64,000 nt of DNA from Bacteroidetes bacterium SW_9_63_38. GTDB lineage: Bacteria > Bacteroidota > Rhodothermia > Rhodothermales > Salinibacteraceae. The stretch spans positions 124,001 to 188,000 of the forward strand of contig PXUA01000003.1 in the NCBI GenBank assembly GCA_003022435.1. Reading direction: 5' to 3'. The first letter of the stretch is position 1; every line of letters starts with the position of its first letter. A program made the translations under genes and the position numbers. Below are positions 1 to 64,000 of the stretch, one piece after another. The notes under the pieces are model-generated. The model worked only from the letters and a program-made list of their open reading frames with translations. It ran no database searches and had not been told where the DNA came from.

Positions 1-659
1 CGCGGGTCGAACAGACGATCCAGGAGATTAAGGAGGCGCAGGCGGAGACGGAGGCCACGAAGGAGGCCCGGGAGAAGCTGGATGCGTACAAAGAGAATCT
101 GGCCGAGAATCGCGAAGAGACGGCCGCCGCGGCGTCGGCGCCCGTGGAGGAGGATGAGCCGGAGGCCCCGGAGCCGTCCAATGGGCAGTTGGAGGGCGAC
201 CCGGACGCGCCGATTCACGAGGGCGATCGGGTGCTGGTGGACGACGGCTCGACGGAGATGGAGGTGCAGGAGGTTGACAACGGGGAGGCGGTCGTCATCA
301 TGGGCTCGATGCACATGCGCGTCGAGCTGGATCGGCTCACGAAGGTCGGTGGGCCGGAGCGGGCGGAGGAGCCGCAGCCGACGACGAGCGGCGAGTCGAC
401 GATGGCGGCCTTAAAGGCGAGCCCGTCGATCGACGTGCGGGGCCAGCGCGTGGACGAGGCGCGGCAGAACGTCCAGTACTTTCTCGACGATGCCATCGCG
501 GCGGGGCTCGACACAGTCGAGATCCTGCACGGAAAGGGAACCGGAGCGCTCCGCGAGTCTCTCCACGACTTGCTTCGGGAGCGGTCGGATATTTCCGACT
601 ACGGCAAGGCCCCGATCGAGGAGGGCGGGGCCGGGGTGACGAAGGTGAGGCTTTCTTAG
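1..659 (+). CDS. mutS2: MutS2 family endonuclease, C-terminal part (5' end outside window)
   Basis: This is the last 218 residues of a MutS2 protein, which in other bacteria acts on recombination intermediates or collided ribosomes. The reading frame is open from the window edge. It begins in a Glu/Lys/Ala-rich coiled-coil stretch, passes through a small beta-rich KOW-like module (about residues 75-110, with GDRVLV and a conserved MGSMHMRV segment), and ends in an Smr domain of about 75 residues with IDVRGQRVDEA and the HGKGTGALR signature. The ATPase and lever domains must lie upstream of base 1. The stop codon TAG at 657-659 is made of the first three bases of a repeat element (see MITE-A copy 1), so the natural 3' end may have been altered by that insertion. 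Identification as MutS2 is firm from the coiled coil plus KOW plus Smr order. Confidence 0.93.
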   Translation, partial: RVEQTIQEIKEAQAETEATKEAREKLDAYKENLAENREETAAAASAPVEEDEPEAPEPSNGQLEGDPDAPIHEGDRVLVDDGSTEMEVQEVDNGEAVVIMGSMHMRVELDRLTKVGGPERAEEPQPTTSGESTMAALKASPSIDVRGQRVDEARQNVQYFLDDAIAAGLDTVEILHGKGTGALRESLHDLLRERSDISDYGKAPIEEGGAGVTKVRLS

Positions 660-759
660 TGCAGCTTCAACTGGTCCGTTGTGCAATCGAGATCCCTCAA
701 GCTGGAGCGTGGAGCAATAGCAAACTGCCTTCCCCAAAAGATCGTTTGAAGCTACATTA
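657..759 (+). mobile_element. MITE-A copy 1 (about 103 bp, TIRs, TA duplication)
   Basis: This non-coding element matches copy 3 at 30850-30952 over its whole 103-base length and matches most of a truncated copy 2 at 7318. The left end reads TA then GTGCAGCTTCAA. The right end is its near-complement, TTGAAGCTACAT then TA, with two changes from the perfect repeat seen in copy 3. The TA at each end looks like a target duplication, as made by IS630/Tc1-mariner-type transposases. No transposase is encoded here. The element starts on the mutS2 stop codon. Confidence 0.85.
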
Positions 760-760
760 G

Positions 761-832
761 TGTGGGAGTATGGGACTTTGGGAGCAGAACTGTCATGCTC
801 CCATACCCCCACACGCCCAAACTCCCATACGC
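761..832. repeat. Degenerate GGGAGTATGGG tract, inverted on itself
   Basis: A run of GGGAGTATGGG-like units (761-785) is followed by its complement, CCCATAC/CCCACAC units (799-832), so the region can fold into an imperfect hairpin. It lies directly after MITE-A copy 1 and 88 bases before the next start codon. It belongs to the same GGGAGTGTGGGAG-type tract family seen at 17581, 22381, 33187, 55855, 61705 and 62655. Confidence 0.7.
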
Positions 833-919
833 AGCAGTTGGAGGAACCGCGGCGTAGTTTGTAGCTTCGGCACGGCTTGCACGACTGCATTTTCTCAGAC
901 AGAACACGCTGCACGACTC

Positions 920-1906
920 ATGGCGCACGTCGTTGTTACACGTCCTCTCATTGAGAATGGTCTTAAGGAGCTTCAGGACGCGCACACGGTCACGGTTTGT
1001 GATCCGCCTGAGGGGGCGGCCCGGTCGGAGGACGAGCTTATCAAGCTGGCGTCGGACGCCGACGTGCTCTTGACGGTACTTGCCGATCCGGTGACGGAGC
1101 GCGTTTTTGAGGCGTGCCCGAATCTGCAGATGGTGGCCCAGTACGCGGTGGGCATCGACAACATCGACCTGGACGCCGCGGCGGCGCACAACGTGGTGGT
1201 CACGCATACGCCCGGCGTGCTTACCGACGCAACGGCCGACATGGCGTGGGCGCTGCTGCTGGGGGCGGCCCGCCACGTGACGGCGGCGGATCAGTACGTC
1301 CGCGATGGGACGTTTGAACGCTGGGAGACGACGCTCCTGCTGGGCACGGAGCTGGCGGACAAGACGCTCGGCATTGTGGGGCTGGGACGCATCGGGGCGG
1401 CCACGGCGCGGCGGGGGCTCGGCTTCGGCATGGACGTGGTGTACCACAACCGCCACCGGGCCAACCCGACGGTCGAACGGCAGACGAATGCCGAGTACGT
1501 GGCACTCGACGAACTGCTGGCCACAAGCGATGTGGTGTCGCTGCACTGCCCGCTTAACGAAGACAGCCACTACCTCATCGACGCCGACGCCCTGGCGACA
1601 ATGAAGGACACCGCCATTCTTGTGAATACGGCACGCGGGGCCGTTGTGGATGAGAACGCGTTGGTGGAGGCGATCGGCGACGGCACGATTGCGGCAGCGG
1701 GCCTCGACGTCTTTGAGGACGAGCCGGACGTGCATCCGGGTCTCATTGAGCAGGAGCGGGCGGTGCTCGCGCCGCACCTGGGAAGTGCTACGACGGAGGC
1801 CCGGACCAAAATGGCACACATGTGCGTGGCGTCGATCACCGCTGTGCTCGAGGAGCACGACGACGTGCCGCACCGGGCTGTGGAGAACGGGTCGCAATGG
1901 AAGTGA
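920..1906 (+). CDS. D-isomer-specific 2-hydroxyacid dehydrogenase (glyoxylate/hydroxypyruvate reductase-like)
   Basis: A 328-residue NAD(P)-dependent dehydrogenase that reversibly reduces 2-keto acids to D-2-hydroxy acids; the closest type by eye is glyoxylate reductase/D-glycerate dehydrogenase. The nucleotide-binding loop is G154-L-G-R-I-G159. The catalytic triad typical of the family is present: Arg239 in NTARG, Glu268 in DVFEDEP and His286 in APHLGSAT. The substrate-side segment VGIDNIDLDAA is also conserved. The reading frame is open back to 770, but the ATG at 920 gives the normal N-terminus (MAHVVVTRPL), whereas the extension would read through the intergenic tract. The exact substrate cannot be told from sequence. 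It stands alone between mutS2 and a DUF4783 gene. Confidence 0.9.
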   Translation: MAHVVVTRPLIENGLKELQDAHTVTVCDPPEGAARSEDELIKLASDADVLLTVLADPVTERVFEACPNLQMVAQYAVGIDNIDLDAAAAHNVVVTHTPGVLTDATADMAWALLLGAARHVTAADQYVRDGTFERWETTLLLGTELADKTLGIVGLGRIGAATARRGLGFGMDVVYHNRHRANPTVERQTNAEYVALDELLATSDVVSLHCPLNEDSHYLIDADALATMKDTAILVNTARGAVVDENALVEAIGDGTIAAAGLDVFEDEPDVHPGLIEQERAVLAPHLGSATTEARTKMAHMCVASITAVLEEHDDVPHRAVENGSQWK

Positions 1907-2064
1907 GGGGCGCGATGGACGGTGGCGTGGCAAATTCCGGACACGTCTGGAGGCGAGAGGAGAGCGGAGGGGACGTTGCGCCCGACGGTGCACTTTTTGC
2001 CCGGTGTCGGTATGTAGGTCAACGACGGCGCTTTTCTCTTCTGGAAACCGGTTCCTTCGCGACC

Positions 2065-2505
2065 ATGACTCCGGTGCGTGTTCTCTTCCTCCTGCTGTTG
2101 TTGCTCGGAGGCGGCGTGACGGCTGCCTGCGGCCAAGTTCCGATCCAGGAGACGCCGGCCGCCGTGCCGGACAGTGTCGTGGAGCGGGTCGTGACGGCGT
2201 TTGCGGACGGCGAGGCGGAGCCCCTGCTCACCCCTGCGACCGATCGGGTGGAGGTCAGTCTCTTCGGCGCCCGAACGTTTTACAGCAGAGCACAGGCATT
2301 CTACGTGCTCCGCGAGTTCTTCGACGCGCATCCGCCGGCCGACTTTCAGTTGAGCGACATCACGGCGACGGAGCACAGTTGCTTCGTTCAGGGGCAGTAT
2401 GCGCACGACGGCGGCGATATTTCGCTCCAGGTGTACGTGCGGCTCGCAGCGCGGGACGAGACATGGCGGCTGCAGGAGGTCCGAATCGATGAGGGCGTTG
2501 AGTAG
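2065..2505 (+). CDS. DUF4783 family exported protein
   Basis: A 146-residue exported protein. The ATG at 2065 is chosen because it is followed at once by a signal sequence (MTPVRVLFLLLLLLGG) ending near VTAACGQ, which could be a signal peptidase I site or a weak lipobox with Cys22. The mature part looks like DUF4783, an NTF2-like fold common in Bacteroidota and Rhodothermota, with the typical features V-x-A-F-x-x-G, a central RTFYSRAQAFYVLREFF helix and a C-terminal WRLQEVRID strand. Function is unknown for the family. The reading frame is open upstream to 1822 but that part is not convincing protein. It precedes the histidine kinase by 118 bases on the same strand, so co-transcription is possible. 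Confidence 0.82.
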   Translation: MTPVRVLFLLLLLLGGGVTAACGQVPIQETPAAVPDSVVERVVTAFADGEAEPLLTPATDRVEVSLFGARTFYSRAQAFYVLREFFDAHPPADFQLSDITATEHSCFVQGQYAHDGGDISLQVYVRLAARDETWRLQEVRIDEGVE

Positions 2506-2623
2506 TATCTCTTGCCCTCTCTGAGCGATCGGGATGGGGAGACTGGGAGCAACCGTTGTTCTGTGTGTTGCACGAGGACGGGGAAACGCCCCGACGGGTA
2601 CTTCTTCTCTGGTTGACGTGTTC

Positions 2624-5600
2624 ATGGTTGCGCGTGTGCTCCAATATCTCCGCCGGGCTCCGTGGACGAGTGCGGGGCTGGGGCTCGTCGGGGTGCTCGT
2701 CGTGATCGGAGCTGTGCGGGGCGGGATGGTGCGCTGGGTGCAGGAGCACCCGGACGCCCGGCGGGCAGCGGTTGTGGACGAGGCCCTCGGGACGGTCGAC
2801 GACCGATTCCGGGCGCTACGGACCCGGGTGGAAGGACAGGCGGAGCGGCTCGCCACAGATTCTGTCATCGTGCGCGGGGTATTGGCGTGGAGCGAGCGAG
2901 GGGTCCGGTCCGATTCGATGGCGCGGTATCTTCTCGATGTCCAGACTGACCACCGCACGACGATCGAAGTATACAGCACCGTGCCGCGGGTGCTGGCCTG
3001 GAACGGACGGCACGTGCCGCTCGGAGATGTGCCGCGGACGGAGGCGTTCCTCCAGCGACCGCAGACGACTGTTCTAAACGACGGCACTGTGCGGCACGCC
3101 CTGGCCGTCTGGTGGCCGGTGCAGGTGCAGGGAGAAGTAAGGGGAGCGGTGCGGGTGGTGCGGACAATCCGATACCGGCCGCCGATCCAAAACCGACACG
3201 TGCAGGGCTTTAGTCTGCTGGAGGCCTGGGAGCGGGAAACGGGGGAGTCTCTTCGGCTTCGATGGACGACGTCGCCGTCAAAACCCAGCGGGCCCCACCG
3301 GGTCCTGCGAGGTGCCCACGACGAGGTGCTCGGGTATGTGACTGTCAATCCGCCGTCGGATGCACAGCTGGTGCGGCGCACAAAGACGTTCTACGACGAT
3401 TTGCTGGCCGGGGGCATCGTGTTGCTACTGGGATGGCTTGTCGGCGTCGCGGTGCGCTGGTACTGGCAGCTCGCCCGGCGCCCCGGCCTGCGGCGGCACG
3501 GGCGAGCACGGACCGCGGCGGCCGGGCGACTGGCCTGCGCGGCCGGGCTCTGGGTCGCCGCTCGATATCTCCTGCTTGCGCTCGATGTGCCGGTCCGGTG
3601 GGGCGAGTACGTGCCCGGCCTGTCGGGGTTGTTCGATCCCACCCGGTTTGCCTCGACGGTCGGGGGGGGCGTCCTTCGCTCTATCGGCGATCTGTTTTTG
3701 ACGGGCGGGTGGGCCGTGCTCCTCGCTGCTGGGGGCGTGCATCTGGCCCTGAAGTACCGGCCCCGCGCCGAGTCCGTGCTGGCGCTTGTGCGTAAGCTGC
3801 GGCAGCAGGGACGAGAGACGCCCTCTGCCCTGCGGTTTCTGGGGCTCGTCGGGGGGCTGGTGGCGACGAGTCTGGGGAGCATTCTGGCCCTCGCGTACGT
3901 CGTGCGTCGGGCTGTGCTCGACAGCACGCTCGACTTCTTCTCGCGGACTGGGCTGCTGCCCGAGCCGATGGTTATGTTCGTGCTGGCGGCCCTGGTGCTT
4001 ATGGTGGTGGCGGTGCTCCTCTTCGGCGTGGCGTGCAGTTGGGTGGGCCTGCGCCTGGGAATGCGGGTCCGGCCCGACTGGCCTCGAGGCCTCGTGCCGT
4101 CGAGCGCGGCCGTGGCGTTTGCCGGGGGCGTGGCGGCGCTGTATCTGGGAACCGACGCGCAGGGACTGGTGCCGTTTCCGTACCCGCTGGCCCTGATGGG
4201 GGTGGTGGGCGGGGCGGCTGTGTACGGCATGGTGGGGCGCCATGACGGGGCGGAGGTGCTCACCGTTCGAGGATTGCTGCTCTGTCTGATTGCCGTCACA
4301 CTGCTCTTCTACCCACTCCTCCACGCGGGCATGGACGCGAAGCGACGGACGCGCATGGTGGAGGCGACCCGCTCATTTGAGGAGGGCTACGACCCGCGGG
4401 CGCTCTATTCGCTGCGGCAGATGGTTCGCTCGACGAACGATGAGCTGGTGCCCCGGCTGGTGCGAATGGGCGAACGGGATGTGCCGCCAGCGGTGGACTC
4501 GGTGACCACCCGGCTCGTGCGACGGTCGCTGCTGGCGTCGCTCAACAGTTACGAGGTGAGCCTGTCGCTGTTGGACGTCGACGGCACTCGCTATCGCCGG
4601 TACGGCGTAGACGAACCGGAGCGGCGCTCCGCGTCCCGCACCCGCAGTGAGGGCACGGAGGTGTTTACGGTGCTCCGTCGCCTTCACGATCGGCAGCCGA
4701 TGCCGGGGCCGGTGGTCGAGCGACTTACGGCCAGCCGGGACGGAGACTTCCAGTACGCAGGCCTGTTGCGGGTGTGGGGGGGCGAAAACGACGACGGGGG
4801 ATGGGTATTGCTCCGTGCCGAGCCGCGCTCCATTCTGCCGGGGACGGGGCCGGGCGTCCCCCGCGTTCTTCTCCCGGACGGCTCCTTCAGCGACCTGTAC
4901 GCGGAGCTGTCCCTGGCGGAGTTTCAGGAGGGCATCCTGACGCGGAACTACGGGGGGAGCTTCGGGCGCACGCGACTGCAGCCCGGGTACGCGTCTCAAC
5001 TCCAGACACAGTCCTCGTTTTGGACCCACGAGACGATCCAGGGGCGTCCGTACCTCACGTATTATCGGCGCTCGTCGGATTATCGGCGCTCGTCGGATCC
5101 CGAATCCACGACGGTCGCGGCCCGCATTCCGTCCATTCTCGCGTTCGATCATCTGTACTATCTGCTTCGCGTGACGGGGGCCGGGCTCGGGGTGGGACTG
5201 CTCGTCTATCTGCTAGGCCTCTACGTCCGATTTCGCCTCGGGCGGGTGCCGACCGAGCGGGTGCGGTTCCGCAACAAGGTGCTGAACGCCTTTCTGACGG
5301 TGGGCATCGTGTCAATGGCGGCGGTGGGCGTGGTTGGCGTGCAGGTGGTGACCGGCGAGACCGAGCGGGTTGTGGAGCGGCGCCTCCGCGACCACCTGGC
5401 CCGCGTGGAAGAGGCGCTGTCGCTGGAGGCGCGTCCCGACGAGCCGCTCTGGCGGACCGCCCGACGCATGGACGTGGACTCCCTCGCGGCGCGGGTGGGA
5501 CTCAACCTGCGGGTGTATGAGGACGGGCGGCTGGTGGGCACGAGCCGACCCCGCCTGGTTCGGGACGGCCTCGTGGGCAAGCGCCTGCCGGGTTCCGTGT

Positions 5601-6730
5601 ACCGCGCGGTTTACAGCAACGCGTACCGGTTTACGGCCGATCAGGCGGCGATTGGGGACTTTCAGTACCGGGTCGGGTACCAGGCGCTGATGGACGAGGG
5701 CGGACGGCCGCGGCTCGTGGTGGCGGTCCCGACGCTCACGCAGCAGGAGCAGGTTGTGGAGGAGCAGGCCCGCACCCTCGCCTACCTGTTCGGGGCTCTT
5801 CTCGTCCTCGTCGTCGCGGTGATGATTACCGCAGTCCTCCTGGCGAACGCCCTCGCTCAGCCCATCGCCCGTCTCCGCAAGGGGCTCGAAGCGGTGGGGG
5901 AGGGCCGCTTCGCGGAGGCCCTCCCCGTCGACACGCGCGACGAGCTCGGCGACCTCGTCCGCACCTTCAACGAGATGCGCGCCCAGCTTGCCGAGAGCCG
6001 GCGCAAGCTGGCCCAGCAGGAGCGCGAACTGGCGTGGCGCGAGATGGCCCGGCAGGTGGCCCACGAGATTAAAAACCCGCTCACCCCGATGAAGCTGTCC
6101 ATCCAGCACCTGCGTCGGGCCTTCCAGCAGGAGCACGAGCCGGCCGACGACTCGGAGCTCGTGGCGCTTTTCGACCGCATCACGTCGACGCTGATCGAGC
6201 AGATCGAATCGCTGGTGCACATCGCGAATGAGTTCTCCACGTTTGCGCGCCTGCCGACCCGTGTGCCTGAGCCGCTCGACCTGAACGAGGTCGTGCAGGA
6301 AGCCGTTCGCCTGATAGGCGAGGAGACCAACCGGGAGGGGGTTCAAGTCGGTCTCCATCCCGACCCGCTGGTTGTGGAGGCCGACCGTGAGGAATTGCGC
6401 CGCACCTACATCAATCTCCTCAAGAATGCCGTCCAGGCCCTGCCCGACGACCGCGAGGGACAGGTTCGGGTGTCGACGCGACTTGTGGAGGACGAAGGGA
6501 CGCCGTGGGTCGAAAGTCGGGTCGTGGACAACGGCACTGGGATTCCGCCGGAGGTCCAGGACAAAATTTTTGAGCCCAACTTTTCGACCAAGACGAGTGG
6601 GACGGGGCTCGGGCTTGCCATTGTCCAAAAGACGATCGACGATCTCGGCGGTACGATTAACTACGACACCACCGAGGGCGAAGGCACGACCTTTCGGCTG
6701 CGACTTCCTCCTGCTGAGCAGCCGGACTGA
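2624..6730 (+). CDS. Very large multi-pass membrane sensor histidine kinase (NtrY-like core)
   Basis: A 1368-residue sensor kinase. The C-terminal third is canonical: a transmembrane helix near 1050-1075, a HAMP linker (LAQPIARLRKGLEAV), a HisKA box with phospho-acceptor His1147 in HEIKNPLTPMKLS, an N box near 1264 (NLLKNAVQAL) and ATP-lid motifs DNGTGIP and GTGLGLAIV. HEIKNPLTP is the NtrY/AtoS style. The first two thirds are unusual: an N-terminal helix, an extracytoplasmic segment, then about eight membrane helices between roughly 260 and 590, a second soluble block (about 600-840) with a duplicated YRRSSD hexapeptide near 815-827, and two more helices near 845-905 before a short sensor loop. 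ATG 2624 is preferred over an upstream start at 2534 because it places a membrane helix at the N-terminus. No response regulator gene is adjacent, so its partner lies elsewhere. Confidence 0.9.
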   Translation: MVARVLQYLRRAPWTSAGLGLVGVLVVIGAVRGGMVRWVQEHPDARRAAVVDEALGTVDDRFRALRTRVEGQAERLATDSVIVRGVLAWSERGVRSDSMARYLLDVQTDHRTTIEVYSTVPRVLAWNGRHVPLGDVPRTEAFLQRPQTTVLNDGTVRHALAVWWPVQVQGEVRGAVRVVRTIRYRPPIQNRHVQGFSLLEAWERETGESLRLRWTTSPSKPSGPHRVLRGAHDEVLGYVTVNPPSDAQLVRRTKTFYDDLLAGGIVLLLGWLVGVAVRWYWQLARRPGLRRHGRARTAAAGRLACAAGLWVAARYLLLALDVPVRWGEYVPGLSGLFDPTRFASTVGGGVLRSIGDLFLTGGWAVLLAAGGVHLALKYRPRAESVLALVRKLRQQGRETPSALRFLGLVGGLVATSLGSILALAYVVRRAVLDSTLDFFSRTGLLPEPMVMFVLAALVLMVVAVLLFGVACSWVGLRLGMRVRPDWPRGLVPSSAAVAFAGGVAALYLGTDAQGLVPFPYPLALMGVVGGAAVYGMVGRHDGAEVLTVRGLLLCLIAVTLLFYPLLHAGMDAKRRTRMVEATRSFEEGYDPRALYSLRQMVRSTNDELVPRLVRMGERDVPPAVDSVTTRLVRRSLLASLNSYEVSLSLLDVDGTRYRRYGVDEPERRSASRTRSEGTEVFTVLRRLHDRQPMPGPVVERLTASRDGDFQYAGLLRVWGGENDDGGWVLLRAEPRSILPGTGPGVPRVLLPDGSFSDLYAELSLAEFQEGILTRNYGGSFGRTRLQPGYASQLQTQSSFWTHETIQGRPYLTYYRRSSDYRRSSDPESTTVAARIPSILAFDHLYYLLRVTGAGLGVGLLVYLLGLYVRFRLGRVPTERVRFRNKVLNAFLTVGIVSMAAVGVVGVQVVTGETERVVERRLRDHLARVEEALSLEARPDEPLWRTARRMDVDSLAARVGLNLRVYEDGRLVGTSRPRLVRDGLVGKRLPGSVYRAVYSNAYRFTADQAAIGDFQYRVGYQALMDEGGRPRLVVAVPTLTQQEQVVEEQARTLAYLFGALLVLVVAVMITAVLLANALAQPIARLRKGLEAVGEGRFAEALPVDTRDELGDLVRTFNEMRAQLAESRRKLAQQERELAWREMARQVAHEIKNPLTPMKLSIQHLRRAFQQEHEPADDSELVALFDRITSTLIEQIESLVHIANEFSTFARLPTRVPEPLDLNEVVQEAVRLIGEETNREGVQVGLHPDPLVVEADREELRRTYINLLKNAVQALPDDREGQVRVSTRLVEDEGTPWVESRVVDNGTGIPPEVQDKIFEPNFSTKTSGTGLGLAIVQKTIDDLGGTINYDTTEGEGTTFRLRLPPAEQPD

Positions 6731-6906
6731 ACGCGACAGGGATGCTGCCCTCTGGTTTATATACTTTGCTAAAAAGGCTTAAGTCCAAAAAGTAAAACTG
6801 AAATGAATGTAACGTACTTACATTGACAAGGTGTCTGGTAAAAAACTTTACAAAACCTGATGGTTGGTTTTACTCTCCCGGATATATTTCCCCGCCGAAT
6901 CGCGAT

Positions 6907-7197
6907 ATGATGAAGCGTCGCTTCTGGAGCGTATTCTGTGTGGTTCTCGTCTGGGGGCTGCTGATGAGCAGCGGGGTCGCGTATGCCCAGGACGGGCCCG
7001 GCGGAGTGGGGGGAACTGGGGGCAGTTCCGACCTGCTGACCTGGCTCCGGGCGGAGGACCTCGTGCTCAACGACGGGGACTTTGTGAACACCTGGCCCGA
7101 TGCCAGCGGCAACGGCGACTACGACCTCGGCGTGTTCGGCGTCGGACAGGAGTCGGCGGCCACGGAGAGGAGAACCGGTCGGGCGACTCGGAAGTAG
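6907..7197 (+). pseudogene. N-terminal remnant of a large secreted protein
   Basis: The reading frame starts with a good signal peptide (MMKRRFWSVFCVVLVWGLL ending AYAQ), a Gly-rich linker (GPGGVGGTGGSS), then LLTWLRAEDLVLNDGD and VNTWPDASGNGDYD. This run is the usual start of large secreted or cell-surface proteins that carry a LamG/concanavalin-like domain. The frame ends after 96 residues with unrelated sequence (ATERRTGRATRK), and no continuation is visible in another frame before MITE-A copy 2 at 7318. It is most likely a truncated gene. The 130 bases upstream are unusually AT-rich for this genome and may hold its old promoter. Confidence 0.6.
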
Positions 7198-7317
7198 GGC
7201 CGGTGCCGGCGTGGGCGGAGCCGAGCTCCCCCGAAGAGCAAGATCAACCGACCCAGAAGATGGAGACGAAGAATCCCGGCCTGCCTCCCCCCGGAAACCG
7301 CGTCCCAATCGGCGGCC

Positions 7318-7415
7318 TAGTGCAGCTTCAACTGGTCCGTTGTGCAATCGAGCTTTGGACGGACCTCGTCCGTCCATCCCTCAAGCTGGAGCGTGGAGCA
7401 ATAGCAAACTGCTTT
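7318..7415 (+). mobile_element. MITE-A copy 2, truncated and with an internal 23-bp hairpin insert
   Basis: Matches MITE-A from the left TIR (TA then GTGCAGCTTCAA at 7318-7331) to CAAACTGCTTT at 7415, where similarity stops and the right TIR is missing. Relative to the other two copies it has about 23 extra bases at 7353-7375 that contain a perfect 8-base palindromic hairpin (GGACGGAC, loop CTC, GTCCGTCC). It lies between the secreted-protein remnant and the 3' end of the protease gene. Confidence 0.75.
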
Positions 7416-7444
7416 GAGAGTTGACCGAGACTGCGGAGCTGGGG

Positions 7445-8677
7445 TCAGGCGGCCCGGATGGCCTCGATCCGGTCCAGCAGGGGCGGATGCGAGTAGTCGA
7501 GCGCGACAGTGAGTGGGTGGGGGGCGAGGGTCGAGAGGTTCGTCTCCGCCAGGCGCTTGAGGCCGCCCACGAGCGCGCCGTCTTGCTGCGTGGTATTGAC
7601 GGCGTAGCGGTCGGCCTGGAACTCGTGGCGGCGCGACCAGGCGTTGAGGGGGATCGAGAGGAGGAGGTCGACCGGCGAGTACAGCAGGCCGAAGAACAGG
7701 AGGCCGGTGTACACGGCGGGCTGGTCGACGTAAAACGCCGAGAAGAGGGCGTCGACCTGGAGGAAGACCGACAGCAGCAGGAACAGGACGCCGGTCTGGA
7801 CGATGCTGATGGCGATGCGCTGGGGGATGTGGTTGAGCTTGTAGTGGCCCATCTCGTGGGCCACCACCGAGAGCAATTCGTCGTTGTCCAGTTCCTCGAC
7901 GAGCGTGTCGAAGAGCACGATGCGGCGGTTCGAACCGAAGCCGGTGAAGAAGGCATTGGCCTTGTTCGAGCGGCGCGAGCCGTCCATGACGTAGATCTCG
8001 TTCACCGGAAAGTCGACCTGGTCGGCGTAGCTCAGGATCGCGTCGCGCAGGCCCCCCTTCTCCAGCGGCTCGAAGTCATTGAAGAGCGGCATCAGGTAGC
8101 GGGGGGCGAAGAACTGCAGGAGCAGCATCACCGCCGTCACCGCGATCCAGGCGTAGATCCATCCGTACGGGCCCGTCGACTCGAAGAACCAGAGGATGGC
8201 GGCCAGGATGGGGCCGCCGATCGCAATTCCGAGCGCGAGGCTTTTCAACAGGTCGAGCACGAAGGTTTTCGGCGTCGTCTCGTTGAACCCGAAGCGCTCT
8301 TCGATCACGAATGTCGAGTAGACCGAGAACGGGAGCGAGAGCACGCCGCGCCCGAGCACGAGGAGGCCGATGTAGAAGAGGCCCGTCACGATCGGTCCGA
8401 AGCCCCAGCCGCGGACGATTGTGTCGAGCCATTCGAAGCCGCCCGCAAACCAGAAGCCGAGCAGGAGGACGAGGGCGAACGCGGACGACACGAGCCCGAA
8501 CCGAGTTTTTGTGCGGTTGTAGTCAAGGGCCTTGTCGTACTCCTCCTCGTCGAACGTGTCCGCAAACTCGTCCGGTACGGTGTCCGGCTGGTTGCGGAGG
8601 GTGAGGAGGTCGGAGACGACGCTGATAACGGACTCGGCCACCAGGGCCGCGAGGATGATAACGGTGTAGACGTTCAC
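7445..8677 (-). CDS. M48 family (Ste24/CAAX prenyl protease 1-like) membrane metalloprotease
   Basis: A roughly 410-residue integral membrane zinc protease. The zinc motif H274-E-M-G-H278 lies in VVAHEMGHYKLNHIP, and the third ligand Glu is in EFQADRYA about 75 residues later, both classic for M48. At least six hydrophobic helices surround the catalytic site. The segment VIEERFGFNETTPKTFVLD is the conserved cytoplasmic loop of Ste24-type enzymes. In eukaryotes Ste24 trims prenylated proteins; bacterial members probably do membrane-protein quality control. I chose the GTG at 8677 (NVYTVIILAALVAE), which gives the expected hydrophobic N-terminus; the frame is open to 8779 but that extension is polar and atypical. 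It is convergent with the remnant and MITE on its 3' side. Confidence 0.9.
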   Translation of the reverse strand: MNVYTVIILAALVAESVISVVSDLLTLRNQPDTVPDEFADTFDEEEYDKALDYNRTKTRFGLVSSAFALVLLLGFWFAGGFEWLDTIVRGWGFGPIVTGLFYIGLLVLGRGVLSLPFSVYSTFVIEERFGFNETTPKTFVLDLLKSLALGIAIGGPILAAILWFFESTGPYGWIYAWIAVTAVMLLLQFFAPRYLMPLFNDFEPLEKGGLRDAILSYADQVDFPVNEIYVMDGSRRSNKANAFFTGFGSNRRIVLFDTLVEELDNDELLSVVAHEMGHYKLNHIPQRIAISIVQTGVLFLLLSVFLQVDALFSAFYVDQPAVYTGLLFFGLLYSPVDLLLSIPLNAWSRRHEFQADRYAVNTTQQDGALVGGLKRLAETNLSTLAPHPLTVALDYSHPPLLDRIEAIRAA

Positions 8678-8844
8678 GGAAAAAACAGTGTTGTGCGAGC
8701 AGCTACTGACGTTTCGGGCCTCGATCCAGATAAGACGACTAACACCTATAGACGAAAGGAGCAGTGGTCCGTTTGGCACGAACTGCGGTCGTCACAGGAC
8801 GTACAGGCAATTGAATAGTCTTTTCACGTTCCGGTCCATCCTCC

Positions 8845-9078
8845 ATGCAGGTCATTCTCGAGTTTCCAGACGACATCGGCTTGGGCGAGCGGGAGGCGAA
8901 AGAGCGAGTGGTTTCGCTTCTGTACGAGCGGGGAACGCTTTCAGAAAAACAGGGACGAGTCATCCTGGGGGTTCCGCGGCGGCAGTTTCAGCGCGTGCTG
9001 GCGGATCACGACGTGGCGTACATGAGCGATGAACCCGACGATGTTCAGCACGAACTACGACACCGAGACCGCCCGTGA
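8845..9078 (+). CDS. UPF0175 family antitoxin
   Basis: A 77-residue protein matching UPF0175: an N-terminal strand (MQVILEFPDDIGL), a helix (EREAKERVVSLLYERG) and a helix-turn-helix-like core (TLSEKQGRVILGVPRRQFQRVLADHDV), closing with an acidic DEPDDVQHEL segment. UPF0175 genes are typically found immediately upstream of DUF3368 PIN-domain toxins, and that is the arrangement here, with 45 bases between stop and the toxin start. It looks intact although its toxin is broken. It would be expected to bind DNA and to neutralise the toxin. Confidence 0.8.
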   Translation: MQVILEFPDDIGLGEREAKERVVSLLYERGTLSEKQGRVILGVPRRQFQRVLADHDVAYMSDEPDDVQHELRHRDRP

Positions 9079-9123
9079 TGCGGCGGTACGCGTGACTCGC
9101 CGAACGGAAGACACCAGGTTGCT

Positions 9124-9643
9124 GTGGATACGTGGAGCGTTCTCGTAACGGATACGGGACCACTAATTAGTCTGGAGGTCCTTCCGGATGGATTCGCGTG
9201 GATTCGAAAACGTCTCCAGACGCTTCTGATTCCCTCCGTCGTGTTGGGAGAGTTCTCCGTGCCGTATGGTGGGGGGGCAACAGTGTCTCAACGAGACCGG
9301 CTTGCAGCACATCGGCGTCGTCCAGCCCCCAGAAGCTCATGTTTTGAAGCGGCTCAGACGTTACGGCGACTCTCTCGATGAAGGCGAAAACCACGCCACT
9401 GCCCTCGCCAAAGAGCGGGACGTGCCCCTTCTCATCGAAGAGCGAGCGGGGCGTCGGGCAGCCCGGGCCCTCGGGGGTGAGAGTACAGGAGTCGCGGGCC
9501 TTATTGATCGGGCCCGACAGCAAGGCGATCTTTCGTTTTCGGAGGCACGAGACCGGTGGCGGATCTTGCTCGACAACACCGAATCCCGGAGACGTTGTAC
9601 CGGGCACTCGTTCGGGTTGAATAGGGCCGTCAGGTCGTACTGA
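9124..9643 (+). pseudogene. DUF3368-type PIN-domain toxin, frameshifted at a G run
   Basis: The first frame (GTG at 9124) gives WSVLVTDTGPLISLE and IPSVVLGEFSVPYGGG, the N-terminus and first acidic residue of a PIN RNase. Just after VPYGGG the match moves to the next frame: HIGVVQPPEAHVLKRL, then LDEGENHATALAKE and LLIEERAGRRAARALGG, the remaining PIN motifs of DUF3368. The shift coincides with a run of seven G after GGT at 9270-9277; removing one G restores a single continuous frame. The usual Asp in LL-x-D-x-R is Glu here. The 3' end overlaps the convergent treY by 14 bases. It could be a dead toxin or a slippage-controlled one. Confidence 0.75.
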
Positions 9644-12314
9644 GAACGGCGCCTTGGGCGGTGGGCAGGGTTGAGAGGTCCAGCGCATCGCCGATTTCCA
9701 GCGAGGCGCCGGTGAGCACGTCGGTCCAGGTGTGGTCGCTGAGGCCGTCGGGCAGGGGAAGCGTGGCGGCGGCATCGTGGTCCCGTGTGAGGGGGTTGCG
9801 CGCAACGACGGTGAGGAGCGCGTCGTCGGGGGCGTCCGGGCGGCCGGTGAGGCGGGCGAAGGCGAGCCAGTCGTCCGCACCGGGGCCCTCCGGCTCCAGG
9901 TCGAGGTACGTCTCGGCGGCGGTGAGGTCGGGGTGCGCGTCGCGCCACCGCAGCAGACGGGCCGTGAGGTAGAGGTACGCCTGCGGGTCCGGGGCTGCGA
10001 ACAGGTCTCGAACAGCGTCGGGCGTCGGGGGGTCGAGCAGCGGCGCTACGCCGTCGAGGGCTGCTTTCTGATCGTTCCAGTCTACCGGGCGACGGTTGTC
10101 GGGATCGACGAGCGAGAGGTCGGCCCGTTCGGTGCCGCGGTACACGTCGGGCACGCCGGGCGCGGTGCCCTTGAGGGCAAGCTGGCTGAGGCGGTTTGCG
10201 AATCCGGCCTCGGCCAACTGGACCGCAAGATCGTTCAACACATCGGGGGTGTCCTCGTCGGTCGTCACGCCGCGGACGACGGCCTCCAGGTCGCTCTCGT
10301 AGTCGGTGTTGGGATTGATCCAGCTCGTCTGCTGCTTCGCTTCGCGGACCGCCTTTTCCATGTAGTCCCACAGGCGGTCGGCCAGCGCCTCCCGTCCCTC
10401 GGCGTTTCGTGGCGTCCCGTGGGCGTCGCACCAGAGGGCGGCCAGCGTCTGGTAGAAGAGGTAGCAGTCGTTGTTGGACGGGCCCTGAAGGCCTTCGGGA
10501 TTGCTGTACGACGCTGCGATCGCGTCGAGGTTCTGCACGACCTCCGACCACTGCGACGGCAGTTCGGCGAGGGCGAGCAGCCGCATGCGGACGTCGGCCC
10601 CGCGCTTGTGGTCGTGTGTGGCGGTGGTGAGGAGCGCTTCGGGGTACTGGCGGGCGCGGTACCGGTTGCGGGCGTGGAAGCCGTGATCGTGGACGCCGAA
10701 TGTGCTGGGCTCGCCGCCCACTTCGTTGAGGGCCGTGAGGCGGTGGTAGCGGTAGAAGGCCGTGTCCTCGATGCCCTTGGCGGCCACCGGGCCGGTGTAC
10801 TGCTGAAAGCGCCCCACCCAGGCGCGCTGATCGTCCTGCAGGTCCTCGCGCAGTTCTCCGAGGATGGCCCGCTCGACGAACTCAAAGACGGTGGGCTCGG
10901 CGGCGGGGTTGCGCTGGAGGGCGCGGTGAAGGGCTTCCTGCACCACCTCGCGCGCTTCGTCCTCCTCGTGCGGCAAAAATGTGCGGTAGCGGTCGAACGC
11001 CGCGACGACCTCCTTGAGCGCTTCGCGGAGGGCGGCCAGCGTCACGTCGCGCGTGTGATAGTCCGCTTCCGAGAGGCGGTCGAGCTCGTAGGCGAGCCGG
11101 GCGAGCTCGCTGGTGAGCGTCTGCTCGATGATGAGCGACTTGCTGTCGTACACGCTTTCCTCGAAGCTCGGCGCGTCGGGCACGGCGCGGCGGTAGGCGC
11201 GGCTCAGGTCCTCCTCGCCGTCGTCGTGCAGGAGCACGCCCATCGCATCGTTCAGAAAGTCGTAGCCCGTCGTGCCGTCGACCGGCCAGCCGTCGGGGAG
11301 CGTCTCGCCGGGGGCCAGGATTTTTTCGACCCAGATGCGGTCGGCGCCGAGGTCCTGGAGGCGGTCCAGGTACTCGTGCGGATCGAAGAGGCCGTCGATG
11401 TGGTCGATGCGCACGCCGTCGACCCCATCTTCTGCCAGCAGATCGCCGAGCAGACGGTGCGCGCCCCAGAATACGTCCTCGTCCTCCATGCGGAGGCCCA
11501 CGAGGTCGTTGATCGTGAAGAAGCGGCGGTAGTTGATCTCGCGCCCGGCGGTCTTCCAGTAGGCGAGGCGCCAGTGCTGTTGCTCAAACAGGGTGTGCAG
11601 ATCGGAGCGGCCGAACGACGTGTTTAAGGTGTCCGCGTCGAAGGGGACATCGACGGCGTCGAGGCGGCGACACAGCGCCAGGGCCCGCTCGCGGGAGACC
11701 GGGTCGAGATCGGCAAACGCGTCGCGCAGCTCCTGGAGGTCGAAGTAGGCGTCGGTGCGCTCGTAGTTCGGAAGCAGAGCGTCCAGAATCTGCGGGTAGG
11801 TCCGCGGACTCAGGGCAAATCTATGCTCGTAGTAGGCGGCGTAGAATTGCCCGTGTTCGTAGGTCAGGGTGATTTCGTCGTCGTCGAGGGCCGCGCCGTA
11901 GGTGGTGCCGAGGAAGGGGAGCAGGATCTTGTCCTGCAGTTCGGGCTTGAGCGGCGTCCAGTCGATGTCGAAGTGGTGGGCGAAGGCCGAGTGGCGCCCG
12001 AAGGCGAGCACGTCCTGCCAGCCCTCGTTGCCGGGGCCCACGCCGGCGTGGTTCGGCACAAAGTCCAGCACGAGGCCGAGCCCGGCCTCGATGGCGGTCT
12101 CGCGCAGGGACTCCAAGCCCTCGCGGCCCCCGAAGGCCTCGCGCACGGCGCTGTGGTCGATCACGTCGTAGCCGTGGTCACTGCCGGGCCTGGCCTCGTT
12201 GATCGGAGACAGGTACAGGTGGCTCACCCCCAGACGCTTGAAGTAAGGCACCAAGGCCTCCACCTCGGCGAAGCCGAACTCCGGGGTCAACTGGAGACGA
12301 TACGTGGCGGTCAT
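9630..12314 (-). CDS. treY: Malto-oligosyltrehalose synthase
   Basis: An 894-residue GH13 enzyme that isomerises the reducing-end alpha-1,4 bond of malto-oligosaccharides into the alpha-1,1 bond of trehalose. The start TATYRLQLTPEFGF is the family hallmark, followed by LGVSHLYLSPI, the catalytic-region segment DGVRIDHIDGLFDP and QDLGADRIWVEKIL. A C-terminal PDVYRGTERADLSLVDPDNRRPVDW block is typical of TreY; length is at the upper end of the family (about 750-950). I used ATG 12314; a second ATG at 12329 adds five residues, and the open frame to 12602 is not TreY-like. It works with TreZ at 13937-15739, but two unrelated plus-strand genes lie between, so the two are not one operon. Confidence 0.95.
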   Translation of the reverse strand: MTATYRLQLTPEFGFAEVEALVPYFKRLGVSHLYLSPINEARPGSDHGYDVIDHSAVREAFGGREGLESLRETAIEAGLGLVLDFVPNHAGVGPGNEGWQDVLAFGRHSAFAHHFDIDWTPLKPELQDKILLPFLGTTYGAALDDDEITLTYEHGQFYAAYYEHRFALSPRTYPQILDALLPNYERTDAYFDLQELRDAFADLDPVSRERALALCRRLDAVDVPFDADTLNTSFGRSDLHTLFEQQHWRLAYWKTAGREINYRRFFTINDLVGLRMEDEDVFWGAHRLLGDLLAEDGVDGVRIDHIDGLFDPHEYLDRLQDLGADRIWVEKILAPGETLPDGWPVDGTTGYDFLNDAMGVLLHDDGEEDLSRAYRRAVPDAPSFEESVYDSKSLIIEQTLTSELARLAYELDRLSEADYHTRDVTLAALREALKEVVAAFDRYRTFLPHEEDEAREVVQEALHRALQRNPAAEPTVFEFVERAILGELREDLQDDQRAWVGRFQQYTGPVAAKGIEDTAFYRYHRLTALNEVGGEPSTFGVHDHGFHARNRYRARQYPEALLTTATHDHKRGADVRMRLLALAELPSQWSEVVQNLDAIAASYSNPEGLQGPSNNDCYLFYQTLAALWCDAHGTPRNAEGREALADRLWDYMEKAVREAKQQTSWINPNTDYESDLEAVVRGVTTDEDTPDVLNDLAVQLAEAGFANRLSQLALKGTAPGVPDVYRGTERADLSLVDPDNRRPVDWNDQKAALDGVAPLLDPPTPDAVRDLFAAPDPQAYLYLTARLLRWRDAHPDLTAAETYLDLEPEGPGADDWLAFARLTGRPDAPDDALLTVVARNPLTRDHDAAATLPLPDGLSDHTWTDVLTGASLEIGDALDLSTLPTAQGAVLSTT

Positions 12315-12743
12315 CGGGGCGGATGGCATGAGGCGGGTGACAAGATTCGAGATACAGCCGGGGACGACGACCGAGCGGCCGTAGAGGCGGGACGGATCGG
12401 CGGCTCGCGGCCGATGAGCATTCCGTCCGGAAAACATGGAAGAGACGGGGCGGCGGGTGGTTTCAACCGACGCGAAGACGTGTCCGAAGCGTAAGGGGCA
12501 CCTGGGGACGGCCGCCGTGTTCATGAGTCGGCATCGGGGCATGGGGGGAACGGATGCCTGGATGCGTGGAAGCAGGGACGCTGTGTGCTCGTTGAAGGGC
12601 AAGGTGTAATCGAAGGAACTGTGGGGTGAGAAGTGGACCTCGAACGGGGATTCCCGTTACCATACGGATGGCTACCCGTCGCGGGACCGATCCGAAAGAG
12701 GAAGAACTTACATTTGCTCATCAAACGAACACGCAACCCACAG
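12315..12743. other. Gene-free stretch with a GGATGC-type tract
   Basis: No convincing coding sequence on either strand. It separates treY from the divergent nucleoside phosphorylase remnant and should contain both promoters, which I cannot place. At 12549-12590 it holds a degenerate 8-base-period tract (GGATGC, GGATGC, GGAAGC units) ending GGGACGCTGTG; a close relative of this tract lies at 34101-34144. Confidence 0.6.
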
Positions 12744-13145
12744 ATGGCGTCTTCGTCCGAGAGTCCACTGTTTCAGCACAAGGCCTACGACGAGCCGTCG
12801 GTGTTTCGGCCCGAGAATCTGCTTCGGGAGGCGCTCCGGGACGCGTTTACCGACGTGCCGGTGCCGGTGTACGCCGGGCGGTCCTGGACGACGGATGCGC
12901 CGTGCCGGGAGACGGAGACCGCCATCGCGGCGGCCCGCGAGGACAACGTGCTCGCCGTCGAGATGGAGGCGGCGGCCCTGTATGCGTTTGCGGAGACACG
13001 GGAGCAGCCGGTGGTGTGCCTTGCGCACGTCACGAACCAGATGGCCGTCGAAGAGGGGGATTTTGAAAAGGGGGAGGCCGACGGGGTCCGCGACGCCCTT
13101 GCCCTGACGACGGCCGCCGCAAATGCGTGCGACGACGTTGTGTGA
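12744..13145 (+). pseudogene. Nucleoside phosphorylase with large internal in-frame deletion
   Basis: This 133-residue frame joins two separate parts of a uridine/purine nucleoside phosphorylase-like protein that normally has about 250 residues. The N-terminal part (SPLFQHKAYDEPSVFRPENL) is the family's usual start. It is fused after LREAL to the C-terminal part beginning VPVYAGRSWTTDAPCRET and continuing through LAVEMEAAALYAF and HVTNQMAVEEGDFEKGEADG. The middle, about 110-120 residues holding the phosphate- and ribose-binding strands, is missing, yet the frame is preserved. The VEMEAAALYAF segment would still contribute to the nucleoside site, but catalysis is unlikely. It is the first of two plus-strand genes between treY and treZ. 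Confidence 0.72.
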
Positions 13146-13203
13146 TCGAGTCCCCGACGGGGTGCCCCGGCCGCGCTCAATGCATTGAGTTCTTTCGTTG
13201 ATC

Positions 13204-13854
13204 ATGTCTAGCTCCGAGTCGACCTCTCCGCGTCAGGACACTGCGGTGCCCGACCAGTACAATACCTGGGCCCGAGTGTACGACCTGTTCTGGCGGCGCT
13301 ACATGAACAAGACGCTGCCGGTGGCGCAGCGAACCGCCGCCGTCACGTCCGGCGAGCGTGTGCTCGACCTGGCCTGCGGGACCGGTGAGCTGATTGCCCG
13401 CATCGCGCGGACGATGCCCGAGGCGGATCTGGCAGGGGTGGACTTGTCGGCCGGAATGGTGGAACAGGCCCGCCGTAAGCTGTCCGACATCCCGAATGCG
13501 GAGGTGCAGCGGGCCGACGCGCATGATCTTCTGTTTTCCGCCGATGCCTTCGACGCGGTGGTGTGTGCAAACACGTTCCACTACTTCACGCATCCGGACA
13601 CGGTGCTGGCGGAGGTCCGTCGGGTGCTTCGTCCGGACGGGCGGTTTGTGGTGCTGGACTGGTGCCGCGACTACCGGACATGTCGGCTCATGGATGCAGT
13701 GCTTTCACGCATCGATCCGGCCTACGAGACCTGCTACATGCTCGCGGAACTGACCGCGCTTCTGGAGGCGGCGGGCTTCGAGATGCGTCGCTCGTTTCGC
13801 TACCGGTTCGACCTCGTGTGGGGGATGATGGGGGGAACGGCGACGCCAGAGTGA
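13204..13854 (+). CDS. Class I SAM-dependent methyltransferase (UbiE/MenG-like fold)
   Basis: A 216-residue methyltransferase. Motif I is VLDLACGTGELIARI, motif II is DLAGVDLSAGMVEQARRKL, and motif IV/post-I lies in FDAVVCANTFHYF, followed by EVRRVLRPDGRFVVLDWCRD. These define a Methyltransf_11-type Rossmann domain. The C-terminal helix region (YMLAELTALLEAAGFEM) probably shapes the substrate pocket, but the substrate cannot be inferred. The ATG at 13204 is used; a TTG two codons earlier is possible. It follows the phosphorylase remnant by 58 bases on the same strand and converges on treZ. Confidence 0.85.
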   Translation: MSSSESTSPRQDTAVPDQYNTWARVYDLFWRRYMNKTLPVAQRTAAVTSGERVLDLACGTGELIARIARTMPEADLAGVDLSAGMVEQARRKLSDIPNAEVQRADAHDLLFSADAFDAVVCANTFHYFTHPDTVLAEVRRVLRPDGRFVVLDWCRDYRTCRLMDAVLSRIDPAYETCYMLAELTALLEAAGFEMRRSFRYRFDLVWGMMGGTATPE

Positions 13855-13936
13855 TGCGTGTTGCGTGGAGAGGGCCAGACTGGGCGACGGAGCCGCACGT
13901 CCGCACTCGGGATACACTCCTTCCCGACCAACAGGG

Positions 13937-15739
13937 TCAGTCGGTGCGCACGATTACCGCCCCCGGCCGCACAAAGGACACCGCGTCGTCGGTGAAGCCG
14001 GGCGGGTTGGGGTCGGAGGTGTAGCCGCCCTGCTCGGTGTGGAGCAGCACTGGGGCCTTGGGCGGCAGCGCCATGTCGGCGGTCCCCGCCAGGTTGAGAA
14101 CGGCCCGGTACGGCGGGCGGTCGATGCGGAGGGTGCTGTCGGTGGGAGCGGCGGCGGTAAGCCCTTCGCCGGTGTCGCGCTGCGCGTTTGTGACCTCGGG
14201 GCGCAGGGCCAGCAGGTCGCGGTAGAGGGCCAGGATGCCGTCGTGGGGAGGGCGGCGCGGCTCGTCCCAGTCCAGCACACTGCGCTGGAAAGACGCCGGG
14301 TCCTGCGGGTCCGGAAAGTCGCCCGCGAAGTCGGAAAAGCCCGAAAACTCCTCCTTGCGGCCTTCGCTCACCGTGGGCCCGATCTCATCGTTGTGATCGG
14401 TAAAGAACTGGAACGGGGACGCGGCAGCCCACTCCTGGCCCATGAACAGGAGCGGCAGCTCCTCTGTCACGCAGAGGAGCGTAGAGAGCGCGCGGTACGT
14501 GGGCAACGCCACGCTGTCCGTGAGGCGGTCGCCCAGGGCGCGGTTCCCCACCTGGTCGTGGTTTTGGATGAAGACGACGCACTGGTCGCGGTCCACCGGA
14601 CCGGGGTCGGTGCCGCGCTCCTCATCGAGGTAGGCCGAGTACTCGCCGCGAAAGAACCAGCCGTCGTTGAGGGTCGTGGCGATGTCCTCGGCGGTTGTGT
14701 CCTGGAAGTCCCGGTAGTAGCCGTCCTCGTCCCCCGCCGTAAAGACGCGGCACTGGTGGTGCAGGTCGTCGCTCCAGACCCCGTCGAGGCCGTAGCCGTC
14801 CGCGTCCTGCGGCTGGACGAGGCGATTGAGGTTCCGATGGTCCTCGGCGATGAGGTGGCGCCGGAAGCCGTCCACATGCTCATCCACAGCGGTGGATAAC
14901 TCGGCCAGGAAGTGCGGATCGCTTTCGTCGTGGAGGGCGTGGGTGGCGTCGAGGCGCAGGCCGTCGAGGTGGTACTCGCGGAGCCAGTGCAGCGCGTTGT
15001 CGATGAAGAAGCGGCGCACGCCCTCGGAGCCCTCGTCGTCGAGATTGATGGCCGGGCCCCAGGGCGTTCCGTACTTGTCGGTGAGGAAGGGGGCAAAAGC
15101 GTTGGTGTAGGCGCCGTCGGGGCCGAGGTGGTTGTAGATGACATCGAGGAAGACGGCGAGGCCGGCCTGGTGAGCAGCGTCCACGAGGCGGCGCAGGGCG
15201 TCCGGCGAGCCGTAGGCGCGCGACGGGGCGAAGAGGGCCGCCGGGTCGTAGCCCCAGTTCCAGCGCCCCGGAAAGTCGTGCACCGGCATCAGCTGGAGGG
15301 CCGTCACGCCCAGGGTTTGCAGATACGACAGTCGTTCCTGCACGGCTTTGAAGGTGCCGGGGCCGGTAAAGGTGCCGACGTGCAGTTCGTAGAAGACGAG
15401 GCCCGCACGGTCGATGCCCGTCCAATTGTCGTCGCTCCAGGGATAGGCGGTGGGGGCTACCACCTCGGAAGGCCCATGTACCCCCTTCGGCTGGAAGCGA
15501 GAGGCCGGGTCGGGGAAGGGGCCCGTGTCGTCGAGGCTGATCTTGTAGCGGGTGCCCGATCCCACCGGCACGTCCGTCAGCTCGAAGTAGCCGTTGCCCA
15601 CATCGTTCATCGGATGAGGGGCGTCGTTCGGGTCCAGCACGAGGCCAAGCTGATCCGCGTCGGGAGCCCACACGCGGAATGCAGTGGTGTCGCCGTCCAC
15701 GAGGGCGCCGTGCCATGGGGAGGGAGAAGAAAGGTCCAT
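13937..15739 (-). CDS. treZ: Malto-oligosyltrehalose trehalohydrolase
   Basis: A 600-residue GH13 enzyme that releases trehalose from the product of TreY. It has an N-terminal beta-sandwich of the CBM48/isoamylase type (FRVWAPDADQLGLVL), then the barrel with FYELHVGTFTGPGTF, LGVTALQLMPV and WNWGYDPAALFAP. Catalytic residues by family analogy are Asp264 (GLRLDATHAL), Glu299 (LIAEDHRN) and Asp395 (IQNHDQVGNR). RYALSTLL-type and LLFMGQEWAAASPF segments follow as in known TreZ. It is transcribed leftwards, 111 bases downstream of malQ, so malQ-treZ probably form one transcription unit. Together with TreY and MalQ it provides trehalose from alpha-1,4-glucan, plausibly as a compatible solute. Confidence 0.95.
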   Translation of the reverse strand: MDLSSPSPWHGALVDGDTTAFRVWAPDADQLGLVLDPNDAPHPMNDVGNGYFELTDVPVGSGTRYKISLDDTGPFPDPASRFQPKGVHGPSEVVAPTAYPWSDDNWTGIDRAGLVFYELHVGTFTGPGTFKAVQERLSYLQTLGVTALQLMPVHDFPGRWNWGYDPAALFAPSRAYGSPDALRRLVDAAHQAGLAVFLDVIYNHLGPDGAYTNAFAPFLTDKYGTPWGPAINLDDEGSEGVRRFFIDNALHWLREYHLDGLRLDATHALHDESDPHFLAELSTAVDEHVDGFRRHLIAEDHRNLNRLVQPQDADGYGLDGVWSDDLHHQCRVFTAGDEDGYYRDFQDTTAEDIATTLNDGWFFRGEYSAYLDEERGTDPGPVDRDQCVVFIQNHDQVGNRALGDRLTDSVALPTYRALSTLLCVTEELPLLFMGQEWAAASPFQFFTDHNDEIGPTVSEGRKEEFSGFSDFAGDFPDPQDPASFQRSVLDWDEPRRPPHDGILALYRDLLALRPEVTNAQRDTGEGLTAAAPTDSTLRIDRPPYRAVLNLAGTADMALPPKAPVLLHTEQGGYTSDPNPPGFTDDAVSFVRPGAVIVRTD

Positions 15740-15850
15740 ACCAAAAAGCAGGTCGGGGAGGGGGCAAGAGGGACGAGGGGAGGGCTGGGGGGCGCACCGG
15801 TGCAGGGGACAACGCGTCGAGCGTCCTTGCTTTTCCGAGTGGAACGGAGG

Positions 15851-17434
15851 CTACTCCCCGTCGCCCGTGCGGGTCTCCGCTCGCCCGTAGGTGAGAGTAA
15901 GCGTTGCCAGAAAGTCCTCCGCCTCCTCCGTGAGTTGTTCGGAGGTCACACGCCAGTCCCAGTTTCCACTCGGTTCGCCGGGGGTGTTCATGCGGGCCTC
16001 GCCCCCGAGCCCGAGCAGGTCCTGCAGCGGAAGGACGATCCGGTCGGCCACCGACGCCATGAGATAACGAAGCATTTGCTCGTGGACGGCCCGATCGGGC
16101 GCATCGAGATCAAGGTACTCGTGGGCATATGCCCGCGCCGACTCCGACGACAGGTCGTCGTCCCACCAGCCCATGGTCGTATTGTTGTCGTGGGTGCCCG
16201 AGTAGGCCACCAGGTTCCGGGTGTAGTTGTGGGGGAGGAAGGGGTTCGTCGGGTCGTCCTCGAACGCAAACTGCATGACCGCCATGCCCGGGAAGCCGAA
16301 TTCGTCCCGGAGGTCCTCGACCGAATCCGTGATGATGCCCAGGTCCTCCGCGATGACCGGGAGCTCCCCGAGATCATCGCTGAGCTCGCTGAAGAAGTGG
16401 GCGCCCGGGCCTTCGGCCCACTCGCCGTTGACGGCCGTTTCCGCCTCGGCAGGAATTTCCCAGTAGGCGTCGAAGCCGCGGAAGTGGTCGAGGCGCACGA
16501 GGTCCACCCGGTCGAGGGTATGCTGCATGCGGCGTTTCCACCACTCGTAGTCATTGTTCTTCATCTTGTCCCAGCGGTAGATGGGATTCCCCCAGCGCTG
16601 TCCTTCGGGGCTGAAGTAGTCGGGGGGGACGCCGGCCACGACCGTCGGCTCCCCGTTGTCGTCGAGCTTGAAGAGGTCCTGGTGGGCCCACACGTCGGCG
16701 CTGTCGCGCGCCACGTAGATGGGCAGGTCGCCGAAGAGGCGGATGCCGCGGGCATGGCAGTAGGAGCGGAGGGCCGTCCACTGGCGGTGGAAAAGGTACT
16801 GCCAGAAGACATGCATGCGGATCGCCTCGGCGTGCGTCTCGCGGGCCTGTGCGAGGGCGTCCGGCTCGCGATGCACGAGGGGGGCATCCCACTCGGTCCA
16901 GGGCGCGCCGTCGTGGGCCTCCTTCAGGGCAGCGTACAGGGCGTAGTCGTCGAGCCAGTCGGCGTGGTCGTTCCGGAACTGGCCGAGGTCGGCGTCGCTG
17001 ACGGCCGATCGGTCGGCCTCAAAGCGTTGGAAGGCAGTGCGGAGCACCTCCAGCTTGCGGGGGCTGACGCGCTCGTAGTCGACGTGGTCGTCGGGCAACT
17101 CGCGCAGCGGGGCGAGGTCGTCTTGCGTCAGCAGGCCGTATTCCACCAGCGGGTCGGGACTGATGAGCAGTGGGCTGCCCGCAAAGGTGGACGTGCTGGA
17201 ATAGGGCGAGGCGCCGAAGCCGGTCGGGCCGAGGGGGAGGACCTGCCAGAGGCGCTGGTCCGTCCGGGTCAAGAAGTCGGCGAAGCCGTAGGCGGCGGGG
17301 CCCAGGTCGCCGATCCCGTAGGAACTAGGCAGGGAGGTAATATGCAGGAGGATGCCGCTGACGCGTCGTGAATCCACAGGGACAGGCAGTTGATCAGGAA
17401 GAACGGGCACGCCCGAAAGAAGACATTCCCCCAT
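15851..17434 (-). CDS. malQ: 4-alpha-glucanotransferase (amylomaltase)
   Basis: A 527-residue GH77 enzyme that disproportionates malto-oligosaccharides. Seen in order are SGILLHITSLPSSYGIGDLGP at the N-terminus (start of the GH77 fold), WQVLPLGPTGFGASPYSS, the nucleophile region VRLDHFRGFDAYWEIP, the acid/base region PVIAEDLG and the C-terminal segment YSGTHDNNTTMGWW. The family usually begins just before SGILLH, so initiation at a GTG about 24 codons inside (before PVDSRRVSG) is a reasonable alternative to ATG 17434. In this context MalQ would convert short maltodextrins left by TreY/TreZ back into chains long enough for TreY. Located directly upstream of treZ. Confidence 0.95.
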   Translation of the reverse strand: MGECLLSGVPVLPDQLPVPVDSRRVSGILLHITSLPSSYGIGDLGPAAYGFADFLTRTDQRLWQVLPLGPTGFGASPYSSTSTFAGSPLLISPDPLVEYGLLTQDDLAPLRELPDDHVDYERVSPRKLEVLRTAFQRFEADRSAVSDADLGQFRNDHADWLDDYALYAALKEAHDGAPWTEWDAPLVHREPDALAQARETHAEAIRMHVFWQYLFHRQWTALRSYCHARGIRLFGDLPIYVARDSADVWAHQDLFKLDDNGEPTVVAGVPPDYFSPEGQRWGNPIYRWDKMKNNDYEWWKRRMQHTLDRVDLVRLDHFRGFDAYWEIPAEAETAVNGEWAEGPGAHFFSELSDDLGELPVIAEDLGIITDSVEDLRDEFGFPGMAVMQFAFEDDPTNPFLPHNYTRNLVAYSGTHDNNTTMGWWDDDLSSESARAYAHEYLDLDAPDRAVHEQMLRYLMASVADRIVLPLQDLLGLGGEARMNTPGEPSGNWDWRVTSEQLTEEAEDFLATLTLTYGRAETRTGDGE

Positions 17435-17717
17435 CAACAGTCAAATGAATGCCGATGTGAATCACAAGATACATGGCACAGCGGTCGTCGGGGGAGCGAG
17501 AGAGCGCGGAGGCACTGAGGCTGTGCCTCAGATGTGCGCCTGTGCTACTCAAGCAAGATGCAATTGCTGTGGAGCAGTGCGGGAGCGTGGGAGAATGGGA
17601 GCGTGGGAGAATATGGCGGTGCTGAGGCGTGGAGGCATCGCGTCACGAGGGCATGGAGGGCTGTGGGCGAGGGGGACGCTCTTCCGTGTGGATCTCACGC
17701 ACTCACGCCTCACGCAC
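17435..17717. repeat. Intergenic tracts between malQ and the PH-domain gene
   Basis: Holds two low-complexity tracts and no gene. At 17581-17612 there are GGGAGCGTGGGAGAAT units. At 17694-17726 there is a clean run whose minus-strand reading is GAGGCGTGAGTGCGTGAG repeated twice; the stop codon of the PH-domain gene (TGA, 17718-17720) is one of the repeated TGA triplets in this run. Confidence 0.7.
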
Positions 17718-19463
17718 TCACGCCTCATTCTTCGAGACGGGCAGGCGGGGGCGGTCCTCGATGCCGAGGCGGGTGTCGGGGGCGCCGCTGGCCTCCTCGA
17801 TGCGGGTACGGTAGAGGGTTTGGAAGCGGCGGTAGAGACGGTCCATTTGCGCGTCGGCCTCAACGGCGGGCAGGTCAATGACTTCCGGGTATGCAAACGT
17901 GGCGGCCCCGGCGGTGTCGACAAACAGGGTTTTGAGGTTGAGGCGCCGCTGAAAGAGGGTGGCAGTGGTGTGGAAGACGTGAAATTTCTCCGTTGGGAGA
18001 ATCCACAGGTAGTGTGAGATCACACCGCGTCGGATGTAAAGCCCGTCGTCCCGGACGGCGTATCCGTGGTTCCGGTACTGGAGGACCGCCCAGACCAGAA
18101 TGAAGGGCACGAGCCCAAACCCCCACCAGGGAAGGGCCACCCCGCCCAGGTGCCACCAGTCGGCCGGCCACGCATACACCCCGGATCCCAGGAGTGCCGA
18201 CAGGGCGAGGGTGTATCGGAAAAAACGCCGTCGGATGGTGAGGCGCGACACCGAGCCGAATGTCTCCGGAAGATCGAACGAGCGCACCTGCTGGGCCAGG
18301 GCCAGAATGTCCTCGTACTGTGCGAACGGTGCAATGACGCGGTGCCCCTGCTCGTTGACGTCCATCCCAATCGTTTGCACCTCCAACTCGTACCACCCGA
18401 ATACCCGCATGAGCGGATTTGTGCGCAGGATGAGGGCCTGCACCTTGCCGAGCGGAATGGTGCCCTCCGTCACGGTGAAGAGGCCGTGCCGCTTGCGTAG
18501 CTTGTCGCCGTCGAGCCACAGCGAAAAGCTGTAGTAGCGAGCAAGGTGGATCGCAATCCCGCTGATCCAGCCGAGCACCCCGGCGATCAAGAGCGTTCCC
18601 AAGAGGGTAAGAACCGGATGGGCCCCCATTGCTTCGGCAATCTGGTCGAGGCGCCCCCCAGGATGAACCGCGCGCTGAACGACGTTGCCGATGACCGCGG
18701 GGTCGATCAGCTGTACCGCCGAAAAGATGAGCGCAATGTACAGAAGGGAAAACCGAAACGCTCCGGACAGAAGCACGCGGGGGAGGTCCATCGCAAACAG
18801 CGATTCCCCGGGGGCGTCGTCCGTGTCCGCGTCGGCCGGAGCGCCTTCGGTGGTCCGGTGCTGGAACGAGCGCACCGCCTGACGGATCTCGTGGGCGTCG
18901 GAGAGGCTCACGTATTCGAGCGAGCCCTCCGTGGCGGAGCTGCCTGCCGTCTCGACAGTCACCTTTGCGAGCCCCAGGAGGCGGGCCACCAGGTTCTGCT
19001 GAGTTTGGATATTCTGGATGCGCTCGACTGGGATGCTGCGGTTCTGGCGCCGGATCACGCCCTTCTGAATGACGATCTGCTTCGGCGTGATGCGGTAGCT
19101 GAACCGGAGGTACTGGAGTACGATGGCCGGCAGGGCCACCAGCCCGTACACGACGCTGAGGATCACGGAGACGAGGTTCTCCGAACTGGGATTTTGGAGG
19201 GTGGGCAGCAGGATCACGACCAGGGCCGGGAGGCTGGCGCCCACCCGAAGCACGAGTGTGAGGGGATGGAGGCGCTGCGGCTCCTGCACGGCCCCGAGGG
19301 TGACGGACGAAGCTGGGGCCGACGCCGAATCGACCGCGGTACCGGACGCTTCCGTCCCCGCCGACTCAGCGTCCGGGGGGGCATCGGTCGCATCGGGAGC
19401 ATCCGCGTTCTCTGGACCGGCAGACGCGTCCGGGTCCGAGGCCGGGGACGACGAGGCAGGCAT
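17718..19463 (-). CDS. PH domain-containing membrane protein (YdbT-like)
   Basis: A 581-residue membrane protein built of repeated bacterial PH (bPH2, formerly DUF304) domains alternating with pairs of transmembrane helices, the architecture of Bacillus YdbT. Recognisable bPH2 cores are YRITPKQIVIQKGVI followed by IPVERIQNIQTQQN, later LDGDKLRKRHGLFTV with IPLGKVQALILRTNP, and YAVRDDGLYIRRGVI with LPTEKFHVFHTTATLFQRR. The N-terminal 60 residues are an Ala/Asp/Pro-rich, probably disordered cytoplasmic tail. Its start codon overlaps the stop of the smaller PH protein upstream (TAATG), so the two are translationally coupled. In Bacillus YdbS-YdbT contributes to resistance against antimicrobial compounds; here the role is not established. 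Confidence 0.88.
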   Translation of the reverse strand: MPASSSPASDPDASAGPENADAPDATDAPPDAESAGTEASGTAVDSASAPASSVTLGAVQEPQRLHPLTLVLRVGASLPALVVILLPTLQNPSSENLVSVILSVVYGLVALPAIVLQYLRFSYRITPKQIVIQKGVIRRQNRSIPVERIQNIQTQQNLVARLLGLAKVTVETAGSSATEGSLEYVSLSDAHEIRQAVRSFQHRTTEGAPADADTDDAPGESLFAMDLPRVLLSGAFRFSLLYIALIFSAVQLIDPAVIGNVVQRAVHPGGRLDQIAEAMGAHPVLTLLGTLLIAGVLGWISGIAIHLARYYSFSLWLDGDKLRKRHGLFTVTEGTIPLGKVQALILRTNPLMRVFGWYELEVQTIGMDVNEQGHRVIAPFAQYEDILALAQQVRSFDLPETFGSVSRLTIRRRFFRYTLALSALLGSGVYAWPADWWHLGGVALPWWGFGLVPFILVWAVLQYRNHGYAVRDDGLYIRRGVISHYLWILPTEKFHVFHTTATLFQRRLNLKTLFVDTAGAATFAYPEVIDLPAVEADAQMDRLYRRFQTLYRTRIEEASGAPDTRLGIEDRPRLPVSKNEA

Positions 19464-19999
19464 TACACCGGGTCTTCAGTCAGGGGATCTTCGAGGATGA
19501 AGCGCTTGATTTCGTCCCGGATGCGCTCGGCCTCGCCGAGCGGCAGCCCCGGAATGACGACGTCGCTGCTTCGCGAGCCGGCGGTGTGCACCACGAGGCG
19601 ACCCAGGGCATACTCGCGCTCGATCAGGTCCTGTGACACGTCGACATGCTGGATCCGTCGCAGCGGCACGACAGTCCGGACGTAGTTGAGCACGCCGTGC
19701 GCCATGTACAGCTCCTCGGGCCGCAGCGCAAAGCCCCAGGCCCGGTACCGCAGGCGCGGCCAGACGAGGACGTAGAGCAGCCCAAGGCCCAACACCGTGC
19801 CCGACAGGACGCCGAAGGGCAGCCACGCGTCCGGCGAAAACAGGTGGGTGAGATCGTAGAAAAGCGCCGGCAGGAACGCAGCGAGCGTGAGCCCCGCGAG
19901 CTTGATTCTCCAGACGGATTGGATGGCGCCGTCGAGGGACCGAACGGTGTCGTCCGGCACGACGGCCGAGAGTGCGGGGGCGGAAGAAGAGGCGTCCAT
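19463..19999 (-). CDS. PH domain-containing membrane protein (YdbS-like)
   Basis: A 178-residue protein with one bPH2 domain after two transmembrane helices, the usual YdbS partner of YdbT. The helices are LAGLTLAAFLPALFYDL and LPFGVLSGTVLGLGLLYVLV. The domain core reads WGFALRPEELYMAHGVLNYV, then VVPLRRIQHVDVSQDLIEREYALGRL and VVHTAGSRSSDVVIPGL, ending in a helix with LGEAERIRDEIKRFI. Its TAA stop shares one base with the ATG of the YdbT-like gene. The pair is preceded by a 245-base gap downstream of idi. A short perfect hairpin (TCGCTT, five-base loop, AAGCGA) lies at 20029-20045 just before the start. Confidence 0.88.
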   Translation of the reverse strand: MDASSSAPALSAVVPDDTVRSLDGAIQSVWRIKLAGLTLAAFLPALFYDLTHLFSPDAWLPFGVLSGTVLGLGLLYVLVWPRLRYRAWGFALRPEELYMAHGVLNYVRTVVPLRRIQHVDVSQDLIEREYALGRLVVHTAGSRSSDVVIPGLPLGEAERIRDEIKRFILEDPLTEDPV

Positions 20000-20244
20000 G
20001 GACGAGAAAATGAGGGCTCGGGACTGAGTCGCTTAATTGAAGCGAAGGGGCGGGGCGAGGTTTCGGCGCCCGGGGGCAGGGCCGCATGCTAATCGGATCC
20101 CGTCGTGACCAGCAGAAACGGCACGCAAATCCATCCTGGCGCATGCCCGCCCGCACACGACACCGGTGTGACGGGGGGCAGAAAGTGTCCTGGCCTCGAG
20201 CCTCTATTGTTCGATCATACTTCTTACGCGCAACCACCGTGCAG

Positions 20245-20799
20245 CTATCGCGAGTGATTGGCAGAGGCCTGCGCGGACACAGGGGAGCGGTCGTCGGCGA
20301 GGACGGGGCCAAGCAAGCGCCGAAACCAGACCGTGTATTGATGGGGGGCCGCTTGCAGGTTGGCCCGGAGGGCCGTGGGGGCCGTCCAGGCCCAGTCGGC
20401 GACCTCGGTGGGGTCGGGGCGAATGTCGGCGGTCGTCACGCGTCCCACGAAGACGTGGTCGTACTCGTATTCGACGAGGCCGTCCCCCACGGAGGCATGG
20501 TAGGTGAAGTGGAACAGGGGCGTGAGGGAACAGGCAAATCCCATTTCCTCCCGAAGCCGTCGTCGGGCCGCCTCCTCGGGCAACTCATCCGGACGCGGGT
20601 GGCTGCAGCAGGTGTTGGACCAGAGTCCGCCCGAGTGGTACTTCTCAGGAGTCCGCTGCTGGAGAAGGAGCCGTCCCTCCGTGTCAAAGACGAATACCGA
20701 CAGGGCGCGGTGCCGCCGGCCTTCGGTGTGGGCCCGCAGTTTTTCGGTAGTCCCGGTTGGTTGTCCGTCTTCATTGACGAGGACGACGCGGGTCGACAT
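20245..20799 (-). CDS. idi: Isopentenyl-diphosphate delta-isomerase, type I
   Basis: A 184-residue Nudix-fold isomerase that interconverts isopentenyl and dimethylallyl diphosphate, feeding isoprenoid (carotenoid, quinone, undecaprenyl) synthesis. The catalytic Cys lies in LWSNTCCSHP and the metal-binding Glu residues in ARRRLREEMGFAC and LVEYEYDHVF. HRALSVFVFDTEGRLLLQQR near the N-terminus is also typical. ATG 20799 gives MSTRVVLVNEDG, the normal start; an upstream start at 20817 adds six residues. The neighbour across the next operon, uppP, recycles the isoprenoid lipid carrier, but nothing shows co-regulation. Confidence 0.94.
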   Translation of the reverse strand: MSTRVVLVNEDGQPTGTTEKLRAHTEGRRHRALSVFVFDTEGRLLLQQRTPEKYHSGGLWSNTCCSHPRPDELPEEAARRRLREEMGFACSLTPLFHFTYHASVGDGLVEYEYDHVFVGRVTTADIRPDPTEVADWAWTAPTALRANLQAAPHQYTVWFRRLLGPVLADDRSPVSAQASANHSR

Positions 20800-21073
20800 G
20801 GACAGGGAGGCGGACAATTGTGTGCCAGTTTATTTTGTGAAACTTCAACATATAGAGAAGTAGGCACAAAGGGGAAAACGCGTCTTCGTTATTACGGGTT
20901 TATTGCAAGAGGGGCGGTACCTGCAAGTTATCGGAGGGGCGGAGCGACGTGGGGAGAAAACAGAAAGGCCGTTCGGAGGGACGGAAACTTGACGGACTCG
21001 GTGTCGCTTCGTCTATTGAATCGTCCCCTCAAGGGATCTCGTTATTTTCACGGATTGAACGATTGGTTCACTC

Positions 21074-21460
21074 ATGCACGAACTTACGATTGAAGACGTC
21101 GGCACATTTGAGGTAGAAGAGGGCACTCGTCTAGTGCGCGCTATTGAGGAGGCCGGAGTGGACATCGGCCACCGGTGCGGCGGGCACTCGCAGTGCACTA
21201 CGTGCCGGGTCACATTTCAGGACGGAGAGCCTGATGTTATGACTGAGGCCGAGCACGAGAAGCTTGCCGACATCGATCAGCTCGGCGAGATCCGGCTCGC
21301 CTGTCAGGTTGTGGTGGACCGCGATATGACGGTGGCGCCGCTCATGACGGTGAGCGACCAGGGCTGGGATGACGCTGGGCCGGACCCGGCGATCACCGTG
21401 GAGCCGGAGCCGGAGTGGCACCCCATCGAGTCGCTGGAGATTGAGGAGGACGGCGAGTAG
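21074..21460 (+). CDS. 2Fe-2S ferredoxin
   Basis: A 128-residue electron carrier with a plant/adrenodoxin-type 2Fe-2S domain. The cluster ligands are the three Cys of HRCGGHSQCTTCRV (C-x5-C-x2-C) and the fourth in IRLACQVVV. The N-terminal strand pair HELTIEDVGTFEVEEGTRLVRAI matches the fold. After the domain there is an acidic 35-residue tail (DAGPDPAITVEPEPEW and so on) that is not part of the cluster domain; such tails are common in salt-adapted ferredoxins. The partner enzyme is not identifiable here. It converges on uppP with only nine bases between the two stop codons. Confidence 0.92.
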   Translation: MHELTIEDVGTFEVEEGTRLVRAIEEAGVDIGHRCGGHSQCTTCRVTFQDGEPDVMTEAEHEKLADIDQLGEIRLACQVVVDRDMTVAPLMTVSDQGWDDAGPDPAITVEPEPEWHPIESLEIEEDGE

Positions 21461-21469
21461 ACGGCGGTG

Positions 21470-22282
21470 CTACAGCACCCAGAGGCCGAGCCCGCCGACG
21501 GCGAAGCAGTAGTAGGCGAAGTACTGGAGATTGCCCCGGCGCACAAAGTCGAGCACGACGTAGATGGCCGCGATGCCGGCCCCGTACGCGGCCACAGTGC
21601 CGACGAGGAGGGGGCCCCACCCGGTGCCCAGGCCCTTCTCGGCGAGCTCAACGCTCTTGATGACGGTGGCGCCGAGCACCACCGGCAGCAGCATAAGAAA
21701 GGAAAAATTCGCGGCCCGTTCCGGGGTGACGTTTTGGTAAAGCGCCGCGCAGATGGTGGCCCCCGAGCGGGAGATGCCGGGGACCATGGCGACGGACTGG
21801 CCCACCCCCACGGCGACTGCCTTAAGGGGAGTAAGCGGCCCCTCCGGACTGGTACGGAGACGCGTTAGCAGTAGCAGCACGCCGGTCACCAGCAGCATAG
21901 CGCACGTGAGCCGGGGACTGCCGAAGGTGGCCTCCAGCGGGGCTTTGAAGAGAACGTACACGATGCCGGTTGGGATCAGCGTGAGAAGGATGAACACGCC
22001 CATCCGGAAGGTGTCGTTCTCGCGGTAGCGGGTCGGGACGGAACGGGGCGCGCGGAGGCCCTGCCACGCCTCTCGGACCAGATTCCCAACGTCCCGTCCG
22101 TAGACAGTGACGATGCTGAGTACCGTACCGAAGTGCACGAACACCTCGAACGTGATGTCGGCTTGGTCGGTCCCGAGGCCCAGCAGGTGCTGGCTGAGGA
22201 CGAGGTGCCCCGACGATGAGACGGGTACGAACTCGGTGATGCCCTGCACCAGTCCGAGAAGAAGGGCTTCCCACCAGGTCAT
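21470..22282 (-). CDS. uppP: Undecaprenyl-diphosphate phosphatase
   Basis: A 270-residue integral membrane enzyme (BacA/UppP) that dephosphorylates undecaprenyl diphosphate to recycle the lipid carrier of cell-wall synthesis. The two signature motifs are GLVQGITEFVPVSSSGHLVL at the N-terminus and VPGISRSGATICAAL in the second half, with eight or so hydrophobic helices. The ATG at 22282 gives the usual MTWWEALLLGLVQG start; the frame is open much further upstream but that region overlaps recJ in another frame and is not coding. It follows recJ by 169 bases on the same strand, a gap filled by tract repeats. Confidence 0.95.
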   Translation of the reverse strand: MTWWEALLLGLVQGITEFVPVSSSGHLVLSQHLLGLGTDQADITFEVFVHFGTVLSIVTVYGRDVGNLVREAWQGLRAPRSVPTRYRENDTFRMGVFILLTLIPTGIVYVLFKAPLEATFGSPRLTCAMLLVTGVLLLLTRLRTSPEGPLTPLKAVAVGVGQSVAMVPGISRSGATICAALYQNVTPERAANFSFLMLLPVVLGATVIKSVELAEKGLGTGWGPLLVGTVAAYGAGIAAIYVVLDFVRRGNLQYFAYYCFAVGGLGLWVL

Positions 22283-22377
22283 GGATGCGGGAACGCTTGT
22301 GACGAAGAACTGAGATGAAAAACTGCCGCGTAAACCCGCGATCACGCGCAACAGTTGCGAAGGACGGGTCAATCTGA

Positions 22378-22448
22378 CGCGTGAGAGAGCGGGAGCGTGA
22401 GAGAGCGGGAGCGTGGGAGAATGGGACACTCGACGCCCAACCCACAAC
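22378..22448. repeat. Two adjoining tracts directly after the recJ stop
   Basis: Read on the minus strand, the recJ stop is followed at once by TGCGTTGTGGGTTGGGCG (a GCGTT-type tract) and then by CCCATTCTCCCACGCTCCC and further CTCTCTCACGCTCCCG units (the GGGAG-type tract, 22381-22427). The two tract families are therefore abutting here. Confidence 0.7.
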
Positions 22449-22451
22449 GCA

Positions 22452-24221
22452 TCAGTCCTCTTCCAGCCGCAGGTCGCGGGCCTTGAGCTGGAGCGTCGTG
22501 TTGCCGCGCCACGTATTGTCCTCCAGCGAGAACAAGAGCTCGAGAGGGCGGCCTTCCTGTTGGCTCTGCTCGAGAACGGACAGTTTCTCCCCCATGCCGA
22601 ACCCGATGACGTCGTACGAGGCCCCGTTGCGGTCCTCGCGCTGCCGCACCTCGAACTTGAGGTGGCTGTCGTCGCTGCCGACGGTGCGGGGCGAGCCCAC
22701 CACGGCGAGGTCGGTGGCGTGGAAGACGGGGCGTGCGTTGGCCGGGCCGAAGGGACCGAACTGTTGGAGCACCGCCCAGAACCGATCGCCGATCGACTCG
22801 ATCTCGCGGAGGTCGAGCGCGGCATCCACCGTGATCGACGGTTGAAGCAGCTCCGGCGTAACGCGCTCGCCGACAGCCGCGTCGAACTGGTCGCGGAAAG
22901 CCTCGATGTTGTCGACCGGTAGCGACATACCTGCCGCGTGGTCGTGCCCGCCGAACTGCGTGAGCACGCCGGCACAGTCGGAGAGCGCCTCGTAGATGTT
23001 GATGCCCTCGATGGAGCGGGCCGAGCCCTTCACCGCCTCCCCGTTGTGGGTGAGCATGATGGTGGGCTTGTGGAAGCGCTCGACGATACTGCTGGCCACG
23101 ATGCCGATGACGCCGAGGTGCCAGTCCTCGTCGTAGAGCACGAGCGCGTGCGGACTGCGACTGGTAATCTGTCGCTCGGCCTTTTCGACGGCGGCCTCCT
23201 CGGCAGCGTCGTCGACGGAGCGGCGCTCGCGGTTGAGGCGTTCCAGCTCGGCGGCCAGCGGCTCGGCCTCCGTGTAGCTCTCGGCCAGCAGCAACTCGAC
23301 GGCCGTGGAGGCGTGTGCCATGCGCCCGGCGGCGTTGATGCGGGGGCCGAGGGTGAAGACGATGTTGCCGGTCGAGGTCACGTCGGCGAGGTCCAGGTCC
23401 GCCGCGTCGGCCAGGGCCCGCAGGCCGGGCCGCTCGCTCTGCTGGATCGCCCGCAGGCCCTCGGCCATGAGAACTCGGTTTTCGCCGTAGAGTGGGACGA
23501 TGTCGCTAGCCGTGGCGATGCCCAGCAGGTCAAGGTACTCGAAGGCGGTGTCCGGATCCGCGCCGAGGCGGTCGAGCGTGGCTTGTACGAGCTTGAAGCC
23601 GAGGCCGCAGCCGGAGAGCTCCGTAAACGGATAGTCGTCGTCCGGCCGCTTCGGGTCGATCACGGCGAAGGCGCTGGGGAGGTCGACGGTGTCGTCCTCA
23701 TGGAGCTGCGGCGTATGGTGGTCGCAGATGATGAGATCGAGTCCCCGCTCGCGGGCGTGGGCCGTCTCCTCGTGGGCCGTGATGCCGCAATCCAGCGCAA
23801 TAACGAGAGACGCATCGTGCTCGACGGCCGCGTCGAGGCCGCGTGTGCAGAGGCCGTAGCCGTCATCGTAGCGGTCGGGGATGAAGAACGAGGCGTCCAC
23901 GCCGCGTCGCCGAAGGAAGTCGCTGACCAATGCGGCGGCGGTGGTCCCGTCCACGTCGTAGTCCCCGTATACGAACACGCGTTCGCCGCGCTCAACGGCT
24001 TGTGCTACCCGGTCGGCCGCCGCGGGCATGTCCGCCATGTCGAGTGGATCGTGGAGGGCATCGCGATCAGCCCGAAAGAAGTGGCGGGCCTCCTCGAATG
24101 ATGTGACGCCGCGCAGGGCGAGGGCGCGGGCCAGGGCCGTGGGTAGATCGTTGAGCGCGTCCTGCAGATTGGACACGACCGCAGGGGTCTCCAGCGAACG
24201 GTCAATCCAGCGATAGGTCAT
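22452..24221 (-). CDS. recJ: Single-stranded-DNA-specific exonuclease RecJ
   Basis: A 589-residue DHH-family 5'-3' ssDNA exonuclease used in recombination and mismatch repair. The phosphoesterase motifs are visible in order: VYGDYDVDGTTAAAL (motif I), ALDCGITAHEE, IICDHHTP (DHH) and, in the DHHA1 half, FGGHDHAAGMSLP. FTLGPRINAAGRM lies between as in all RecJ proteins, and the C-terminal OB-like region with FEVRQREDRNGASYDVIGFGMG binds DNA. ATG 24221 (MTYRWIDRSLETPAVV) matches the family start; the frame open to 24455 is spurious. The 3' end is capped by tract repeats. Confidence 0.96.
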   Translation of the reverse strand: MTYRWIDRSLETPAVVSNLQDALNDLPTALARALALRGVTSFEEARHFFRADRDALHDPLDMADMPAAADRVAQAVERGERVFVYGDYDVDGTTAAALVSDFLRRRGVDASFFIPDRYDDGYGLCTRGLDAAVEHDASLVIALDCGITAHEETAHARERGLDLIICDHHTPQLHEDDTVDLPSAFAVIDPKRPDDDYPFTELSGCGLGFKLVQATLDRLGADPDTAFEYLDLLGIATASDIVPLYGENRVLMAEGLRAIQQSERPGLRALADAADLDLADVTSTGNIVFTLGPRINAAGRMAHASTAVELLLAESYTEAEPLAAELERLNRERRSVDDAAEEAAVEKAERQITSRSPHALVLYDEDWHLGVIGIVASSIVERFHKPTIMLTHNGEAVKGSARSIEGINIYEALSDCAGVLTQFGGHDHAAGMSLPVDNIEAFRDQFDAAVGERVTPELLQPSITVDAALDLREIESIGDRFWAVLQQFGPFGPANARPVFHATDLAVVGSPRTVGSDDSHLKFEVRQREDRNGASYDVIGFGMGEKLSVLEQSQQEGRPLELLFSLEDNTWRGNTTLQLKARDLRLEED

Positions 24222-25000
24222 GACAACCACAGACGAGATGAACAAACACCGACGCTCACATAGTAAGACACAACTACCCTTTCCACATAACGCCGCGTGA
24301 AAACTCGTGCTGAAGACCGCGGCAGACCGATTCTCGCTGAAGATTTGTGCAGACGGGGCAATGGCCGCGAACAAAGGCCCGATCGATGCGCGTTTGCGCC
24401 AACGCAGAGCTCTTACGAGGAAAAAGTCGGGGAGGTGGAATAGAATTTGCGCCACGGATCATCATACTGGAAGGCTCGTTTCACAACACTCTTCTTTTTG
24501 TTCTTCGAAATGATCTTAAGGGAAAGGACCGTCTGAGTTGGACCGCCTGAATTGGTGTGCGATTGGCGGAGCCGACGTGTAGAAGACGCTGGTGTTGAGC
24601 GAACCCGAGGCCATGGTTGGTTTCTTTCGACGGGTTGAGGTCATTTCTTCGTTCACGACGTGCATGTCAAGCCTCGCGGCGCGAGCCGGCATGCTGGAAG
24701 TGCCCAGAGGCCGGACAAATTCCCACCTTTGTTCGATTTGTGCTGGATCTTTGGGCGACGCCACCGTACACAAAACCCCTTCGCGTCATTGCGCCTTCCG
24801 GAGACTGAACGAGAGGACGACGATGGGTCTGCAGTACGCAGGCCCAGGGCCGAGTACGCAGGTCCAGGGCCGGCAGTACGCAGGCCCGTGACGATGAACG
24901 CCCCACGACTCCCATCGGTCAACTCAGCTGTCGTTGGTGTCCGTATCGGTCGGATCTTCTACCGAGAGGGCCAGCACGGCACCACCTGATCCGCAAAGAC
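24222..25000. other. 780-base leader region upstream of rho with a 3-fold tandem repeat
   Basis: No convincing protein on either strand. The stretch lies between the recJ start (minus) and the rho start (plus) and must contain both promoters. At 24831-24887 there are three near-identical units of 20-21 bases (core AGTACGCAGGCCCAGGGCC), ending 113 bases before the rho ATG. Long leaders upstream of rho are known in other bacteria to take part in autoregulation by attenuation, so a long rho 5' UTR is plausible here but not shown. Confidence 0.5.
24831..24887 (+). repeat. Three tandem 20-21-base units before rho
   Basis: Units GCAGTACGCAGGCCCAGGG.., GAGTACGCAGGTCCAGGG.. and GGCAGTACGCAGGCCC follow one another directly. 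Each contains a C/A-rich GTACGCAGG core. I see no coding sense in them. Confidence 0.75.
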
Positions 25001-26527
25001 ATGAAGATTTCCACCCTACAAGACAAGAAGCTCGACGAACTTCGCGACATCGCTCGCGAGCTGGATCTGCCGGGCTACTCGGACCTTCGGAAGCAAGATC
25101 TCATCTACCGCATTCTGGAGGCCCAGGCGGAGGGCGCTGCGTCCGGCGAGGAGCCGCTCGACGGGGCCGCCGAGGGCGACGGGGTGGCGGCAAGCGCTGC
25201 TCCCGGCGCGGCCGAGGCCGACGAAGCCTCTCAAGAGGAGGCGGCCTCTCAAGGAGAGGCGGCCTCTCAAGAAGAGGCGGCCTCCCAAGACGAGACGGAG
25301 GACGATACGACCGTTTCGGCATCCACTACATCGAATTCGTCTGCGTCGGACTCGTCGGGATCTTCCGGCAAGCCGGCGTACATGCAGACCTACGATCCCG
25401 ACGAGACGGAGCTCCGGGGGATGATTGAGAAGACCGGGCTCCTCGAAATTCTGCCGGACGGTTACGGCTTCCTTCGGTCCGACGAGTACAGCTACGAGTC
25501 GAGTCCCGACGACATCTACGTGTCGCCGTCGCAGATCAAGCGGTTTGGTCTGCAGGAGGGCGACACGGTACGCGGCTCGGTGCGCTCGCCGAAGGAGGGG
25601 GAGAAGTTCTTCGCCCTCATTCAGGTGGATGCCATCAACGGGTGCAACCCCGATGATGTCGAGGACCGCCGCGAGTTCGACTACCTGACGCCGATCTTTC
25701 CGAACGAACGGTTTATGCTGGAGACGGCGGCCGACGAATATGGGCCGCGCATTCTGGATCTGTTTGCCCCGATCGGGAAAGGACAGCGGGGGCTTATCGT
25801 CTCGCCGCCGAAGGCCGGAAAGACGGTGCTGCTACAGAAGATTGCTCACGGGCTTCGGGAAAACCATCCGGACACACACCTCCTTGTGTTGCTCATTGAC
25901 GAGCGGCCGGAGGAGGTGACTGATATGGATCGGAACGTGGATGGAGAAGTGGTGGCGTCGACCTTCGACAAGGATCCGGAGCAGCACGTAGAGGTGGCCG
26001 ACACGGTGCTTCGCAAAGTGAAGCGCCTCGTGGAGTCGGGGCAGGACGTGTGTGTGCTGCTGGACTCGATCACGCGCCTGGCACGCGCTCACAACGCCGT
26101 GACACCGGGGCAGGGGCGCACGCTCTCCGGCGGCATCGAGGCGGGAGCACTGCGCGGGCCCAAACGCTTTTTCGGCGCCGCGCGGAACGTGGAAGAGGGC
26201 GGCTCGCTCACAACCATAGGCACGGCCCTCGTGGACACGGGCAGCCGCATGGACGAGGTCATCTTCGAGGAGTTCAAGGGCACCGGCAACATGGAGCTCG
26301 TCCTCGACCGCGAGATGGCCGATCGCCGCGTCTACCCGGCCATCGACCTTATCCTGTCCGGGACCCGTCGCGAGGAGGAACTGCTCACGAAGCCGGAGCT
26401 GAAGCGCGTGTGGGTGATGCGAAAGATTTTGGCGGACATGGAACCGATCGAGGCCATGGAATTCCTGCTCGACAAGATGCGGGGCACAGAGAGCAACGAG
26501 GAGTTTCTGGAGACGATGAACTCGTAG
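25001..26527 (+). CDS. rho: Transcription termination factor Rho
   Basis: A 508-residue hexameric RNA helicase that ends transcription. The N-terminal domain ([20 protein letters not shown]) is followed by an 80-residue acidic, low-complexity insert (about 42-125) with tandem [14 protein letters not shown] repeats encoded by repeated DNA at 25226-25290. The cold-shock RNA-binding domain follows ([15 protein letters not shown]), then the motor: PPKAGKT near residue 269 (Walker A), [29 protein letters not shown] (Walker B), the Q loop [13 protein letters not shown] and the C-terminal [21 protein letters not shown]. Such inserts are common in Rho of Bacteroidota and actinobacteria. An intrinsic terminator lies just downstream. 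Confidence 0.97.
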
Positions 26528-26578
26528 GACGACGCTTCGAGCCCTTGGCGTTGAGGGCTGCTCATTGTAGACTGGAAG

Positions 26579-26613
26579 GAACGCACGGTTGGCCGAGCAC
26601 CGTGCGTTCTTTG
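26579..26613 (+). terminator. Intrinsic terminator after rho
   Basis: A perfect 11-base stem (GAACGCACGGT at 26579-26589, complement at 26599-26609) with a nine-base loop, followed by a short T-rich tail (TCTTTG). It begins 51 bases after the rho stop. It is notable that the gene for the termination factor itself ends in a factor-independent signal. Confidence 0.75.
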
Positions 26614-26708
26614 CTCGCATCTCCGAAGCCCCTCTCACGGTCGGTGCATCTCCAATCTTTCGGCCGGTCTCTTCGCGGTGTTGATCGTTCCATCGACTCG
26701 TTGCGTTC

Positions 26709-27755
26709 ATGACCGATCAGCGTTCCTTCGCCCGCCGCGTCTTTATCGCAGTCGGGATTGTCGCGGTGTCGCTTTTGACGCTGTACCTGCTCGTAGTACT
26801 GTCCCGGGTGCTTCTCATCGTCTTCGCAGGGGTGCTCATGGCCGTTGGGCTCGGTGGCGGGGCCGAGACGCTCCGGATGCGCATCCCATTGGGACGGCCC
26901 GGCAGCCTGACGCTGGTCATTCTACTGGTGGTGCTGGTGCCGTCCGTATTTTCCGGCATCGTGGGCCCGTCACTCACCGGCCAGGTCAACGACTTAATCG
27001 TGCAGTTGCCGGAGGCAGTGGCACGCTTTCGGGCACGGCTTGCGACGCAGGAGTGGACCGACCGGTTGCTCGCCGATCCGAACGCGATTCGGGATCTGAT
27101 GCCGTCGCCGAAGGAAGTGATGGGCGGGGTGACGAGCGCTTTCTCCCGCACGCTGGGGGTAGTGGCGAATGTGTTCGTGATCGTTTTTATCGGCATCTAT
27201 GGCGCCGCTGCTCCCGACGCTTACACGAGCGGCATCGCCTACCTGACGCCGACGCGACACCGAGAGCGGGCCCACGAGGTGCTGGCAGCCCTCGCCCACG
27301 CCCTGCGGTGGTGGCTCATCGGACGCCTCACGATGATGAGTGTGGTCGGTGTGCTTACCACCCTGGGCCTCTGGATTTCGGGCGTGCCCACGCCGCTGGC
27401 CCTCGGCCTACTGGCGGCCCTGCTCTCGTTCGTGCCCTACGTGGGGCCCATCCTCTCCTTCATCCCGGCGGTGCTGGTGGCGCTCATGGTAAGCCTCACG
27501 AAGGTGGCCTACGTGGTCGTCGTGTTCGGCATCGTGCAGACGTTGGAAAGCTACGTCATCACGCCGCTTGTGCAGCAGCGGGCCGTCTCGCTGCCACCGG
27601 TCATCCTCATCACGGCTCAGATTGCGATGGGCGTTCTTGCGGGGGCGACCGGCGTGTTGCTGGCGGCGCCCCTAGCCGTGGTTGTTATTGTGCTTCTCCA
27701 AATGCTTTACGTCAAAGACGTGCTCGGCGACTCGGTGCAGGTGCTCGGGCAGTAG
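26709..27755 (+). CDS. AI-2E family transporter (PerM/YdiK-like)
   Basis: A 348-residue integral membrane protein of the AI-2 exporter family, which comprises putative effluxers of small molecules, Na+/H+ antiporters among them. It has an N-terminal pair of helices with the LYLLVVLSRVLLIVFAGVLMAVGL segment, a large soluble loop (SLTGQVNDLIVQLPEAVARF), and the typical C-terminal bundle with LGLLAALLSFVPYVGPILSFIPAVLVAL and ESYVITPLVQQRAVSLPPV, both family signatures. Substrate is not predictable. In halophiles members of this family have been linked to sodium export, which would fit this genome but is inference. Confidence 0.88.
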   Translation: MTDQRSFARRVFIAVGIVAVSLLTLYLLVVLSRVLLIVFAGVLMAVGLGGGAETLRMRIPLGRPGSLTLVILLVVLVPSVFSGIVGPSLTGQVNDLIVQLPEAVARFRARLATQEWTDRLLADPNAIRDLMPSPKEVMGGVTSAFSRTLGVVANVFVIVFIGIYGAAAPDAYTSGIAYLTPTRHRERAHEVLAALAHALRWWLIGRLTMMSVVGVLTTLGLWISGVPTPLALGLLAALLSFVPYVGPILSFIPAVLVALMVSLTKVAYVVVVFGIVQTLESYVITPLVQQRAVSLPPVILITAQIAMGVLAGATGVLLAAPLAVVVIVLLQMLYVKDVLGDSVQVLGQ

Positions 27756-28047
27756 CGCGGGGCGCTCTGCGTTATGAAGGTGGTATTGAGGAGGGGACAG
27801 GAGCGGCGGCTGATCTTTTCGAGGTCGGACGGGAGTGCCTTCCCGGTGAGACAGCCCCCAACATCACAGAAGTGTCCGGTGGTTACTCTCAAAAAGACAC
27901 AGAGACCGGTGGAGCTCCAGTCCCGTGACAGTAACGTGTCCATCGGAGAACCCAAAACGCCATCGCCCGGTTGAGCTGGAACTGTATCAATCCTGTTTGG
28001 TGAAACCAGATTAGTCAACATTCTCTCAACGCACAGTCCATCGTTTC

Positions 28048-28797
28048 ATGCCCGACGACGTACAGATCAACGCGCTGCTGTTCGACATGGACGGCGTCCT
28101 CATGGACGTTTCCGAGTCCTACCAGAGCGCCATCGAGGAAACCGTGGAGCACTTCACGGGGCGTGAGATCGGGGAAAATGCCATCCAGCGATATAAGAAC
28201 TACGGAGGGTTTGAAGACGACTGGAAGTTGACCCACGCGATTATCACCGACACCGCGATGGAGGTGCCCTTGAGTCGGGTCATTGAGGAGTTCCAGGACC
28301 GCTACCGGGGGGACGACTGGGACGGGCTCATCACTGAAGAGACCTCCCGGATCGACACGGCAACGCTCGACCGGCTCAACGACGGGCGCCTGCTCGGCAT
28401 CGTCACCGGACGGCCCGAAGAGGAGGCCACATGGACGCTCAAGCACCAGAACTGGACGGACCACTTTCCGCTCCTGGTGGGCAAGGAGAAGCAGGGCGAC
28501 CGGCAGAAGCCGGACCCCTTTCCCCTGGAGCACTCCCTCACGATGCTCGCCGCTGCCGGATGCGACCTCGATCCGAGCGAGGTGGCCTACGTGGGCGACT
28601 CCGTGGACGACATGATTGCGGCCCGCGACGCTGACATGTGGGCCATCGGGGTTGTGCCGCCGCACGTGGACGCCGACGAGCACGAGTCGCTCCTGAAGGA
28701 GCGCGGAGCGCACGTGGTGATTACGGACCTGGAGGAGCTGCCGGAGGTGCTGGCGACGTTCGGCCAGCAAGCCGTCACGCGTGCCGTGACGCGGTAG
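28048..28797 (+). CDS. HAD superfamily hydrolase (subfamily IA, TIGR01548-like)
   Basis: A 249-residue phosphatase-type HAD protein. Motif I is LLFDMDGVLMDV (nucleophile and acid Asp pair), motif II is LGIVTGRPEEEA, the motif III Lys is in DRQKPDPFPLEHSL, and motif IV is VAYVGDSVDDMIAARDA. The alpha-helical cap follows motif I (SESYQSAIEETVEHFTGREI). The layout, with GRPEEEATWTLKHQNWTDHF and a two-residue-spaced VGDSVDDM, resembles the TIGR01548 group found in haloarchaea and Salinibacter relatives. Substrate unknown. Stands alone between the AI-2E transporter and the convergent OmpA-like gene. Confidence 0.85.
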   Translation: MPDDVQINALLFDMDGVLMDVSESYQSAIEETVEHFTGREIGENAIQRYKNYGGFEDDWKLTHAIITDTAMEVPLSRVIEEFQDRYRGDDWDGLITEETSRIDTATLDRLNDGRLLGIVTGRPEEEATWTLKHQNWTDHFPLLVGKEKQGDRQKPDPFPLEHSLTMLAAAGCDLDPSEVAYVGDSVDDMIAARDADMWAIGVVPPHVDADEHESLLKERGAHVVITDLEELPEVLATFGQQAVTRAVTR

Positions 28798-28844
28798 CCG
28801 GGCACTGCTCTCTGCATCGGACGACGGGGACGCCGTCCCGCTTG

Positions 28845-29423
28845 TCAGGAGCCGTCCTCGACGACAACCTCAACGCGACGGTTCTTCCGGCGCCCTTCCG
28901 GCGACTCGTTCGGAGCGACGGGTTTTTTCGGGCCGAAGGCCTCAATTTCGAGGGTCTGCGTCCGGACGCCGTGCTCCTTGTTGAGGTAGTGGGCCACCGC
29001 CGCTGCGCGCTGGGCCGACAGGTACCAGTTGCTCGGATACGTGTCCTTGAGACTCGGTCCGATGGGCACGCTGTCGGTATATCCTTTGATGTGGAAGCCG
29101 GCGTTTGGGTATTCCTCCTTGAGCGTCTCCGCGTGCTTGTCGAGCTCTTTTTTGGCGTCGTTGAACAGCCAGGCGCTGCCCGACGGAAAGTAGACGGGCG
29201 GGGTAAGCGTGGCAGCGCTCGTAGACTGGACGGGCGGGGTGGTGCCGCGAGGCGCTTCGCTCAGACGGCGTTGCAGGTTCTGGTTGGCCGTCTCCAGCGA
29301 GTCGATTTTCTGCTTGAGGGCCTCGGTTTGTTGATCTCCCTGACAGCCAGCGGGAATAAGGCCGAGGAGCAGGATCGGAAGTAGGGTGCGCACGAGGCGG
29401 GGCTGCGGGCAGAGATCGGTCAT
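28845..29423 (-). CDS. OmpA-family peptidoglycan-associated lipoprotein
   Basis: A 192-residue envelope protein. The N-terminus is a lipoprotein signal (LLPILLLGLIPAGC, Cys28 candidate) followed by a short coiled coil (TEALKQKIDSLETANQNLQRRL) and a Thr/Pro-rich linker, as in YiaD/Lpp-like anchors. The C-terminal 110 residues are an OmpA domain: VYFPSGSAWLFNDAKKELDKHAETL, FHIKGYTDSVPIG, NWYLSAQRAAAVAHYLNKE and the closing GRRKNRRVEVVV, which holds the peptidoglycan-binding Arg. ATG 29423 is selected for the signal peptide; the frame extends to 29687 without sense. Confidence 0.9.
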   Translation of the reverse strand: MTDLCPQPRLVRTLLPILLLGLIPAGCQGDQQTEALKQKIDSLETANQNLQRRLSEAPRGTTPPVQSTSAATLTPPVYFPSGSAWLFNDAKKELDKHAETLKEEYPNAGFHIKGYTDSVPIGPSLKDTYPSNWYLSAQRAAAVAHYLNKEHGVRTQTLEIEAFGPKKPVAPNESPEGRRKNRRVEVVVEDGS

Positions 29424-29569
29424 TCGTCGGGCGGGGGGCGAGCAGAAAACGAGTGAGACAGCGTGCAGGGGCGGGGCGGACGCGGGGCGGACGTGGGGCG
29501 AGCGATCCCGCCGGATCCGTAGCCGTCCCCAATAGGAGATCGCTCGCGTTCTAGAGAGTTCCGTCGGGG

Positions 29570-30262
29570 CTACCGATTCGGCGTGAGCGGTGCGGCATCG
29601 GCGAGGGCGGTGCGCACGTCGTCGTCGACCCGGTCCATGTGACGGCGCAGCGTGTCGTAGCCCATGTGCCGGTGCGCGACGGCCCACCGCGCCCAGGCCA
29701 CGCGCCGGATGCCTTCGCGGCGTTCCGGTTCGAAAGAGCGATCCGACGTGCGCATGAGGTACCAGTAGGTTGTCTTGACGGCATAGGTGTCGCCGTCCGG
29801 ATAGCCGTGTTGGGTGGTGTTCAATTCCTGGAGTACCTGCAGGTTGTCGATCCCTACCTCTTCCTGGACCTCGCGCTGCGCACAGGTCTCGATGTCCTCC
29901 CCCGGATCCTGCTTACCCTTGGGAAGGTCCCATACGCCACGGCGATGGATGAGCAGGAGGGCGATGTCGTCAGGGAGTGGGCAGACCACGTACCCGCCCG
30001 CGGCGGGGACGGGGGTGGGAGGGCGGTACGGCGCGAGGTTTGCAAGGGCAGCGGGGGGGACAGTGGGCACGCGTACCGTCGGGCCGTTGGGACGAACGGA
30101 AATGTTGAGAACAGCTGGGTCTACGACCAGAACGGGGCCGGAGGCGGCATCCTGGGCCGCGGCGAGCGTGGTGTGCAGGACGATTGGCGAAGAGGCGGAG
30201 AGGCCGTGCTCAGTTGCGGCATCCAGGGCGAGCGTGTCGTCGGTAGCGTAGAAAAGAAGCAT
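29570..30262 (-). CDS. Nudix hydrolase
   Basis: A 230-residue protein with a complete Nudix box from GKQDPGED to REVQEEVGI (G-x5-E-x7-R-E-x2-E-E-x-G), preceded by RRGVWDLPKGK. The box lies in the C-terminal half. The N-terminal 90 residues (LLFYATDDTLALDAATEHGL, LVVDPAVLNISV) are a separate module of unknown function seen in some Bacteroidota Nudix proteins, in which the stand-alone domain hydrolyses nucleoside diphosphate derivatives. The substrate is not inferable. ATG 30262 gives this N-terminus; upstream frame to 30604 is repeat-derived. Confidence 0.85.
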   Translation of the reverse strand: MLLFYATDDTLALDAATEHGLSASSPIVLHTTLAAAQDAASGPVLVVDPAVLNISVRPNGPTVRVPTVPPAALANLAPYRPPTPVPAAGGYVVCPLPDDIALLLIHRRGVWDLPKGKQDPGEDIETCAQREVQEEVGIDNLQVLQELNTTQHGYPDGDTYAVKTTYWYLMRTSDRSFEPERREGIRRVAWARWAVAHRHMGYDTLRRHMDRVDDDVRTALADAAPLTPNR

Positions 30263-30619
30263 CGGGAAACGGGTTGGCCACGGAGAAGCATTGAGGGATG
30301 GAGCGAGGAGAGCGGTGCCGGAACAGCGTTTACGGATCTGTGAGTCGGTTTCCACCGATCTCGGATTAGGCCGACCTGTTAGGGAGAAGAGAGTAGCCGC
30401 AGCACGCTGGTGCTCTCTTTGTGGGTTCTTGCTCCGTCTGAGGAGCGGAGGCACGAAAAAGATCAGATCCACGCGGGATGACCCACAAGGGACTCCTGTG
30501 AAGAAACGGCCTGACGCTGGGAATCTGAGATTCCCTCCGCCGCTCCGCTGAAGGGATCTGAGATTTCCGTTCTCAAACTCACTATTGCTCAGACACGAGA
30601 ACATTCGTTCGTTTCGTTC

Positions 30620-30652
30620 CGGGAAGCGTCCGGGAAGCGTCCGGGAAGCGTC
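30620..30652 (+). repeat. Three exact 11-base tandem units
   Basis: CGGGAAGCGTC occurs three times in a row without a mismatch. It lies in the non-coding gap about 200 bases before MITE-A copy 3. The exact identity of the units suggests recent slippage. Confidence 0.85.
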
Positions 30653-30849
30653 CAGGCGGCCGTTTCTTCGACGCCGACCGGTTCTTCTTCCGCGCCTTCA
30701 AGACAAGACGCACAGGGACGCACGTCCGGCGTTCAACCCCGAAAAGTCACGGCGATCGGCAAAGACGATTCCGACTGGTTGCACACCACACGGTCCTGAA
30801 AATCTCAGACTCCCAGGATTTCGATTTCCAACATCCGAAATCTCCTCCC

Positions 30850-30952
30850 TAGTGCAGCTTCAACTGGTCCGTTGTGCACTCGAGATACCTCAAGCTGGAG
30901 CGTGGAGCAATAGCAAACTGCTTTCCCCAAAAGATCGTTTGAAGCTGCACTA
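30850..30952 (+). mobile_element. MITE-A copy 3 (complete, perfect TIRs)
   Basis: The best-preserved copy: TA, then GTGCAGCTTCAA, an 75-base centre, then the exact complement TTGAAGCTGCAC, then TA. The length is 103 bases, the same as copy 1. The TA at both ends fits a dinucleotide target duplication. It seems to have inserted in or beside a MITE-B-like segment (CTCCTCCC immediately before the TA). Confidence 0.88.
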
Positions 30953-31398
30953 GACGGAGAACATAGTTTCCCAACCTACGCACGGAAGAGGTACGGGGGG
31001 CGTTTCTTTTTGTGCCCCTTGTCCCCCGCGAAGGACGAGAGCTGCAAGCAGGGGCCGGTTCGGGTCACCGCGCGCAGCTATTCGCATTCCAAGCCGGCAA
31101 CGTGATCGTCGGGTGCACTCCTGAACGTGAGGGTGGATATGAGCGTAGAAAGCGTTAAGCAGAGCGAAAAATGGATTGCCCGACGAGAACGTCAATTTCT
31201 CAGGTCGGAAGGAGCGTTGATCGAGGAGGCGTACCTGGACCGATGAGATCTGCTTGCGGGCCGTCGATATGGCACTCGTCTCGATGGCTCCGTCTGCGGC
31301 ACGACAATTGAACATTTCGTCCGAATGGACGGTCCCGTCGATGGAGGCCATCCGGGATGGCTTCTCTTTCAAATACGACCCGTCGCCGAGCGCACGCC

Positions 31399-33183
31399 AT
31401 GTGGAAACGGGTGTGGAGCACACTTGAGAACGCCTTCTACATCACGGAGTGGCTGCCGGACTACTCGGCGGACACGATGCGGGCCGACGCGGTGGCGGGG
31501 CTCACCGTGGGGGTGATGTTGATTCCGCAAAGCATGGCGTACGCCGTCATTGCGGGCATGCCGCCCATCTACGGGCTCTACGCCGGGCTCGTGCCGCTTC
31601 TGGTGTATCCGCTCTTTGGTAGCTCGCGCCACCTGGCCATCGGCCCGGTCGCGATCGACATGCTGATCGTGGGGGCGGGGGTCGGGGCCCTGGCGCAGGC
31701 GGGCACGGAGCAACACGTCGCCCTCGCGATCCTGCTGACGGCCATGGTGGGGCTCATGCAGATGGCCATGGGGGTGATGCAGCTCGGATTTGTGGCCAAT
31801 CTGCTGTCCCGGCCCGTGATTGCGGGGCTTACCTCCGCGGCGGCCCTTATCATCAGCACCAGTCAGCTCGGCAACCTACTGGGGATGGAGCTGGGGCGCT
31901 CGCAGTACGTGCACGTGCTGCTGTGGGAAGCTTTTCAAAACGCTGCCGACACGCACCTCCTCACGCTTGGGATTGGACTCGGGTGCATCGTGCTGCTCGT
32001 GGGCCTGCCGCGGTGGGCCCCGCTGGTGCCGGAGGCGCTGGTCGTGGTGGCGGGCGCTACGCTGGCCAGTTGGTTTTTTGAACTCGACGAGCACGGGGTT
32101 GAGATTATCGGCAGCATTCCGACGGGCCTTCCCATCCCGAGTTTGGATGCGTGGAGTACCAGTTTTACGGAGCTGAATTCGCTCATTCCAGTGGCGGTCA
32201 CCCTGGCGCTGGTGCAGTTTATGAAGAATGTGTCGCTTGGGCGGGTCTTTGCGGCCCGGCACGGCTACATGATCGACGCCAACCGCGAGCTCGTCGGGGT
32301 TGGGGCGAGCAACTTCTTCGGCAGTCTTTTTCAAAGCATTCCCGTATCGGGCAGCTTTTCGCGGTCGGCGGTCAACGACCAGGCGGGGGCGCGGAGTCCG
32401 CTCGCCAACGTGTGTGCGGCGCTCGTCATTGCGCTCACGCTGCTGTTTCTGACGCCGTTGTTTTACTATCTGCCCGTGCCGGCCCTGGCGGCCATCATCA
32501 TCGTGGCGGGGCTCGGCCTGATCGACGTGCGCGAGCTCCAGACCCTGTTCCGGGCCCGGCGGCGCGACGGGTACATTGCCCTCGTCACGGCGGTCTGCAT
32601 TCTGTTTATCGGGCTCCAGGAGGGCATCTTACTGGGCATCGGGGCCTCGGTGATCATCGTGCTGTTTCGCATTGGTCGGCCCAACGTGGCGGAGCTGGGG
32701 CACGTGCCGGGGACGCGTCTTTTTCGGGACCTGGACCGGTTCGAGCAGGCGGTGCGCCTGAAGGACATTATGGTCCTCCGGGTCGATGCGTCGTTTTCGT
32801 TCGCCAACGCCGAGTACTTCAAAGATTTCATCCTGGAAAAGAGTGAGCAGGAGGGGCGCACCGTGGAGGTCTTGGTGATTGACGGCAGCAGCATCAACGA
32901 TCTGGACACGACAGCCATTGAGGCGCTTGCGTCGGTCTTCGAGTCGCTCGACGAGATTGATGTCGAGTTGCACCTGACGGGCCTCATCGGGCCGGTGCGG
33001 GAGGTGGTGCGACGCTCTGGGCTGTACCGGCTGCTCGGAGAGAATCGGTTTCACCTCGATCCCCACGAGGCGGTGGTGAGTATTCTAGAGCGATGGGACG
33101 AGCAGGACGGCGGCACTCGGGTCGATGAATACTTTGCCAGCACGGAGCCGGAGAAGAAGGAGACGACGCCGGCGGCGTCCTAA
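31399..33183 (+). CDS. SulP family anion transporter with STAS domain
   Basis: A 594-residue SLC26/SulP permease for sulfate, bicarbonate or similar anions. The membrane part shows the family signature DAVAGLTVGVMLIPQSMAYA and MPPIYGLYAGLVPLLVY, then GPVAIDMLIV and SIPVSGSFSRSAVNDQAGARS, about 12-14 helices in all. A cytoplasmic STAS domain closes the protein (LRVDASFSFANAEYF, EVLVIDGSSINDLDTTAIEAL), which in other members regulates transport. I chose ATG 31399 (MWKRVWSTL); an in-frame ATG at 31357 would add 14 polar residues. Substrate cannot be fixed from sequence. A GGGAG-type tract begins right after its TAA stop. Confidence 0.93.
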   Translation: MWKRVWSTLENAFYITEWLPDYSADTMRADAVAGLTVGVMLIPQSMAYAVIAGMPPIYGLYAGLVPLLVYPLFGSSRHLAIGPVAIDMLIVGAGVGALAQAGTEQHVALAILLTAMVGLMQMAMGVMQLGFVANLLSRPVIAGLTSAAALIISTSQLGNLLGMELGRSQYVHVLLWEAFQNAADTHLLTLGIGLGCIVLLVGLPRWAPLVPEALVVVAGATLASWFFELDEHGVEIIGSIPTGLPIPSLDAWSTSFTELNSLIPVAVTLALVQFMKNVSLGRVFAARHGYMIDANRELVGVGASNFFGSLFQSIPVSGSFSRSAVNDQAGARSPLANVCAALVIALTLLFLTPLFYYLPVPALAAIIIVAGLGLIDVRELQTLFRARRRDGYIALVTAVCILFIGLQEGILLGIGASVIIVLFRIGRPNVAELGHVPGTRLFRDLDRFEQAVRLKDIMVLRVDASFSFANAEYFKDFILEKSEQEGRTVEVLVIDGSSINDLDTTAIEALASVFESLDEIDVELHLTGLIGPVREVVRRSGLYRLLGENRFHLDPHEAVVSILERWDEQDGGTRVDEYFASTEPEKKETTPAAS

Positions 33184-33186
33184 ACG

Positions 33187-33240
33187 AGTGGGCGCGTGGG
33201 GGAGGGAAAGATTGGGAGTGGGGGAGAGGGGGGAGCGGAA
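33187..33240. repeat. GGGAG-type tract after the SulP stop
   Basis: Starts four bases after the SulP stop: GTGGGCGCGTGGGGGAGGG, then ATTGGGAGTGGGGGAGAGG and so on. It fills the gap between two convergent genes. Confidence 0.7.
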
Positions 33241-33248
33241 GAAGAAGG

Positions 33249-33929
33249 TCAGTTGTTGGAAGACGAGCGCTGGAGGAGGGTGCCGCATTGTTGAGCGCGG
33301 CGAAGGACGCGGCTGACGGTGAACGTCCAGCGGGGGGCGGTGTCGCAGCCGGCGGCCTCCAGGGCCCCGGCGGCCCAGTGGTTGCAGTTGTTAAAGACGT
33401 GGTACGGGAGGCCGGACCGATAAAATCGGCTGTCGGAATAGAGGCCGGGCGCGGCGTCGAGCGTGTCCGCGTCCGGGTCGAACGAGGCCGCTATGTACTC
33501 CGTGAGGGCAGCGCGTTCTGTGTCGCTGATCGGCACCCGGATGATCGTATTGTGCGGAAAGGAGGCCGGGACGGCGCCTGTGATCGGCACGACGTGAAGG
33601 ACGCTTCCGGTCGGCCAGGCCCCGGCGCGCAGCGCGCCCCAGACGCCGCGGGTACGGCCGGGGTAGTACCGCGCCTCGCCCCAGCCGACCTCCAGGTACG
33701 TTGCGTCCGGGAAGGCCTCGAGGACCGGCCATCCGTCGTCCGGCAGATCGGCGCGGCGGACGGCGATCCCGGCGTGCCAGCCGTGGCGGACGACGTAGAT
33801 GGCGCTCGTGCTGTCGGCGGAGGAGTCCCGACGACTGTCGGGATGGCGCGGGAGGTGGCAGCGCACCGTCAGAAAAAGGCCCCAGCCGAGCAGAGCACAC
33901 AGGACGAGGCCGTGCCGCCACCGGGGCAT
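33249..33929 (-). CDS. DUF2459 family protein
   Basis: A 226-residue protein with an N-terminal hydrophobic segment (LVLCALLGWGLFLTVRC) that may be a signal anchor or lipoprotein signal (Cys24). The rest matches DUF2459: IYVVRHGWHAGIAVRR near the start of the domain, EVGWGEARYYPG, and the C-terminal YHVFNNCNHWAAGALEAAGC, with conserved His and Cys residues. The pattern of HGWH early and NNCNxW late resembles papain-like NlpC/P60-related folds, but no activity is known. ATG 33929 gives the hydrophobic start; the frame to 34172 is probably not translated. Confidence 0.8.
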   Translation of the reverse strand: MPRWRHGLVLCALLGWGLFLTVRCHLPRHPDSRRDSSADSTSAIYVVRHGWHAGIAVRRADLPDDGWPVLEAFPDATYLEVGWGEARYYPGRTRGVWGALRAGAWPTGSVLHVVPITGAVPASFPHNTIIRVPISDTERAALTEYIAASFDPDADTLDAAPGLYSDSRFYRSGLPYHVFNNCNHWAAGALEAAGCDTAPRWTFTVSRVLRRAQQCGTLLQRSSSNN

Positions 33930-34261
33930 GGGACTGCGGAGACGATCAGGGAAAAGAGGATAGCTTGTCTTAACCGAGGCGGCTGACGGCAGATCCCTAC
34001 AAAGATTGTCTCGTGGAGGGGGGAGAGCGATCGCAGGTTGGTAGAGGTCCGGAGGCGTAGGCGGCGATTGTGCCGTTGAGCAACCGGTGTTCGCGAGGGG
34101 GAACGGAAGCACGGATGCATGGAAGCATCGACGCCGTGCCCTACATCTTCCCCTGCGTTTTTCGCAGAACAAGATGCGACGGCCGTCGGGCAGTATTCTG
34201 CAATCGGGACGGTCAGTTTCTATTTTTCTTCCCGTCGTTCGTCACAAAAAAGGATCAGGCT
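33930..34261. other. Divergent gap with GGATGC-type tract
   Basis: Non-coding space between two divergent genes. At 34101-34144 it carries GGAACGGAAGCACGGATGCA and following units, ending in GACGCCGTG; about four in five bases match the tract at 12549-12590 in the same order and orientation. The promoters of both genes must be here, but I cannot place them. Confidence 0.6.
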
Positions 34262-34750
34262 ATGGATCGGGATGCTGCCCTTCGCACCCACGTATTGAAT
34301 CTCTTGACGGCCCGCCAGGCGCACTGCACCTTTGAGGAGGCCGTGGCGGACATGCCGTTGGACCGGATCGGCGAGCGGCCCGACGGGCTCCCCTACTCGG
34401 TGTGGGAACTCGTCGACCACATTCGGCGGGCCCAGTACGACATCCTGGCCTACTGCGAGGACCCGGACTATCAGGCGCAGGAGTGGCCCGACGCCTACTG
34501 GCCCACCGACCCGGCGCCGCCGAGCGCGGACGTCTGGACGCAGACCTGCGCACAGGTGGTGGCGGACCGGGATGCCCTTTGCGAGTACCTGGAGGATGAT
34601 GCTCAAGACCTCTACGAGGCGGTGCCCTCCAGCGACGACCACACGATTCTCCGCGAGCTTCTGCTCGTGGCCGACCACAACGCCTATCACATCGGGCAGA
34701 TTGTGACGGCGCGACGGCTGCTCGGGTGTTGGACAGACAGTGGTACATAA
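34262..34750 (+). CDS. DinB-like four-helix metalloprotein
   Basis: A 162-residue DinB/YfiT-like protein. The metal-binding His residues typical of the superfamily are in WELVDHIRRAQYD and in LLVADHNAYHIGQI (H-x3-H). The GLPYSVWELV segment matches the DinB_2 group. Members include bacillithiol/mycothiol-dependent transferases and many proteins of unknown function; nothing here fixes the reaction. ATG 34262 is preceded by an AT-rich stretch that may be its promoter. A distant relative lies at 61042-61593. Confidence 0.8.
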   Translation: MDRDAALRTHVLNLLTARQAHCTFEEAVADMPLDRIGERPDGLPYSVWELVDHIRRAQYDILAYCEDPDYQAQEWPDAYWPTDPAPPSADVWTQTCAQVVADRDALCEYLEDDAQDLYEAVPSSDDHTILRELLLVADHNAYHIGQIVTARRLLGCWTDSGT

Positions 34751-34787
34751 GTAACGAAGAATCAGAAGTTTAGGTAGCGCCGTCAAC

Positions 34788-34820
34788 GAAAAAAGGGCGA
34801 CATCCCGAAGGATGTCGCCC
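34788..34820 (-). terminator. Intrinsic terminator for the lipoprotein gene
   Basis: On the minus strand: a perfect 11-base stem (GGGCGACATCC paired across a four-base TTCG loop) followed by six T, the classical factor-independent signal. It begins 31 bases after the stop codon of the minus-strand lipoprotein gene. On the plus strand there is no T run, so it is directional. Confidence 0.9.
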
Positions 34821-34851
34821 CTCTCTGCTTTCGCGGAGAAGTTTCTCGCTG

Positions 34852-35544
34852 CTAGTTTCCGCCACTCGTCTGGAAGCTGATATCAAAGGAGGAATCCCCA
34901 ACAAACGCGGGGACTCCATCCTTCGGATCGATGCTTTCATTCAAGCTGACACCCACGCTGGACGAGCTCTGGAGTTCGTTCGGATCTTTGCTTACGTCAA
35001 TGACCAGCTGCGACGCGGTGACGTTTTTAAGAGCGGAAATCACAACGTTCCCGCTGTTGTTCGCCACCTCGATGTCTCCTCCCGTGAGTATCTGAACCGT
35101 ACGGGTTCCTACATCCGGGGCCTGGTCAAATCCTTTTACAATGAGTCCTGCAAATTCCTCAGTGCCAGTATTGTCGAGGCTTCCAACAGGGTACGTGCCC
35201 CCCGAAGGAGTTTGAGTTCCTCTGAAGAGAAATACTCCGGCGATCTCTGCTCCGGTCGGATTTGAGGTGTCGAACGTCTTTGCGCTGCTAAAGTACACAG
35301 CGTAGAAATCTTCGTTGTTGGATGTTCCGGAGTATTGAAATGCGAATCCGGTGTAACTCGTGGTCGCTTTCGCGTTACCACCTGAACCACTTGAGAAACT
35401 GAAGTCGAAGCTGTTTGCGCTAGTGGCCGTCACAGTACCACCACTGCCGTCGTCGCTGGAACCCCCGGAGTCGCAGGCCGGAAGAATGAACAGGCACGAC
35501 ACAAGTGCTACGAGCAGGATGCTGCTGGAAATGAGTCGGCGCAT
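34852..35544 (-). CDS. Secreted lipoprotein of unknown function
   Basis: A 230-residue lipoprotein with a textbook signal (LISSSILLVALVSCLFILPAC) and the DSGGSSDD tail that follows lipidated Cys in Bacteroidota/Rhodothermota lipoproteins. The mature protein is rich in Ser, Gly and Thr and in beta-strand patterns (NSFDFSFSSGSGGNAKATTS, YAVYFSSAKTFDTS, VGVSLNESIDP), resembling a small surface beta-sandwich. Its GC content is visibly lower than the neighbours, which suggests acquisition or a surface gene under different selection. It has its own intrinsic terminator. I do not recognise a family. Confidence 0.8.
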   Translation of the reverse strand: MRRLISSSILLVALVSCLFILPACDSGGSSDDGSGGTVTATSANSFDFSFSSGSGGNAKATTSYTGFAFQYSGTSNNEDFYAVYFSSAKTFDTSNPTGAEIAGVFLFRGTQTPSGGTYPVGSLDNTGTEEFAGLIVKGFDQAPDVGTRTVQILTGGDIEVANNSGNVVISALKNVTASQLVIDVSKDPNELQSSSSVGVSLNESIDPKDGVPAFVGDSSFDISFQTSGGN

Positions 35545-35627
35545 AACGGATTGGGTCTTCGTTACAGAAAAATGAAAAGTAGTCGCCTCACACTTTTTTA
35601 CAGGGAGGCGAAGGGTTAGTTGCCTCA

Positions 35628-35803
35628 GAACCTGTTTTGCGAGCGGGTGCGTCGCCGAGGCACAGTGGGCGAAGTTGCAAAATGGGGCCCGAATGATCCT
35701 GGCAAGCGTGCTTGCCTCTAGCGGAGCTACCAGGGAGGAGATCCCAGATCTCCAGCGAAGAAGTACTCCTGGAGTGGCAGCAAACGTCTCGCCAAACAGG
35801 TTC
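35628..35803 (+). mobile_element. MITE-B copy 1 (176 bp, IS5-like ends, TCA duplication)
   Basis: Left end GAACCTGTTTTGCGAG; right end is its inverted complement with one change (GAACCTGTTTGGCGAG when read inward). The element is flanked by TCA on both sides (35625-35627 and 35804-35806), a 3-base TNA duplication as made by IS1031/IS427-group IS5 elements. Inside are TGGCAAGCGTGCTTGCC and GGAGATCCCAGATCTCC, both palindromic. It has no transposase, so it would have to be moved by one elsewhere in the genome. Confidence 0.85.
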
Positions 35804-35847
35804 TCAACCTTTATAACGAAAGATCAGGCCAGATCCGGACACGAGCG

Positions 35848-36129
35848 TCACTTTTGAAGGTGTTCGTCGAGATATTTCCCGGCCTCCTTCTCCAATTGGC
35901 CGCTCATGGGTTGGAGAAACGCGCTGAGATTGATGAGAATTCGGACGGTGTCGGCCCGCACGTCGATCCGGCCCTCGGCGCCCTGGCCCTCGAAGTGCAG
36001 CGTCTTATCGTCGTCCCATTCGTACTGGACACCGAGGTCCCCCTCAAGTTTTTCAGCGACGTTGTTGACGGCGTTGCGTCCCCCGTCGAGACCCATGGAG
36101 TGGGAACGGGTGATTTCAATATCAGCCAT
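35848..36129 (-). CDS. Polyhydroxyalkanoic acid system family protein
   Basis: A 93-residue protein of the PHA_gran_rgn (TIGR02610-like) family: ADIEITRSHSMGLDGGRNAV at the start, NVAEKLEGDLGVQYEWDDD, then the TLHFEGQGAEGRIDV strand and a C-terminal helix (GQLEKEAGKYLDEHL). Members are found beside polyhydroxyalkanoate genes or alone; the biochemical role is unclear. ATG 36129 gives the family start; an ATG at 36156 adds nine residues. It is divergent from the M14 peptidase, and no PHA synthase lies in this window. Confidence 0.78.
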   Translation of the reverse strand: MADIEITRSHSMGLDGGRNAVNNVAEKLEGDLGVQYEWDDDKTLHFEGQGAEGRIDVRADTVRILINLSAFLQPMSGQLEKEAGKYLDEHLQK

Positions 36130-36290
36130 GGAAGTGCTGGTAGAGAGCGTCGTCATTGGGAGAGTGGAGTGAAACGCGCGTAGCGCACCGATGGGGCAGC
36201 ACCGATGTTCCTCGTCTTGTCTTTGCCCCGACGGGGTGCTTGTTTGGGAGCGTCGTTCGCGTCGATTTTCCGTATACAGGGGATTTCTTC

Positions 36291-38813
36291 ATGTCTGTTC
36301 GTCACTGCTGGGTCGTGTGCTGCGTTCTTCTTGTGGCCGGGGTGCCGACGGCCGAGGCGCAGGAGGACGCCCAACTACAGTCGCCCTCAGCGTTTCTCGG
36401 GTACGAGCTCGGTGAGCAGTTCACGCCCCACCACCGCGTCGTCGACTACGTGCGGCATGTGACGGCCCACTCGCCCGCCGCCACGGTGCGGCAGCACGGC
36501 ACCACCCCTGAGGGGCGGCCCCTACTCTTGACGACCCTCACCACGCCGCGCAACCACGAGCGGATCGACACCATTCGCCGCTCGAATCTGAAGCGGGCCG
36601 GGCAGGTCGACGGGACGCCGCAGGCCGACGTGGCCGTGGCCTGGCTCAGCTACAACGTTCACGGCGACGAGCCGGCCCCCACCGAGGCGGCCCTCAAGAC
36701 GCTGCATGCCCTTGCCGACACGAGCACCGCGCGTCCCGACGGCGTTCGGGCGTCTCTAGAGAACACGGTCGTTCTCCTTGATCCGTGCCTCAACCCCGAC
36801 GGTCGTGCTCGCTATACGCAGTGGTTTCGGGAAACAGTGGGCACAGCGGCGAATCCCGATCCACCGGCGCGCGAGCACCATCCGCCCTGGGCGTCGGGCC
36901 GCACCAATCACTACTACTTCGACCTCAACCGCGACTGGGCATGGGGCGTGCAGCCCGAGACGCGGGCGCGGCTCAATGCCTATCACCGCTGGATGCCGAA
37001 CGTGCACGTCGATTACCATGAGATGGGCGTCGAGAACCCGTACTACTTCGCCCCGGGCGCGGAGCCGTACCACGAGAACCTGACCGACTGGCAACGGACG
37101 TTTCAGGAGACGGTCGGGCGGCACAATGCCCGGATCTTTGACCGCAACGGCTGGCTCTATTTCACGAAGGAGGTGTACGACCTCTTGTATCCGGGGTACG
37201 GGGACACGTGGCCGCTTTTCAATGGGGCCGTGGGGATGACCTACGAGCAGGGTGGGGGAGCGCGGGCGGGGCGGGCGGTGACGACGAACGGGGACACGCT
37301 CACGCTGGCCGAGCGGCTGTCCCACCACCACGCAACGGCTCTGTCGACGGTCGAGGTCGTCGCGGCGCATCGCGCGGAGGTGCTTCGGGCGTTTGCGACG
37401 TATCACGAGTCGGCGCAGGAGGACCCGCCCGGGCGGTACCGCACGTACGTGGTGCATCGGCAGGGGGAGGGGGGGCGCGTGGCGGCCCTGGCGCAACTGC
37501 TGGATCGTCAGCATATTCAGTACGAGTATGTGCGTGAGACGGCACGCGTCCGGGGCTACTCCTACCGGGAGGGCACGATGGAGCGCACCCGCATTCAGCG
37601 GGGCGACCTCCTCGTCCACGCCGCGCAGCCGAAGGGGCGGCTTGTGAAGGTGCTCTTCGAGCCGAAAACGACCGTCGTCGATTCGGCAGCGTACGACATC
37701 ACGGCCTGGGGGCTGCCTTACGCGTACGGCGTAAACGCCCATGCCGTCCCGGAGCGGGTTGACGTGACCACGACGACGACCCCGCCGATCTCGGGCTCGA
37801 CAGCCCTGTCGGCGGACCGGCCGTACGCCTACGCGATCACGTGGCGGAGTCGGGCCGACGCTCGTTTCGTCGGGGCGCTGCTACAGGCCGGCGTTCGTCT
37901 CCGGGTGGCGACAAAGGGATTCACTGTGGACGACCAGTCCTACGAGACGGGGACCCTCCTTGCACTGCGAGCCGATAACGAGAGCCCGGCATTTGACGAC
38001 ACGGTGCGGGGGCTCGCTCGACGGCACGAGCAACGGCTCCACGCCCTCGAAACGGGCCTTACGGAGCAGGGCCCTGATCTGGGAGCGAGCAGCGTGCGGA
38101 CTGTCGACCGGCCCCGTGTGGCGCTCTTAGCCGGAGCGCCGATGCGACTGGAGCGGGTGGGAGAGGTGTGGCACTTCTTTGAGCAGACGATCGAGTATCC
38201 GGTGACGCTGCTCCCGCCCGACGACTTCGACGCCTCCATGCTTGACAATGTCGATGTGCTCGTGCTGCCGGACGGCGACTACGACGACTGGCTGGCGGGA
38301 GCGCGTGCGTCTGCAATCACGCGCTGGGTGCGGAACGGGGGGCGACTCATCGCGCTCGGCGACGCGAATGCGGCCCTCGCCGAGCGGCCCTCTTATCATC
38401 TTTCGTCGAGAACCTCGTCGGGAGCCGTACGGGGCGACACGACGGGAACCGGCGCCCGGTCCGGAGACGAGACGCCGTCCGCACCCGGCAGCATTCACCG
38501 CGTGGAGCTCGACTCGTCGCATCCGCTTACGTTTGGTCTCGACGGCCCGTACTTCACGCTCAAGCGGGACACGGAGGCCTACACGTTGTCGAAGGCCGAC
38601 GGCTGGGCGGCGGGGGCACTCATGACGGCGGCGCCGGTGAGTGGGGTCATGGGAACGGAGGCGCAGCAGGCAGTGGAGGGAAGCGTGCTGTTCGGCACCC
38701 AAAAGTTGGGCGACGGGCGCGTGGTCTACCTCGTGGACAATCCGCTTTTTCGCGGCTTCTGGTACAGTGGCCACGTTCTGTTCAGCAACGCCGTGTTTAT
38801 GGGGGGACGTTGA
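36291..38813 (+). CDS. M14 family zinc carboxypeptidase with C-terminal GATase-like region
   Basis: An 840-residue exported peptidase. The signal peptide (WVVCCVLLVAGVPTAEAQ) is followed by an M14 domain: zinc ligands His and Glu in YNVHGDEPAPTEA, substrate Arg/Asn region DPCLNPDGRARY with NRDWAWGVQPETRARL, and the third ligand His in MPNVHVDYHEMGVENPYYF. After about residue 600 comes a Rossmann-like block (VALLAGAPMRLERVGEVWHF, NVDVLVLPDGDYDDWLAGAR), similar to the class I glutamine amidotransferase-like domains attached to many Bacteroidota M14 peptidases. It probably degrades peptides outside the cytoplasm. The stop codon TGA (38811-38813) lies inside a GCGTT-type tract. Confidence 0.9.
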   Translation: MSVRHCWVVCCVLLVAGVPTAEAQEDAQLQSPSAFLGYELGEQFTPHHRVVDYVRHVTAHSPAATVRQHGTTPEGRPLLLTTLTTPRNHERIDTIRRSNLKRAGQVDGTPQADVAVAWLSYNVHGDEPAPTEAALKTLHALADTSTARPDGVRASLENTVVLLDPCLNPDGRARYTQWFRETVGTAANPDPPAREHHPPWASGRTNHYYFDLNRDWAWGVQPETRARLNAYHRWMPNVHVDYHEMGVENPYYFAPGAEPYHENLTDWQRTFQETVGRHNARIFDRNGWLYFTKEVYDLLYPGYGDTWPLFNGAVGMTYEQGGGARAGRAVTTNGDTLTLAERLSHHHATALSTVEVVAAHRAEVLRAFATYHESAQEDPPGRYRTYVVHRQGEGGRVAALAQLLDRQHIQYEYVRETARVRGYSYREGTMERTRIQRGDLLVHAAQPKGRLVKVLFEPKTTVVDSAAYDITAWGLPYAYGVNAHAVPERVDVTTTTTPPISGSTALSADRPYAYAITWRSRADARFVGALLQAGVRLRVATKGFTVDDQSYETGTLLALRADNESPAFDDTVRGLARRHEQRLHALETGLTEQGPDLGASSVRTVDRPRVALLAGAPMRLERVGEVWHFFEQTIEYPVTLLPPDDFDASMLDNVDVLVLPDGDYDDWLAGARASAITRWVRNGGRLIALGDANAALAERPSYHLSSRTSSGAVRGDTTGTGARSGDETPSAPGSIHRVELDSSHPLTFGLDGPYFTLKRDTEAYTLSKADGWAAGALMTAAPVSGVMGTEAQQAVEGSVLFGTQKLGDGRVVYLVDNPLFRGFWYSGHVLFSNAVFMGGR

Positions 38814-38854
38814 GCGTTCTGCGTTGGGCGTTTTGGGTTGTGCGTTGAACGTTG
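38808..38854. repeat. GCGTT-type tract over the M14 stop codon
   Basis: Reads CGTTGAGCGTTCTGCGTTGG and continues with GCGTTTTGGGTTGTGCGTTGAACGTTGG in 9-10-base steps. The TGA of the first unit is the stop codon of the peptidase gene. Confidence 0.75.
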
Positions 38855-38980
38855 GTCCGGTTTGACGTTCTGAATCGGGCGGGGGCTCTTCGGGAAAAGA
38901 GGGCGGGCCGATCAGGAACTGCCGCTGAGGGGCGGCCATTGGTATCATCCTGTCATCGTTTCTTCACAATCTGGTGTGCC

Positions 38981-39604
38981 ATGGCGACGACTACTGCTCC
39001 TTCGCCTTCTTTCCCTTCTCTACCTTCGAACGATCAGGTTCACCGCCGTGAGCGTCGTCTCTCGGTGGACGACTACCTTGCGATGGGACGCGCAGGCATC
39101 CTGGACGAGGACGACCGGGTTGAACTTCTCAATGGCCGTCTAATCAACATGACCCCGATTGGTCCCCCACACAGCCACAGCGTCAACGCCCTTGAACGGC
39201 TCTTGGCCCGTCGGCTGTATGACAAGGATCCGGCACCGGCTCACATCAGCGTCCAAAATCCGATCCAACTCAGTGAGCACAGCGCGCCGGAGCCGGACCT
39301 CGTGCTCTACGATCCCGAGATGCCCCGCGACCGTCATCCGCATCCCGAGGATATTTTTCTCGTCGTGGAGGTGGCCGAAAGTAGCATCGACTACGACCGC
39401 ACCGTGAAGGCGGCTCACTACGCGGCGGCGGGGCTTCCGGAGTGCTGGCTCGTCGATCTGTCCCATGAACGTGTAGACGTATTTCGCCAACCGGAAGACG
39501 ACGGCTACGCCGAGCGGCATCGGCACCGGGCCGGAGACGAACTCCCAATTTCAATGTTGCCGGACATCAAGGCGCTTCCGGTTGATGAAATCGTCGAGGG
39601 GTAA
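38981..39604 (+). CDS. Uma2 family (DUF820) nuclease-fold protein
   Basis: A 207-residue protein of the Uma2/DUF820 family, which has a PD-(D/E)XK restriction-endonuclease fold. Family landmarks are RRLSVDDYLAMGRAGILDED, RVELLNGRLINMTPIGPPHS, EPDLVLYDP (catalytic Asp region), then IFLVVEVAESSIDYDRTVKAAHYAAAG with the Glu of the core and the closing ECWLVDLSHERVDVFRQP. The family is greatly expanded in cyanobacteria and in Salinibacter-like bacteria; its role is unknown, with links to mobile DNA. A GCGTT-type tract (39610-39637) follows the stop. Confidence 0.88.
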   Translation: MATTTAPSPSFPSLPSNDQVHRRERRLSVDDYLAMGRAGILDEDDRVELLNGRLINMTPIGPPHSHSVNALERLLARRLYDKDPAPAHISVQNPIQLSEHSAPEPDLVLYDPEMPRDRHPHPEDIFLVVEVAESSIDYDRTVKAAHYAAAGLPECWLVDLSHERVDVFRQPEDDGYAERHRHRAGDELPISMLPDIKALPVDEIVEG

Positions 39605-39609
39605 GTGTC

Positions 39610-39637
39610 AGGCGTTATGCGTTGAGCGTTATCGGCG
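39610..39637. repeat. GCGTT-type tract after the Uma2 stop
   Basis: Reads GGCGTTATGCGTTGAGCGTT, beginning within six bases of the TAA stop codon. Confidence 0.7.
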
Positions 39638-39677
39638 GGTGGTTGAGGTGGACATTTGAATAAGGCGCAGGCACACA

Positions 39678-40357
39678 ATGGCAACGGCTGAGCGGTTTGA
39701 GGACCTTCGGTGTTGGCAAACGGCGCGCCGCTTGACGAACCTGGTGCATGAGTATTCAGAAGAGGGGGCGTTCGCGGGCGACTTCGGCCTGAAAGATCAG
39801 ATCCAGCGGGCGGGCGTCTCAATTATGAGCAACATCGCAGAAGGGTTTACTGATACGTGAATGGGTTCTTAAAGACGATTCCGACCAGTAGCGGACCACG
39901 GTCCTCCCCGTAGGAGAGAATAAAGTTTACCTACCCGTGCACGGGGATCTCGTGCAAAATGACTCCTGCATTGGAGATCTGAGATCTCCTCCCTGGTAGC
40001 GCCGCTAGAGGCAAGCACGCTTGCCAGGATCACTTGAGCGTCATTCTGCAGCTTCGCCCACTGTGTCTCGGCTGAACATCAATCCACCAAACAGCTTCTA
40101 ACAGTCGTACGACAGGGCGCTTTATCGATTATTTGGGACGGGCGCGTGGATCGGCTACCGAAGTGCAATTCCAGCTTTACATGGCCCTTGATCAGGGCTG
40201 CATCGAGGACGGGCAGTTCGACACCGCGTATGATTGCGCCGACAAAGCGTCCCGGTAGATTTACCGTTTCACGGAATACCTCAAGTCCAATTCAGACGGC
40301 GACAGCATACACGAGCCGGGGGTATCGTATGATGTGCCCGAACCGCACATTCAGTGA
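39678..40357 (+). pseudogene. Four-helix-bundle protein (23S rRNA-IVP family), split by MITE-B
   Basis: The N-terminal half ([18 protein letters not shown] to [14 protein letters not shown]) is a clear match to the four-helix-bundle (TIGR02436) family and ends in a stop at 39858. The missing C-terminal half reappears in a readable frame from about 40100: RFIDYLGRARGSATEVQFQL, YMALDQGCIEDGQFDTAYD and ADKASR, then an in-frame TAG at 40256, then IYRFTEYLKSN. So about 250 bases are inserted in the middle, and there is also a nonsense change. Family members occur as rRNA intervening-sequence ORFs and as free genes. Confidence 0.8.
39849..40098 (-). mobile_element. MITE-B copy 2, inverted, inside the four-helix-bundle gene
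   Basis: Read on the minus strand, it starts GAAGCTGTTTGGTGG, a diverged form of the MITE-B left end, continues with CCGAGACACAGTGGGCGAAG and TGGCAAGCGTGCTTGCC, and includes GGAGATCTGAGATCTCC and the adjoining CTCCTCCCTGGTAGC in common with copy 1. The distal end (39849-39960) is different from copy 1 and resembles 30763-30850 instead. The end at 40098 is well placed; the other end is inferred from where the host gene stops making sense. Confidence 0.65.
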
Positions 40358-40434
40358 GCTCAGCTAAACGCTGTTCAGGTTCAGGCTCCATACGTTCGGG
40401 CGACCTTCTTCCCGCCTTACCGAACGCATTCCAT

Positions 40435-40502
40435 CAACTTCCAACCCTCAACGCAAAACGCCCAACGCAAAACGCTCAACCCTCAACGCCTAACGCAGAA
40501 CG
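40435..40502. repeat. GCGTT-type tract over the uvrA stop codon
   Basis: Read on the minus strand: GTTCTGCGTTAGGCGTTGAG, then GGTTGAGCGTTTTGCGTTGG and GCGTTTTGCGTTGAGGG. The TAG of the first unit (40490-40492) is the uvrA stop codon, exactly as at the M14 gene. Confidence 0.75.
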
Positions 40503-43414
40503 TCTCGCAGAAAGCGGCCCGTGTGACTATCGTCGCAGGCAGCAACCTCTTCCGGCGTCCCAGCCACGACCACCTCGCCGCCGTCGTCCCCGCCTTCCGG
40601 CCCCAGATCGATCACGTGGTCGGCGTACTTAATCACGTCGAGGTTGTGCTCGATGATGAGCACCGAATGCCCGTCCTCCACCAGCTGATCGAAGGCCGTC
40701 AGGAGCTGCTTGATGTCGTCGAAGTGAAGGCCGGTGGTGGGCTCATCGAAGATGTAGAGCGTGCGGTCCGAGGTGCGCCCGTTGAGGTGGCTGGCCAGCT
40801 TGATGCGTTGGGCTTCGCCGCCGCTAAGGGTCGTGGAGGGTTGCCCGAGCGTCAGGTAGCCGAGTCCGATCTTCTGCAGCGTCTCTAGCTTGTTGGTGAT
40901 CGCCCGCTCGCCCTCGAAGAAGTCGGCGGCCTCGTCCACCGTCATGTCGAGGACGTCGGCAATCGTCTTGCCGTTGTAGGTGACGTTGAGGGTCTCCGTC
41001 TTGTAGCGCTGCCCGTTACAGGCCTCGCACTCCAGGTAGAGGTCCGCCAGGAACTGCATTTCCACCTTCACCACGCCTTGGCCCTCGCACTTCTCGCAGC
41101 GCCCGCCGGCGGTGTTGAAGCTGAAGAAGCCCTTGTCGTAGCCGTGCACCTGCGCCTGGCGCGTGTTGGCGAAGAGCTTGCGGATGCCGTCGAACGCGTT
41201 CGTGTAGGTGGCGGGATTGGAGCGCGGCGAGCGCCCGATGGACTGCTGATCGACCATCTCGACGGCGTCCACATTCTCGTGTCCGCGGAGGGCGTCGTGG
41301 GCGCCCACCTTGCCGTCGCCGCTGCCGCCCTTGCGGCGGTGCAGGGCCTCAAAGAGGGTCTGGTTGGTGAGGGTCGACTTGCCGGAGCCGCTGACGCCGG
41401 TGACGCACGTGATCATGCCTAGCGGGACGGTCACGTCGATGCCCTTGAGGTTGTGCTGATGGGCGTTCTCGACCGTGATGGTGTCGTCGGGATCGACTGA
41501 CCGCCGATCCTCGGGGACCTCGATATTTTTGCGTCCGCTCAGGTACTGGCCGGTCAGCGAGTCCTCATCCTCCAGAATCTCGTCGTAGGTCCCCTGGAAG
41601 ACGACCTTCCCGCCGAACGCGCCGGAGCCGGGGCCGAGGTCCACGAGCTGATCGGCCGCCTCCATGGTCACCGGGTCGTGCTCCACCACCAGCACCGTGT
41701 TGCCGAGGGCGCGCAGGCGCTGCAGGATGTCGATGAGGCGCTCGTTGTCGCGGGGATGGAGGCCCACGGTGGGCTCGTCGAGCACATAAAGCGAGCCGAC
41801 GAGCGACGAGCCGAGGGAGGTCGACAGGTTGATGCGCTGGGTCTCGCCGCCGGAGAGGGTCTGCGAGAGGCGGTCGAGCGTCAGGTAGTCGAGGCCCACG
41901 TCCACGAGGTAGCGGCTCCGCTCGCGCAGCTCCTCCATCACCCGCCCGGCGACCTCCTGCTCGTACTCGGTGAGCTCTAAGGACTTGAAGTATTCGTGGG
42001 CTTCCCGCGTGGTCATCGCGCAGATCTCGCCGATGTGTTTCTTCTCCACATTGTCGCCGCCCACCTTCACGCAGAGGGCGTCGTCGCAGAGGCGGTACTC
42101 CTCGCAGTCCGGGCACTCGGAGTAGCCCCGGAAGCGGGCGCGGAAGATGCGGTAGTGGCGCTTGTAGGAGTTCTCCTCCAGGAAGCGAAAGAAGCCCTTG
42201 AGGCCGATGTAGTCGTCCTTGCCCTCCCACACAATTTCTTCCTCCCAGTCCGCCAGCTCGCGGTAGGGACAGTCGATGTTGAGCCCCACGTCGGCGGCCA
42301 CGGCAATCAGGTCCTTGAAGTGCTTCGACCACTTGTCGCCGCGGAACGGGACGAGGGCGCCTTCGCGGATGGAGAGCTCCTTGTTCGGGATGATGAGATC
42401 CTCGTCGAGCCCGGCCACGCGCCCGAAGCCCTGGCACGTCGGGCAGGCGCCCACCGGGCTGTTGAAGCTGAAGAGCTGCGGGGTCGGCTCCTGGAATTCG
42501 ATACCATCACGCTCAAAGCGGGCGCTGAACCGGTGGGTCGGCACCCCGTCCGTGGGCGGCTCGTCGCGGTCCCGGAGGGCAGGAACGACCACACAGCGGT
42601 CGTCGCCCTCGTCGAACGCCTGCTCGACCGACTCCGCAATGCGGGAGCGGGTATCTTCGTCCTCCGCCTTCACCTTGAGACGGTCGATGAGGACGAGCAG
42701 GCGGTCGCGCCCGTAGCTGTTGACACTGCTGGGCTCCTGCTGGGTGAGGTCGAGGGTCTCCGGCGTTTTTCCCTGTTCCGCTTGCTGCTCGGTGGGGAGG
42801 AGCAGGACGCGGTAGAACCCGCGCTCGCGCAGACTTTTCAACTGATCGCGCAGGGCCATGCCGGCCCGCTCGGGGATCGGGGCGCAGAGGTAGAAGCGGC
42901 TGCCGTCGCCCAGCTCGTCTTCGAGGGTGAGCGCCACGTCGTGCGGCGAATCTTTGCTCACCGGTGTGCCGCTGACGGGGGAGTACGTGGTGCCGATGCG
43001 GGCGAAGAGGAGGCGCAGGTGGTCGTAGATTTCCGTCTGCGTAGCGACGGTCGAGCGCGGGTTGTTGCCCGAGGTTTTCTGCTCGATGGCGATGGCGGGG
43101 GCGAGACCTGTAATGAGGTCTGCCTCCGGCTTGTCCATCCGCTCCAGGAACTGGCGCGCGTAGGCGCTCAGGCTCTCCACGTAGCGGCGCTGGCCCTCAG
43201 CGTAAATGGTGTCGAAGCAGAGGCTCGACTTGCCGGAGCCGGACGGGCCGGTAAACACGATGAGCTCATTGCGCGGCAGGTCGAGGTCCACGTCCTTCAG
43301 GTTGTGCTGCCGCGCCCCGCGGATCACGATGTGGTCCTGCGCCGACTCGCGGGCCGTGACCGACGCGTTGGCGATGACGGGGTCCTGCGTAGGAATCGAT
43401 TCGGCGGTGGGCAT
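40490..43414 (-). CDS. uvrA: Excinuclease ABC subunit A
   Basis: A 974-residue damage-recognition ATPase of nucleotide excision repair. It has two ABC modules: the first with GPSGSGKSSLCFDTIYAEGQ and LSGGETQRINLSTSLGSSL plus YVLDEPTVGLHPRDN, the second with GVSGSGKSTLTNQTLFEAL and LSGGEAQRIKLASHL plus YIFDEPTTGLHFDD. Zinc-binding Cys pairs occur at CPTCQGFG, CPDCEEYRLC, CEKCEGQG and CEACNGQR. RSPRSNPATYTNAFDGIRKLF is the UvrA signature. The protein starts with about 25 extra residues before HIVIRGARQHNLKDV. Two dyad sequences upstream (43536-43577) are candidate operators. No uvrB or uvrC lies in the window. Confidence 0.97.
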   Translation of the reverse strand: MPTAESIPTQDPVIANASVTARESAQDHIVIRGARQHNLKDVDLDLPRNELIVFTGPSGSGKSSLCFDTIYAEGQRRYVESLSAYARQFLERMDKPEADLITGLAPAIAIEQKTSGNNPRSTVATQTEIYDHLRLLFARIGTTYSPVSGTPVSKDSPHDVALTLEDELGDGSRFYLCAPIPERAGMALRDQLKSLRERGFYRVLLLPTEQQAEQGKTPETLDLTQQEPSSVNSYGRDRLLVLIDRLKVKAEDEDTRSRIAESVEQAFDEGDDRCVVVPALRDRDEPPTDGVPTHRFSARFERDGIEFQEPTPQLFSFNSPVGACPTCQGFGRVAGLDEDLIIPNKELSIREGALVPFRGDKWSKHFKDLIAVAADVGLNIDCPYRELADWEEEIVWEGKDDYIGLKGFFRFLEENSYKRHYRIFRARFRGYSECPDCEEYRLCDDALCVKVGGDNVEKKHIGEICAMTTREAHEYFKSLELTEYEQEVAGRVMEELRERSRYLVDVGLDYLTLDRLSQTLSGGETQRINLSTSLGSSLVGSLYVLDEPTVGLHPRDNERLIDILQRLRALGNTVLVVEHDPVTMEAADQLVDLGPGSGAFGGKVVFQGTYDEILEDEDSLTGQYLSGRKNIEVPEDRRSVDPDDTITVENAHQHNLKGIDVTVPLGMITCVTGVSGSGKSTLTNQTLFEALHRRKGGSGDGKVGAHDALRGHENVDAVEMVDQQSIGRSPRSNPATYTNAFDGIRKLFANTRQAQVHGYDKGFFSFNTAGGRCEKCEGQGVVKVEMQFLADLYLECEACNGQRYKTETLNVTYNGKTIADVLDMTVDEAADFFEGERAITNKLETLQKIGLGYLTLGQPSTTLSGGEAQRIKLASHLNGRTSDRTLYIFDEPTTGLHFDDIKQLLTAFDQLVEDGHSVLIIEHNLDVIKYADHVIDLGPEGGDDGGEVVVAGTPEEVAACDDSHTGRFLRDVLR

Positions 43415-43535
43415 CGGTGGGCGGTTGGCAGGGCGGTTGACACGAAGGAAGGGCGGCTCTTCTCATCGCCGTGCTCACACCGACGGTTGGGTGTCGGCGT
43501 GTGGGAGTGTGTGGGTCTGGGCGTGTGGCGGACGC

Positions 43536-43555
43536 GAACAATACCGGTACGGTTC
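43536..43555 (-). promoter_or_regulatory. 20-base dyad upstream of uvrA (candidate SOS operator)
   Basis: GAACNNTACCGGTANNGTTC is a perfect inverted repeat apart from the four N positions. It lies 122 bases before the uvrA start codon. uvrA is a classic LexA target and GAAC...GTTC half-sites are used by LexA of Gram-positive bacteria, although there with a four-base spacer. The assignment to LexA is inference; the dyad itself is direct observation. Confidence 0.5.
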
Positions 43556-43558
43556 AAG

Positions 43559-43577
43559 CATACAGAAAACGTGTATG
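43559..43577 (-). promoter_or_regulatory. Second dyad upstream of uvrA
   Basis: CATACA, seven bases, TGTATG: a perfect six-base inverted repeat three bases beyond the first dyad. It could be a second protein site or part of the promoter. Confidence 0.35.
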
Positions 43578-43884
43578 ATGAACGACGGGAATTGATGTCG
43601 TATTACCGGCGGCCCAAGTGAGACGGGACCTGAACTTTACTCTTGGTTTCGGATTTGCAGGTCCTCTTCAATTTTCGGTTTCTCCTCCGACAGGAAGCGG
43701 CGACGGAAATCTAAGATTCCCTGCCGCATTCTGTTTGCGGCGGCCGGCCTCCTGCCTGAAGGGGTAGTTCTCACAGGACCGACATGCTACCCAATTTTCG
43801 AATGTAGGTTATCGTCCAAAGTTTTCTGTGCGAGCCCCGATTGGTTCGCGTTCGGAAGAGTCTTCAGCAAGGAGATTTCGAGGA

Positions 43885-45048
43885 TCACTCACGGGTGAAG
43901 AGATCGACGTACTCACTGAAGAGGTACCGGCGGTTGCGCTGACGACCCGTCGTCTCCTCCAGCAAATCCAAGTCTTCGAAGTCGTCGAGGAGGCTGAGGG
44001 CTGTGGCGTGCGTGACATCCAGGTGGTCGGTCACGTCCTTTGCGTTGACGAACGGCTGTTGGTACAGGAGCGTGAGGAGCCGACGCGCATTGCCCGCTTT
44101 TCGACCGAGACTCGCTGCCTTCGCTTCCGCGTCCTTACGGAGATCGAGGATTTGGTCGAATGTGTCTCGCCCCTGTCGGGCCGTTTCTCGCACAGCCACA
44201 AGAAAGAATCGGATCCACTGTCCGAGGTCATCCGTCTCTCGCACCCGCGACAGCGACCGGTAGTAGGCCGACCGGTGCGCGTCGATGTAACTCGACAGGT
44301 AAAGTGACGACTGATTCAGAAGTCCCTTGCTGATTAGATACAGCGTAATCAGGAGACGACCGATCCGGCCGTCTCCGTCCAAAAACGGATGGATCGTCTC
44401 GAACTGGTAGTGGCTGATGGCAATTCGGATCAGGTGAGGAACCTGAATCGCGTCGTTGTGCCAGAATCTCTCCAGATCGCTCATCAACTCTGGAATGCGA
44501 TGATGCGGCGGTGGAATGAAGACGGCATCCTCCAGGCTACTACCTCCGATCCAGTTCTGGCTCTTTCGGTACTCCCCGGGATTTCTGTGTTGTCCGCGCA
44601 CGTCCTCCATCAGCGTTTCGTGCGTTTGCTTTGGGAGGCGGGTGGAAAGAGGAAGGTCGTCCAGTGCATCAATGGCCCCCTGCATCGCTCGAACGTAGTT
44701 CTGCACCTCGTTCCAGTCTTCCCACCGTTCGGCAGGCACGGCTTCCTCGGGACGAATAGCGTCTTCCATTTCTGTCCGGGTTCCTTCGATGCGGCTGGAC
44801 GCGTTTGCTTCTTTGACGACGTGAAGCTGAACGAAGAGATCGATATCGGGAATAATTCGGGAGAAGGCATTCAGTTCGCTCAGTGCCCGAGCTGCCTCTT
44901 CGAGAAGTGTGTTGATCCGTGCGTCGGTCCAGTTCCAACCGTGATTTATTGGCGTCGGGAGAAAACTTTCGTATTCGGTCTGCTGGCGGGAATGCCCCGC
45001 TTCATAATCGTCGAAATAGAGCTCGTCGTTGGGATCCGAGGTTTGCAT
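43885..45048 (-). CDS. Fic family protein (class II, self-inhibited)
   Basis: A 387-residue Fic enzyme that transfers AMP or another nucleotide moiety to target proteins. The catalytic loop is H220-PFLDGDGRIGR, with His220 as general base. The inhibitory motif S84-x3-E88-G89 (ASSRIEGT) lies N-terminal to the Fic core, which marks class II, where the inhibitory helix is in the same chain. The N-terminal segment (LPTPINHGWNWTDARINTLL) is the Fic_N region. The C-terminal 90 residues form a winged helix (KDVTDHLDVTHATALSLLDDF), so it may bind DNA and autoregulate. A strong dyad sits 57 bases upstream. Its GC content is slightly lower than the surroundings. Confidence 0.93.
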   Translation of the reverse strand: MQTSDPNDELYFDDYEAGHSRQQTEYESFLPTPINHGWNWTDARINTLLEEAARALSELNAFSRIIPDIDLFVQLHVVKEANASSRIEGTRTEMEDAIRPEEAVPAERWEDWNEVQNYVRAMQGAIDALDDLPLSTRLPKQTHETLMEDVRGQHRNPGEYRKSQNWIGGSSLEDAVFIPPPHHRIPELMSDLERFWHNDAIQVPHLIRIAISHYQFETIHPFLDGDGRIGRLLITLYLISKGLLNQSSLYLSSYIDAHRSAYYRSLSRVRETDDLGQWIRFFLVAVRETARQGRDTFDQILDLRKDAEAKAASLGRKAGNARRLLTLLYQQPFVNAKDVTDHLDVTHATALSLLDDFEDLDLLEETTGRQRNRRYLFSEYVDLFTRE

Positions 45049-45104
45049 GTCAGAGAGACGTGAAGGCGAGCGACAGCGGAGTTGTCAGACAATCGAACGT
45101 AGCT

Positions 45105-45127
45105 AAAATAACTGTCATTGTTATTTT
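45105..45127 (-). promoter_or_regulatory. Dyad upstream of the Fic gene
   Basis: AAAATAAC, seven bases, GTTATTTT: a perfect eight-base inverted repeat in an AT-rich island 57 bases before the Fic start codon. It is placed where a repressor, perhaps the Fic protein's own winged helix, could act. The remaining gap (45128-45372) up to the sugar dehydrogenase shows nothing else. Confidence 0.55.
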
Positions 45128-45372
45128 GACTTCATCTCCGAATTTGAAATAAAAAGGCAAAACGAACTGTTTCGGTGGAGGCAGCACCAATTTTCCTTCA
45201 TCCAGCGCGGTGGACATCGGACGCGAGAATTTCAATCCGGAACAGAAAACGAGAAATGTCCTCCGCGGAATCAGCGTGCAATCCATCACGCGCTGGGAAC
45301 GGGATCGGCGGATGAGGCGTGCAGCAATACTGGGCATCTCGACGCTCTTCCTACATGACTTTCGTCCCTTCT

Positions 45373-46548
45373 ATGCGCACTCTCATCGGCGTTCTGTCCC
45401 TCGTTCTCTGTGCCTGCGCTTTCAGTGAGGAGCCGGACGACACGACCTCCGATCCGCCGTCGGTGGACGACACCGTCGTTCTGGACCGCGTTGAGTCGGA
45501 AGAGGCGACGTTCCGTGTGGTGCGGACGGTCAAAAACCTCGAACACCCGTGGGGAGTGGACTGGCTGCCGGACGGGCGTACACTCATCACGGAGCGCCCC
45601 GGGAAACTGCGCGTCGTGGACGAGGGCACGGTCACGACGCTTTCGGGGCTGCTCGACATCTGGGTCGGCGGGCAGGGCGGACTGCTCGACGTAGCCGTCC
45701 CGCCCGACTACGAGGAGACCGGCTGGATCTACTTCACGTATTCGACCTCCGGGAAGGGCGCGAAGGGGACCGCACTGGCGCGGGCGAAGCTCAACGGAGC
45801 GTCGCTCACCAGCGTCGAGGAGCTCTACCGGCAGTTTCCGTTCGTGGACGCAAGCATCCACTTCGGGGCGCGCATCTCGTTCTCGGACGACGGCACCGTG
45901 ATCGTCACACTGGGGGAGCGCGGGCAGCGTCAGGCCGATAGCGACATCGGCGCGCAGGACTCGACCAACACCATCGGCACCACGATTCGCCTGAACCGGG
46001 ACGGCTCGGTGCCAACGGACAATCCGTTCGTGGGGCGCGACGACGTGCCGGATGAGGTCTACTCCTACGGGCACAGAAACCAGCAGGGGATGGACATTCG
46101 TCCGGAGACCGGCGCCATTTGGCAACACGAGCACGGCCCGCACGGGGGGGACGAACTGAACCTCGTTCAGCCGGCCGAGAACTACGGCTGGCCCGCCGTC
46201 ACGTACGGGGACGAGTACACGCCGCCGCACCTGGAGATTGGGGGCACTGAGGCGCCCGGCATGACGCAGCCGGTCGAGTATTGGGATCCCTCGCCTGCCT
46301 TTTCGGGCATGACTTTTTACACTGGCAACAAGCTTCCGAACTGGAAACACCACCTCTTCATGGGCGCGCTTGCCCATCAGAAAGTGCTGCGCGTGACGCT
46401 GGACGGGAAGACGGTCACCCACCAGGAAGAGTTGCTGGAGGGCGAACTGGGACGCATCCGCGACGTGGCGACGGGGCCGGACGGCTCCCTCTATCTGTTG
46501 ACCGATGCCTCCAACGGCGGGCTCTACCGTTTGGAGCCCGTCGAGTGA
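45373..46548 (+). CDS. PQQ-dependent sugar dehydrogenase (aldose dehydrogenase-like)
   Basis: A 391-residue exported six-bladed beta-propeller of the soluble glucose/aldose dehydrogenase (Asd/YliI, GSDH) family. The signal (RTLIGVLSLVLCAC) may be a lipoprotein signal with Cys13 or Cys15. Landmarks: LEHPWGVDWLPDGRTLITERPGKLR at the start of the propeller, GGLLDVAVPPDY, FGARISFSDDG, SYGHRNQQGMDI and WQHEHGPHGGDELN, all typical. It would oxidise sugars using pyrroloquinoline quinone and calcium; no PQQ biosynthesis genes are in the window. ATG 45373 is preferred for the signal peptide, with 45355 as an alternative. Confidence 0.9.
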   Translation: MRTLIGVLSLVLCACAFSEEPDDTTSDPPSVDDTVVLDRVESEEATFRVVRTVKNLEHPWGVDWLPDGRTLITERPGKLRVVDEGTVTTLSGLLDIWVGGQGGLLDVAVPPDYEETGWIYFTYSTSGKGAKGTALARAKLNGASLTSVEELYRQFPFVDASIHFGARISFSDDGTVIVTLGERGQRQADSDIGAQDSTNTIGTTIRLNRDGSVPTDNPFVGRDDVPDEVYSYGHRNQQGMDIRPETGAIWQHEHGPHGGDELNLVQPAENYGWPAVTYGDEYTPPHLEIGGTEAPGMTQPVEYWDPSPAFSGMTFYTGNKLPNWKHHLFMGALAHQKVLRVTLDGKTVTHQEELLEGELGRIRDVATGPDGSLYLLTDASNGGLYRLEPVE

Positions 46549-46741
46549 TGAGCTGGGATCAATAACGGCAGTGTCGGAGCGCGGGGCCGTCCGCAGCGGC
46601 TGAGAAGCCCTTTTCAAGTCCGCGCGAGCACTTGCAAAACGGCAATCGGCCTCTTTACTTGCACCAATCTGCCGTCACCGATTTTTTAGAGCAAGGGCGA
46701 CAGGTGCAAGACCGCTTCTTTCCCGACCCGGTACCGCGCGC

Positions 46742-49700
46742 ATGTATCTCAGCAAGCTGGAGCTGCAGGGGTTCAAGAGCTTTGCCGACGACACGACGCT
46801 CACCTTCGACCCCGGTGTGACGACCATCGTGGGGCCCAACGGGTGCGGCAAGTCCAACATTGTCGACGCCATCCGCTGGGTTATCGGCGAGCAGCGGCCT
46901 ACGGTGCTCCGCTCCGAGAAGATGGAAAACCTCATCTTCAACGGCACCTCCGACCGGCGGCCCCTGGGCATGGCGGAGGTCCAGCTCACCATTGAGAACA
47001 CCGAAGGCGTGCTGCCCACGGAGTACTCCGAAGTCACGATCGGGCGGCGCCTCTTCCGCGACAGCACCTCGGAGTACCTGATGAACGGCACGCAGTGCCG
47101 CCTCAAAGACATCACCGACCTGTTCATGGACACGGGGATGGCGGCCGATGCCTACTCGGTCATCGAGCTGAAGATGGTCGACGAGCTGGTGTCCGGCTCC
47201 ACGGAGGATCGCCGACGCATGTTCGAGGAGGCGGCCGGCATCACACGCTACAAGATGCGCCGGCGGCAGGCCCTCCGCAAGCTCGACAACACGCAGACCG
47301 ACCTCGACCGCATCCGCGATCTCACCGACGAGGTGAGCACGCAGGTCGAGCGCCTGCAGCGCCAGGCCGAGAAGGCGAAAAAATACAACGGGGCCGAGGA
47401 GACGCTGCGTCGCCTGGAGCTGTTGCTGTCGCAGGTCGAGTACGACCGGCTCGTCGAGAACAAGGAGGCGCGTCGGCAAAAGGAGCAGGAGCACGCCGAG
47501 CGGGCCGAGGCGCTGGAAGAACAGGAGGCGGAGACAGAAGCTCGGCTCTCCGAGCTCCGAGACACGCTGGAGCAGCGCGAGCAGACGCTTCGGGAGCGCC
47601 GCGAGGCGCTCCAGGAGCACCGGGCGCAGGTGCGTGAGCTGGAGGCCGACCAGCGCCTGCAGCGCGAGCGCCTAAACCGGGCCCGCAGCGACCGCGACGA
47701 GGCCCAGGAGGCCCAGGAAGAGGCCCTGGCGCAACGCGAGGAGCTGGCCGACGAGATTCAGCGCCTGGAAGGTACCATCGAGCAGGCGCGACCCGAGCTG
47801 GAGGAGGCGGAGGCGACCCTGGAGGCGGCCCGCGAGGAACGAGACGAGGCCCAGGCCGCGGCGGCCGAGTGGCGCGAGCGCGTGCAAGAGCTTCGTCAGA
47901 AGGCCGAGCAGGCCGCCGACGAACAGGCGGAGCGGCGGCGCCGGCTCGACCGGCATACGAACCGTCAAGAGATGCTGGAAGACGAACAGGAACGGGTGGC
48001 CGAGCAGCTGGAGGAACTGGAGGGGAAGGCCGACGCGATCGGCGAGCGCATCGCGCAGGCGCAGCGCCGCCGGGCGGACGCGCAGGACGAGTTGCAGGAG
48101 GCTCAGTCGGCCCTCGAAGAGGCGGAGGCGGAATACGAAGACCGACAGGCGGCCCTGGACGAGGCTACCGACCGGTTGCAGGAGCTGGAGCGGCAGCGTG
48201 ACGCCGCCGAGGCGGAGGTGGATCTGCTGGAGGGCCTCGTGTCGAGCTACGACGAGCTGTCGGATGCTGTGCAGTACCTGGCCGAGGACGGCGCGCTCGG
48301 CGACCTGAAAACGGTGGCCGACGTGCTGACCTGCGACGACGACCTCCGGGTGGCGCTCGACGCGGCCCTCGGTGACCTCGCGTCCTGCATTGTCGTGAGG
48401 ACCGCCGACGAGGCGCGAGCCGCGATTCGGCAGCTGCGCGACGCCGACGAGGGACAGGCCTCATTCCTTGTTCTCGACCACCTGCCGGACACCGTCCCGA
48501 ATGGCGCGGCCCCCGACGGTACCACCTCGCTCCGCGACGCGGTGCGCACCACCGACGCCGCCTACGACGCCCTTGCCGATGTGGTGTTGCACGACTGCTA
48601 CCTCACCGACACACTCGAGGACGCCGAGGCGGTCGCTGGGTGCGCCGACACGTCGGGCCGTATTTTTGCCGAGACGGGCGAGTGGGTCGACGGGCGCGGG
48701 GTGGTCAAGGGCGGCAGCCGCACCGAGAACGTATCGCCCGCCGCCAGCCGGCTAGGCCGCCGCGAGCAGCTGCAGCGGACCCAGGAGCAACTGGACGAGG
48801 CCCGGCAGGCCTGCGCCGAGCAGGAGGACACGGTCGAGGCGGCGCGGGCGGCACTGGACGCCGTGGACCGGGAAGCGCCGCGCGCCGCGGTGGACGAGGC
48901 CGAGGAGGTGCTGTCGGACGCGGAGACGGCCCTCGAACGGCTCCGCTACGACCAGGAGTCGATCGACGAGCGGCGCACCGAACTGCGGGAGCGCGCCGAG
49001 GAGATTGAGGCGGAGCGGGCCGAGCACGCCGAGCAGACCGAGACGCTGCGGCAGCAGGGCGAGGAGGGGCAGCAGCGGGTCGAGGCCCTGCGCACGGAGC
49101 GGGCGGAGGCGGAGGAGTCGTTGGAGGCCGCTGAGAAGCGCGAGCGGGAGGCCGTCGATGCCTTCAGCGACGCCAACGTGGCGGCCGTCGAGGCGCGCAA
49201 CCGGCTGGAAAACCTGGAGCAGGACCTGGAGCGGGCCTACGAACGGATCGACGAGATCGACGAGAGCACCGAGCGCCGCACGCAGAAGATCGCGGAGTAC
49301 GAGGGGACCATCGACGAGGCACTCGACGCCCAGACCGAGCTCGACGAGCGCATCGAGGCGATCCGCGAGGAACGGGAGGCTCACGACGACAAGGTCGAGG
49401 CCGCCGAGACGGCCCTGCAAGACACGAAATCCGAGATTGCAGAGGTGGGGTCCGAGCTCCAGTCCCTCCGACAGGAGCGGGAATCCGCGCTCAACCAGAA
49501 AAACGAGGCCGCCGTCGAGCTGGCGGAGGTCGAGACGCGCATCCAGGACGTGTACGAGAGTGTGGAGGCGGATTTCGAACGGGATCTGTCAGACAACCCG
49601 GTCGAGGTCCCCGACGACTTCGACGAAAAAGAGGCGCAGTCGGAGGTCAAGAGCCTACGCGGCACGATCAACGCACTGGGCGACGTGAATCCGCTGGCGC

Positions 49701-50293
49701 TCGAAGAATACGAGGAGGAGAAGGAGCGCCTCGACTTTCTGCAGGAGCAGAAGGCGGACCTGGAGGAGGCGGAGGAAACGCTGCTCGAAACCATCGAAGA
49801 GATCAATGAGACCGCCGCCGAGCGCTTCTTCGAGACCTTCGACGAGATCAAAGACAGCTTCGGTGACATCTTTACGGAGCTCTTCGGGGAGGGGGCGACG
49901 GCGGAGCTCAAGCTGGAGGACCCGGACGATCCCATCGACTCGCCCATTGAGATCATCGCCAAGCCGCGCGGCAAGCGGCCCGTGACGCTCGATCAGCTCT
50001 CCAGCGGCGAGAAGGCGCTCACGGCCACGGCCCTGTTGTTTTCGATTTACCTCGTCAAGCCGAGCCCGTTCTGCGTGCTCGATGAGGTAGATGCCCCTCT
50101 CGACGACGCCAATGTGGAGCGCTTCATGAGCCTCGTCCGCCGCTTTGAGACCGACACGCAATTCGTGCTCGTCACCCATAATCAGCGCACGATGGCGCTC
50201 TCGGATCGCATGTACGGCGTCACGATGGAGGAGCAGGGCGTCTCGAAGCTCGTCGGCGTCGAATTCGACGAGGCGATGGAGTTGACGCAGTGA
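46742..50293 (+). CDS. smc: Chromosome segregation ATPase SMC
   Basis: An 1183-residue SMC protein of normal length. N-terminal head: YLSKLELQGFKSFADDTTLT and Walker A GPNGCGKSN at residues 31-39. Two long Glu/Arg/Ala-rich coiled coils flank a hinge (about 510-680, including LADVVLHDCYLTDTLEDAEA and the Gly-rich RGVVKGGSR). The C-terminal head has the ABC signature LSSGEKALTATALLF near residue 1087 and Walker B PFCVLDEVDAPLDD. It compacts and segregates the chromosome with ScpA/ScpB, which are not adjacent. The coils are extremely acidic, in line with salt adaptation. A dyad repeat follows the stop at once. Confidence 0.97.
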   Translation: MYLSKLELQGFKSFADDTTLTFDPGVTTIVGPNGCGKSNIVDAIRWVIGEQRPTVLRSEKMENLIFNGTSDRRPLGMAEVQLTIENTEGVLPTEYSEVTIGRRLFRDSTSEYLMNGTQCRLKDITDLFMDTGMAADAYSVIELKMVDELVSGSTEDRRRMFEEAAGITRYKMRRRQALRKLDNTQTDLDRIRDLTDEVSTQVERLQRQAEKAKKYNGAEETLRRLELLLSQVEYDRLVENKEARRQKEQEHAERAEALEEQEAETEARLSELRDTLEQREQTLRERREALQEHRAQVRELEADQRLQRERLNRARSDRDEAQEAQEEALAQREELADEIQRLEGTIEQARPELEEAEATLEAAREERDEAQAAAAEWRERVQELRQKAEQAADEQAERRRRLDRHTNRQEMLEDEQERVAEQLEELEGKADAIGERIAQAQRRRADAQDELQEAQSALEEAEAEYEDRQAALDEATDRLQELERQRDAAEAEVDLLEGLVSSYDELSDAVQYLAEDGALGDLKTVADVLTCDDDLRVALDAALGDLASCIVVRTADEARAAIRQLRDADEGQASFLVLDHLPDTVPNGAAPDGTTSLRDAVRTTDAAYDALADVVLHDCYLTDTLEDAEAVAGCADTSGRIFAETGEWVDGRGVVKGGSRTENVSPAASRLGRREQLQRTQEQLDEARQACAEQEDTVEAARAALDAVDREAPRAAVDEAEEVLSDAETALERLRYDQESIDERRTELRERAEEIEAERAEHAEQTETLRQQGEEGQQRVEALRTERAEAEESLEAAEKREREAVDAFSDANVAAVEARNRLENLEQDLERAYERIDEIDESTERRTQKIAEYEGTIDEALDAQTELDERIEAIREEREAHDDKVEAAETALQDTKSEIAEVGSELQSLRQERESALNQKNEAAVELAEVETRIQDVYESVEADFERDLSDNPVEVPDDFDEKEAQSEVKSLRGTINALGDVNPLALEEYEEEKERLDFLQEQKADLEEAEETLLETIEEINETAAERFFETFDEIKDSFGDIFTELFGEGATAELKLEDPDDPIDSPIEIIAKPRGKRPVTLDQLSSGEKALTATALLFSIYLVKPSPFCVLDEVDAPLDDANVERFMSLVRRFETDTQFVLVTHNQRTMALSDRMYGVTMEEQGVSKLVGVEFDEAMELTQ

Positions 50294-50294
50294 T

Positions 50295-50384
50295 CGTGAT
50301 GCGTGAGGAGTAATGCGTGAAGAGTGAGGTGGGCGTAGGCAGCCTATCGCAAATCACCAGCAGCCTCACGTATTACGCATCACG
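50295..50384. repeat. Long inverted repeat between convergent genes
   Basis: CGTGATGCGT at 50295-50304 and its exact complement ACGCATCACG at 50375-50384 enclose shorter GCGTGA/TCACG repeats, giving an imperfect hairpin that starts two bases after the smc stop and ends seven bases before the stop of the next minus-strand gene. It may act as a bidirectional terminator. Confidence 0.6.
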
Positions 50385-50390
50385 TTTCAT

Positions 50391-50789
50391 TCAGTGAGGA
50401 AAGTCCCCCTCCGGCACGTGGTCGCGCAGTACGTCGTGCGCGAACCCTTCGGCACCGGAGGCGACGGCGCTGACACGCTCGCGTAGCACGTACATCGACC
50501 AGGCGCCCTGCAGGAGCGTATTCAGAGCATGAAGCGCAGCCTCGTCGAGCACGATGTCCATCGTGCCGCCCTTGTGCCCGGCTTGAAGCGTCCACTCGTC
50601 CTGGCCCTCGGCATCGGCCACCCGGCGCCAGGCGTGGTGAACGGTGTCGACCAGGACCTCCAGTTCCTCCTCGTCGAGCCGCAGCGTGTGGTCTCGGAAT
50701 TGGATCTGCACGCGCGATCCGGGCTCACAGAGCCGAATGTGGCCGCACTGGGTTGAAAACAGGCAATTGGGACCGTGAAGGTTGTGCAT
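50391..50789 (-). CDS. Hypothetical protein (DUF6686-like)
   Basis: A 132-residue cytoplasmic protein. The start (HNLHGPNCLFSTQCGHIRLCEPGS) has three Cys in a pattern (C-x5-C-x5-C) suggesting a metal-binding knuckle, followed by a strand-rich segment (RVQIQFRDHTLRLDEEELEVLV) and helices (LDEAALHALNTLLQGAWSMYV). The TQCGHIRLC and LDEEELEVL pattern resembles the small DUF6686 proteins of Bacteroidota, but I am not certain. ATG 50789 is chosen because homologous-looking sequence starts there; the frame is open to 50849. Convergent with smc. Confidence 0.55.
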   Translation of the reverse strand: MHNLHGPNCLFSTQCGHIRLCEPGSRVQIQFRDHTLRLDEEELEVLVDTVHHAWRRVADAEGQDEWTLQAGHKGGTMDIVLDEAALHALNTLLQGAWSMYVLRERVSAVASGAEGFAHDVLRDHVPEGDFPH

Positions 50790-50975
50790 GGCAGAATGGG
50801 CACCAGTAGACAGACGTACGGATCGGTGACCCAGAATTATTTGGACCAATTATAAACAGAACACACCTGCACACTATTACTCAGAGGGATCACGTGCAAG
50901 CCCGTCTGGACGGAGTTGCGTGAAGATATTATGCAGGTGGATCCGTTTCGCTGCGGGATCGCAGCTGACGCAGCA

Positions 50976-52040
50976 CTACGTGTCTGCTGCGAGGGGATGG
51001 AGCATTTCGGCGACCGCTCGGGCCTGTCGGCGTGCCCGTTCGCCGGTCTTGACCCCTTCCACGCCGATGGCATCTCCGATGCCGAATACGTTGTCGAATC
51101 GTTTGTGACGAAAGGTGTCGGGCGCAATGTTCATGTATCCCTTCAGGGGGCCGTTCCGGTAGGCCAGGCCACTTTCTTCAAGCAGGGAGGGCGGGCGCAT
51201 GGGAGGCACCACGTGCAGTAGATCGTAGGGCAGCACCGCTTCGCTTTGAGAGTTGCCCTTTGTTACACTGAAGACTGCCTCCTGCTTTTCGGGACGCACG
51301 TCGACCAGTTCGTAGCCGGTGTACACGTGGAGGTCTTCCCGTGCGGCTTCCCGGGTCATCAGATCGGCGTAGGGATCGCCCGCCAGGTCGGGCTGGGCGG
51401 CTGTCGTAAAGTAGAGCTCCGTCTGGTCGCGCACGCCGGTATCGCGCCATACGGATTCGGCGTTTCGGAGAATTTGCAGCGGCGCGTCGCCGCCCTTGAA
51501 GGGCGTAGAAGGGGCCGTAAAGAGGGCGCGCCCCCCTTCGAAGGTCTGAATCATTTCCCAGGTGCGTTCGGCCTGTTCGTAACCGTAGGCGCTGCAGATG
51601 CCGTGGCGGCCCAGGTGTTCTTTCAGGTGCCGAATGCGATCCCAGTGCGTTTCTGTGCCGAGGGCCACCAGCAGGTAGTCGTAGCCGATGCAGGAGCCGT
51701 CGGCCAGGGTGATCGTGCGTGCCTCCGGGGAAATGCGCGCAGCCTGCTGTTGATACCACGTGACACCGGTCGGCACCTGAAGGATCTCGCGCGATCGGGT
51801 CTGTTCTTTCTCCAGGCCGTCCGTGCCCACGCGCACCCAGGCCGGCTGGTCGTAGTGGTACTCCGACGGTTCGACGAGGGTGATGTGCGGCGTCAGGGAT
51901 GTATCGCGAAGGGCCTCAAGGACCGTGAGACCGGCCTCCCCGCCCCCGAGAATGACGATTCGATGGAAGGCCGACGGGGAGGGGGCGGCCGAGGGAGAGG
52001 CCGGACGGGGGGAGGAGGACGATGCGTTGGAGGACGACAT
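50976..52040 (-). CDS. Sulfide:quinone oxidoreductase-like flavoprotein, C-terminally short
   Basis: A 354-residue FAD/NAD(P)-binding protein that follows the sulfide:quinone oxidoreductase pattern: RIVILGGGEAGLTVLEAL (FAD fold), YDYLLVALGTETHWDRIRHL, then GICSAYGYEQAERTWEMIQTF and, at the end, FDNVFGIGDAIGVEGVKTGE. Two differences from active SQR stand out. The conserved Cys of the TP-I-K-C-x-G-A-P motif is Gly here (TPFKGGDAPLQIL), and the protein ends about 60-70 residues early, without the C-terminal amphipathic helices that anchor SQR to the membrane. A 26-residue Ser/Pro/Ala-rich N-terminal extension is also unusual. It may be a different oxidoreductase or a decaying SQR. Confidence 0.75.
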   Translation of the reverse strand: MSSSNASSSSPRPASPSAAPSPSAFHRIVILGGGEAGLTVLEALRDTSLTPHITLVEPSEYHYDQPAWVRVGTDGLEKEQTRSREILQVPTGVTWYQQQAARISPEARTITLADGSCIGYDYLLVALGTETHWDRIRHLKEHLGRHGICSAYGYEQAERTWEMIQTFEGGRALFTAPSTPFKGGDAPLQILRNAESVWRDTGVRDQTELYFTTAAQPDLAGDPYADLMTREAAREDLHVYTGYELVDVRPEKQEAVFSVTKGNSQSEAVLPYDLLHVVPPMRPPSLLEESGLAYRNGPLKGYMNIAPDTFRHKRFDNVFGIGDAIGVEGVKTGERARRQARAVAEMLHPLAADT

Positions 52041-52245
52041 GGGACGAGCGGAGCAAGACAAGGGGAACGGCGGGGGAGCGCACGAGTGGCCTGGGGGCGA
52101 CGGTGCGCGGAACGATATACGAGTACGAATCTGTCTGTTCTGTTTCACGGACGAGGATTGGTACTGTGCCGGAGCAATTGCGGTCTCCACCGGAGAGGCT
52201 TTGATTGTAGGGTGCGTCCTGCTTTGCTGTGGTGTCTTTGTTCTC

Positions 52246-53345
52246 ATGGAGCATTCTCCGTCTATGCTGGGCACGAGTGGCAACTGGGCTTGGGGAAGCG
52301 GTGTAATCGTCGGCGCACTCGTGTTCGGTGTTGGGATCCATCTCATTCTTGCTCAGATCGCAAAACGGGTGTTTCGGCAGTCCGCCGAGCACCTGCCGCT
52401 CCGTGGCACCTTCCTGCGTCGCCTCCACGGACCCTCGCTCATCCTGTGGCCGCCCCTGTGCGCCTACGCCGCCCTACCGGCGGTGCGCTCGCAGCTTCCC
52501 CCCGAGGGGGTCGTCGTGCTTGACGCGGTGCTGTACGGCGCGCTGGTGGTGGCCGCGACGTGAGGACTTCTGGTGGCGTTCCGGGCCGGAGAGGCGGCCA
52601 TTTCCGAGCACTACTCCCTGGACGTGCCGGACAATATCAAGGCTCGAAAGATCGTGACGCAGGTGCGCATCCTTCGGCGCATCGCCTCGACGGTGGTCGT
52701 AGTGCTGGCGGTGGGCCTCGTGTTGCTGCAGTGCGAGCCGTTTCGCGAACTCGGCACCGGCACTCTGGCCTCCGCCGGCATCGTGGGCATCGTGATCGGG
52801 GTTGCCGCCCAGAACACGCTCAGTGACCTCATCGCAGGCATTCAGATTGCCCTCACCCAGCCCATCCGGGTCGATGATGTAGTGATCGTAGAGGGGGAAG
52901 TCGGCTGGATCGAAGAAATCACCCTCACCTATGTCGTCGTGCGCGTCTGGGACCGGCGCCGGATTGTCATGCCGATTGCCCACTTCGTCGAGAAGCCGTT
53001 TCGGAACTGGACCCGTACGTCGGCGGACCTCATCGGATCGGTGTTTTTGCATGTCGGCTACCGGACGCCGGTGCCGGACTTGAGGGACCGGTTGCACCAG
53101 ATCGTCGCCGACTCCGAGCACTGGGACGGAGACGTGTGTGCCCTCCACGTGACGGACGCGACCGAACGCAGCGTTCAGCTTCGGCCCCTCGCCAGCGCGA
53201 CTAATGCCCCGCAGCTATGAGAGCTCCGCTGTGAGGCACGGGGGAAGCTGACCGCGTATCTGCGAGGCGAGCATCCCGAGGCACCGTGGTGCGGGCTCAC
53301 GTGCAGGACGGCGTGGACAGCGAGAATGCCGGGCGCCGGGACTGA
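52246..53345 (+). pseudogene. MscS-type mechanosensitive channel with two in-frame TGA codons and a frameshift
   Basis: The frame from ATG 52246 encodes an N-terminal membrane helix (WGSGVIVGALVFGVGIHLIL) and more, and stops at TGA 52561. The same frame continues with GLLVAFRAGEAAISEHYSLD, a second helix, and the pore-helix and beta-domain of MscS (LASAGIVGIVIGVAAQNTLS, IRVDDVVIVEGEVGWIEEI, RIVMPIAHFVEKPFRNWTRT). It meets a second TGA at 53218, after which ELRCEARGKLTAYLRGEHPE is still family-like. One more base shift near 53280 recovers VVRAHVQDGVDSENAGRRD and a stop at 53345. Homologues have Trp near the second TGA. It is a recently broken osmotic safety valve. Confidence 0.8.
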
Positions 53346-53587
53346 CCGGGGGGCTAAACGAAATCCCCACCCGAATCCATGCGAGAGTCGGGTGGGGAAG
53401 CAGGAGGAAATCCCGCCCTAGAGAAGGAAGGAGCGATGCAGTCGGGGAGTACGCCGAACGGTTCAGACTGGGTGCGGCAGGGATGCGTCGGCGGCGCGTC
53501 AAGTTTCCCATGCCGAGTAGAGCGCCAATCGAAGGATGATCTCTACTCTCAATCCGGCACTCGACACCCTCGACTTTACTTACCGAC

Positions 53588-53968
53588 CTACGCCCGAACG
53601 CGATTCGTGTACTCGTCAGCGTCTTGCTCCTGCGGCCAGTCGCTGTACTCCGACTGCTCCGGTTCCGGCCACAGGGTCTGGGAGGAGTCAGCGTCTTTCT
53701 GAATGAACGACGTGGTGTCCTCGTCTATCACCTTCGTGGAGGCCTTGCCCTCGGAGGACGAAGATGCGTCCTTCTGTTTCCGGAATGAAAAGTCATTCAT
53801 CAGGGCGAGCGCCGGCACAACGATGAGGAAGGAGAGAATGGCCCACATCAGGCTGTTCGACCAGAGTGTAGCGTTGGCGCTGTCGAACATCGCTCCAGCG
53901 AAGCTCGCCAAGAGCCAGACGCCGATGGCGGACGCGAGATAGAGGATGACCTTCTGAACGTTCTGCAT
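53588..53968 (-). CDS. Small membrane protein with acidic tail
   Basis: A 126-residue protein with two transmembrane helices (VILYLASAIGVWLLASFAGA and WAILSFLIVVPALALM) and an acidic, Ser/Asp/Glu-rich cytoplasmic tail of about 65 residues (KDASSSSEGKASTKVIDEDT, DADSSQTLWPEPEQSEYSDW). I do not recognise a family. The start at 53968 places a helix right after the N-terminus; the frame is open to 54133 without sense. It lies alone between the broken MscS gene and rtcB. Confidence 0.65.
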   Translation of the reverse strand: MQNVQKVILYLASAIGVWLLASFAGAMFDSANATLWSNSLMWAILSFLIVVPALALMNDFSFRKQKDASSSSEGKASTKVIDEDTTSFIQKDADSSQTLWPEPEQSEYSDWPQEQDADEYTNRVRA

Positions 53969-54374
53969 AGGAGTAGGAGGGCGAGACGGGCAACACCCGT
54001 CTGGCCATTGATGAGCAGTGCAGCGCATGGGATAAAGGCATTGCTCTATAGTCCCCGCTCCGGTATTTGTTTCGAGAAACGGGGAGAAACGAAATATTTT
54101 GGTTGATTTAACCACGCACAATAACCGCTCCAAATGTGAGAGCCGTCGGGACCGGTTGAGCGCATGTCGGGGGGCTTCCGGGGACGCAGGAGATGCGTTT
54201 GCCTGTGATCGATCTCATCTACCCGGAATGAGCGGTGAGGGAGGAAGTGCCTACGGGCATTACACAACATGTCCTCTGCAAACCGGCGGTTCTGTGACGG
54301 GGAGCGCGGGCCGCGGAGCTACAGAATAAGCGCTGAGGTCGTCTTAGAGAGTTGGGAGAAAGTCCCGAGGGCGG
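53969..54374. other. 400-base gap without a gene
   Basis: No coding signal on either strand and none of the repeat families. The AT-rich stretch at about 54085-54135 may hold the promoter of the small membrane protein. Confidence 0.5.
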
Positions 54375-55775
54375 TTATCCCTTGATGACGCCGAGGGGGC
54401 GCAACTGGGCGACTTTTTGCGAAAGCCCGGCGCCTTCGACGGCGTCTACGACATTGGCCACGTCCTTGTAGGCCGCCGGAATCTCCTCACGGACCGTGCG
54501 GCTGCTTTCGCCGCGGACGACGATGCCCTCGTCGGCCAGCTCGGCGGTGATGTTTCGGTTGCCGGCGGTCTTGCGGGCCTCCCGTCGGCTCATCCGGCGC
54601 CCGGCCCCGTGGCACGTACTGCCAAACGTGTCGTCCATCGCCTTTTCGGTGCCCACGAGGACGTATGAGTAGCGGCCCATGTCGCCGGGGATGAGCACGG
54701 GCTGGCCCACGTTCTGGTAGCAGCCCGGCACGAGCGGGAGCGGGTGGCCGGCGGGCAGCGCACGCGTGGCGCCTTTTCTGTGCACGCACACCTCTTGCTC
54801 GCGACCGTCCACGCGGTGGGTTTCGAACTTGGCGATATTGTGGGCGACCTCGTAGACGGTGTGCAGGCCGTGCTCGCGCGGCGTCAGGTCGAGGGCGCTC
54901 TCGAAGGCGAGGCGCGTGTTGTGGGCCATGACCTGCCGGTTGGGAAAGGCGTAGTTGAGGGCGCACTTCATGCCGCGGAGGTATTTGCGGTCCTCCGGGG
55001 AGTCGACGGGCGTGCAGGCAAGCTGGCGGTCGGGGAGGTCAATGTTGTACTTGTTCATGGCCCGGTCTATGTCCGGCAGCGCGCCGTCGCAGACCTGGTA
55101 GCCGAAGCCGCGGCTGCCGGAGTGGATGATGGCGGTCACTGAGCCTTCCTGGAGGCCCAGGACGCGGGCGGGGTTGTCGTCGTAGACCTCCGAGACGTAG
55201 CCGATCTCCAGAAAGTGGTTGCCGGAGCCGAGGGTGCCGATCTGATCGAGGCCGCGCTCCTTCGCCCGGGCGGAAACGGCGTCGGGGTCGGCCCCGTCGA
55301 CCTGACCGTTTTCCTCAATTACGTCGAGGTCGGCGTCGGAGCCGCAGTCGGTGTCTACGGCCCACTCGGCCCCGTTCCGAAGCACCTGCGGCAGCGTGGA
55401 GGCGTCGACGCGCAGGGCGCCGGACGATCCTACGCCCGTCGGGACGCGGTGGAAGAGGGCGTCGACGAGGCGCTCCTGGCCTGCCTGGTCGAGGTCGTCT
55501 TTTGTGAGTTTTGAGGACATCAGCCGCGCGCCGCAATTCACGTCGTACCCCCCCCCCCCCCCCCCGTAGTCCCAGTGAATGTCGGGCATGGCTAGGGAGG
55601 CGCCGAGGATGCCGGGCATATGGGCCACGTTGGCGGCCTGCTGGGGGGCGTCATCCGCTAGAATGTCCTTCAGCATCTCCTCGGTGGCGTAGAGGCGGGC
55701 GGGGACGCGCATCCCGTCGCGCTTCAGAATCTGCCGGCGGCAGTCGTCGAGTTTTTCGAGGTCGTAGTCGGGCAT
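54375..55775 (-). CDS. rtcB: RtcB family RNA ligase with internal homopolymer-linked deletion
   Basis: A 466-residue GTP-dependent 3'-phosphate/5'-OH RNA ligase homologue, the enzyme that seals tRNA and repairs cleaved RNA. Metal and guanylate residues are present: Asp/Cys in YDVNCGARLM, His in LGSGNHFLEIG, IIHSGSRGFGYQ, YEVAHNIAKFETH and the guanylated-His motif CHGAGRRMSR. The conserved N-terminal block is altered: after MPDIHW, where relatives continue with G-Y-G and about 20 more residues before G-Y-D-I-N-C-G, this protein has only D-Y and six Gly encoded by 18 consecutive G. The enzyme may therefore be damaged, or the sequence may be a misassembly. ATG 55775 gives the family start. Confidence 0.85.
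   Translation of the reverse strand: MPDYDLEKLDDCRRQILKRDGMRVPARLYATEEMLKDILADDAPQQAANVAHMPGILGASLAMPDIHWDYGGGGGGYDVNCGARLMSSKLTKDDLDQAGQERLVDALFHRVPTGVGSSGALRVDASTLPQVLRNGAEWAVDTDCGSDADLDVIEENGQVDGADPDAVSARAKERGLDQIGTLGSGNHFLEIGYVSEVYDDNPARVLGLQEGSVTAIIHSGSRGFGYQVCDGALPDIDRAMNKYNIDLPDRQLACTPVDSPEDRKYLRGMKCALNYAFPNRQVMAHNTRLAFESALDLTPREHGLHTVYEVAHNIAKFETHRVDGREQEVCVHRKGATRALPAGHPLPLVPGCYQNVGQPVLIPGDMGRYSYVLVGTEKAMDDTFGSTCHGAGRRMSRREARKTAGNRNITAELADEGIVVRGESSRTVREEIPAAYKDVANVVDAVEGAGLSQKVAQLRPLGVIKG
55548..55565. repeat. 18-base C homopolymer inside rtcB
   Basis: Eighteen consecutive C on the plus strand (G on the coding strand), the longest homopolymer in the window by far. It encodes six Gly and sits exactly where about 18-20 conserved residues of RtcB are absent. 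Confidence 0.9.
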
Positions 55776-55854
55776 GGGAGGCGACTGCTTTGGCAAGAAC
55801 GGGACGGTAGAGTACCGGTCGGCCCAGGTGCTGTTTTCTGAAAAGAGCGTCTAA

Positions 55855-55915
55855 GTGGGGACGCGGGGACTGGGGAGACGCGGGGATTGGGAATCGGGAG
55901 CGTGGGAGCGGAGAG
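55855..55915. repeat. GGGAG-type tract after the phosphatase stop
   Basis: Units such as GGGGACGCGGGGACTGGGG and GGAGCGTGGGAGCGGAGAG run from just after the stop of the minus-strand phosphatase gene towards rtcB. Confidence 0.65.
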
Positions 55916-55918
55916 CGG

Positions 55919-56320
55919 CTATTCGGACAGGAGGCGGGTGAGGGCGGTGTCGATCTGTTCGAGACAGAGGCGGTAGTCGGCCATCGAGCCGCCGTACGGG
56001 TCGGGGATGGTCCAGGTGACCAGTCGGTCGTCGAGATTGTCGTGGGCGGCCCGGAGTTTCTGGGCGACAGAGGGAGTCATCGCGACGATCCGGTCGAACG
56101 CTGAGAGATCAACGGCGTCCACCGGGCGCGGCGTGTGGGCGTCGAGCGAGAGGCCACGGGCGGCCTGTAGGGCTTGGGCCGCAAAGGGGGCGGCGCCGTC
56201 GCTGCGCTGAGCGGCCACCCCGGCACTCGCGGCGGTCACTCCCTTTGATTCGGCAAGGGCTTCGGCCATGGGGCTGCGGCAGGTGTTGCCGGTGCAGACA
56301 AAGAGCAGGCGCTGGGGCAC
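55919..56320 (-). CDS. Low-molecular-weight protein-tyrosine phosphatase / arsenate reductase-like
   Basis: A 133-residue LMW-PTP fold protein. The P-loop is LLFVCTGNTCRSPMAEAL (C-x5-R-S) and the general acid Asp is in TIPDPYGGSMADY (D-P-Y/F). These make a tyrosine or arginine phosphatase more likely than an arsenate reductase. A GTG at 56320 gives the expected short N-terminus (PQRLLFVCTG); an ATG-led extension from 56425 is possible but looks like non-coding sequence. Stands alone, with no kinase or capsule genes near by. Confidence 0.85.
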   Translation of the reverse strand: MPQRLLFVCTGNTCRSPMAEALAESKGVTAASAGVAAQRSDGAAPFAAQALQAARGLSLDAHTPRPVDAVDLSAFDRIVAMTPSVAQKLRAAHDNLDDRLVTWTIPDPYGGSMADYRLCLEQIDTALTRLLSE

Positions 56321-56892
56321 GGGAGAGGCTGGGAGTGTCGTGCGAACGAGAGCAACGAGATGCTGAGGAGCGCGAGTATGATCGGTTGGCGCATGGGGAA
56401 TCCTCCAAACCGCTACACGGCGCATGAACCATGCATCGTACCCTCATACAGTTGGAGATGCGATCCGAGTCGGGAGGCCGCACGAGACAACTGCGGATCG
56501 GCAGGGGCTCTGTTGGTTTTTACTAATCCGTGCACGAGTGGGTAAACAATTTTCTCCGTCTGAGGAAGGCGGTCAGCCGGACTCATCCGGCAAGATCCCA
56601 GGGATCTGAGATCGGTGGACCCCCATTCACGTATCCGTAGGAGCGTTTTCCCTTCTGAAGAGTACAGTGTCCCCGCTTCTATGTCTCCAGGCGTCCGTTC
56701 ATTCCGGACAGACTGGTGGAGGAACGTCGAAAGTGCCTCCGATGTCCTCGGAATTCTGCCGACCTGCAATGGGCCTGCCGGACGCAGCCTGTGTATTTCG
56801 TTTGTCGATTTTCCTTCCTATGTTTGGTCGTCGAACATCGTGGTTTCCACTCTTCCGCCGACTCTCTGCATCAGACCTCATTTGCTTGCGAC
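56321..56892. other. 570-base gap with palindromic motif
   Basis: No gene is evident. At 56590-56612 it contains GATCCCAGGGATCTGAGATC, related to palindromic motifs in both MITE-B and the 30.5-kb gap, followed by CCCATTCACGTATC (near 56622), a 14-base sequence also present in inverse orientation at the left end of MITE-B copy 2 (39852-39865). This may be a residual fragment of the same kind of element. The promoter of the next gene must be in the last 200 bases. Confidence 0.5.
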
Positions 56893-57630
56893 ATGGCCCT
56901 TCTTTCTCGGTTCGGCATTGGCTCGGCCACCATCGACCTCATTCCGGAGCAGACGACTGTTCAGCCCGGCGGGGAGGTAGCGGCCCACCTCGAAATTGAA
57001 GGGGGCACGAGTGCTCAGACCGCCGACGACATTGAGATTGCTCTCGTGACCCGGTATCAGGTGGAGCACGACGGGGACCGTACGGCGACGCACTCCGTGC
57101 TGTGGGAGACGGAGTTCAAGGAGGGGTTGACGGTCGAGGCGGAGGTGGATCGCACAATCGACGTGCCGCCCATTCAGGTGCCGGCCACGACGCCCGTCAC
57201 GCTGGGGGAGTCCGAGGTGTGGATTCAGACAGGTCTCGACATCGAATGGGCCGTGGATCCGTCCGACGAGGATCAGCTCGACGTGCAGCCGGGGCCGCGG
57301 CTGCAGGCGGTGCTGGACGCGATGGAACAGCTCGGCTTCGGGCTTCGCACCGTGACGAACGAAGAGACCGACAACCGGCTCGCCTCACTTCCGTTCATGC
57401 AGCGGTTTGCCTTCCGGGGCGGCGCGGGCGACTTTGCGGGCAAGCTGGACGACTTGTTCCTGGCGCCGTTGCCGACGGAGGACGAGGACACGCTCACGGT
57501 GCTGATGTGGGTCGACCGGATCGGGGAGCGGGACATCGGCGATGTTCGGCGCGCCCGGCTGTCGGTCGACACAAAGGACGCGGATGCGATTGCAGAGCAG
57601 TTCCGGGGCAAGATTGAGAGCCGCCTCTAG
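56893..57630 (+). CDS. Sporulation protein Spo0M homologue
   Basis: A 245-residue arrestin-like protein of the Spo0M family: FGIGSATIDLIPEQTTVQPG with GGEVAAHLEIEGGTSAQTAD at the start, IEIALVTRYQ, then a second beta-sandwich with TIDVPPIQVPATTPVTLGES, VWIQTGLDIEWAVDPSDEDQ and PGPRLQAVLDAMEQLGF. In Bacillus Spo0M affects early sporulation and cell shape; homologues are frequent in non-sporulating halophiles, where the role is unknown. The ATG at 56893 gives the family start (ALLSRFGIGSATIDL). Confidence 0.88.
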   Translation: MALLSRFGIGSATIDLIPEQTTVQPGGEVAAHLEIEGGTSAQTADDIEIALVTRYQVEHDGDRTATHSVLWETEFKEGLTVEAEVDRTIDVPPIQVPATTPVTLGESEVWIQTGLDIEWAVDPSDEDQLDVQPGPRLQAVLDAMEQLGFGLRTVTNEETDNRLASLPFMQRFAFRGGAGDFAGKLDDLFLAPLPTEDEDTLTVLMWVDRIGERDIGDVRRARLSVDTKDADAIAEQFRGKIESRL

Positions 57631-57745
57631 GTGCAGGGACGACGCATGTGGGTATGGGAGTGGCACGCAACTGCTCAGCCCGACCGTGCACATTCGCAAT
57701 TCCGAACGCCGCAGGCGGATTCGATACGTGGGGGTGTAGGTATGA

Positions 57746-57970
57746 GAACCTGTTTTGCGAGCGGGTGCGTCGCCGAGACACAGTGGGCGAAGGGCCATGG
57801 AGTGCCCAAATGAGCCTTATACACCGAAAGCTTTCGGTACAGGCGAGTGCAGAAGCTCTATGGCGCGAGATCCACGAAGTCGCAGCGCCCTGAGCGAGGA
57901 GATCCCAGATCTCCAGCGAAGAAGTCCTCCTGGAGTGGCAGCACACACACCGTCATACGCCAACGGGGCT
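57746..57970 (+). mobile_element. MITE-B copy 3 (about 225 bp, degenerate)
   Basis: Begins with the same GAACCTGTTTTGCGAGCGGG sequence as copy 1, continues with GTGCGTCGCCGAG and CACAGTGGGCGAAG, and contains the shared block GGAGATCCCAGATCTCCAGC with GAAGAAGT, then CTCCTGGAGTGGCAGCA. The middle (57800-57896) is longer than in copy 1 and largely unrelated. The right end (GCCAACGGGGCTTG) has decayed from the expected complement. It fills the gap between the Spo0M gene and the convergent Lrp gene. Confidence 0.75.
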
Positions 57971-57983
57971 TGCGGCGCTGGTG

Positions 57984-58481
57984 TTAGTCTGTCGTGTCCT
58001 CGTTGTACTGGTATAGCGTCATAGGTTCGGCGGGGACCGTCCGCGTTTCCTTGAAGCTACTCAGCACAATGCTGGTTGTGGTGTGCGTGACGCCAGGGAT
58101 GGACTGGATGTCGGACAGGAAGCGCTCCAGGGTGGTCGTGTTCGTGGTGCGCACCTTGAGCAGGTGCGAGCCTTCGCCGGTGATGGAGTGCACCTCCAGC
58201 ACCGGCGCCATGTCGCGTACGCGGTCCACGAAGGCGGAGTAGCGTTCGGAGCCCTCGACGGAGACGCGAATGAAGGCCGTGATGTCGAGGTGCAGCCGCT
58301 TGGCGTCCACGACGGCCCGGTAGCCCTGAATCACGCCGCGTTCCCCCAGCTTGCGCATCCGGTCGCTGACGGCCGAAATCGACAGGTCGACCACCTCGGC
58401 GATATCGCTGCGCTGCATACGACCATTCTCCTGCAGCAGTTCAAGAATTGTGACGTCGATTTTGTCAATGCTGTCTTTCAC
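57984..58481 (-). CDS. Lrp/AsnC family transcriptional regulator
   Basis: A 165-residue regulator with an N-terminal helix-turn-helix (DKIDVTILELLQENGRMQRS, AEVVDLSISAVSDRMRKL) and a C-terminal RAM/AsnC ligand domain (AFIRVSVEGSERYSAFVDRV, VLEVHSITGEGSHLLKVRT, RFLSDIQSIPGVTHTTTSIV). Such proteins sense amino acids and control amino-acid metabolism. The start codon is GTG (58481) and is followed by KDSIDKIDVTIL. No obvious target gene lies next to it, so the effector and regulon are unknown. The upstream region (to about 58560) is AT-rich and suitable for an autoregulated promoter. Confidence 0.92.
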   Translation of the reverse strand: MKDSIDKIDVTILELLQENGRMQRSDIAEVVDLSISAVSDRMRKLGERGVIQGYRAVVDAKRLHLDITAFIRVSVEGSERYSAFVDRVRDMAPVLEVHSITGEGSHLLKVRTTNTTTLERFLSDIQSIPGVTHTTTSIVLSSFKETRTVPAEPMTLYQYNEDTTD

Positions 58482-58854
58482 GGGCCTGGACGTTGATTGG
58501 ACTCAATTGCGGAGAGAGCACAAAAATTCCTTTGGTTTTCGATCCTATAAATAAAGTTATTTCGGGGGAAGTGAAAGCGCGAGGCGACGTGGCGTCGAAA
58601 AGTTGCGGCCCGAAAAGCCACGGTTTAAGACAAGGAGAAGAAAAAATCGGTTCTCGACCGTTAAGTCCACGGCGTTGTTGCTGGGCGCGAACGGGAAGGG
58701 CAGCGCTTTCGATCTGAGGAACTGTCTGTGATTGCTCCAGGCGAAGGGGGGCACAGCCTGCAGGGCCGCATCATCGTAGGGCGCGTCGTGGAGGACGGAG
58801 CAACAGGGCCCAGAATTGCGAACGCCCCTGCCGGGAAGCAGGGGCGTGGAAAAG
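58482..58854. other. Gap between the Lrp gene and tRNA-Val, with a hairpin
   Basis: No gene seen. At 58822-58847 there is a perfect 10-base stem (ACGCCCCTGC and its complement, six-base loop), eight bases beyond the tRNA 3' end in the tRNA's direction. It has no T run, so it may be a factor-dependent terminator or a processing signal. Confidence 0.55.
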
Positions 58855-58928
58855 TGGGCCCTCCTGGATTTGAACCAGGGACCTCTCGCGTGTGAGGCGA
58901 GCGCTCTAAACCGCTGAGCTAAGGGTCC
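58855..58928 (-). tRNA. tRNA-Val (anticodon CAC)
   Basis: A 74-base cloverleaf on the minus strand. The arms are: acceptor GGACCCT/AGGGCCC, D arm GCTC/GAGC, anticodon stem CTCGC/GCGAG with loop CTCACAC (anticodon CAC, reading GUG), T arm CCTGG/CCAGG with TTCAAAT loop, and discriminator A. The third acceptor pair is A-C rather than a Watson-Crick pair. No CCA is encoded (the following bases are CTTTT), so the tail must be added enzymatically. Confidence 0.93.
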
Positions 58929-59017
58929 AGGATGCTGATCTATATCGTCTGCCTCAACGACCCGTCCGACGGCGAGTGCCGGGCGCTCCGTCAAAACTGC
59001 ACGAACACTGACGAGGG

Positions 59018-59596
59018 TCAGGGCTGCCCGACTGTTGTAAGGGACGACGGAGGCTGGATCGAGTCCGTTGGGGAAGGCGAGAGTTGCGGGAGGGGAACGG
59101 TAGAGATGGACGCGGGGTCGTGGGTCGTTTCGAGGGGGGGAGGGGCCGGAGCGCGGGCCGAGGACGAAGGAGACGAAGCGGAAGTCGAAAGCGGCGAGGG
59201 CGGGGGACCGACGGTTGCCCCGACGAGGAAGCCGACCACCAGGGCCACGGCAACAGAGGACACGAGGCCGAGGGCGGCCGCGGGCCGGTCCGAAAGAAGC
59301 GTGGAGATCGGCGCGGATGAGGCGTCCTCGCCCTCTTCTGTACAGCGGTCGTCCGTCCCTTCGGGCAGTGAGGGCCGCGGCAGGCTGCATTCGCACAGAA
59401 GCCGGCGGGTCTCCTTGAGCCGTTCGACGTGGGCCTCAAGCTCCGGATTGGCCTCCACGTACTGCTCGAAGATCGCCTCCAGGGAGGGATCCATGGTGCC
59501 GTCCACGTACTCGCACAGCCACTCGTCCAGCCACTCGTACGGAGCGTCGTCGCTTCCGTCCGGCATATCCCCCGAAAAGGGCGTTTCGCTGTTCAT
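59018..59596 (-). CDS. Anti-sigma factor-like single-pass membrane protein
   Basis: A 192-residue protein. The N-terminal cytoplasmic part (WLDEWLCEYVDGTMDPSLEA, FEQYVEANPELEAHVERL) has the layout of the anti-sigma zinc-finger domain: an E-Y-V-D-G helix, then a conserved L-x-E-H helix and a Cys pair in LLCECSLP. A single transmembrane helix (AALGLVSSVAVALVVGFLVG) follows, and the outer part is a low-complexity Pro/Ser/Thr tail with no domain. No sigma factor gene is beside it, so the partner is unknown. The reading frame and codon usage support a real gene; the exact role is inferred. Confidence 0.7.
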   Translation of the reverse strand: MNSETPFSGDMPDGSDDAPYEWLDEWLCEYVDGTMDPSLEAIFEQYVEANPELEAHVERLKETRRLLCECSLPRPSLPEGTDDRCTEEGEDASSAPISTLLSDRPAAALGLVSSVAVALVVGFLVGATVGPPPSPLSTSASSPSSSARAPAPPPLETTHDPASISTVPLPQLSPSPTDSIQPPSSLTTVGQP

Positions 59597-59717
59597 GGCA
59601 TGCGGGTTCGCCAGGTGACCGCCGCGGTGACGGGGCGTTTGTTCAGACGCAGGGCCCAGTGGAGTGCCCGAGACAAATCGTGAGAGAAAGTATGACCCCC
59701 GGGGAACGTTTGTTTCC

Positions 59718-60764
59718 CTATTCAGCGAGTACGGGGCGGACCGCCGGGGGAAGAAGCCGACGTAGTAGGAGAGTGACGATGAGAGACGCCTCTCGGGAAG
59801 CGCCCCCCTTCAACTCGTAGTCCGCCGCGAGGAGCGCGGCGTACGCGTCGGCAATCGAGGCGCGGTCATAGCGCCGGGCCGCCTGTTTGTACTCCTCCAC
59901 GAAGTACGGACTCACGCCGATCTCACCGGCGAGGTCGTATTTGTTTTTGCGGAGGGCGCCCGGCTTCTGCAGCTTCCAGAGTTTGTCGAAGTAGCCGTTG
60001 AGGACGGCGACGATCATGATGGCGTCCCCGCGGGGGTTGGACGCCTGTTGCAGGATGCGGTCGGCGATGCGCTCGGCGTCGGCGTGGCGCCCTTCGCCGA
60101 GGGCCGCCTGCAGCTCAAAGACGTTGAACTCGCGCGTCTGCCCGCTGGCGGCCAGCACGTCGTCGGTCGTGAGGCGGGTCCGGTCGCCGGAGAACGTCAT
60201 CAGCTTCTCGATCTCGCTAGCGGCCCGCTGCAGGTCGGTGCCCACGTAGTCGGCCAGCATCTGGGTGGCGCGCGGCTCGATCTCGTAGCCCTGGCCGCTC
60301 ACGTATTTTTCGATCCACCCCGGCATCTCGTTGTCGTAGGGCGACTCGAATTCCGACCACGTGGCGTGCTCCTTCAGGGCCCGGTAGGGGTGGGCACTCA
60401 GATTGGGCTTCGACGCGCAGGCGAGCAGCACAATGGACTGGGGATTTGGCTGCTCGACGTAGTCCTTGAACTGGCGGTTGTTCTCCAGCTTCTCGAACTC
60501 GCGCACCACAACCACGCGCTTGGGAGCGCCGGCCGGAAAGCCCTGGCACAGGCCGACGACCTGCGAGGCCTCCGTTTCGGACCCGTACAGCACGTCGAGG
60601 TTGAAGTCGTGCTGCTCCGGCGCCAGAGCGTTCTCAATGAGAAGCTCCTGGAGTTCATCGATCAGGAACGTCTCCTCCCCGAAGAAAAAGTAGAGCGGAT
60701 CGAAGTTCTGGTGCCGGAAGGCGGTGGCGAGGTCGTCGTACGACGGGCCCGTGTCTTTAGCCAT
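59718..60764 (-). CDS. holA: DNA polymerase III subunit delta
   Basis: A 348-residue clamp-loader subunit that opens the sliding clamp. Family landmarks in order: PLYFFFGEETFLIDELQELL at the N-terminus, HDFNLDVLYGSETEASQVVG, RVVVVREFEKLENNRQFKDY, then the lid and collar region with ARQTMLADYVGTDLQRAASEIEK-type sequence (IEKLMTFSGDRTRLTTDDV) and the C-terminal FNVFELQAALGEGRHADAER. The ATP-binding residues of gamma are not expected in delta and are absent. A TTCGAA-type tract ends just before its start codon. Confidence 0.93.
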   Translation of the reverse strand: MAKDTGPSYDDLATAFRHQNFDPLYFFFGEETFLIDELQELLIENALAPEQHDFNLDVLYGSETEASQVVGLCQGFPAGAPKRVVVVREFEKLENNRQFKDYVEQPNPQSIVLLACASKPNLSAHPYRALKEHATWSEFESPYDNEMPGWIEKYVSGQGYEIEPRATQMLADYVGTDLQRAASEIEKLMTFSGDRTRLTTDDVLAASGQTREFNVFELQAALGEGRHADAERIADRILQQASNPRGDAIMIVAVLNGYFDKLWKLQKPGALRKNKYDLAGEIGVSPYFVEEYKQAARRYDRASIADAYAALLAADYELKGGASREASLIVTLLLRRLLPPAVRPVLAE

Positions 60765-60774
60765 TGGCGAGTTC

Positions 60775-61035
60775 CGATTGTCGAATTACGAATACATCTT
60801 CGAGTTGCGAGTGTCGAATTGCGAATGAGGAGGGGGGGTAGGGACGGGCGATTACACGTTGGCAGGCCTTCAAGGAGGTCGGAGGCACTTTTGCTGTTCA
60901 TCGACCCCTGTGCCGGAATGAACGGACGCCTGGAGGCCTGGAGGCAAAGACGCTCTGCGCTACCGCTGGGGGAATCATGGAGCAGGAGGCAATCGCCCTG
61001 GGCGACAGGATTCGACATTCGCAAATCGAAAATCG
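60775..61035. repeat. TTCGAA-type and GGATGC-type tracts between two genes
   Basis: At 60775-60828 and 61008-61035 there are degenerate units such as GTCGAATTACGAATAC, GAGTTGCGAGTGTCGAATTG and CGACATTCGCAAATCGAAAA; the second lies just after the stop of the minus-strand DinB-like gene. Between them, 60880-61002 resembles 63616-63719 near the window end (shared TGTTCATCGA-like, TACCGCT and GAGGCAATCGCC blocks) and also contains the GGACGCCTGGAGGC type of unit. Confidence 0.65.
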
Positions 61036-61041
61036 CCATTG

Positions 61042-61593
61042 TCAGCTTGGCAGAGGCTTGTCGTCCTCAGAGAGGTGGGCGCCGTGGAGGCGATAGCCGA
61101 GGTCGCGGAGCCGTCCGGCGTCGGTCTGGGTGATGCGGTGGACAAGGTCGAACAGCGTCGTGGGATCCTCATCCAGAGTAGCGGTCCGGTGCCAGGCATC
61201 CAGGGGCAATTCGCGGAGGCGGTCCAGGAGGGCGTGCCGCGCATCCTGCACCTGGTCGAGGATGTCGTCCATGGGGCGGTCGTTCCACCCGTTTTCGCGG
61301 ACGTGCTCGTCGATGTCGACCGTAGTGAATACTGGATCATCCGCGTCGATGATTTGCGCCACACGGTCGATACGTATCTCGGCGTCGAGCGTGGCGATTG
61401 CGCCATAAAGCTCCTTCATCGTGAGCTCGTCGGGCGCTGGACGGCCGTTTTTGATCTGGTCGGGGAGCCCCTCGACGACCGACCGCAGTGCCTCCACTTC
61501 CTCCACGAGGTACGACAGCTGGTCGAGCAGCGCGTTGCGTAGGGCTGAGGGATCCTCGGCCTGCGCCTCCTCAATGTCTGTTGTGTCGTCCAT
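61042..61593 (-). CDS. DinB-like superfamily protein
   Basis: A 183-residue helical protein that resembles DinB_2: ALRNALLDQLSYLVEEVEAL, LTMKELYGAIATLDAEIRI, WNDRPMDDILDQVQDARHAL and a C-terminal FDLVHRITQTDAGRLRDLGY. The metal-binding His pattern is incomplete compared with the better-conserved relative at 34262, so this may be a non-metal member. No reaction can be assigned. ATG 61593 begins MDDTTDIEEAQ. It lies between nuoI and holA on the same strand, with tract repeats on both sides. Confidence 0.7.
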   Translation of the reverse strand: MDDTTDIEEAQAEDPSALRNALLDQLSYLVEEVEALRSVVEGLPDQIKNGRPAPDELTMKELYGAIATLDAEIRIDRVAQIIDADDPVFTTVDIDEHVRENGWNDRPMDDILDQVQDARHALLDRLRELPLDAWHRTATLDEDPTTLFDLVHRITQTDAGRLRDLGYRLHGAHLSEDDKPLPS

Positions 61594-61599
61594 GCAGTT

Positions 61600-61738
61600 G
61601 CGGTTGTGCGTTGGGCGTTTGTGCGTTAAACGTTTGCGCGTTCCCACGTTGCACAGCTTGGGAGGAGCCGAGGAAAGACGTCTGTTTGCATTGTACACAG
61701 CCGAGACGCCCATACGCCCACACTCCCATACCCCGGAG
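61600..61738. repeat. GCGTT-type and GGGAG-type tracts between nuoI and the DinB-like gene
   Basis: 61600-61645 carries GTTGTGCGTTGGGCGTTTG and more; 61705-61735 carries CGCCCATACGCCCACACTCC, whose minus-strand reading follows the nuoI stop after about four bases. Confidence 0.7.
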
Positions 61739-62458
61739 TTACTCGGCGGCGTGCGGTTTGGGATCGGGCTCGTGGCGCTCCGCGCCCCAGTCCTGATCGC
61801 CCTCCGTGGCCATGCGGTCGTCGCGCCGGTGGGTGGTGTCGAGATCCTCCATGCCTTCCTCGGCCAGCCAGTCCAGGAAGCCCTGATCCTTCACGCTGTG
61901 GAGGTTGTTTTCCTTCTTGAAGTCCCACTGCTGACCGAACTGCTTGTTTTTGTACTGGTCCAGGTATTCGAGGCGATCCTGGAGCTGCTCGGTCGGCTTG
62001 AGCAAGTCCTCCAGGTCGAACACCGCCTCGTCGCGGCTCTGGAACGTGAGGTCGTACTCCTTCGACATCACGATGGCTTCCTCGGGGCACACCTCTTCGC
62101 AGAAGCCGCAGTAGATGCAGCGGAGCATGTTGATCTCAAACCAGTCCGGCTCCCGCTCCTTCACGTTGTCCACCTCCTTCGACTGCATGGAGATGGCCAG
62201 CGGCGGACAGGCCCGCGCACAGAGGTTGCAGGAGACGCAGCGCGGTCGGCCTTCTTCCTCCACCAGCACCGGCCGGCCCCGGTAGCTGTCGGGCGGGTAC
62301 CACTGCTCCTCCGGGTACTCGAACGTGTAAGTGGGCTCGTCGACGATCTTGCTGAACGAGAAGCCCAGGCCCTTGAACAGCTCCGGAAAGTAGAGGCTTT
62401 CCCAGAAGTTGAGCTCCCGTTCGTTCTCTTTCTTCGTGTTTTCGGGGGTGCCAGGCAT
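61739..62458 (-). CDS. nuoI: NADH-quinone oxidoreductase subunit I
   Basis: A 239-residue iron-sulfur subunit of respiratory complex I. Two classic 4Fe-4S motifs are seen: CVSCNLCARACPP and CIYCGFCEEVCPE, each C-x2-C-x2-C-x3-C-P, with PDWFEINMLRC between them, which is the NuoI signature. The N-terminal helix region (LYFPELFKGLGFSFSKI) matches NuoI. The C-terminal 60 residues (EEGMEDLDTTHRRDDRMATE and on) are an extension rich in Asp/Glu/Arg beyond the usual length. The gene stands apart from other nuo genes, a split arrangement known in some Bacteroidota-related lineages. Confidence 0.94.
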   Translation of the reverse strand: MPGTPENTKKENERELNFWESLYFPELFKGLGFSFSKIVDEPTYTFEYPEEQWYPPDSYRGRPVLVEEEGRPRCVSCNLCARACPPLAISMQSKEVDNVKEREPDWFEINMLRCIYCGFCEEVCPEEAIVMSKEYDLTFQSRDEAVFDLEDLLKPTEQLQDRLEYLDQYKNKQFGQQWDFKKENNLHSVKDQGFLDWLAEEGMEDLDTTHRRDDRMATEGDQDWGAERHEPDPKPHAAE

Positions 62459-62763
62459 AAGCGTACAGGTTGGTGAACGAGTGACCGCAGGGCGGCCCGA
62501 CCTCGGGCGTGTATATACGCAGTGGTCCAAAAGGATTCCCGCCCCGGCAACGCGGTCCGTCAAGAGCCCGTCCACTCCCGACAACCGCTGGATGATGCTG
62601 GGGTGTCGAACGAGAACGGCGCACGAGCCGACCGTCACTCGACGTGCCGAACTGCGTGGGAGTGTGGGAGAGGAAAGGCGTTGTGCAGTGACGCATGGAC
62701 CAGGGGGGATGCTCATTTCGTCATCCCCAATTCGAAACTCGAAATCCGAAAATCGCCACGGGT
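62459..62763. other. Gap between yqgE and nuoI with two tracts
   Basis: No gene seen. 62655-62673 has GTGGGAGTGTGGGAG and 62722-62760 has CCAATTCGAAACTCGAAATC, which follows the minus-strand yqgE stop. The nuoI promoter must be here. Confidence 0.6.
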
Positions 62764-63330
62764 TCAGTTCATGCGCGGGTCGTCGGGGAAGTTGGCAAGG
62801 ATGGCGTACTCCCCGCCCATGCGCCGCAGGACCGCTCGCCAGAGGTCGTCGGGCTCGGTGGTGAAGATGAGATCCGAGGCGCTGGGGGCCGTGATCCAGG
62901 CCTCGTCGTCAAGCTCGGCCTCCAACTGGCCGGGGCCCCAGCCGGCATACCCCAGGAAAAAGCGGAGGTCGTCCGCGGATGCATCGCCGCCCTTCGCAAT
63001 CTGCTGGACGGTGTCGAAGTTGCCGCCCCAGGTGACGCCGTCGGGCAGCGAGATGCCGCCGGGAATGTCGTCGGGCCGGGTGTGGAGGTAGTGCAGGGTT
63101 TCGCGCTGCACGGGGCCGCCGAGGTAGAGGGGCGGGTCGTACGCAACAAAGTCCTCCAGGGCGTCGCCGAGCGTCAGGTCGAGCTCACGGTTCAGCGTAA
63201 GGCCGAACGTCCCCTCGCCCGGGGTGTGCTCGCACAGCAGAATCACCGTGCGGCGAAAATTGGGGTCCTGCATCATGGGAGCGGAAATCAGCAGCGTGCC
63301 GGGGGACAGGTCCACCTCGGAGTTGGGCAT
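62764..63330 (-). CDS. YqgE/AlgH family protein
   Basis: A 188-residue protein of the UPF0301 (YqgE/AlgH) family, of unknown biochemical role; in Pseudomonas AlgH influences alginate regulation. The family pattern is present: [80 protein letters not shown] and the closing [23 protein letters not shown] 63330 gives the normal start. Confidence 0.92.
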
Positions 63331-63764
63331 GAGGACGAGAGAGGTCGTGAAGAGAGGCGAGAGGACTTTTAGAGACTGTTTTGGTTTCAAACGTTGCTCT
63401 CGTGGGCACGACGTGACGAGTACAGAACGGTCCCCTCCAACTTGTTTTTTCTTATCCGCCCCGACCCTCTCCACGTGTAAAGGAAAACCGGTATGTCGAA
63501 CAACCACCACCCAACAATCAGAACAGTCTCTTAGTCCAGAGCAGGGTGCAACTGATCCCCCGGACCTGTGGTTCAGTCGGCCGACAATCGCATGGCAGAG
63601 CACGTTCGAGAAAGCAGGAGGCGCTTCTGCCGTTCATCGATCCATTTGCCCGAAATAAATGGACGCCGTGCTCTACCGCTTTCCTGTACTCATCAGGAAG
63701 CAAGAGGCAGTCGCCGTGGCATGTATCCCACAGTGCGGAGACGACGATTGGGACCAGCGGACCG
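63331..63764. other. 430-base gap with a repeat shared with 60.9 kb
   Basis: No gene seen. 63616-63719 resembles 60880-61002: GGAGGCGCTTCTGCCGTTCA, then TCGAT, a TGGACGCCGTGCTCTACCGC block, and GCAAGAGGCAGTCGCCG. Read on the minus strand, both copies give a similar peptide with GDCLLL and SMN-x2-SAS, so they may be pieces of an old gene or a non-coding repeat. Confidence 0.5.
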
Positions 63765-64000
63765 TTACCCCAAGAACCGCCGGGTCCAGGCATTCAACTC
63801 GTCGAAGCCGAGGAGGGCGGCCCCGCCGAGGTAGACGGTTGCATAGGCGGCCGTGACGAGCGGGGCGACGAGGAGGACGTCCCAGGCCGGCAGTAGGTGC
63901 CACAGGACGAGGGCCGGGAGGAGAGCGACGACGGCCACGCCCGTCATGCGAGTAATTGCAGCCCACGGCACCGAGGCGTCCGGCAACGTCGGACGGAGGG
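63765..64000 (-). CDS. C-terminal end of a probable polysaccharide flippase (partial)
   Basis: The frame runs in from the window edge and ends at 63765. The visible 77 or so residues contain two hydrophobic helices (GVAVVALLPALVLWHLL and VLLVAPLVTAAYATVYLGGA) and end in FDELNAWTRRFLG, the typical C-terminus of oligosaccharide flippases/polysaccharide biosynthesis proteins of the MATE-like MVF type. The start is outside the window. The assignment rests mainly on the terminal pattern and helix spacing. Confidence 0.5.
   Translation of the reverse strand, partial: LRPTLPDASVPWAAITRMTGVAVVALLPALVLWHLLPAWDVLLVAPLVTAAYATVYLGGAALLGFDELNAWTRRFLG

Follow-up and report, generated by a model that had tools for sequence, protein, structure and literature searches.

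At several places in the window, the whole 64,000-nt stretch of bacterial DNA analysed here, degenerate short-period tracts begin on or next to stop codons. What are these tracts, and why do they lie where genes end? Their presence beside stop codons is confirmed as a real observation, and we consider it probable that they come from small foldback elements built around the gene of S23 (PF05635), a four-helix-bundle protein, some as the inverted arms of whole elements and others as relics reduced to arms. The question is raised by the interval from an M14 carboxypeptidase gene to uvrA, whose features are as follows.

36240–38813, plus strand: M14 zinc carboxypeptidase gene (Pfam PF00246), stop in a tract
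38808–38854, plus strand: GCGTTNN arm over the M14 stop, G/T-rich strand in the gene sense
38984–39604, plus strand: Uma2 gene (PF05685) between two GCGTT tracts
39612–39630, plus strand: G/T-rich left arm of an S23 element, 7 nt past the Uma2 stop, pairing with 40435–40502
39699–39881, plus strand: broken S23 gene, piece 1 (PF05635, 54.2 bits), with one internal TGA and one internal TAA
40097–40264, plus strand: broken S23 gene, piece 2 (PF05635, 29.5 bits, under the family cut-off), with one internal TAG
40435–40502, minus strand: right arm of the S23 element, over the uvrA stop, A/C-rich on the plus strand
40490–43414, minus strand: uvrA, its stop (40490–40492) within tract 40435–40502

Period and placement of the tracts

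The sample comprised the window and 40 further stretches of the same genome (856 kb in total; genome completeness 84%), with script-made gene calls, certain starts of which are therefore insecure, and with tracts found by a period-7/8 detector, the PH-domain gene tract by Tandem Repeats Finder instead. At a score of at least 12, the window and genome stretches hold 30 tracts of period 7 and 30 of period 8 between genes, as against 1 and 3 inside genes, and three shuffles gave 0.0 such tracts per repeat. Three successive GCGTTNN units occur at 24 places in the genome (51 overlapping matches), with 2 for a reversed control. The preliminary description had tracts of a 7–10-base rhythm recurring in the gaps; they do recur there, with a period that is mostly 7 or 8 instead of the wider range. 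The GCGTTNN family is free of GGG runs, which other families, such as GTGTGGGA, contain.

The claim that placement at stops is non-random is borne out: 32 of 95 tracts lie within 15 nt of a 3′ end, where 17.3 ± 3.2 were expected, a count that none of 1000 random placements reached. Start codons are adjoined as well, so that stops are only part of the pattern; 15 tracts lie within 15 nt of 5′ ends against 12.3 expected, which is not significant, and their strand orientation is opposite to that at stops. The strand rule is kept by 31 of 32 tracts at stops and 14 of 15 at starts, and the edge rule in 45 of 47 cases in this genome and 22 of 23 in other genomes. Convergent partner arms accompany 15 of 91 tracts (13 pairs; null 2.5), and divergent partners none of the 91.

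For the M14, uvrA and PH-domain genes, the stop codon had been placed within the repeat itself, and we see this at all three, the M14 TGA (38811–38813) falling within CGTTGAGCGTT. Tracts were likewise said to begin soon after the stops of recJ, SulP, Uma2, smc and the DinB-like gene, and by reading they do so within about 10 nt; the detector scored only the DinB-like one of these five there, at 9.8. Beyond the M14–uvrA interval, the window features are these.

17718–19463, minus strand: bacterial PH-domain gene (PF03703), stop 17718–17720 in a GCGTGAG tract
17694–17727, minus strand: GCGTGAG/TGCGTGAG arm over the PH-gene stop, 15-base period
17566–17609, plus strand: GGGAGNGT-family tract in the same gap as the PH-gene arm, matching the arms of S23 element L072
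22385–22426, plus strand: GGGAGCGT tract downstream of recJ (22452–24221, minus strand)
50299–50325, plus strand: ATGCGTGAAGAGTA tract 6 nt past smc, with a complementary stretch, by reading, after the convergent gene at 50391
61010–61035, minus strand: TTCGAATN tract after the DinB-like gene (61042–61593, minus strand)
61700–61734, minus strand: GTATGGGAG tract directly after the gene at 61739–62458 (minus strand), matching the L072 arms
62729–62755, minus strand: TTCGA-family tract after the gene at 62764–63330 (minus strand)

Conservation among relatives

The M14, uvrA and PH stops were compared across 12 same-genus genomes, among which the presence of tracts is patchy. At the uvrA stop none has a scored tract; one relative, G010, has an unscored GCGTTTTGCATCGGGC-like (GCGTT-like) stretch, and a few others are G/T-rich. 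The UvrA protein ends in DVLR* here and in G010, in VL* in nine other relatives and in VLE* in two; because G010 shares both the final Arg and the GCGTT-like stretch, the uvrA tract may not be new. Reading of the PH stop showed no tract in any of the 12. At the M14 stop, four have a scored tract whose units belong to another family, one has an unscored tract, and seven have none that is visible; the protein ends in AVFMGGR* here and in AV/IFFVGN(G/D/E)* in the same-genus orthologues. The tracts at these three stops are largely particular to this genome, and they alter the last few residues at most.

S23 genes and their inverted flanks

This genome has nine S23 loci (from 10 matches), and a 7/8-base tract lies at all nine. 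Inverted arms are present by alignment score at five (L072, L073, L074, L078 and L079, the alignment at L079 overrunning the arms) and by reading at three (L075, L077 and L076, whose best alignment fell outside the arms), while L071 has a single arm; the eight loci with inverted pairs include the broken S23 gene between Uma2 and uvrA. Arm units differ among the S23 loci within one genome. In 299 other genes, the 95th percentile of the inverted score was 16.0. Long inverted repeats flanking two of the control genes are a different, non-periodic kind of repeat. Between the arms of the elements in this genome, S23 is the one gene noticed, without a mobility enzyme. We ruled out Uma2 as mobile cargo, as none of the 17 other Uma2 loci tested (of 23 matches) reached an inverted-arm score of 16.

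The association extends well beyond this genome. Within the family, the inverted score reaches at least 17 at 19 of 29 S23 loci and the direct score at 15 of 29, compared with 19 and 29, respectively, of 296 control genes. S23 is found in 25 of 27 family genomes, with 0 to 12 matches per genome, and certain copies contain stops. Across phyla, where 74 of 80 S23 loci could be tested (six with short flanks were dropped), the median flank scores are 19.5 inverted, 13.5 direct and 11.8 shuffled; inverted flanks exceed all 10 shuffles at 53 of the 74 loci and direct flanks at 24 (Wilcoxon p = 6e-8). A 7/8-base tract lies within 250 bp of S23 at 60 of 74 loci, on both sides at 38, whereas at control positions 1.2–1.5 kb away the figures are 8 of 62 and 0. 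The link of S23 to inverted, short-period flanks holds for many phyla. Of two archaeal contigs, one has arms. Among the plasmid S23 loci, a set of 8 from 30 records, arms are clear by score at four (L358–L361), present by reading only at two (L362, L364), and ambiguous at two (L363, L365), where direct scores equal inverted ones.

The protein itself is under purifying selection, with dN/dS of 0.05–0.12 in the seven S23 pairs, of eight, that allowed its calculation; the pairs overlap in part. The Xanthomonas S23 gene is XCC0516 (PDB 2gsc); in the solved X. campestris structure S23 is a homopentamer. The protein is a relative of Avd, which belongs to diversity-generating retroelements, and the S23 of L105 matches bAvd with an E value of 0.0007, weaker than that family's cut-off. 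Reverse transcriptase occurs in 4 of 27 family genomes, against 25 of 27 for S23. A retroelement with adenine mutagenesis was ruled out, given that this genome, 84% complete, contains no reverse transcriptase and that A makes up 12% of 418 unvarying tract columns on the G/T strand.

Tracts away from S23 genes

Gene-free tracts are linked to the arms of the resident S23 genes. The left arms match 55 of 96 such tracts, whereas the arms of nine relatives match 14.0 ± 5.4 (0 of 2000 draws reach 55; 2 of the relatives' 29 S23 loci, without a scored arm, were left out) and permuted units 6.0. When every arm was trimmed to 26 nt, 32 tracts matched against 8.7, again with 0 of 2000 draws. No resident arm matches 29 of the 96. 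In the relatives, eight gene-free tracts of G009 fit its own arms and, equally well, those of the present genome, and own-arm matches number 1 of 3 in G010 and 0 of 3 in G003. Tract density climbs with the number of S23 loci (rho 0.75, p 0.02, n = 9, with G016 counted at six loci because two of its matches are pieces of one; rho 0.71, p 0.05 minus this genome); G003, G007 and G010, with 5–6 S23 loci, have 3, 0 and 3 tracts in the 200 kb taken from each genome. At unrelated sites the arm unit follows S23 type weakly (Mantel rho 0.16, 6/1000), and pairs of close S23 proteins that share arms are not significantly in excess (115/1000). The idea of one arm unit per S23 clade has weak support, the arms changing faster than the protein.

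Probable foldback elements and the alternatives

In the explanation that we favor, a complete element would run from a G/T-rich tract of 7/8-base units, through an S23 gene in either orientation, to an A/C-rich complement, and an element without the gene would be a hairpin of some 60–380 bp. The elements of one genome would differ in unit, and many gene-free tracts would bear the units of its S23 elements. Since such elements would occupy gaps between genes, their outer edges would abut stops and starts, and since they would be symmetric, the strand rule would apply at both. An arm entering a 3′ end would bring an in-frame stop that terminates the protein with few residues altered at most.

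Could the tracts instead be 3′-end signals, retained to stop transcription or to protect or process the mRNA end? The excess at stops agrees with this, as does folding: of eight arm pairs folded as RNA, seven of them picked from the best partner-arm pairs, five were equalled by at most 1 of 200 shuffles and the others by 2, 6 and 18. The G-rich Xanthomonas repeats are, moreover, mostly reported as transcribed (PMC4692102). The strand rule, however, is just as strict at starts, the unit varies from gene to gene, the 12 relatives lack a scored tract at the uvrA stop (G010 being doubtful) and, by reading, any tract at the PH stop, and window positions 10001–50000 show no overlap between scored tracts and terminator-like sites, which are somewhat commoner there than in shuffles. 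We therefore rejected a transcription-end function as the main reading and regard it as very unlikely; the role at mRNA 3′ ends proposed earlier is, as a conserved one, not supported by these comparisons. Neutral local slippage at gene ends, surviving where no protein is spoilt and involving no element, would explain why period-7/8 tracts are nearly excluded from genes, and the introduction of PMC4679880 puts a heptamer excess down to slippage. Slippage may indeed lengthen tracts, as had been suggested. Separate seeding at each gene end fails to account for tracts away from S23 whose units are those of the resident S23 arms. Against neutral slippage, too, are the recurrence of one unit at unlinked sites (the 24 places above), the inversion of partner arms (15 versus 0 divergent) and a density that tracks S23 number; we judge it highly improbable.

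A third proposal, unlikely though less so than these two, is that S23 belongs to the host and binds RNA or DNA at scattered sites, which would be the tracts, with nothing mobile. Purifying selection on S23, units common to arms and gene-free tracts, and one S23 locus shared, with similar arms, by G008 and G009 would all be expected of it. A host protein fits poorly with 0 to 12 matches across the family and copies with stops, with arm units unlike between loci of one genome, and with one occupied S23 site where both relatives read have a plain gap. The insertion at that site is not clean, in that the gap sequence of the empty relatives is not kept.

How might foldback elements move? S23 would bind the arms of its own element, in the form of folded RNA or of single-stranded DNA, copies would move in foldback form with the aid of host enzymes, and hairpin-templated slippage would rewrite both arms jointly; taken by itself, this mechanism of movement is doubtful. 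More broadly, and tentatively, at somewhat less than even confidence, we propose a self-spreading class of S23-built foldback elements across bacteria, perhaps archaea, without a transposase of their own, whose arms are rewritten pairwise into new 7–8-base units, whose arm-only relics account for a large part of the heptamer repeats long known from bacterial genomes, and of which the rRNA intervening sequences would be a special case that landed in rRNA. If true, degenerate heptamer repeats at gene ends of many bacterial genomes would have a single cause, and the widespread, selected, unexplained S23 protein would have a system to belong to. The prediction for any genome is that its repeat units match the arms of its resident S23 genes. 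We found no report tying S23 to such repeats in the open-access library searched.

Comparison with known systems

REP/RAYT and MITE families consist of short intergenic elements with inverted repeats, some of which bear a gene while others are gene-free, and the present elements share these traits. They differ in that no transposase was noticed between the arms and the ends are not one conserved sequence: the unit differs between elements of one genome, which therefore have no transposon- or MITE-like common terminal repeat.

The intervening sequences of 23S rRNA are excised by RNase III. Those that encode S23 have inverted repeats at their ends, and the one in Coxiella has, in addition, tandem heptamers just upstream of S23 (PMC4990558). 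An S23 (23S_rRNA_IVP) gene and complementary ends, the latter not at every locus, recur here; in contrast, the present elements lie between protein genes, are multicopy, have locus-specific short-period arms and include gene-free forms. An rRNA location was rejected: neither the window nor the 20 loci scanned from the broad set of 80 S23 loci gave an rRNA match.

The TAACTGA heptamers of Beggiatoaceae (PMC4679880) are intergenic, present stops in all three frames, lie over a stop in 13 sets and mostly just upstream of starts, and are explained as translational control; there the unit is fixed, whereas here units vary between elements. The cyanobacterial STRRs are short tandem repeats dispersed in cyanobacterial genomes. 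At seven S23 loci of cyanobacterial plasmids, inverted heptamer arms are clear by score at four and by reading at two, and ambiguous at one.

A precedent in placement is given by the GGGAATC and GGGGA(C/T)T repeats of Xanthomonas and Nostoc, which according to PMC4692102 have period 7, sit on the sense strand no more than 50 bp from stops, overlap stops, occur antisense upstream of starts and, in two Xanthomonas genomes, make 70 and 75 convergent pairs; its authors in general did not connect them with mobile elements and proposed a G-quadruplex role, and its main text contains neither "S23" nor "four helix". The GCGTTNN unit differs from these heptamers in lacking a GGG run. The placement at stop codons is thus already published for Xanthomonas and Nostoc, and the sense orientation at stops, the antisense orientation at starts and the convergent pairs all recur here.

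Placement and polarity of the short-period tracts

The sequence analysed comprises the window, which is positions 124001-188000 of contig C3 of the 2.84-Mb draft genome (19 contigs), and 40 further stretches of that genome. Together they amount to 856 kb at 63% G+C, in which our own script called 729 genes (coding share 79%). At scores of at least 12, this sample holds 30 intergenic and 1 intragenic tracts of period 7, and 30 and 3, respectively, of period 8; three shuffles yielded no tract of either period at that score, and, among the remaining periods tried between 5 and 12, non-multiples of three were almost missing. The preliminary description had placed the stop codons of the M14 carboxypeptidase, uvrA and PH-domain genes within tracts, which is confirmed, and had located tracts just 3′ of recJ, SulP, Uma2, smc and the DinB-like gene, which are indeed seen there by reading. 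The non-random excess at stops that it proposed also stands: closed gaps contain 95 tracts scoring at least 10, of which 32 have a 3′ gene end no more than 15 nt away, against a null of 17.3 (sd 3.2; 0 of 1000 placements as high), and 15 are equally close to a 5′ end, where 12.3 are expected (207 of 1000). Eight relatives' genomes contribute 44 tracts; a 3′ end is at most 15 nt away for 15 of them (null 8.9; 7 of 1000) and at most 10 nt away for 11 (null 7.5; 89 of 1000).

The gene-sense strand is G/T-rich in 31 of the 32 tracts near stops and A/C-rich in 14 of the 15 near starts, the latter being a result that the gene caller may favour because start codons can occur in G/T-rich tracts. A single edge rule, by which the plus strand is G/T-rich at the outer left and A/C-rich at the outer right, holds for 45 of 47 tracts in this genome and 22 of 23 in relatives, and both strand biases follow from it; more than 15 nt from gene ends the rule is not seen (8/16 and 18/32). 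Fourteen pairs of neighbours less than 500 bp apart include 6 convergent (5 of the same family), 8 same-direction and no divergent pairs. When the 1.2 kb to the left and right of 91 tracts were searched for a partner arm, 15 had a convergent one (13 pairs; 2.5 by chance) and none a divergent one. RNA folding of eight arm pairs, seven of them chosen from this convergent list, gave z-scores from −7.2 to −1.4.

Other repeats are present as well. Long, nearly perfect, non-periodic inverted repeats of about 100–125 bp occupy the gaps around a DUF1223 gene (L045:7405-7530 and 8611-8738) and a CoA-ligase gene (L051:15598-15694 and 16916-17012), with L051-like sequence found by reading near window 660-735 and 7370-7440; they look like a separate dispersed element. 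The rho gene holds 4.1 copies of an 18-base tandem repeat, GCCTCTCAAGAAGAGGCG (window 25226-25298), and a run of 18 C (55548-55565) falls within the called minus-strand frame 54375-55775, near the start of an RtcB-like match. Uma2 (PF05685) has 23 matches (L081-L103) in the 2.84-Mb genome.

S23 genes between inverted arms

The window's tracts at 39612 and 40435 enclose a broken gene for S23, a four-helix-bundle protein (PF05635). In this genome 10 PF05635 matches fall at nine loci, all adjoined by at least one 7/8-base tract. Inverted arms, G/T-rich to the left of the gene and complementary, A/C-rich to the right, flank eight (five by alignment score, three by reading), and L071 has a left arm only. 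Units vary among these loci: GTGTGGGA, GCNTGGA, GGCGAAG, GATGGTN, CAATGA-like, TTCGAAT, GCGTTNN and GCGTATT. An inverted score of 16 was reached by none of 17 Uma2 control loci, and 16.0 was the 95th percentile among 299 other genes. S23 is present in 25 of 27 family genomes (0 to 12 matches each); scores of at least 17 were obtained at 19 (inverted) and 15 (direct) of 29 family S23 loci tested, against 19 and 29 of 296 control genes, high direct scores being something that short-period sequence allows.

A scan of genome contigs, which matched at least 585 loci, extended this to the best 80 of them; among the taxa in their record titles are Bacteroidetes, Planctomycetota, Anaerolineaceae, Acidobacteriota, Proteobacteria and archaea. 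For the 74 testable loci, not all independent since some genera (Flavobacterium, Capnocytophaga, Carboxylicivirga) supply several, median flank scores were 19.5 inverted, 13.5 direct and 11.8 shuffled, and all 10 shuffles were beaten by the inverted score in 53 and by the direct score in 24. Period-7 or -8 tracts lie within 250 bp of S23 at 60 of the 74, on both sides at 38, as compared with 8 and 0 of 62 control windows 1.2–1.5 kb away; period 7 accounts for 94 of the 115 tracts found. One of two archaeal contigs has arms (L144) and the other none (L134). Eight plasmid loci (seven cyanobacterial, one Gemmatirosa), fetched from 30 matching records, include four whose scores show clear arms (Nostoc edaphicum GGGAGTA, Anabaena 90 GACAGGT, Nostoc C052 GGGAACA, Calothrix GGGTGTA), two with arms by reading only and two unclear ones. 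S23 is flanked by cas6 and cas4 in the plasmid loci from Anabaena sp. 90 and Pseudanabaena galeata (L359, L363), and has ribonucleotide reductase genes on either side in that from Nostoc edaphicum (L358).

Tracts without a gene, and their history

Judged by their sequence, many of the gene-free tracts belong to resident S23 elements. Of the 96 tracts situated over 1 kb away from any S23 gene, 55 are matched by the hand-excised left arms of the nine resident loci, whereas nine arms drawn from relatives average 14.0 (0 of 2000 draws reach 55) and resident arms with permuted unit columns match 6.0. With all arms trimmed to 26 nt the counts are 32 against 8.7 (0 of 2000), and left and right resident arms together match 67 of the 96. 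Relatives' own arms, taken from only part of each genome's S23 loci, match 16 of 23 tracts in G016 (13 by arms from this genome), 8 of 8 in G009 (also 8), 2 of 2 in G014 (0), 1 of 3 in G010 and 0 of 3 in G003. S23 number correlates with tract density across nine genomes (rho 0.75, p 0.02; rho 0.71, p 0.05 with this genome removed), and density is low in G007, G003 and G010 despite 5–6 S23 loci each.

The stop-overlapping tracts appear, from comparison with 12 same-genus relatives, to be largely recent and local to this genome. None of the 12 has a scored tract at the uvrA stop, where the protein ends VL* in nine, VLE* in two and VLR* in G010, as in this genome; at that stop G010 carries an unscored GCGTTTTGCATCGGGCATTTTGCATTG, which may be a similar tract in decay, and a few other relatives are G/T-rich at this position. 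No tract was seen at the PH-gene stop in the 12. At the M14 stop, four have scored tracts of other units (those of G010 and G011 also overlap the stop), G003 has an unscored one and seven have none visible. One resident element sits 3′ of one gene and 5′ of a MILIIDNYDSF-type start. At this site G008 and G009 have a different unit and S23 genes that share 52% and 50% identity with the resident one, and the gap is plain in G003 (123 bp) and G010 (124 bp). L074 and L261 share a second site; their S23 genes are 58% identical and their arms differ. We infer that the elements may move, that S23 may have a function in them and that their arms may be rewritten in pairs.

Comparison with known systems

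The S23 profile matches the PDB entries 2gsc (XCC0516) and 2rld, and one S23 gives a weak match to bAvd; Avd and S23 are regarded as related (PMC10053308). Seven of eight close S23 pairs have dN/dS of 0.05–0.12, the eighth being saturated and four pairs having members in common. No reverse transcriptase (PF00078) was found in 23 of the family's 27 genomes, this one included. Our literature search found no paper linking S23 with dispersed repeats. The rRNA intervening sequences are known to contain S23, in one case with tandem heptamers upstream (PMC4990558), and in CPR bacteria it is also found in insertions within 16S and 23S rRNA genes (PMC11270868). Stop-overlapping heptamers are described in Beggiatoaceae (PMC4679880). 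The GGGAATC repeats of Xanthomonas, for which PMC4692102 already describes stop placement, a strand rule and convergent pairs, share all of these features with the tracts reported here.
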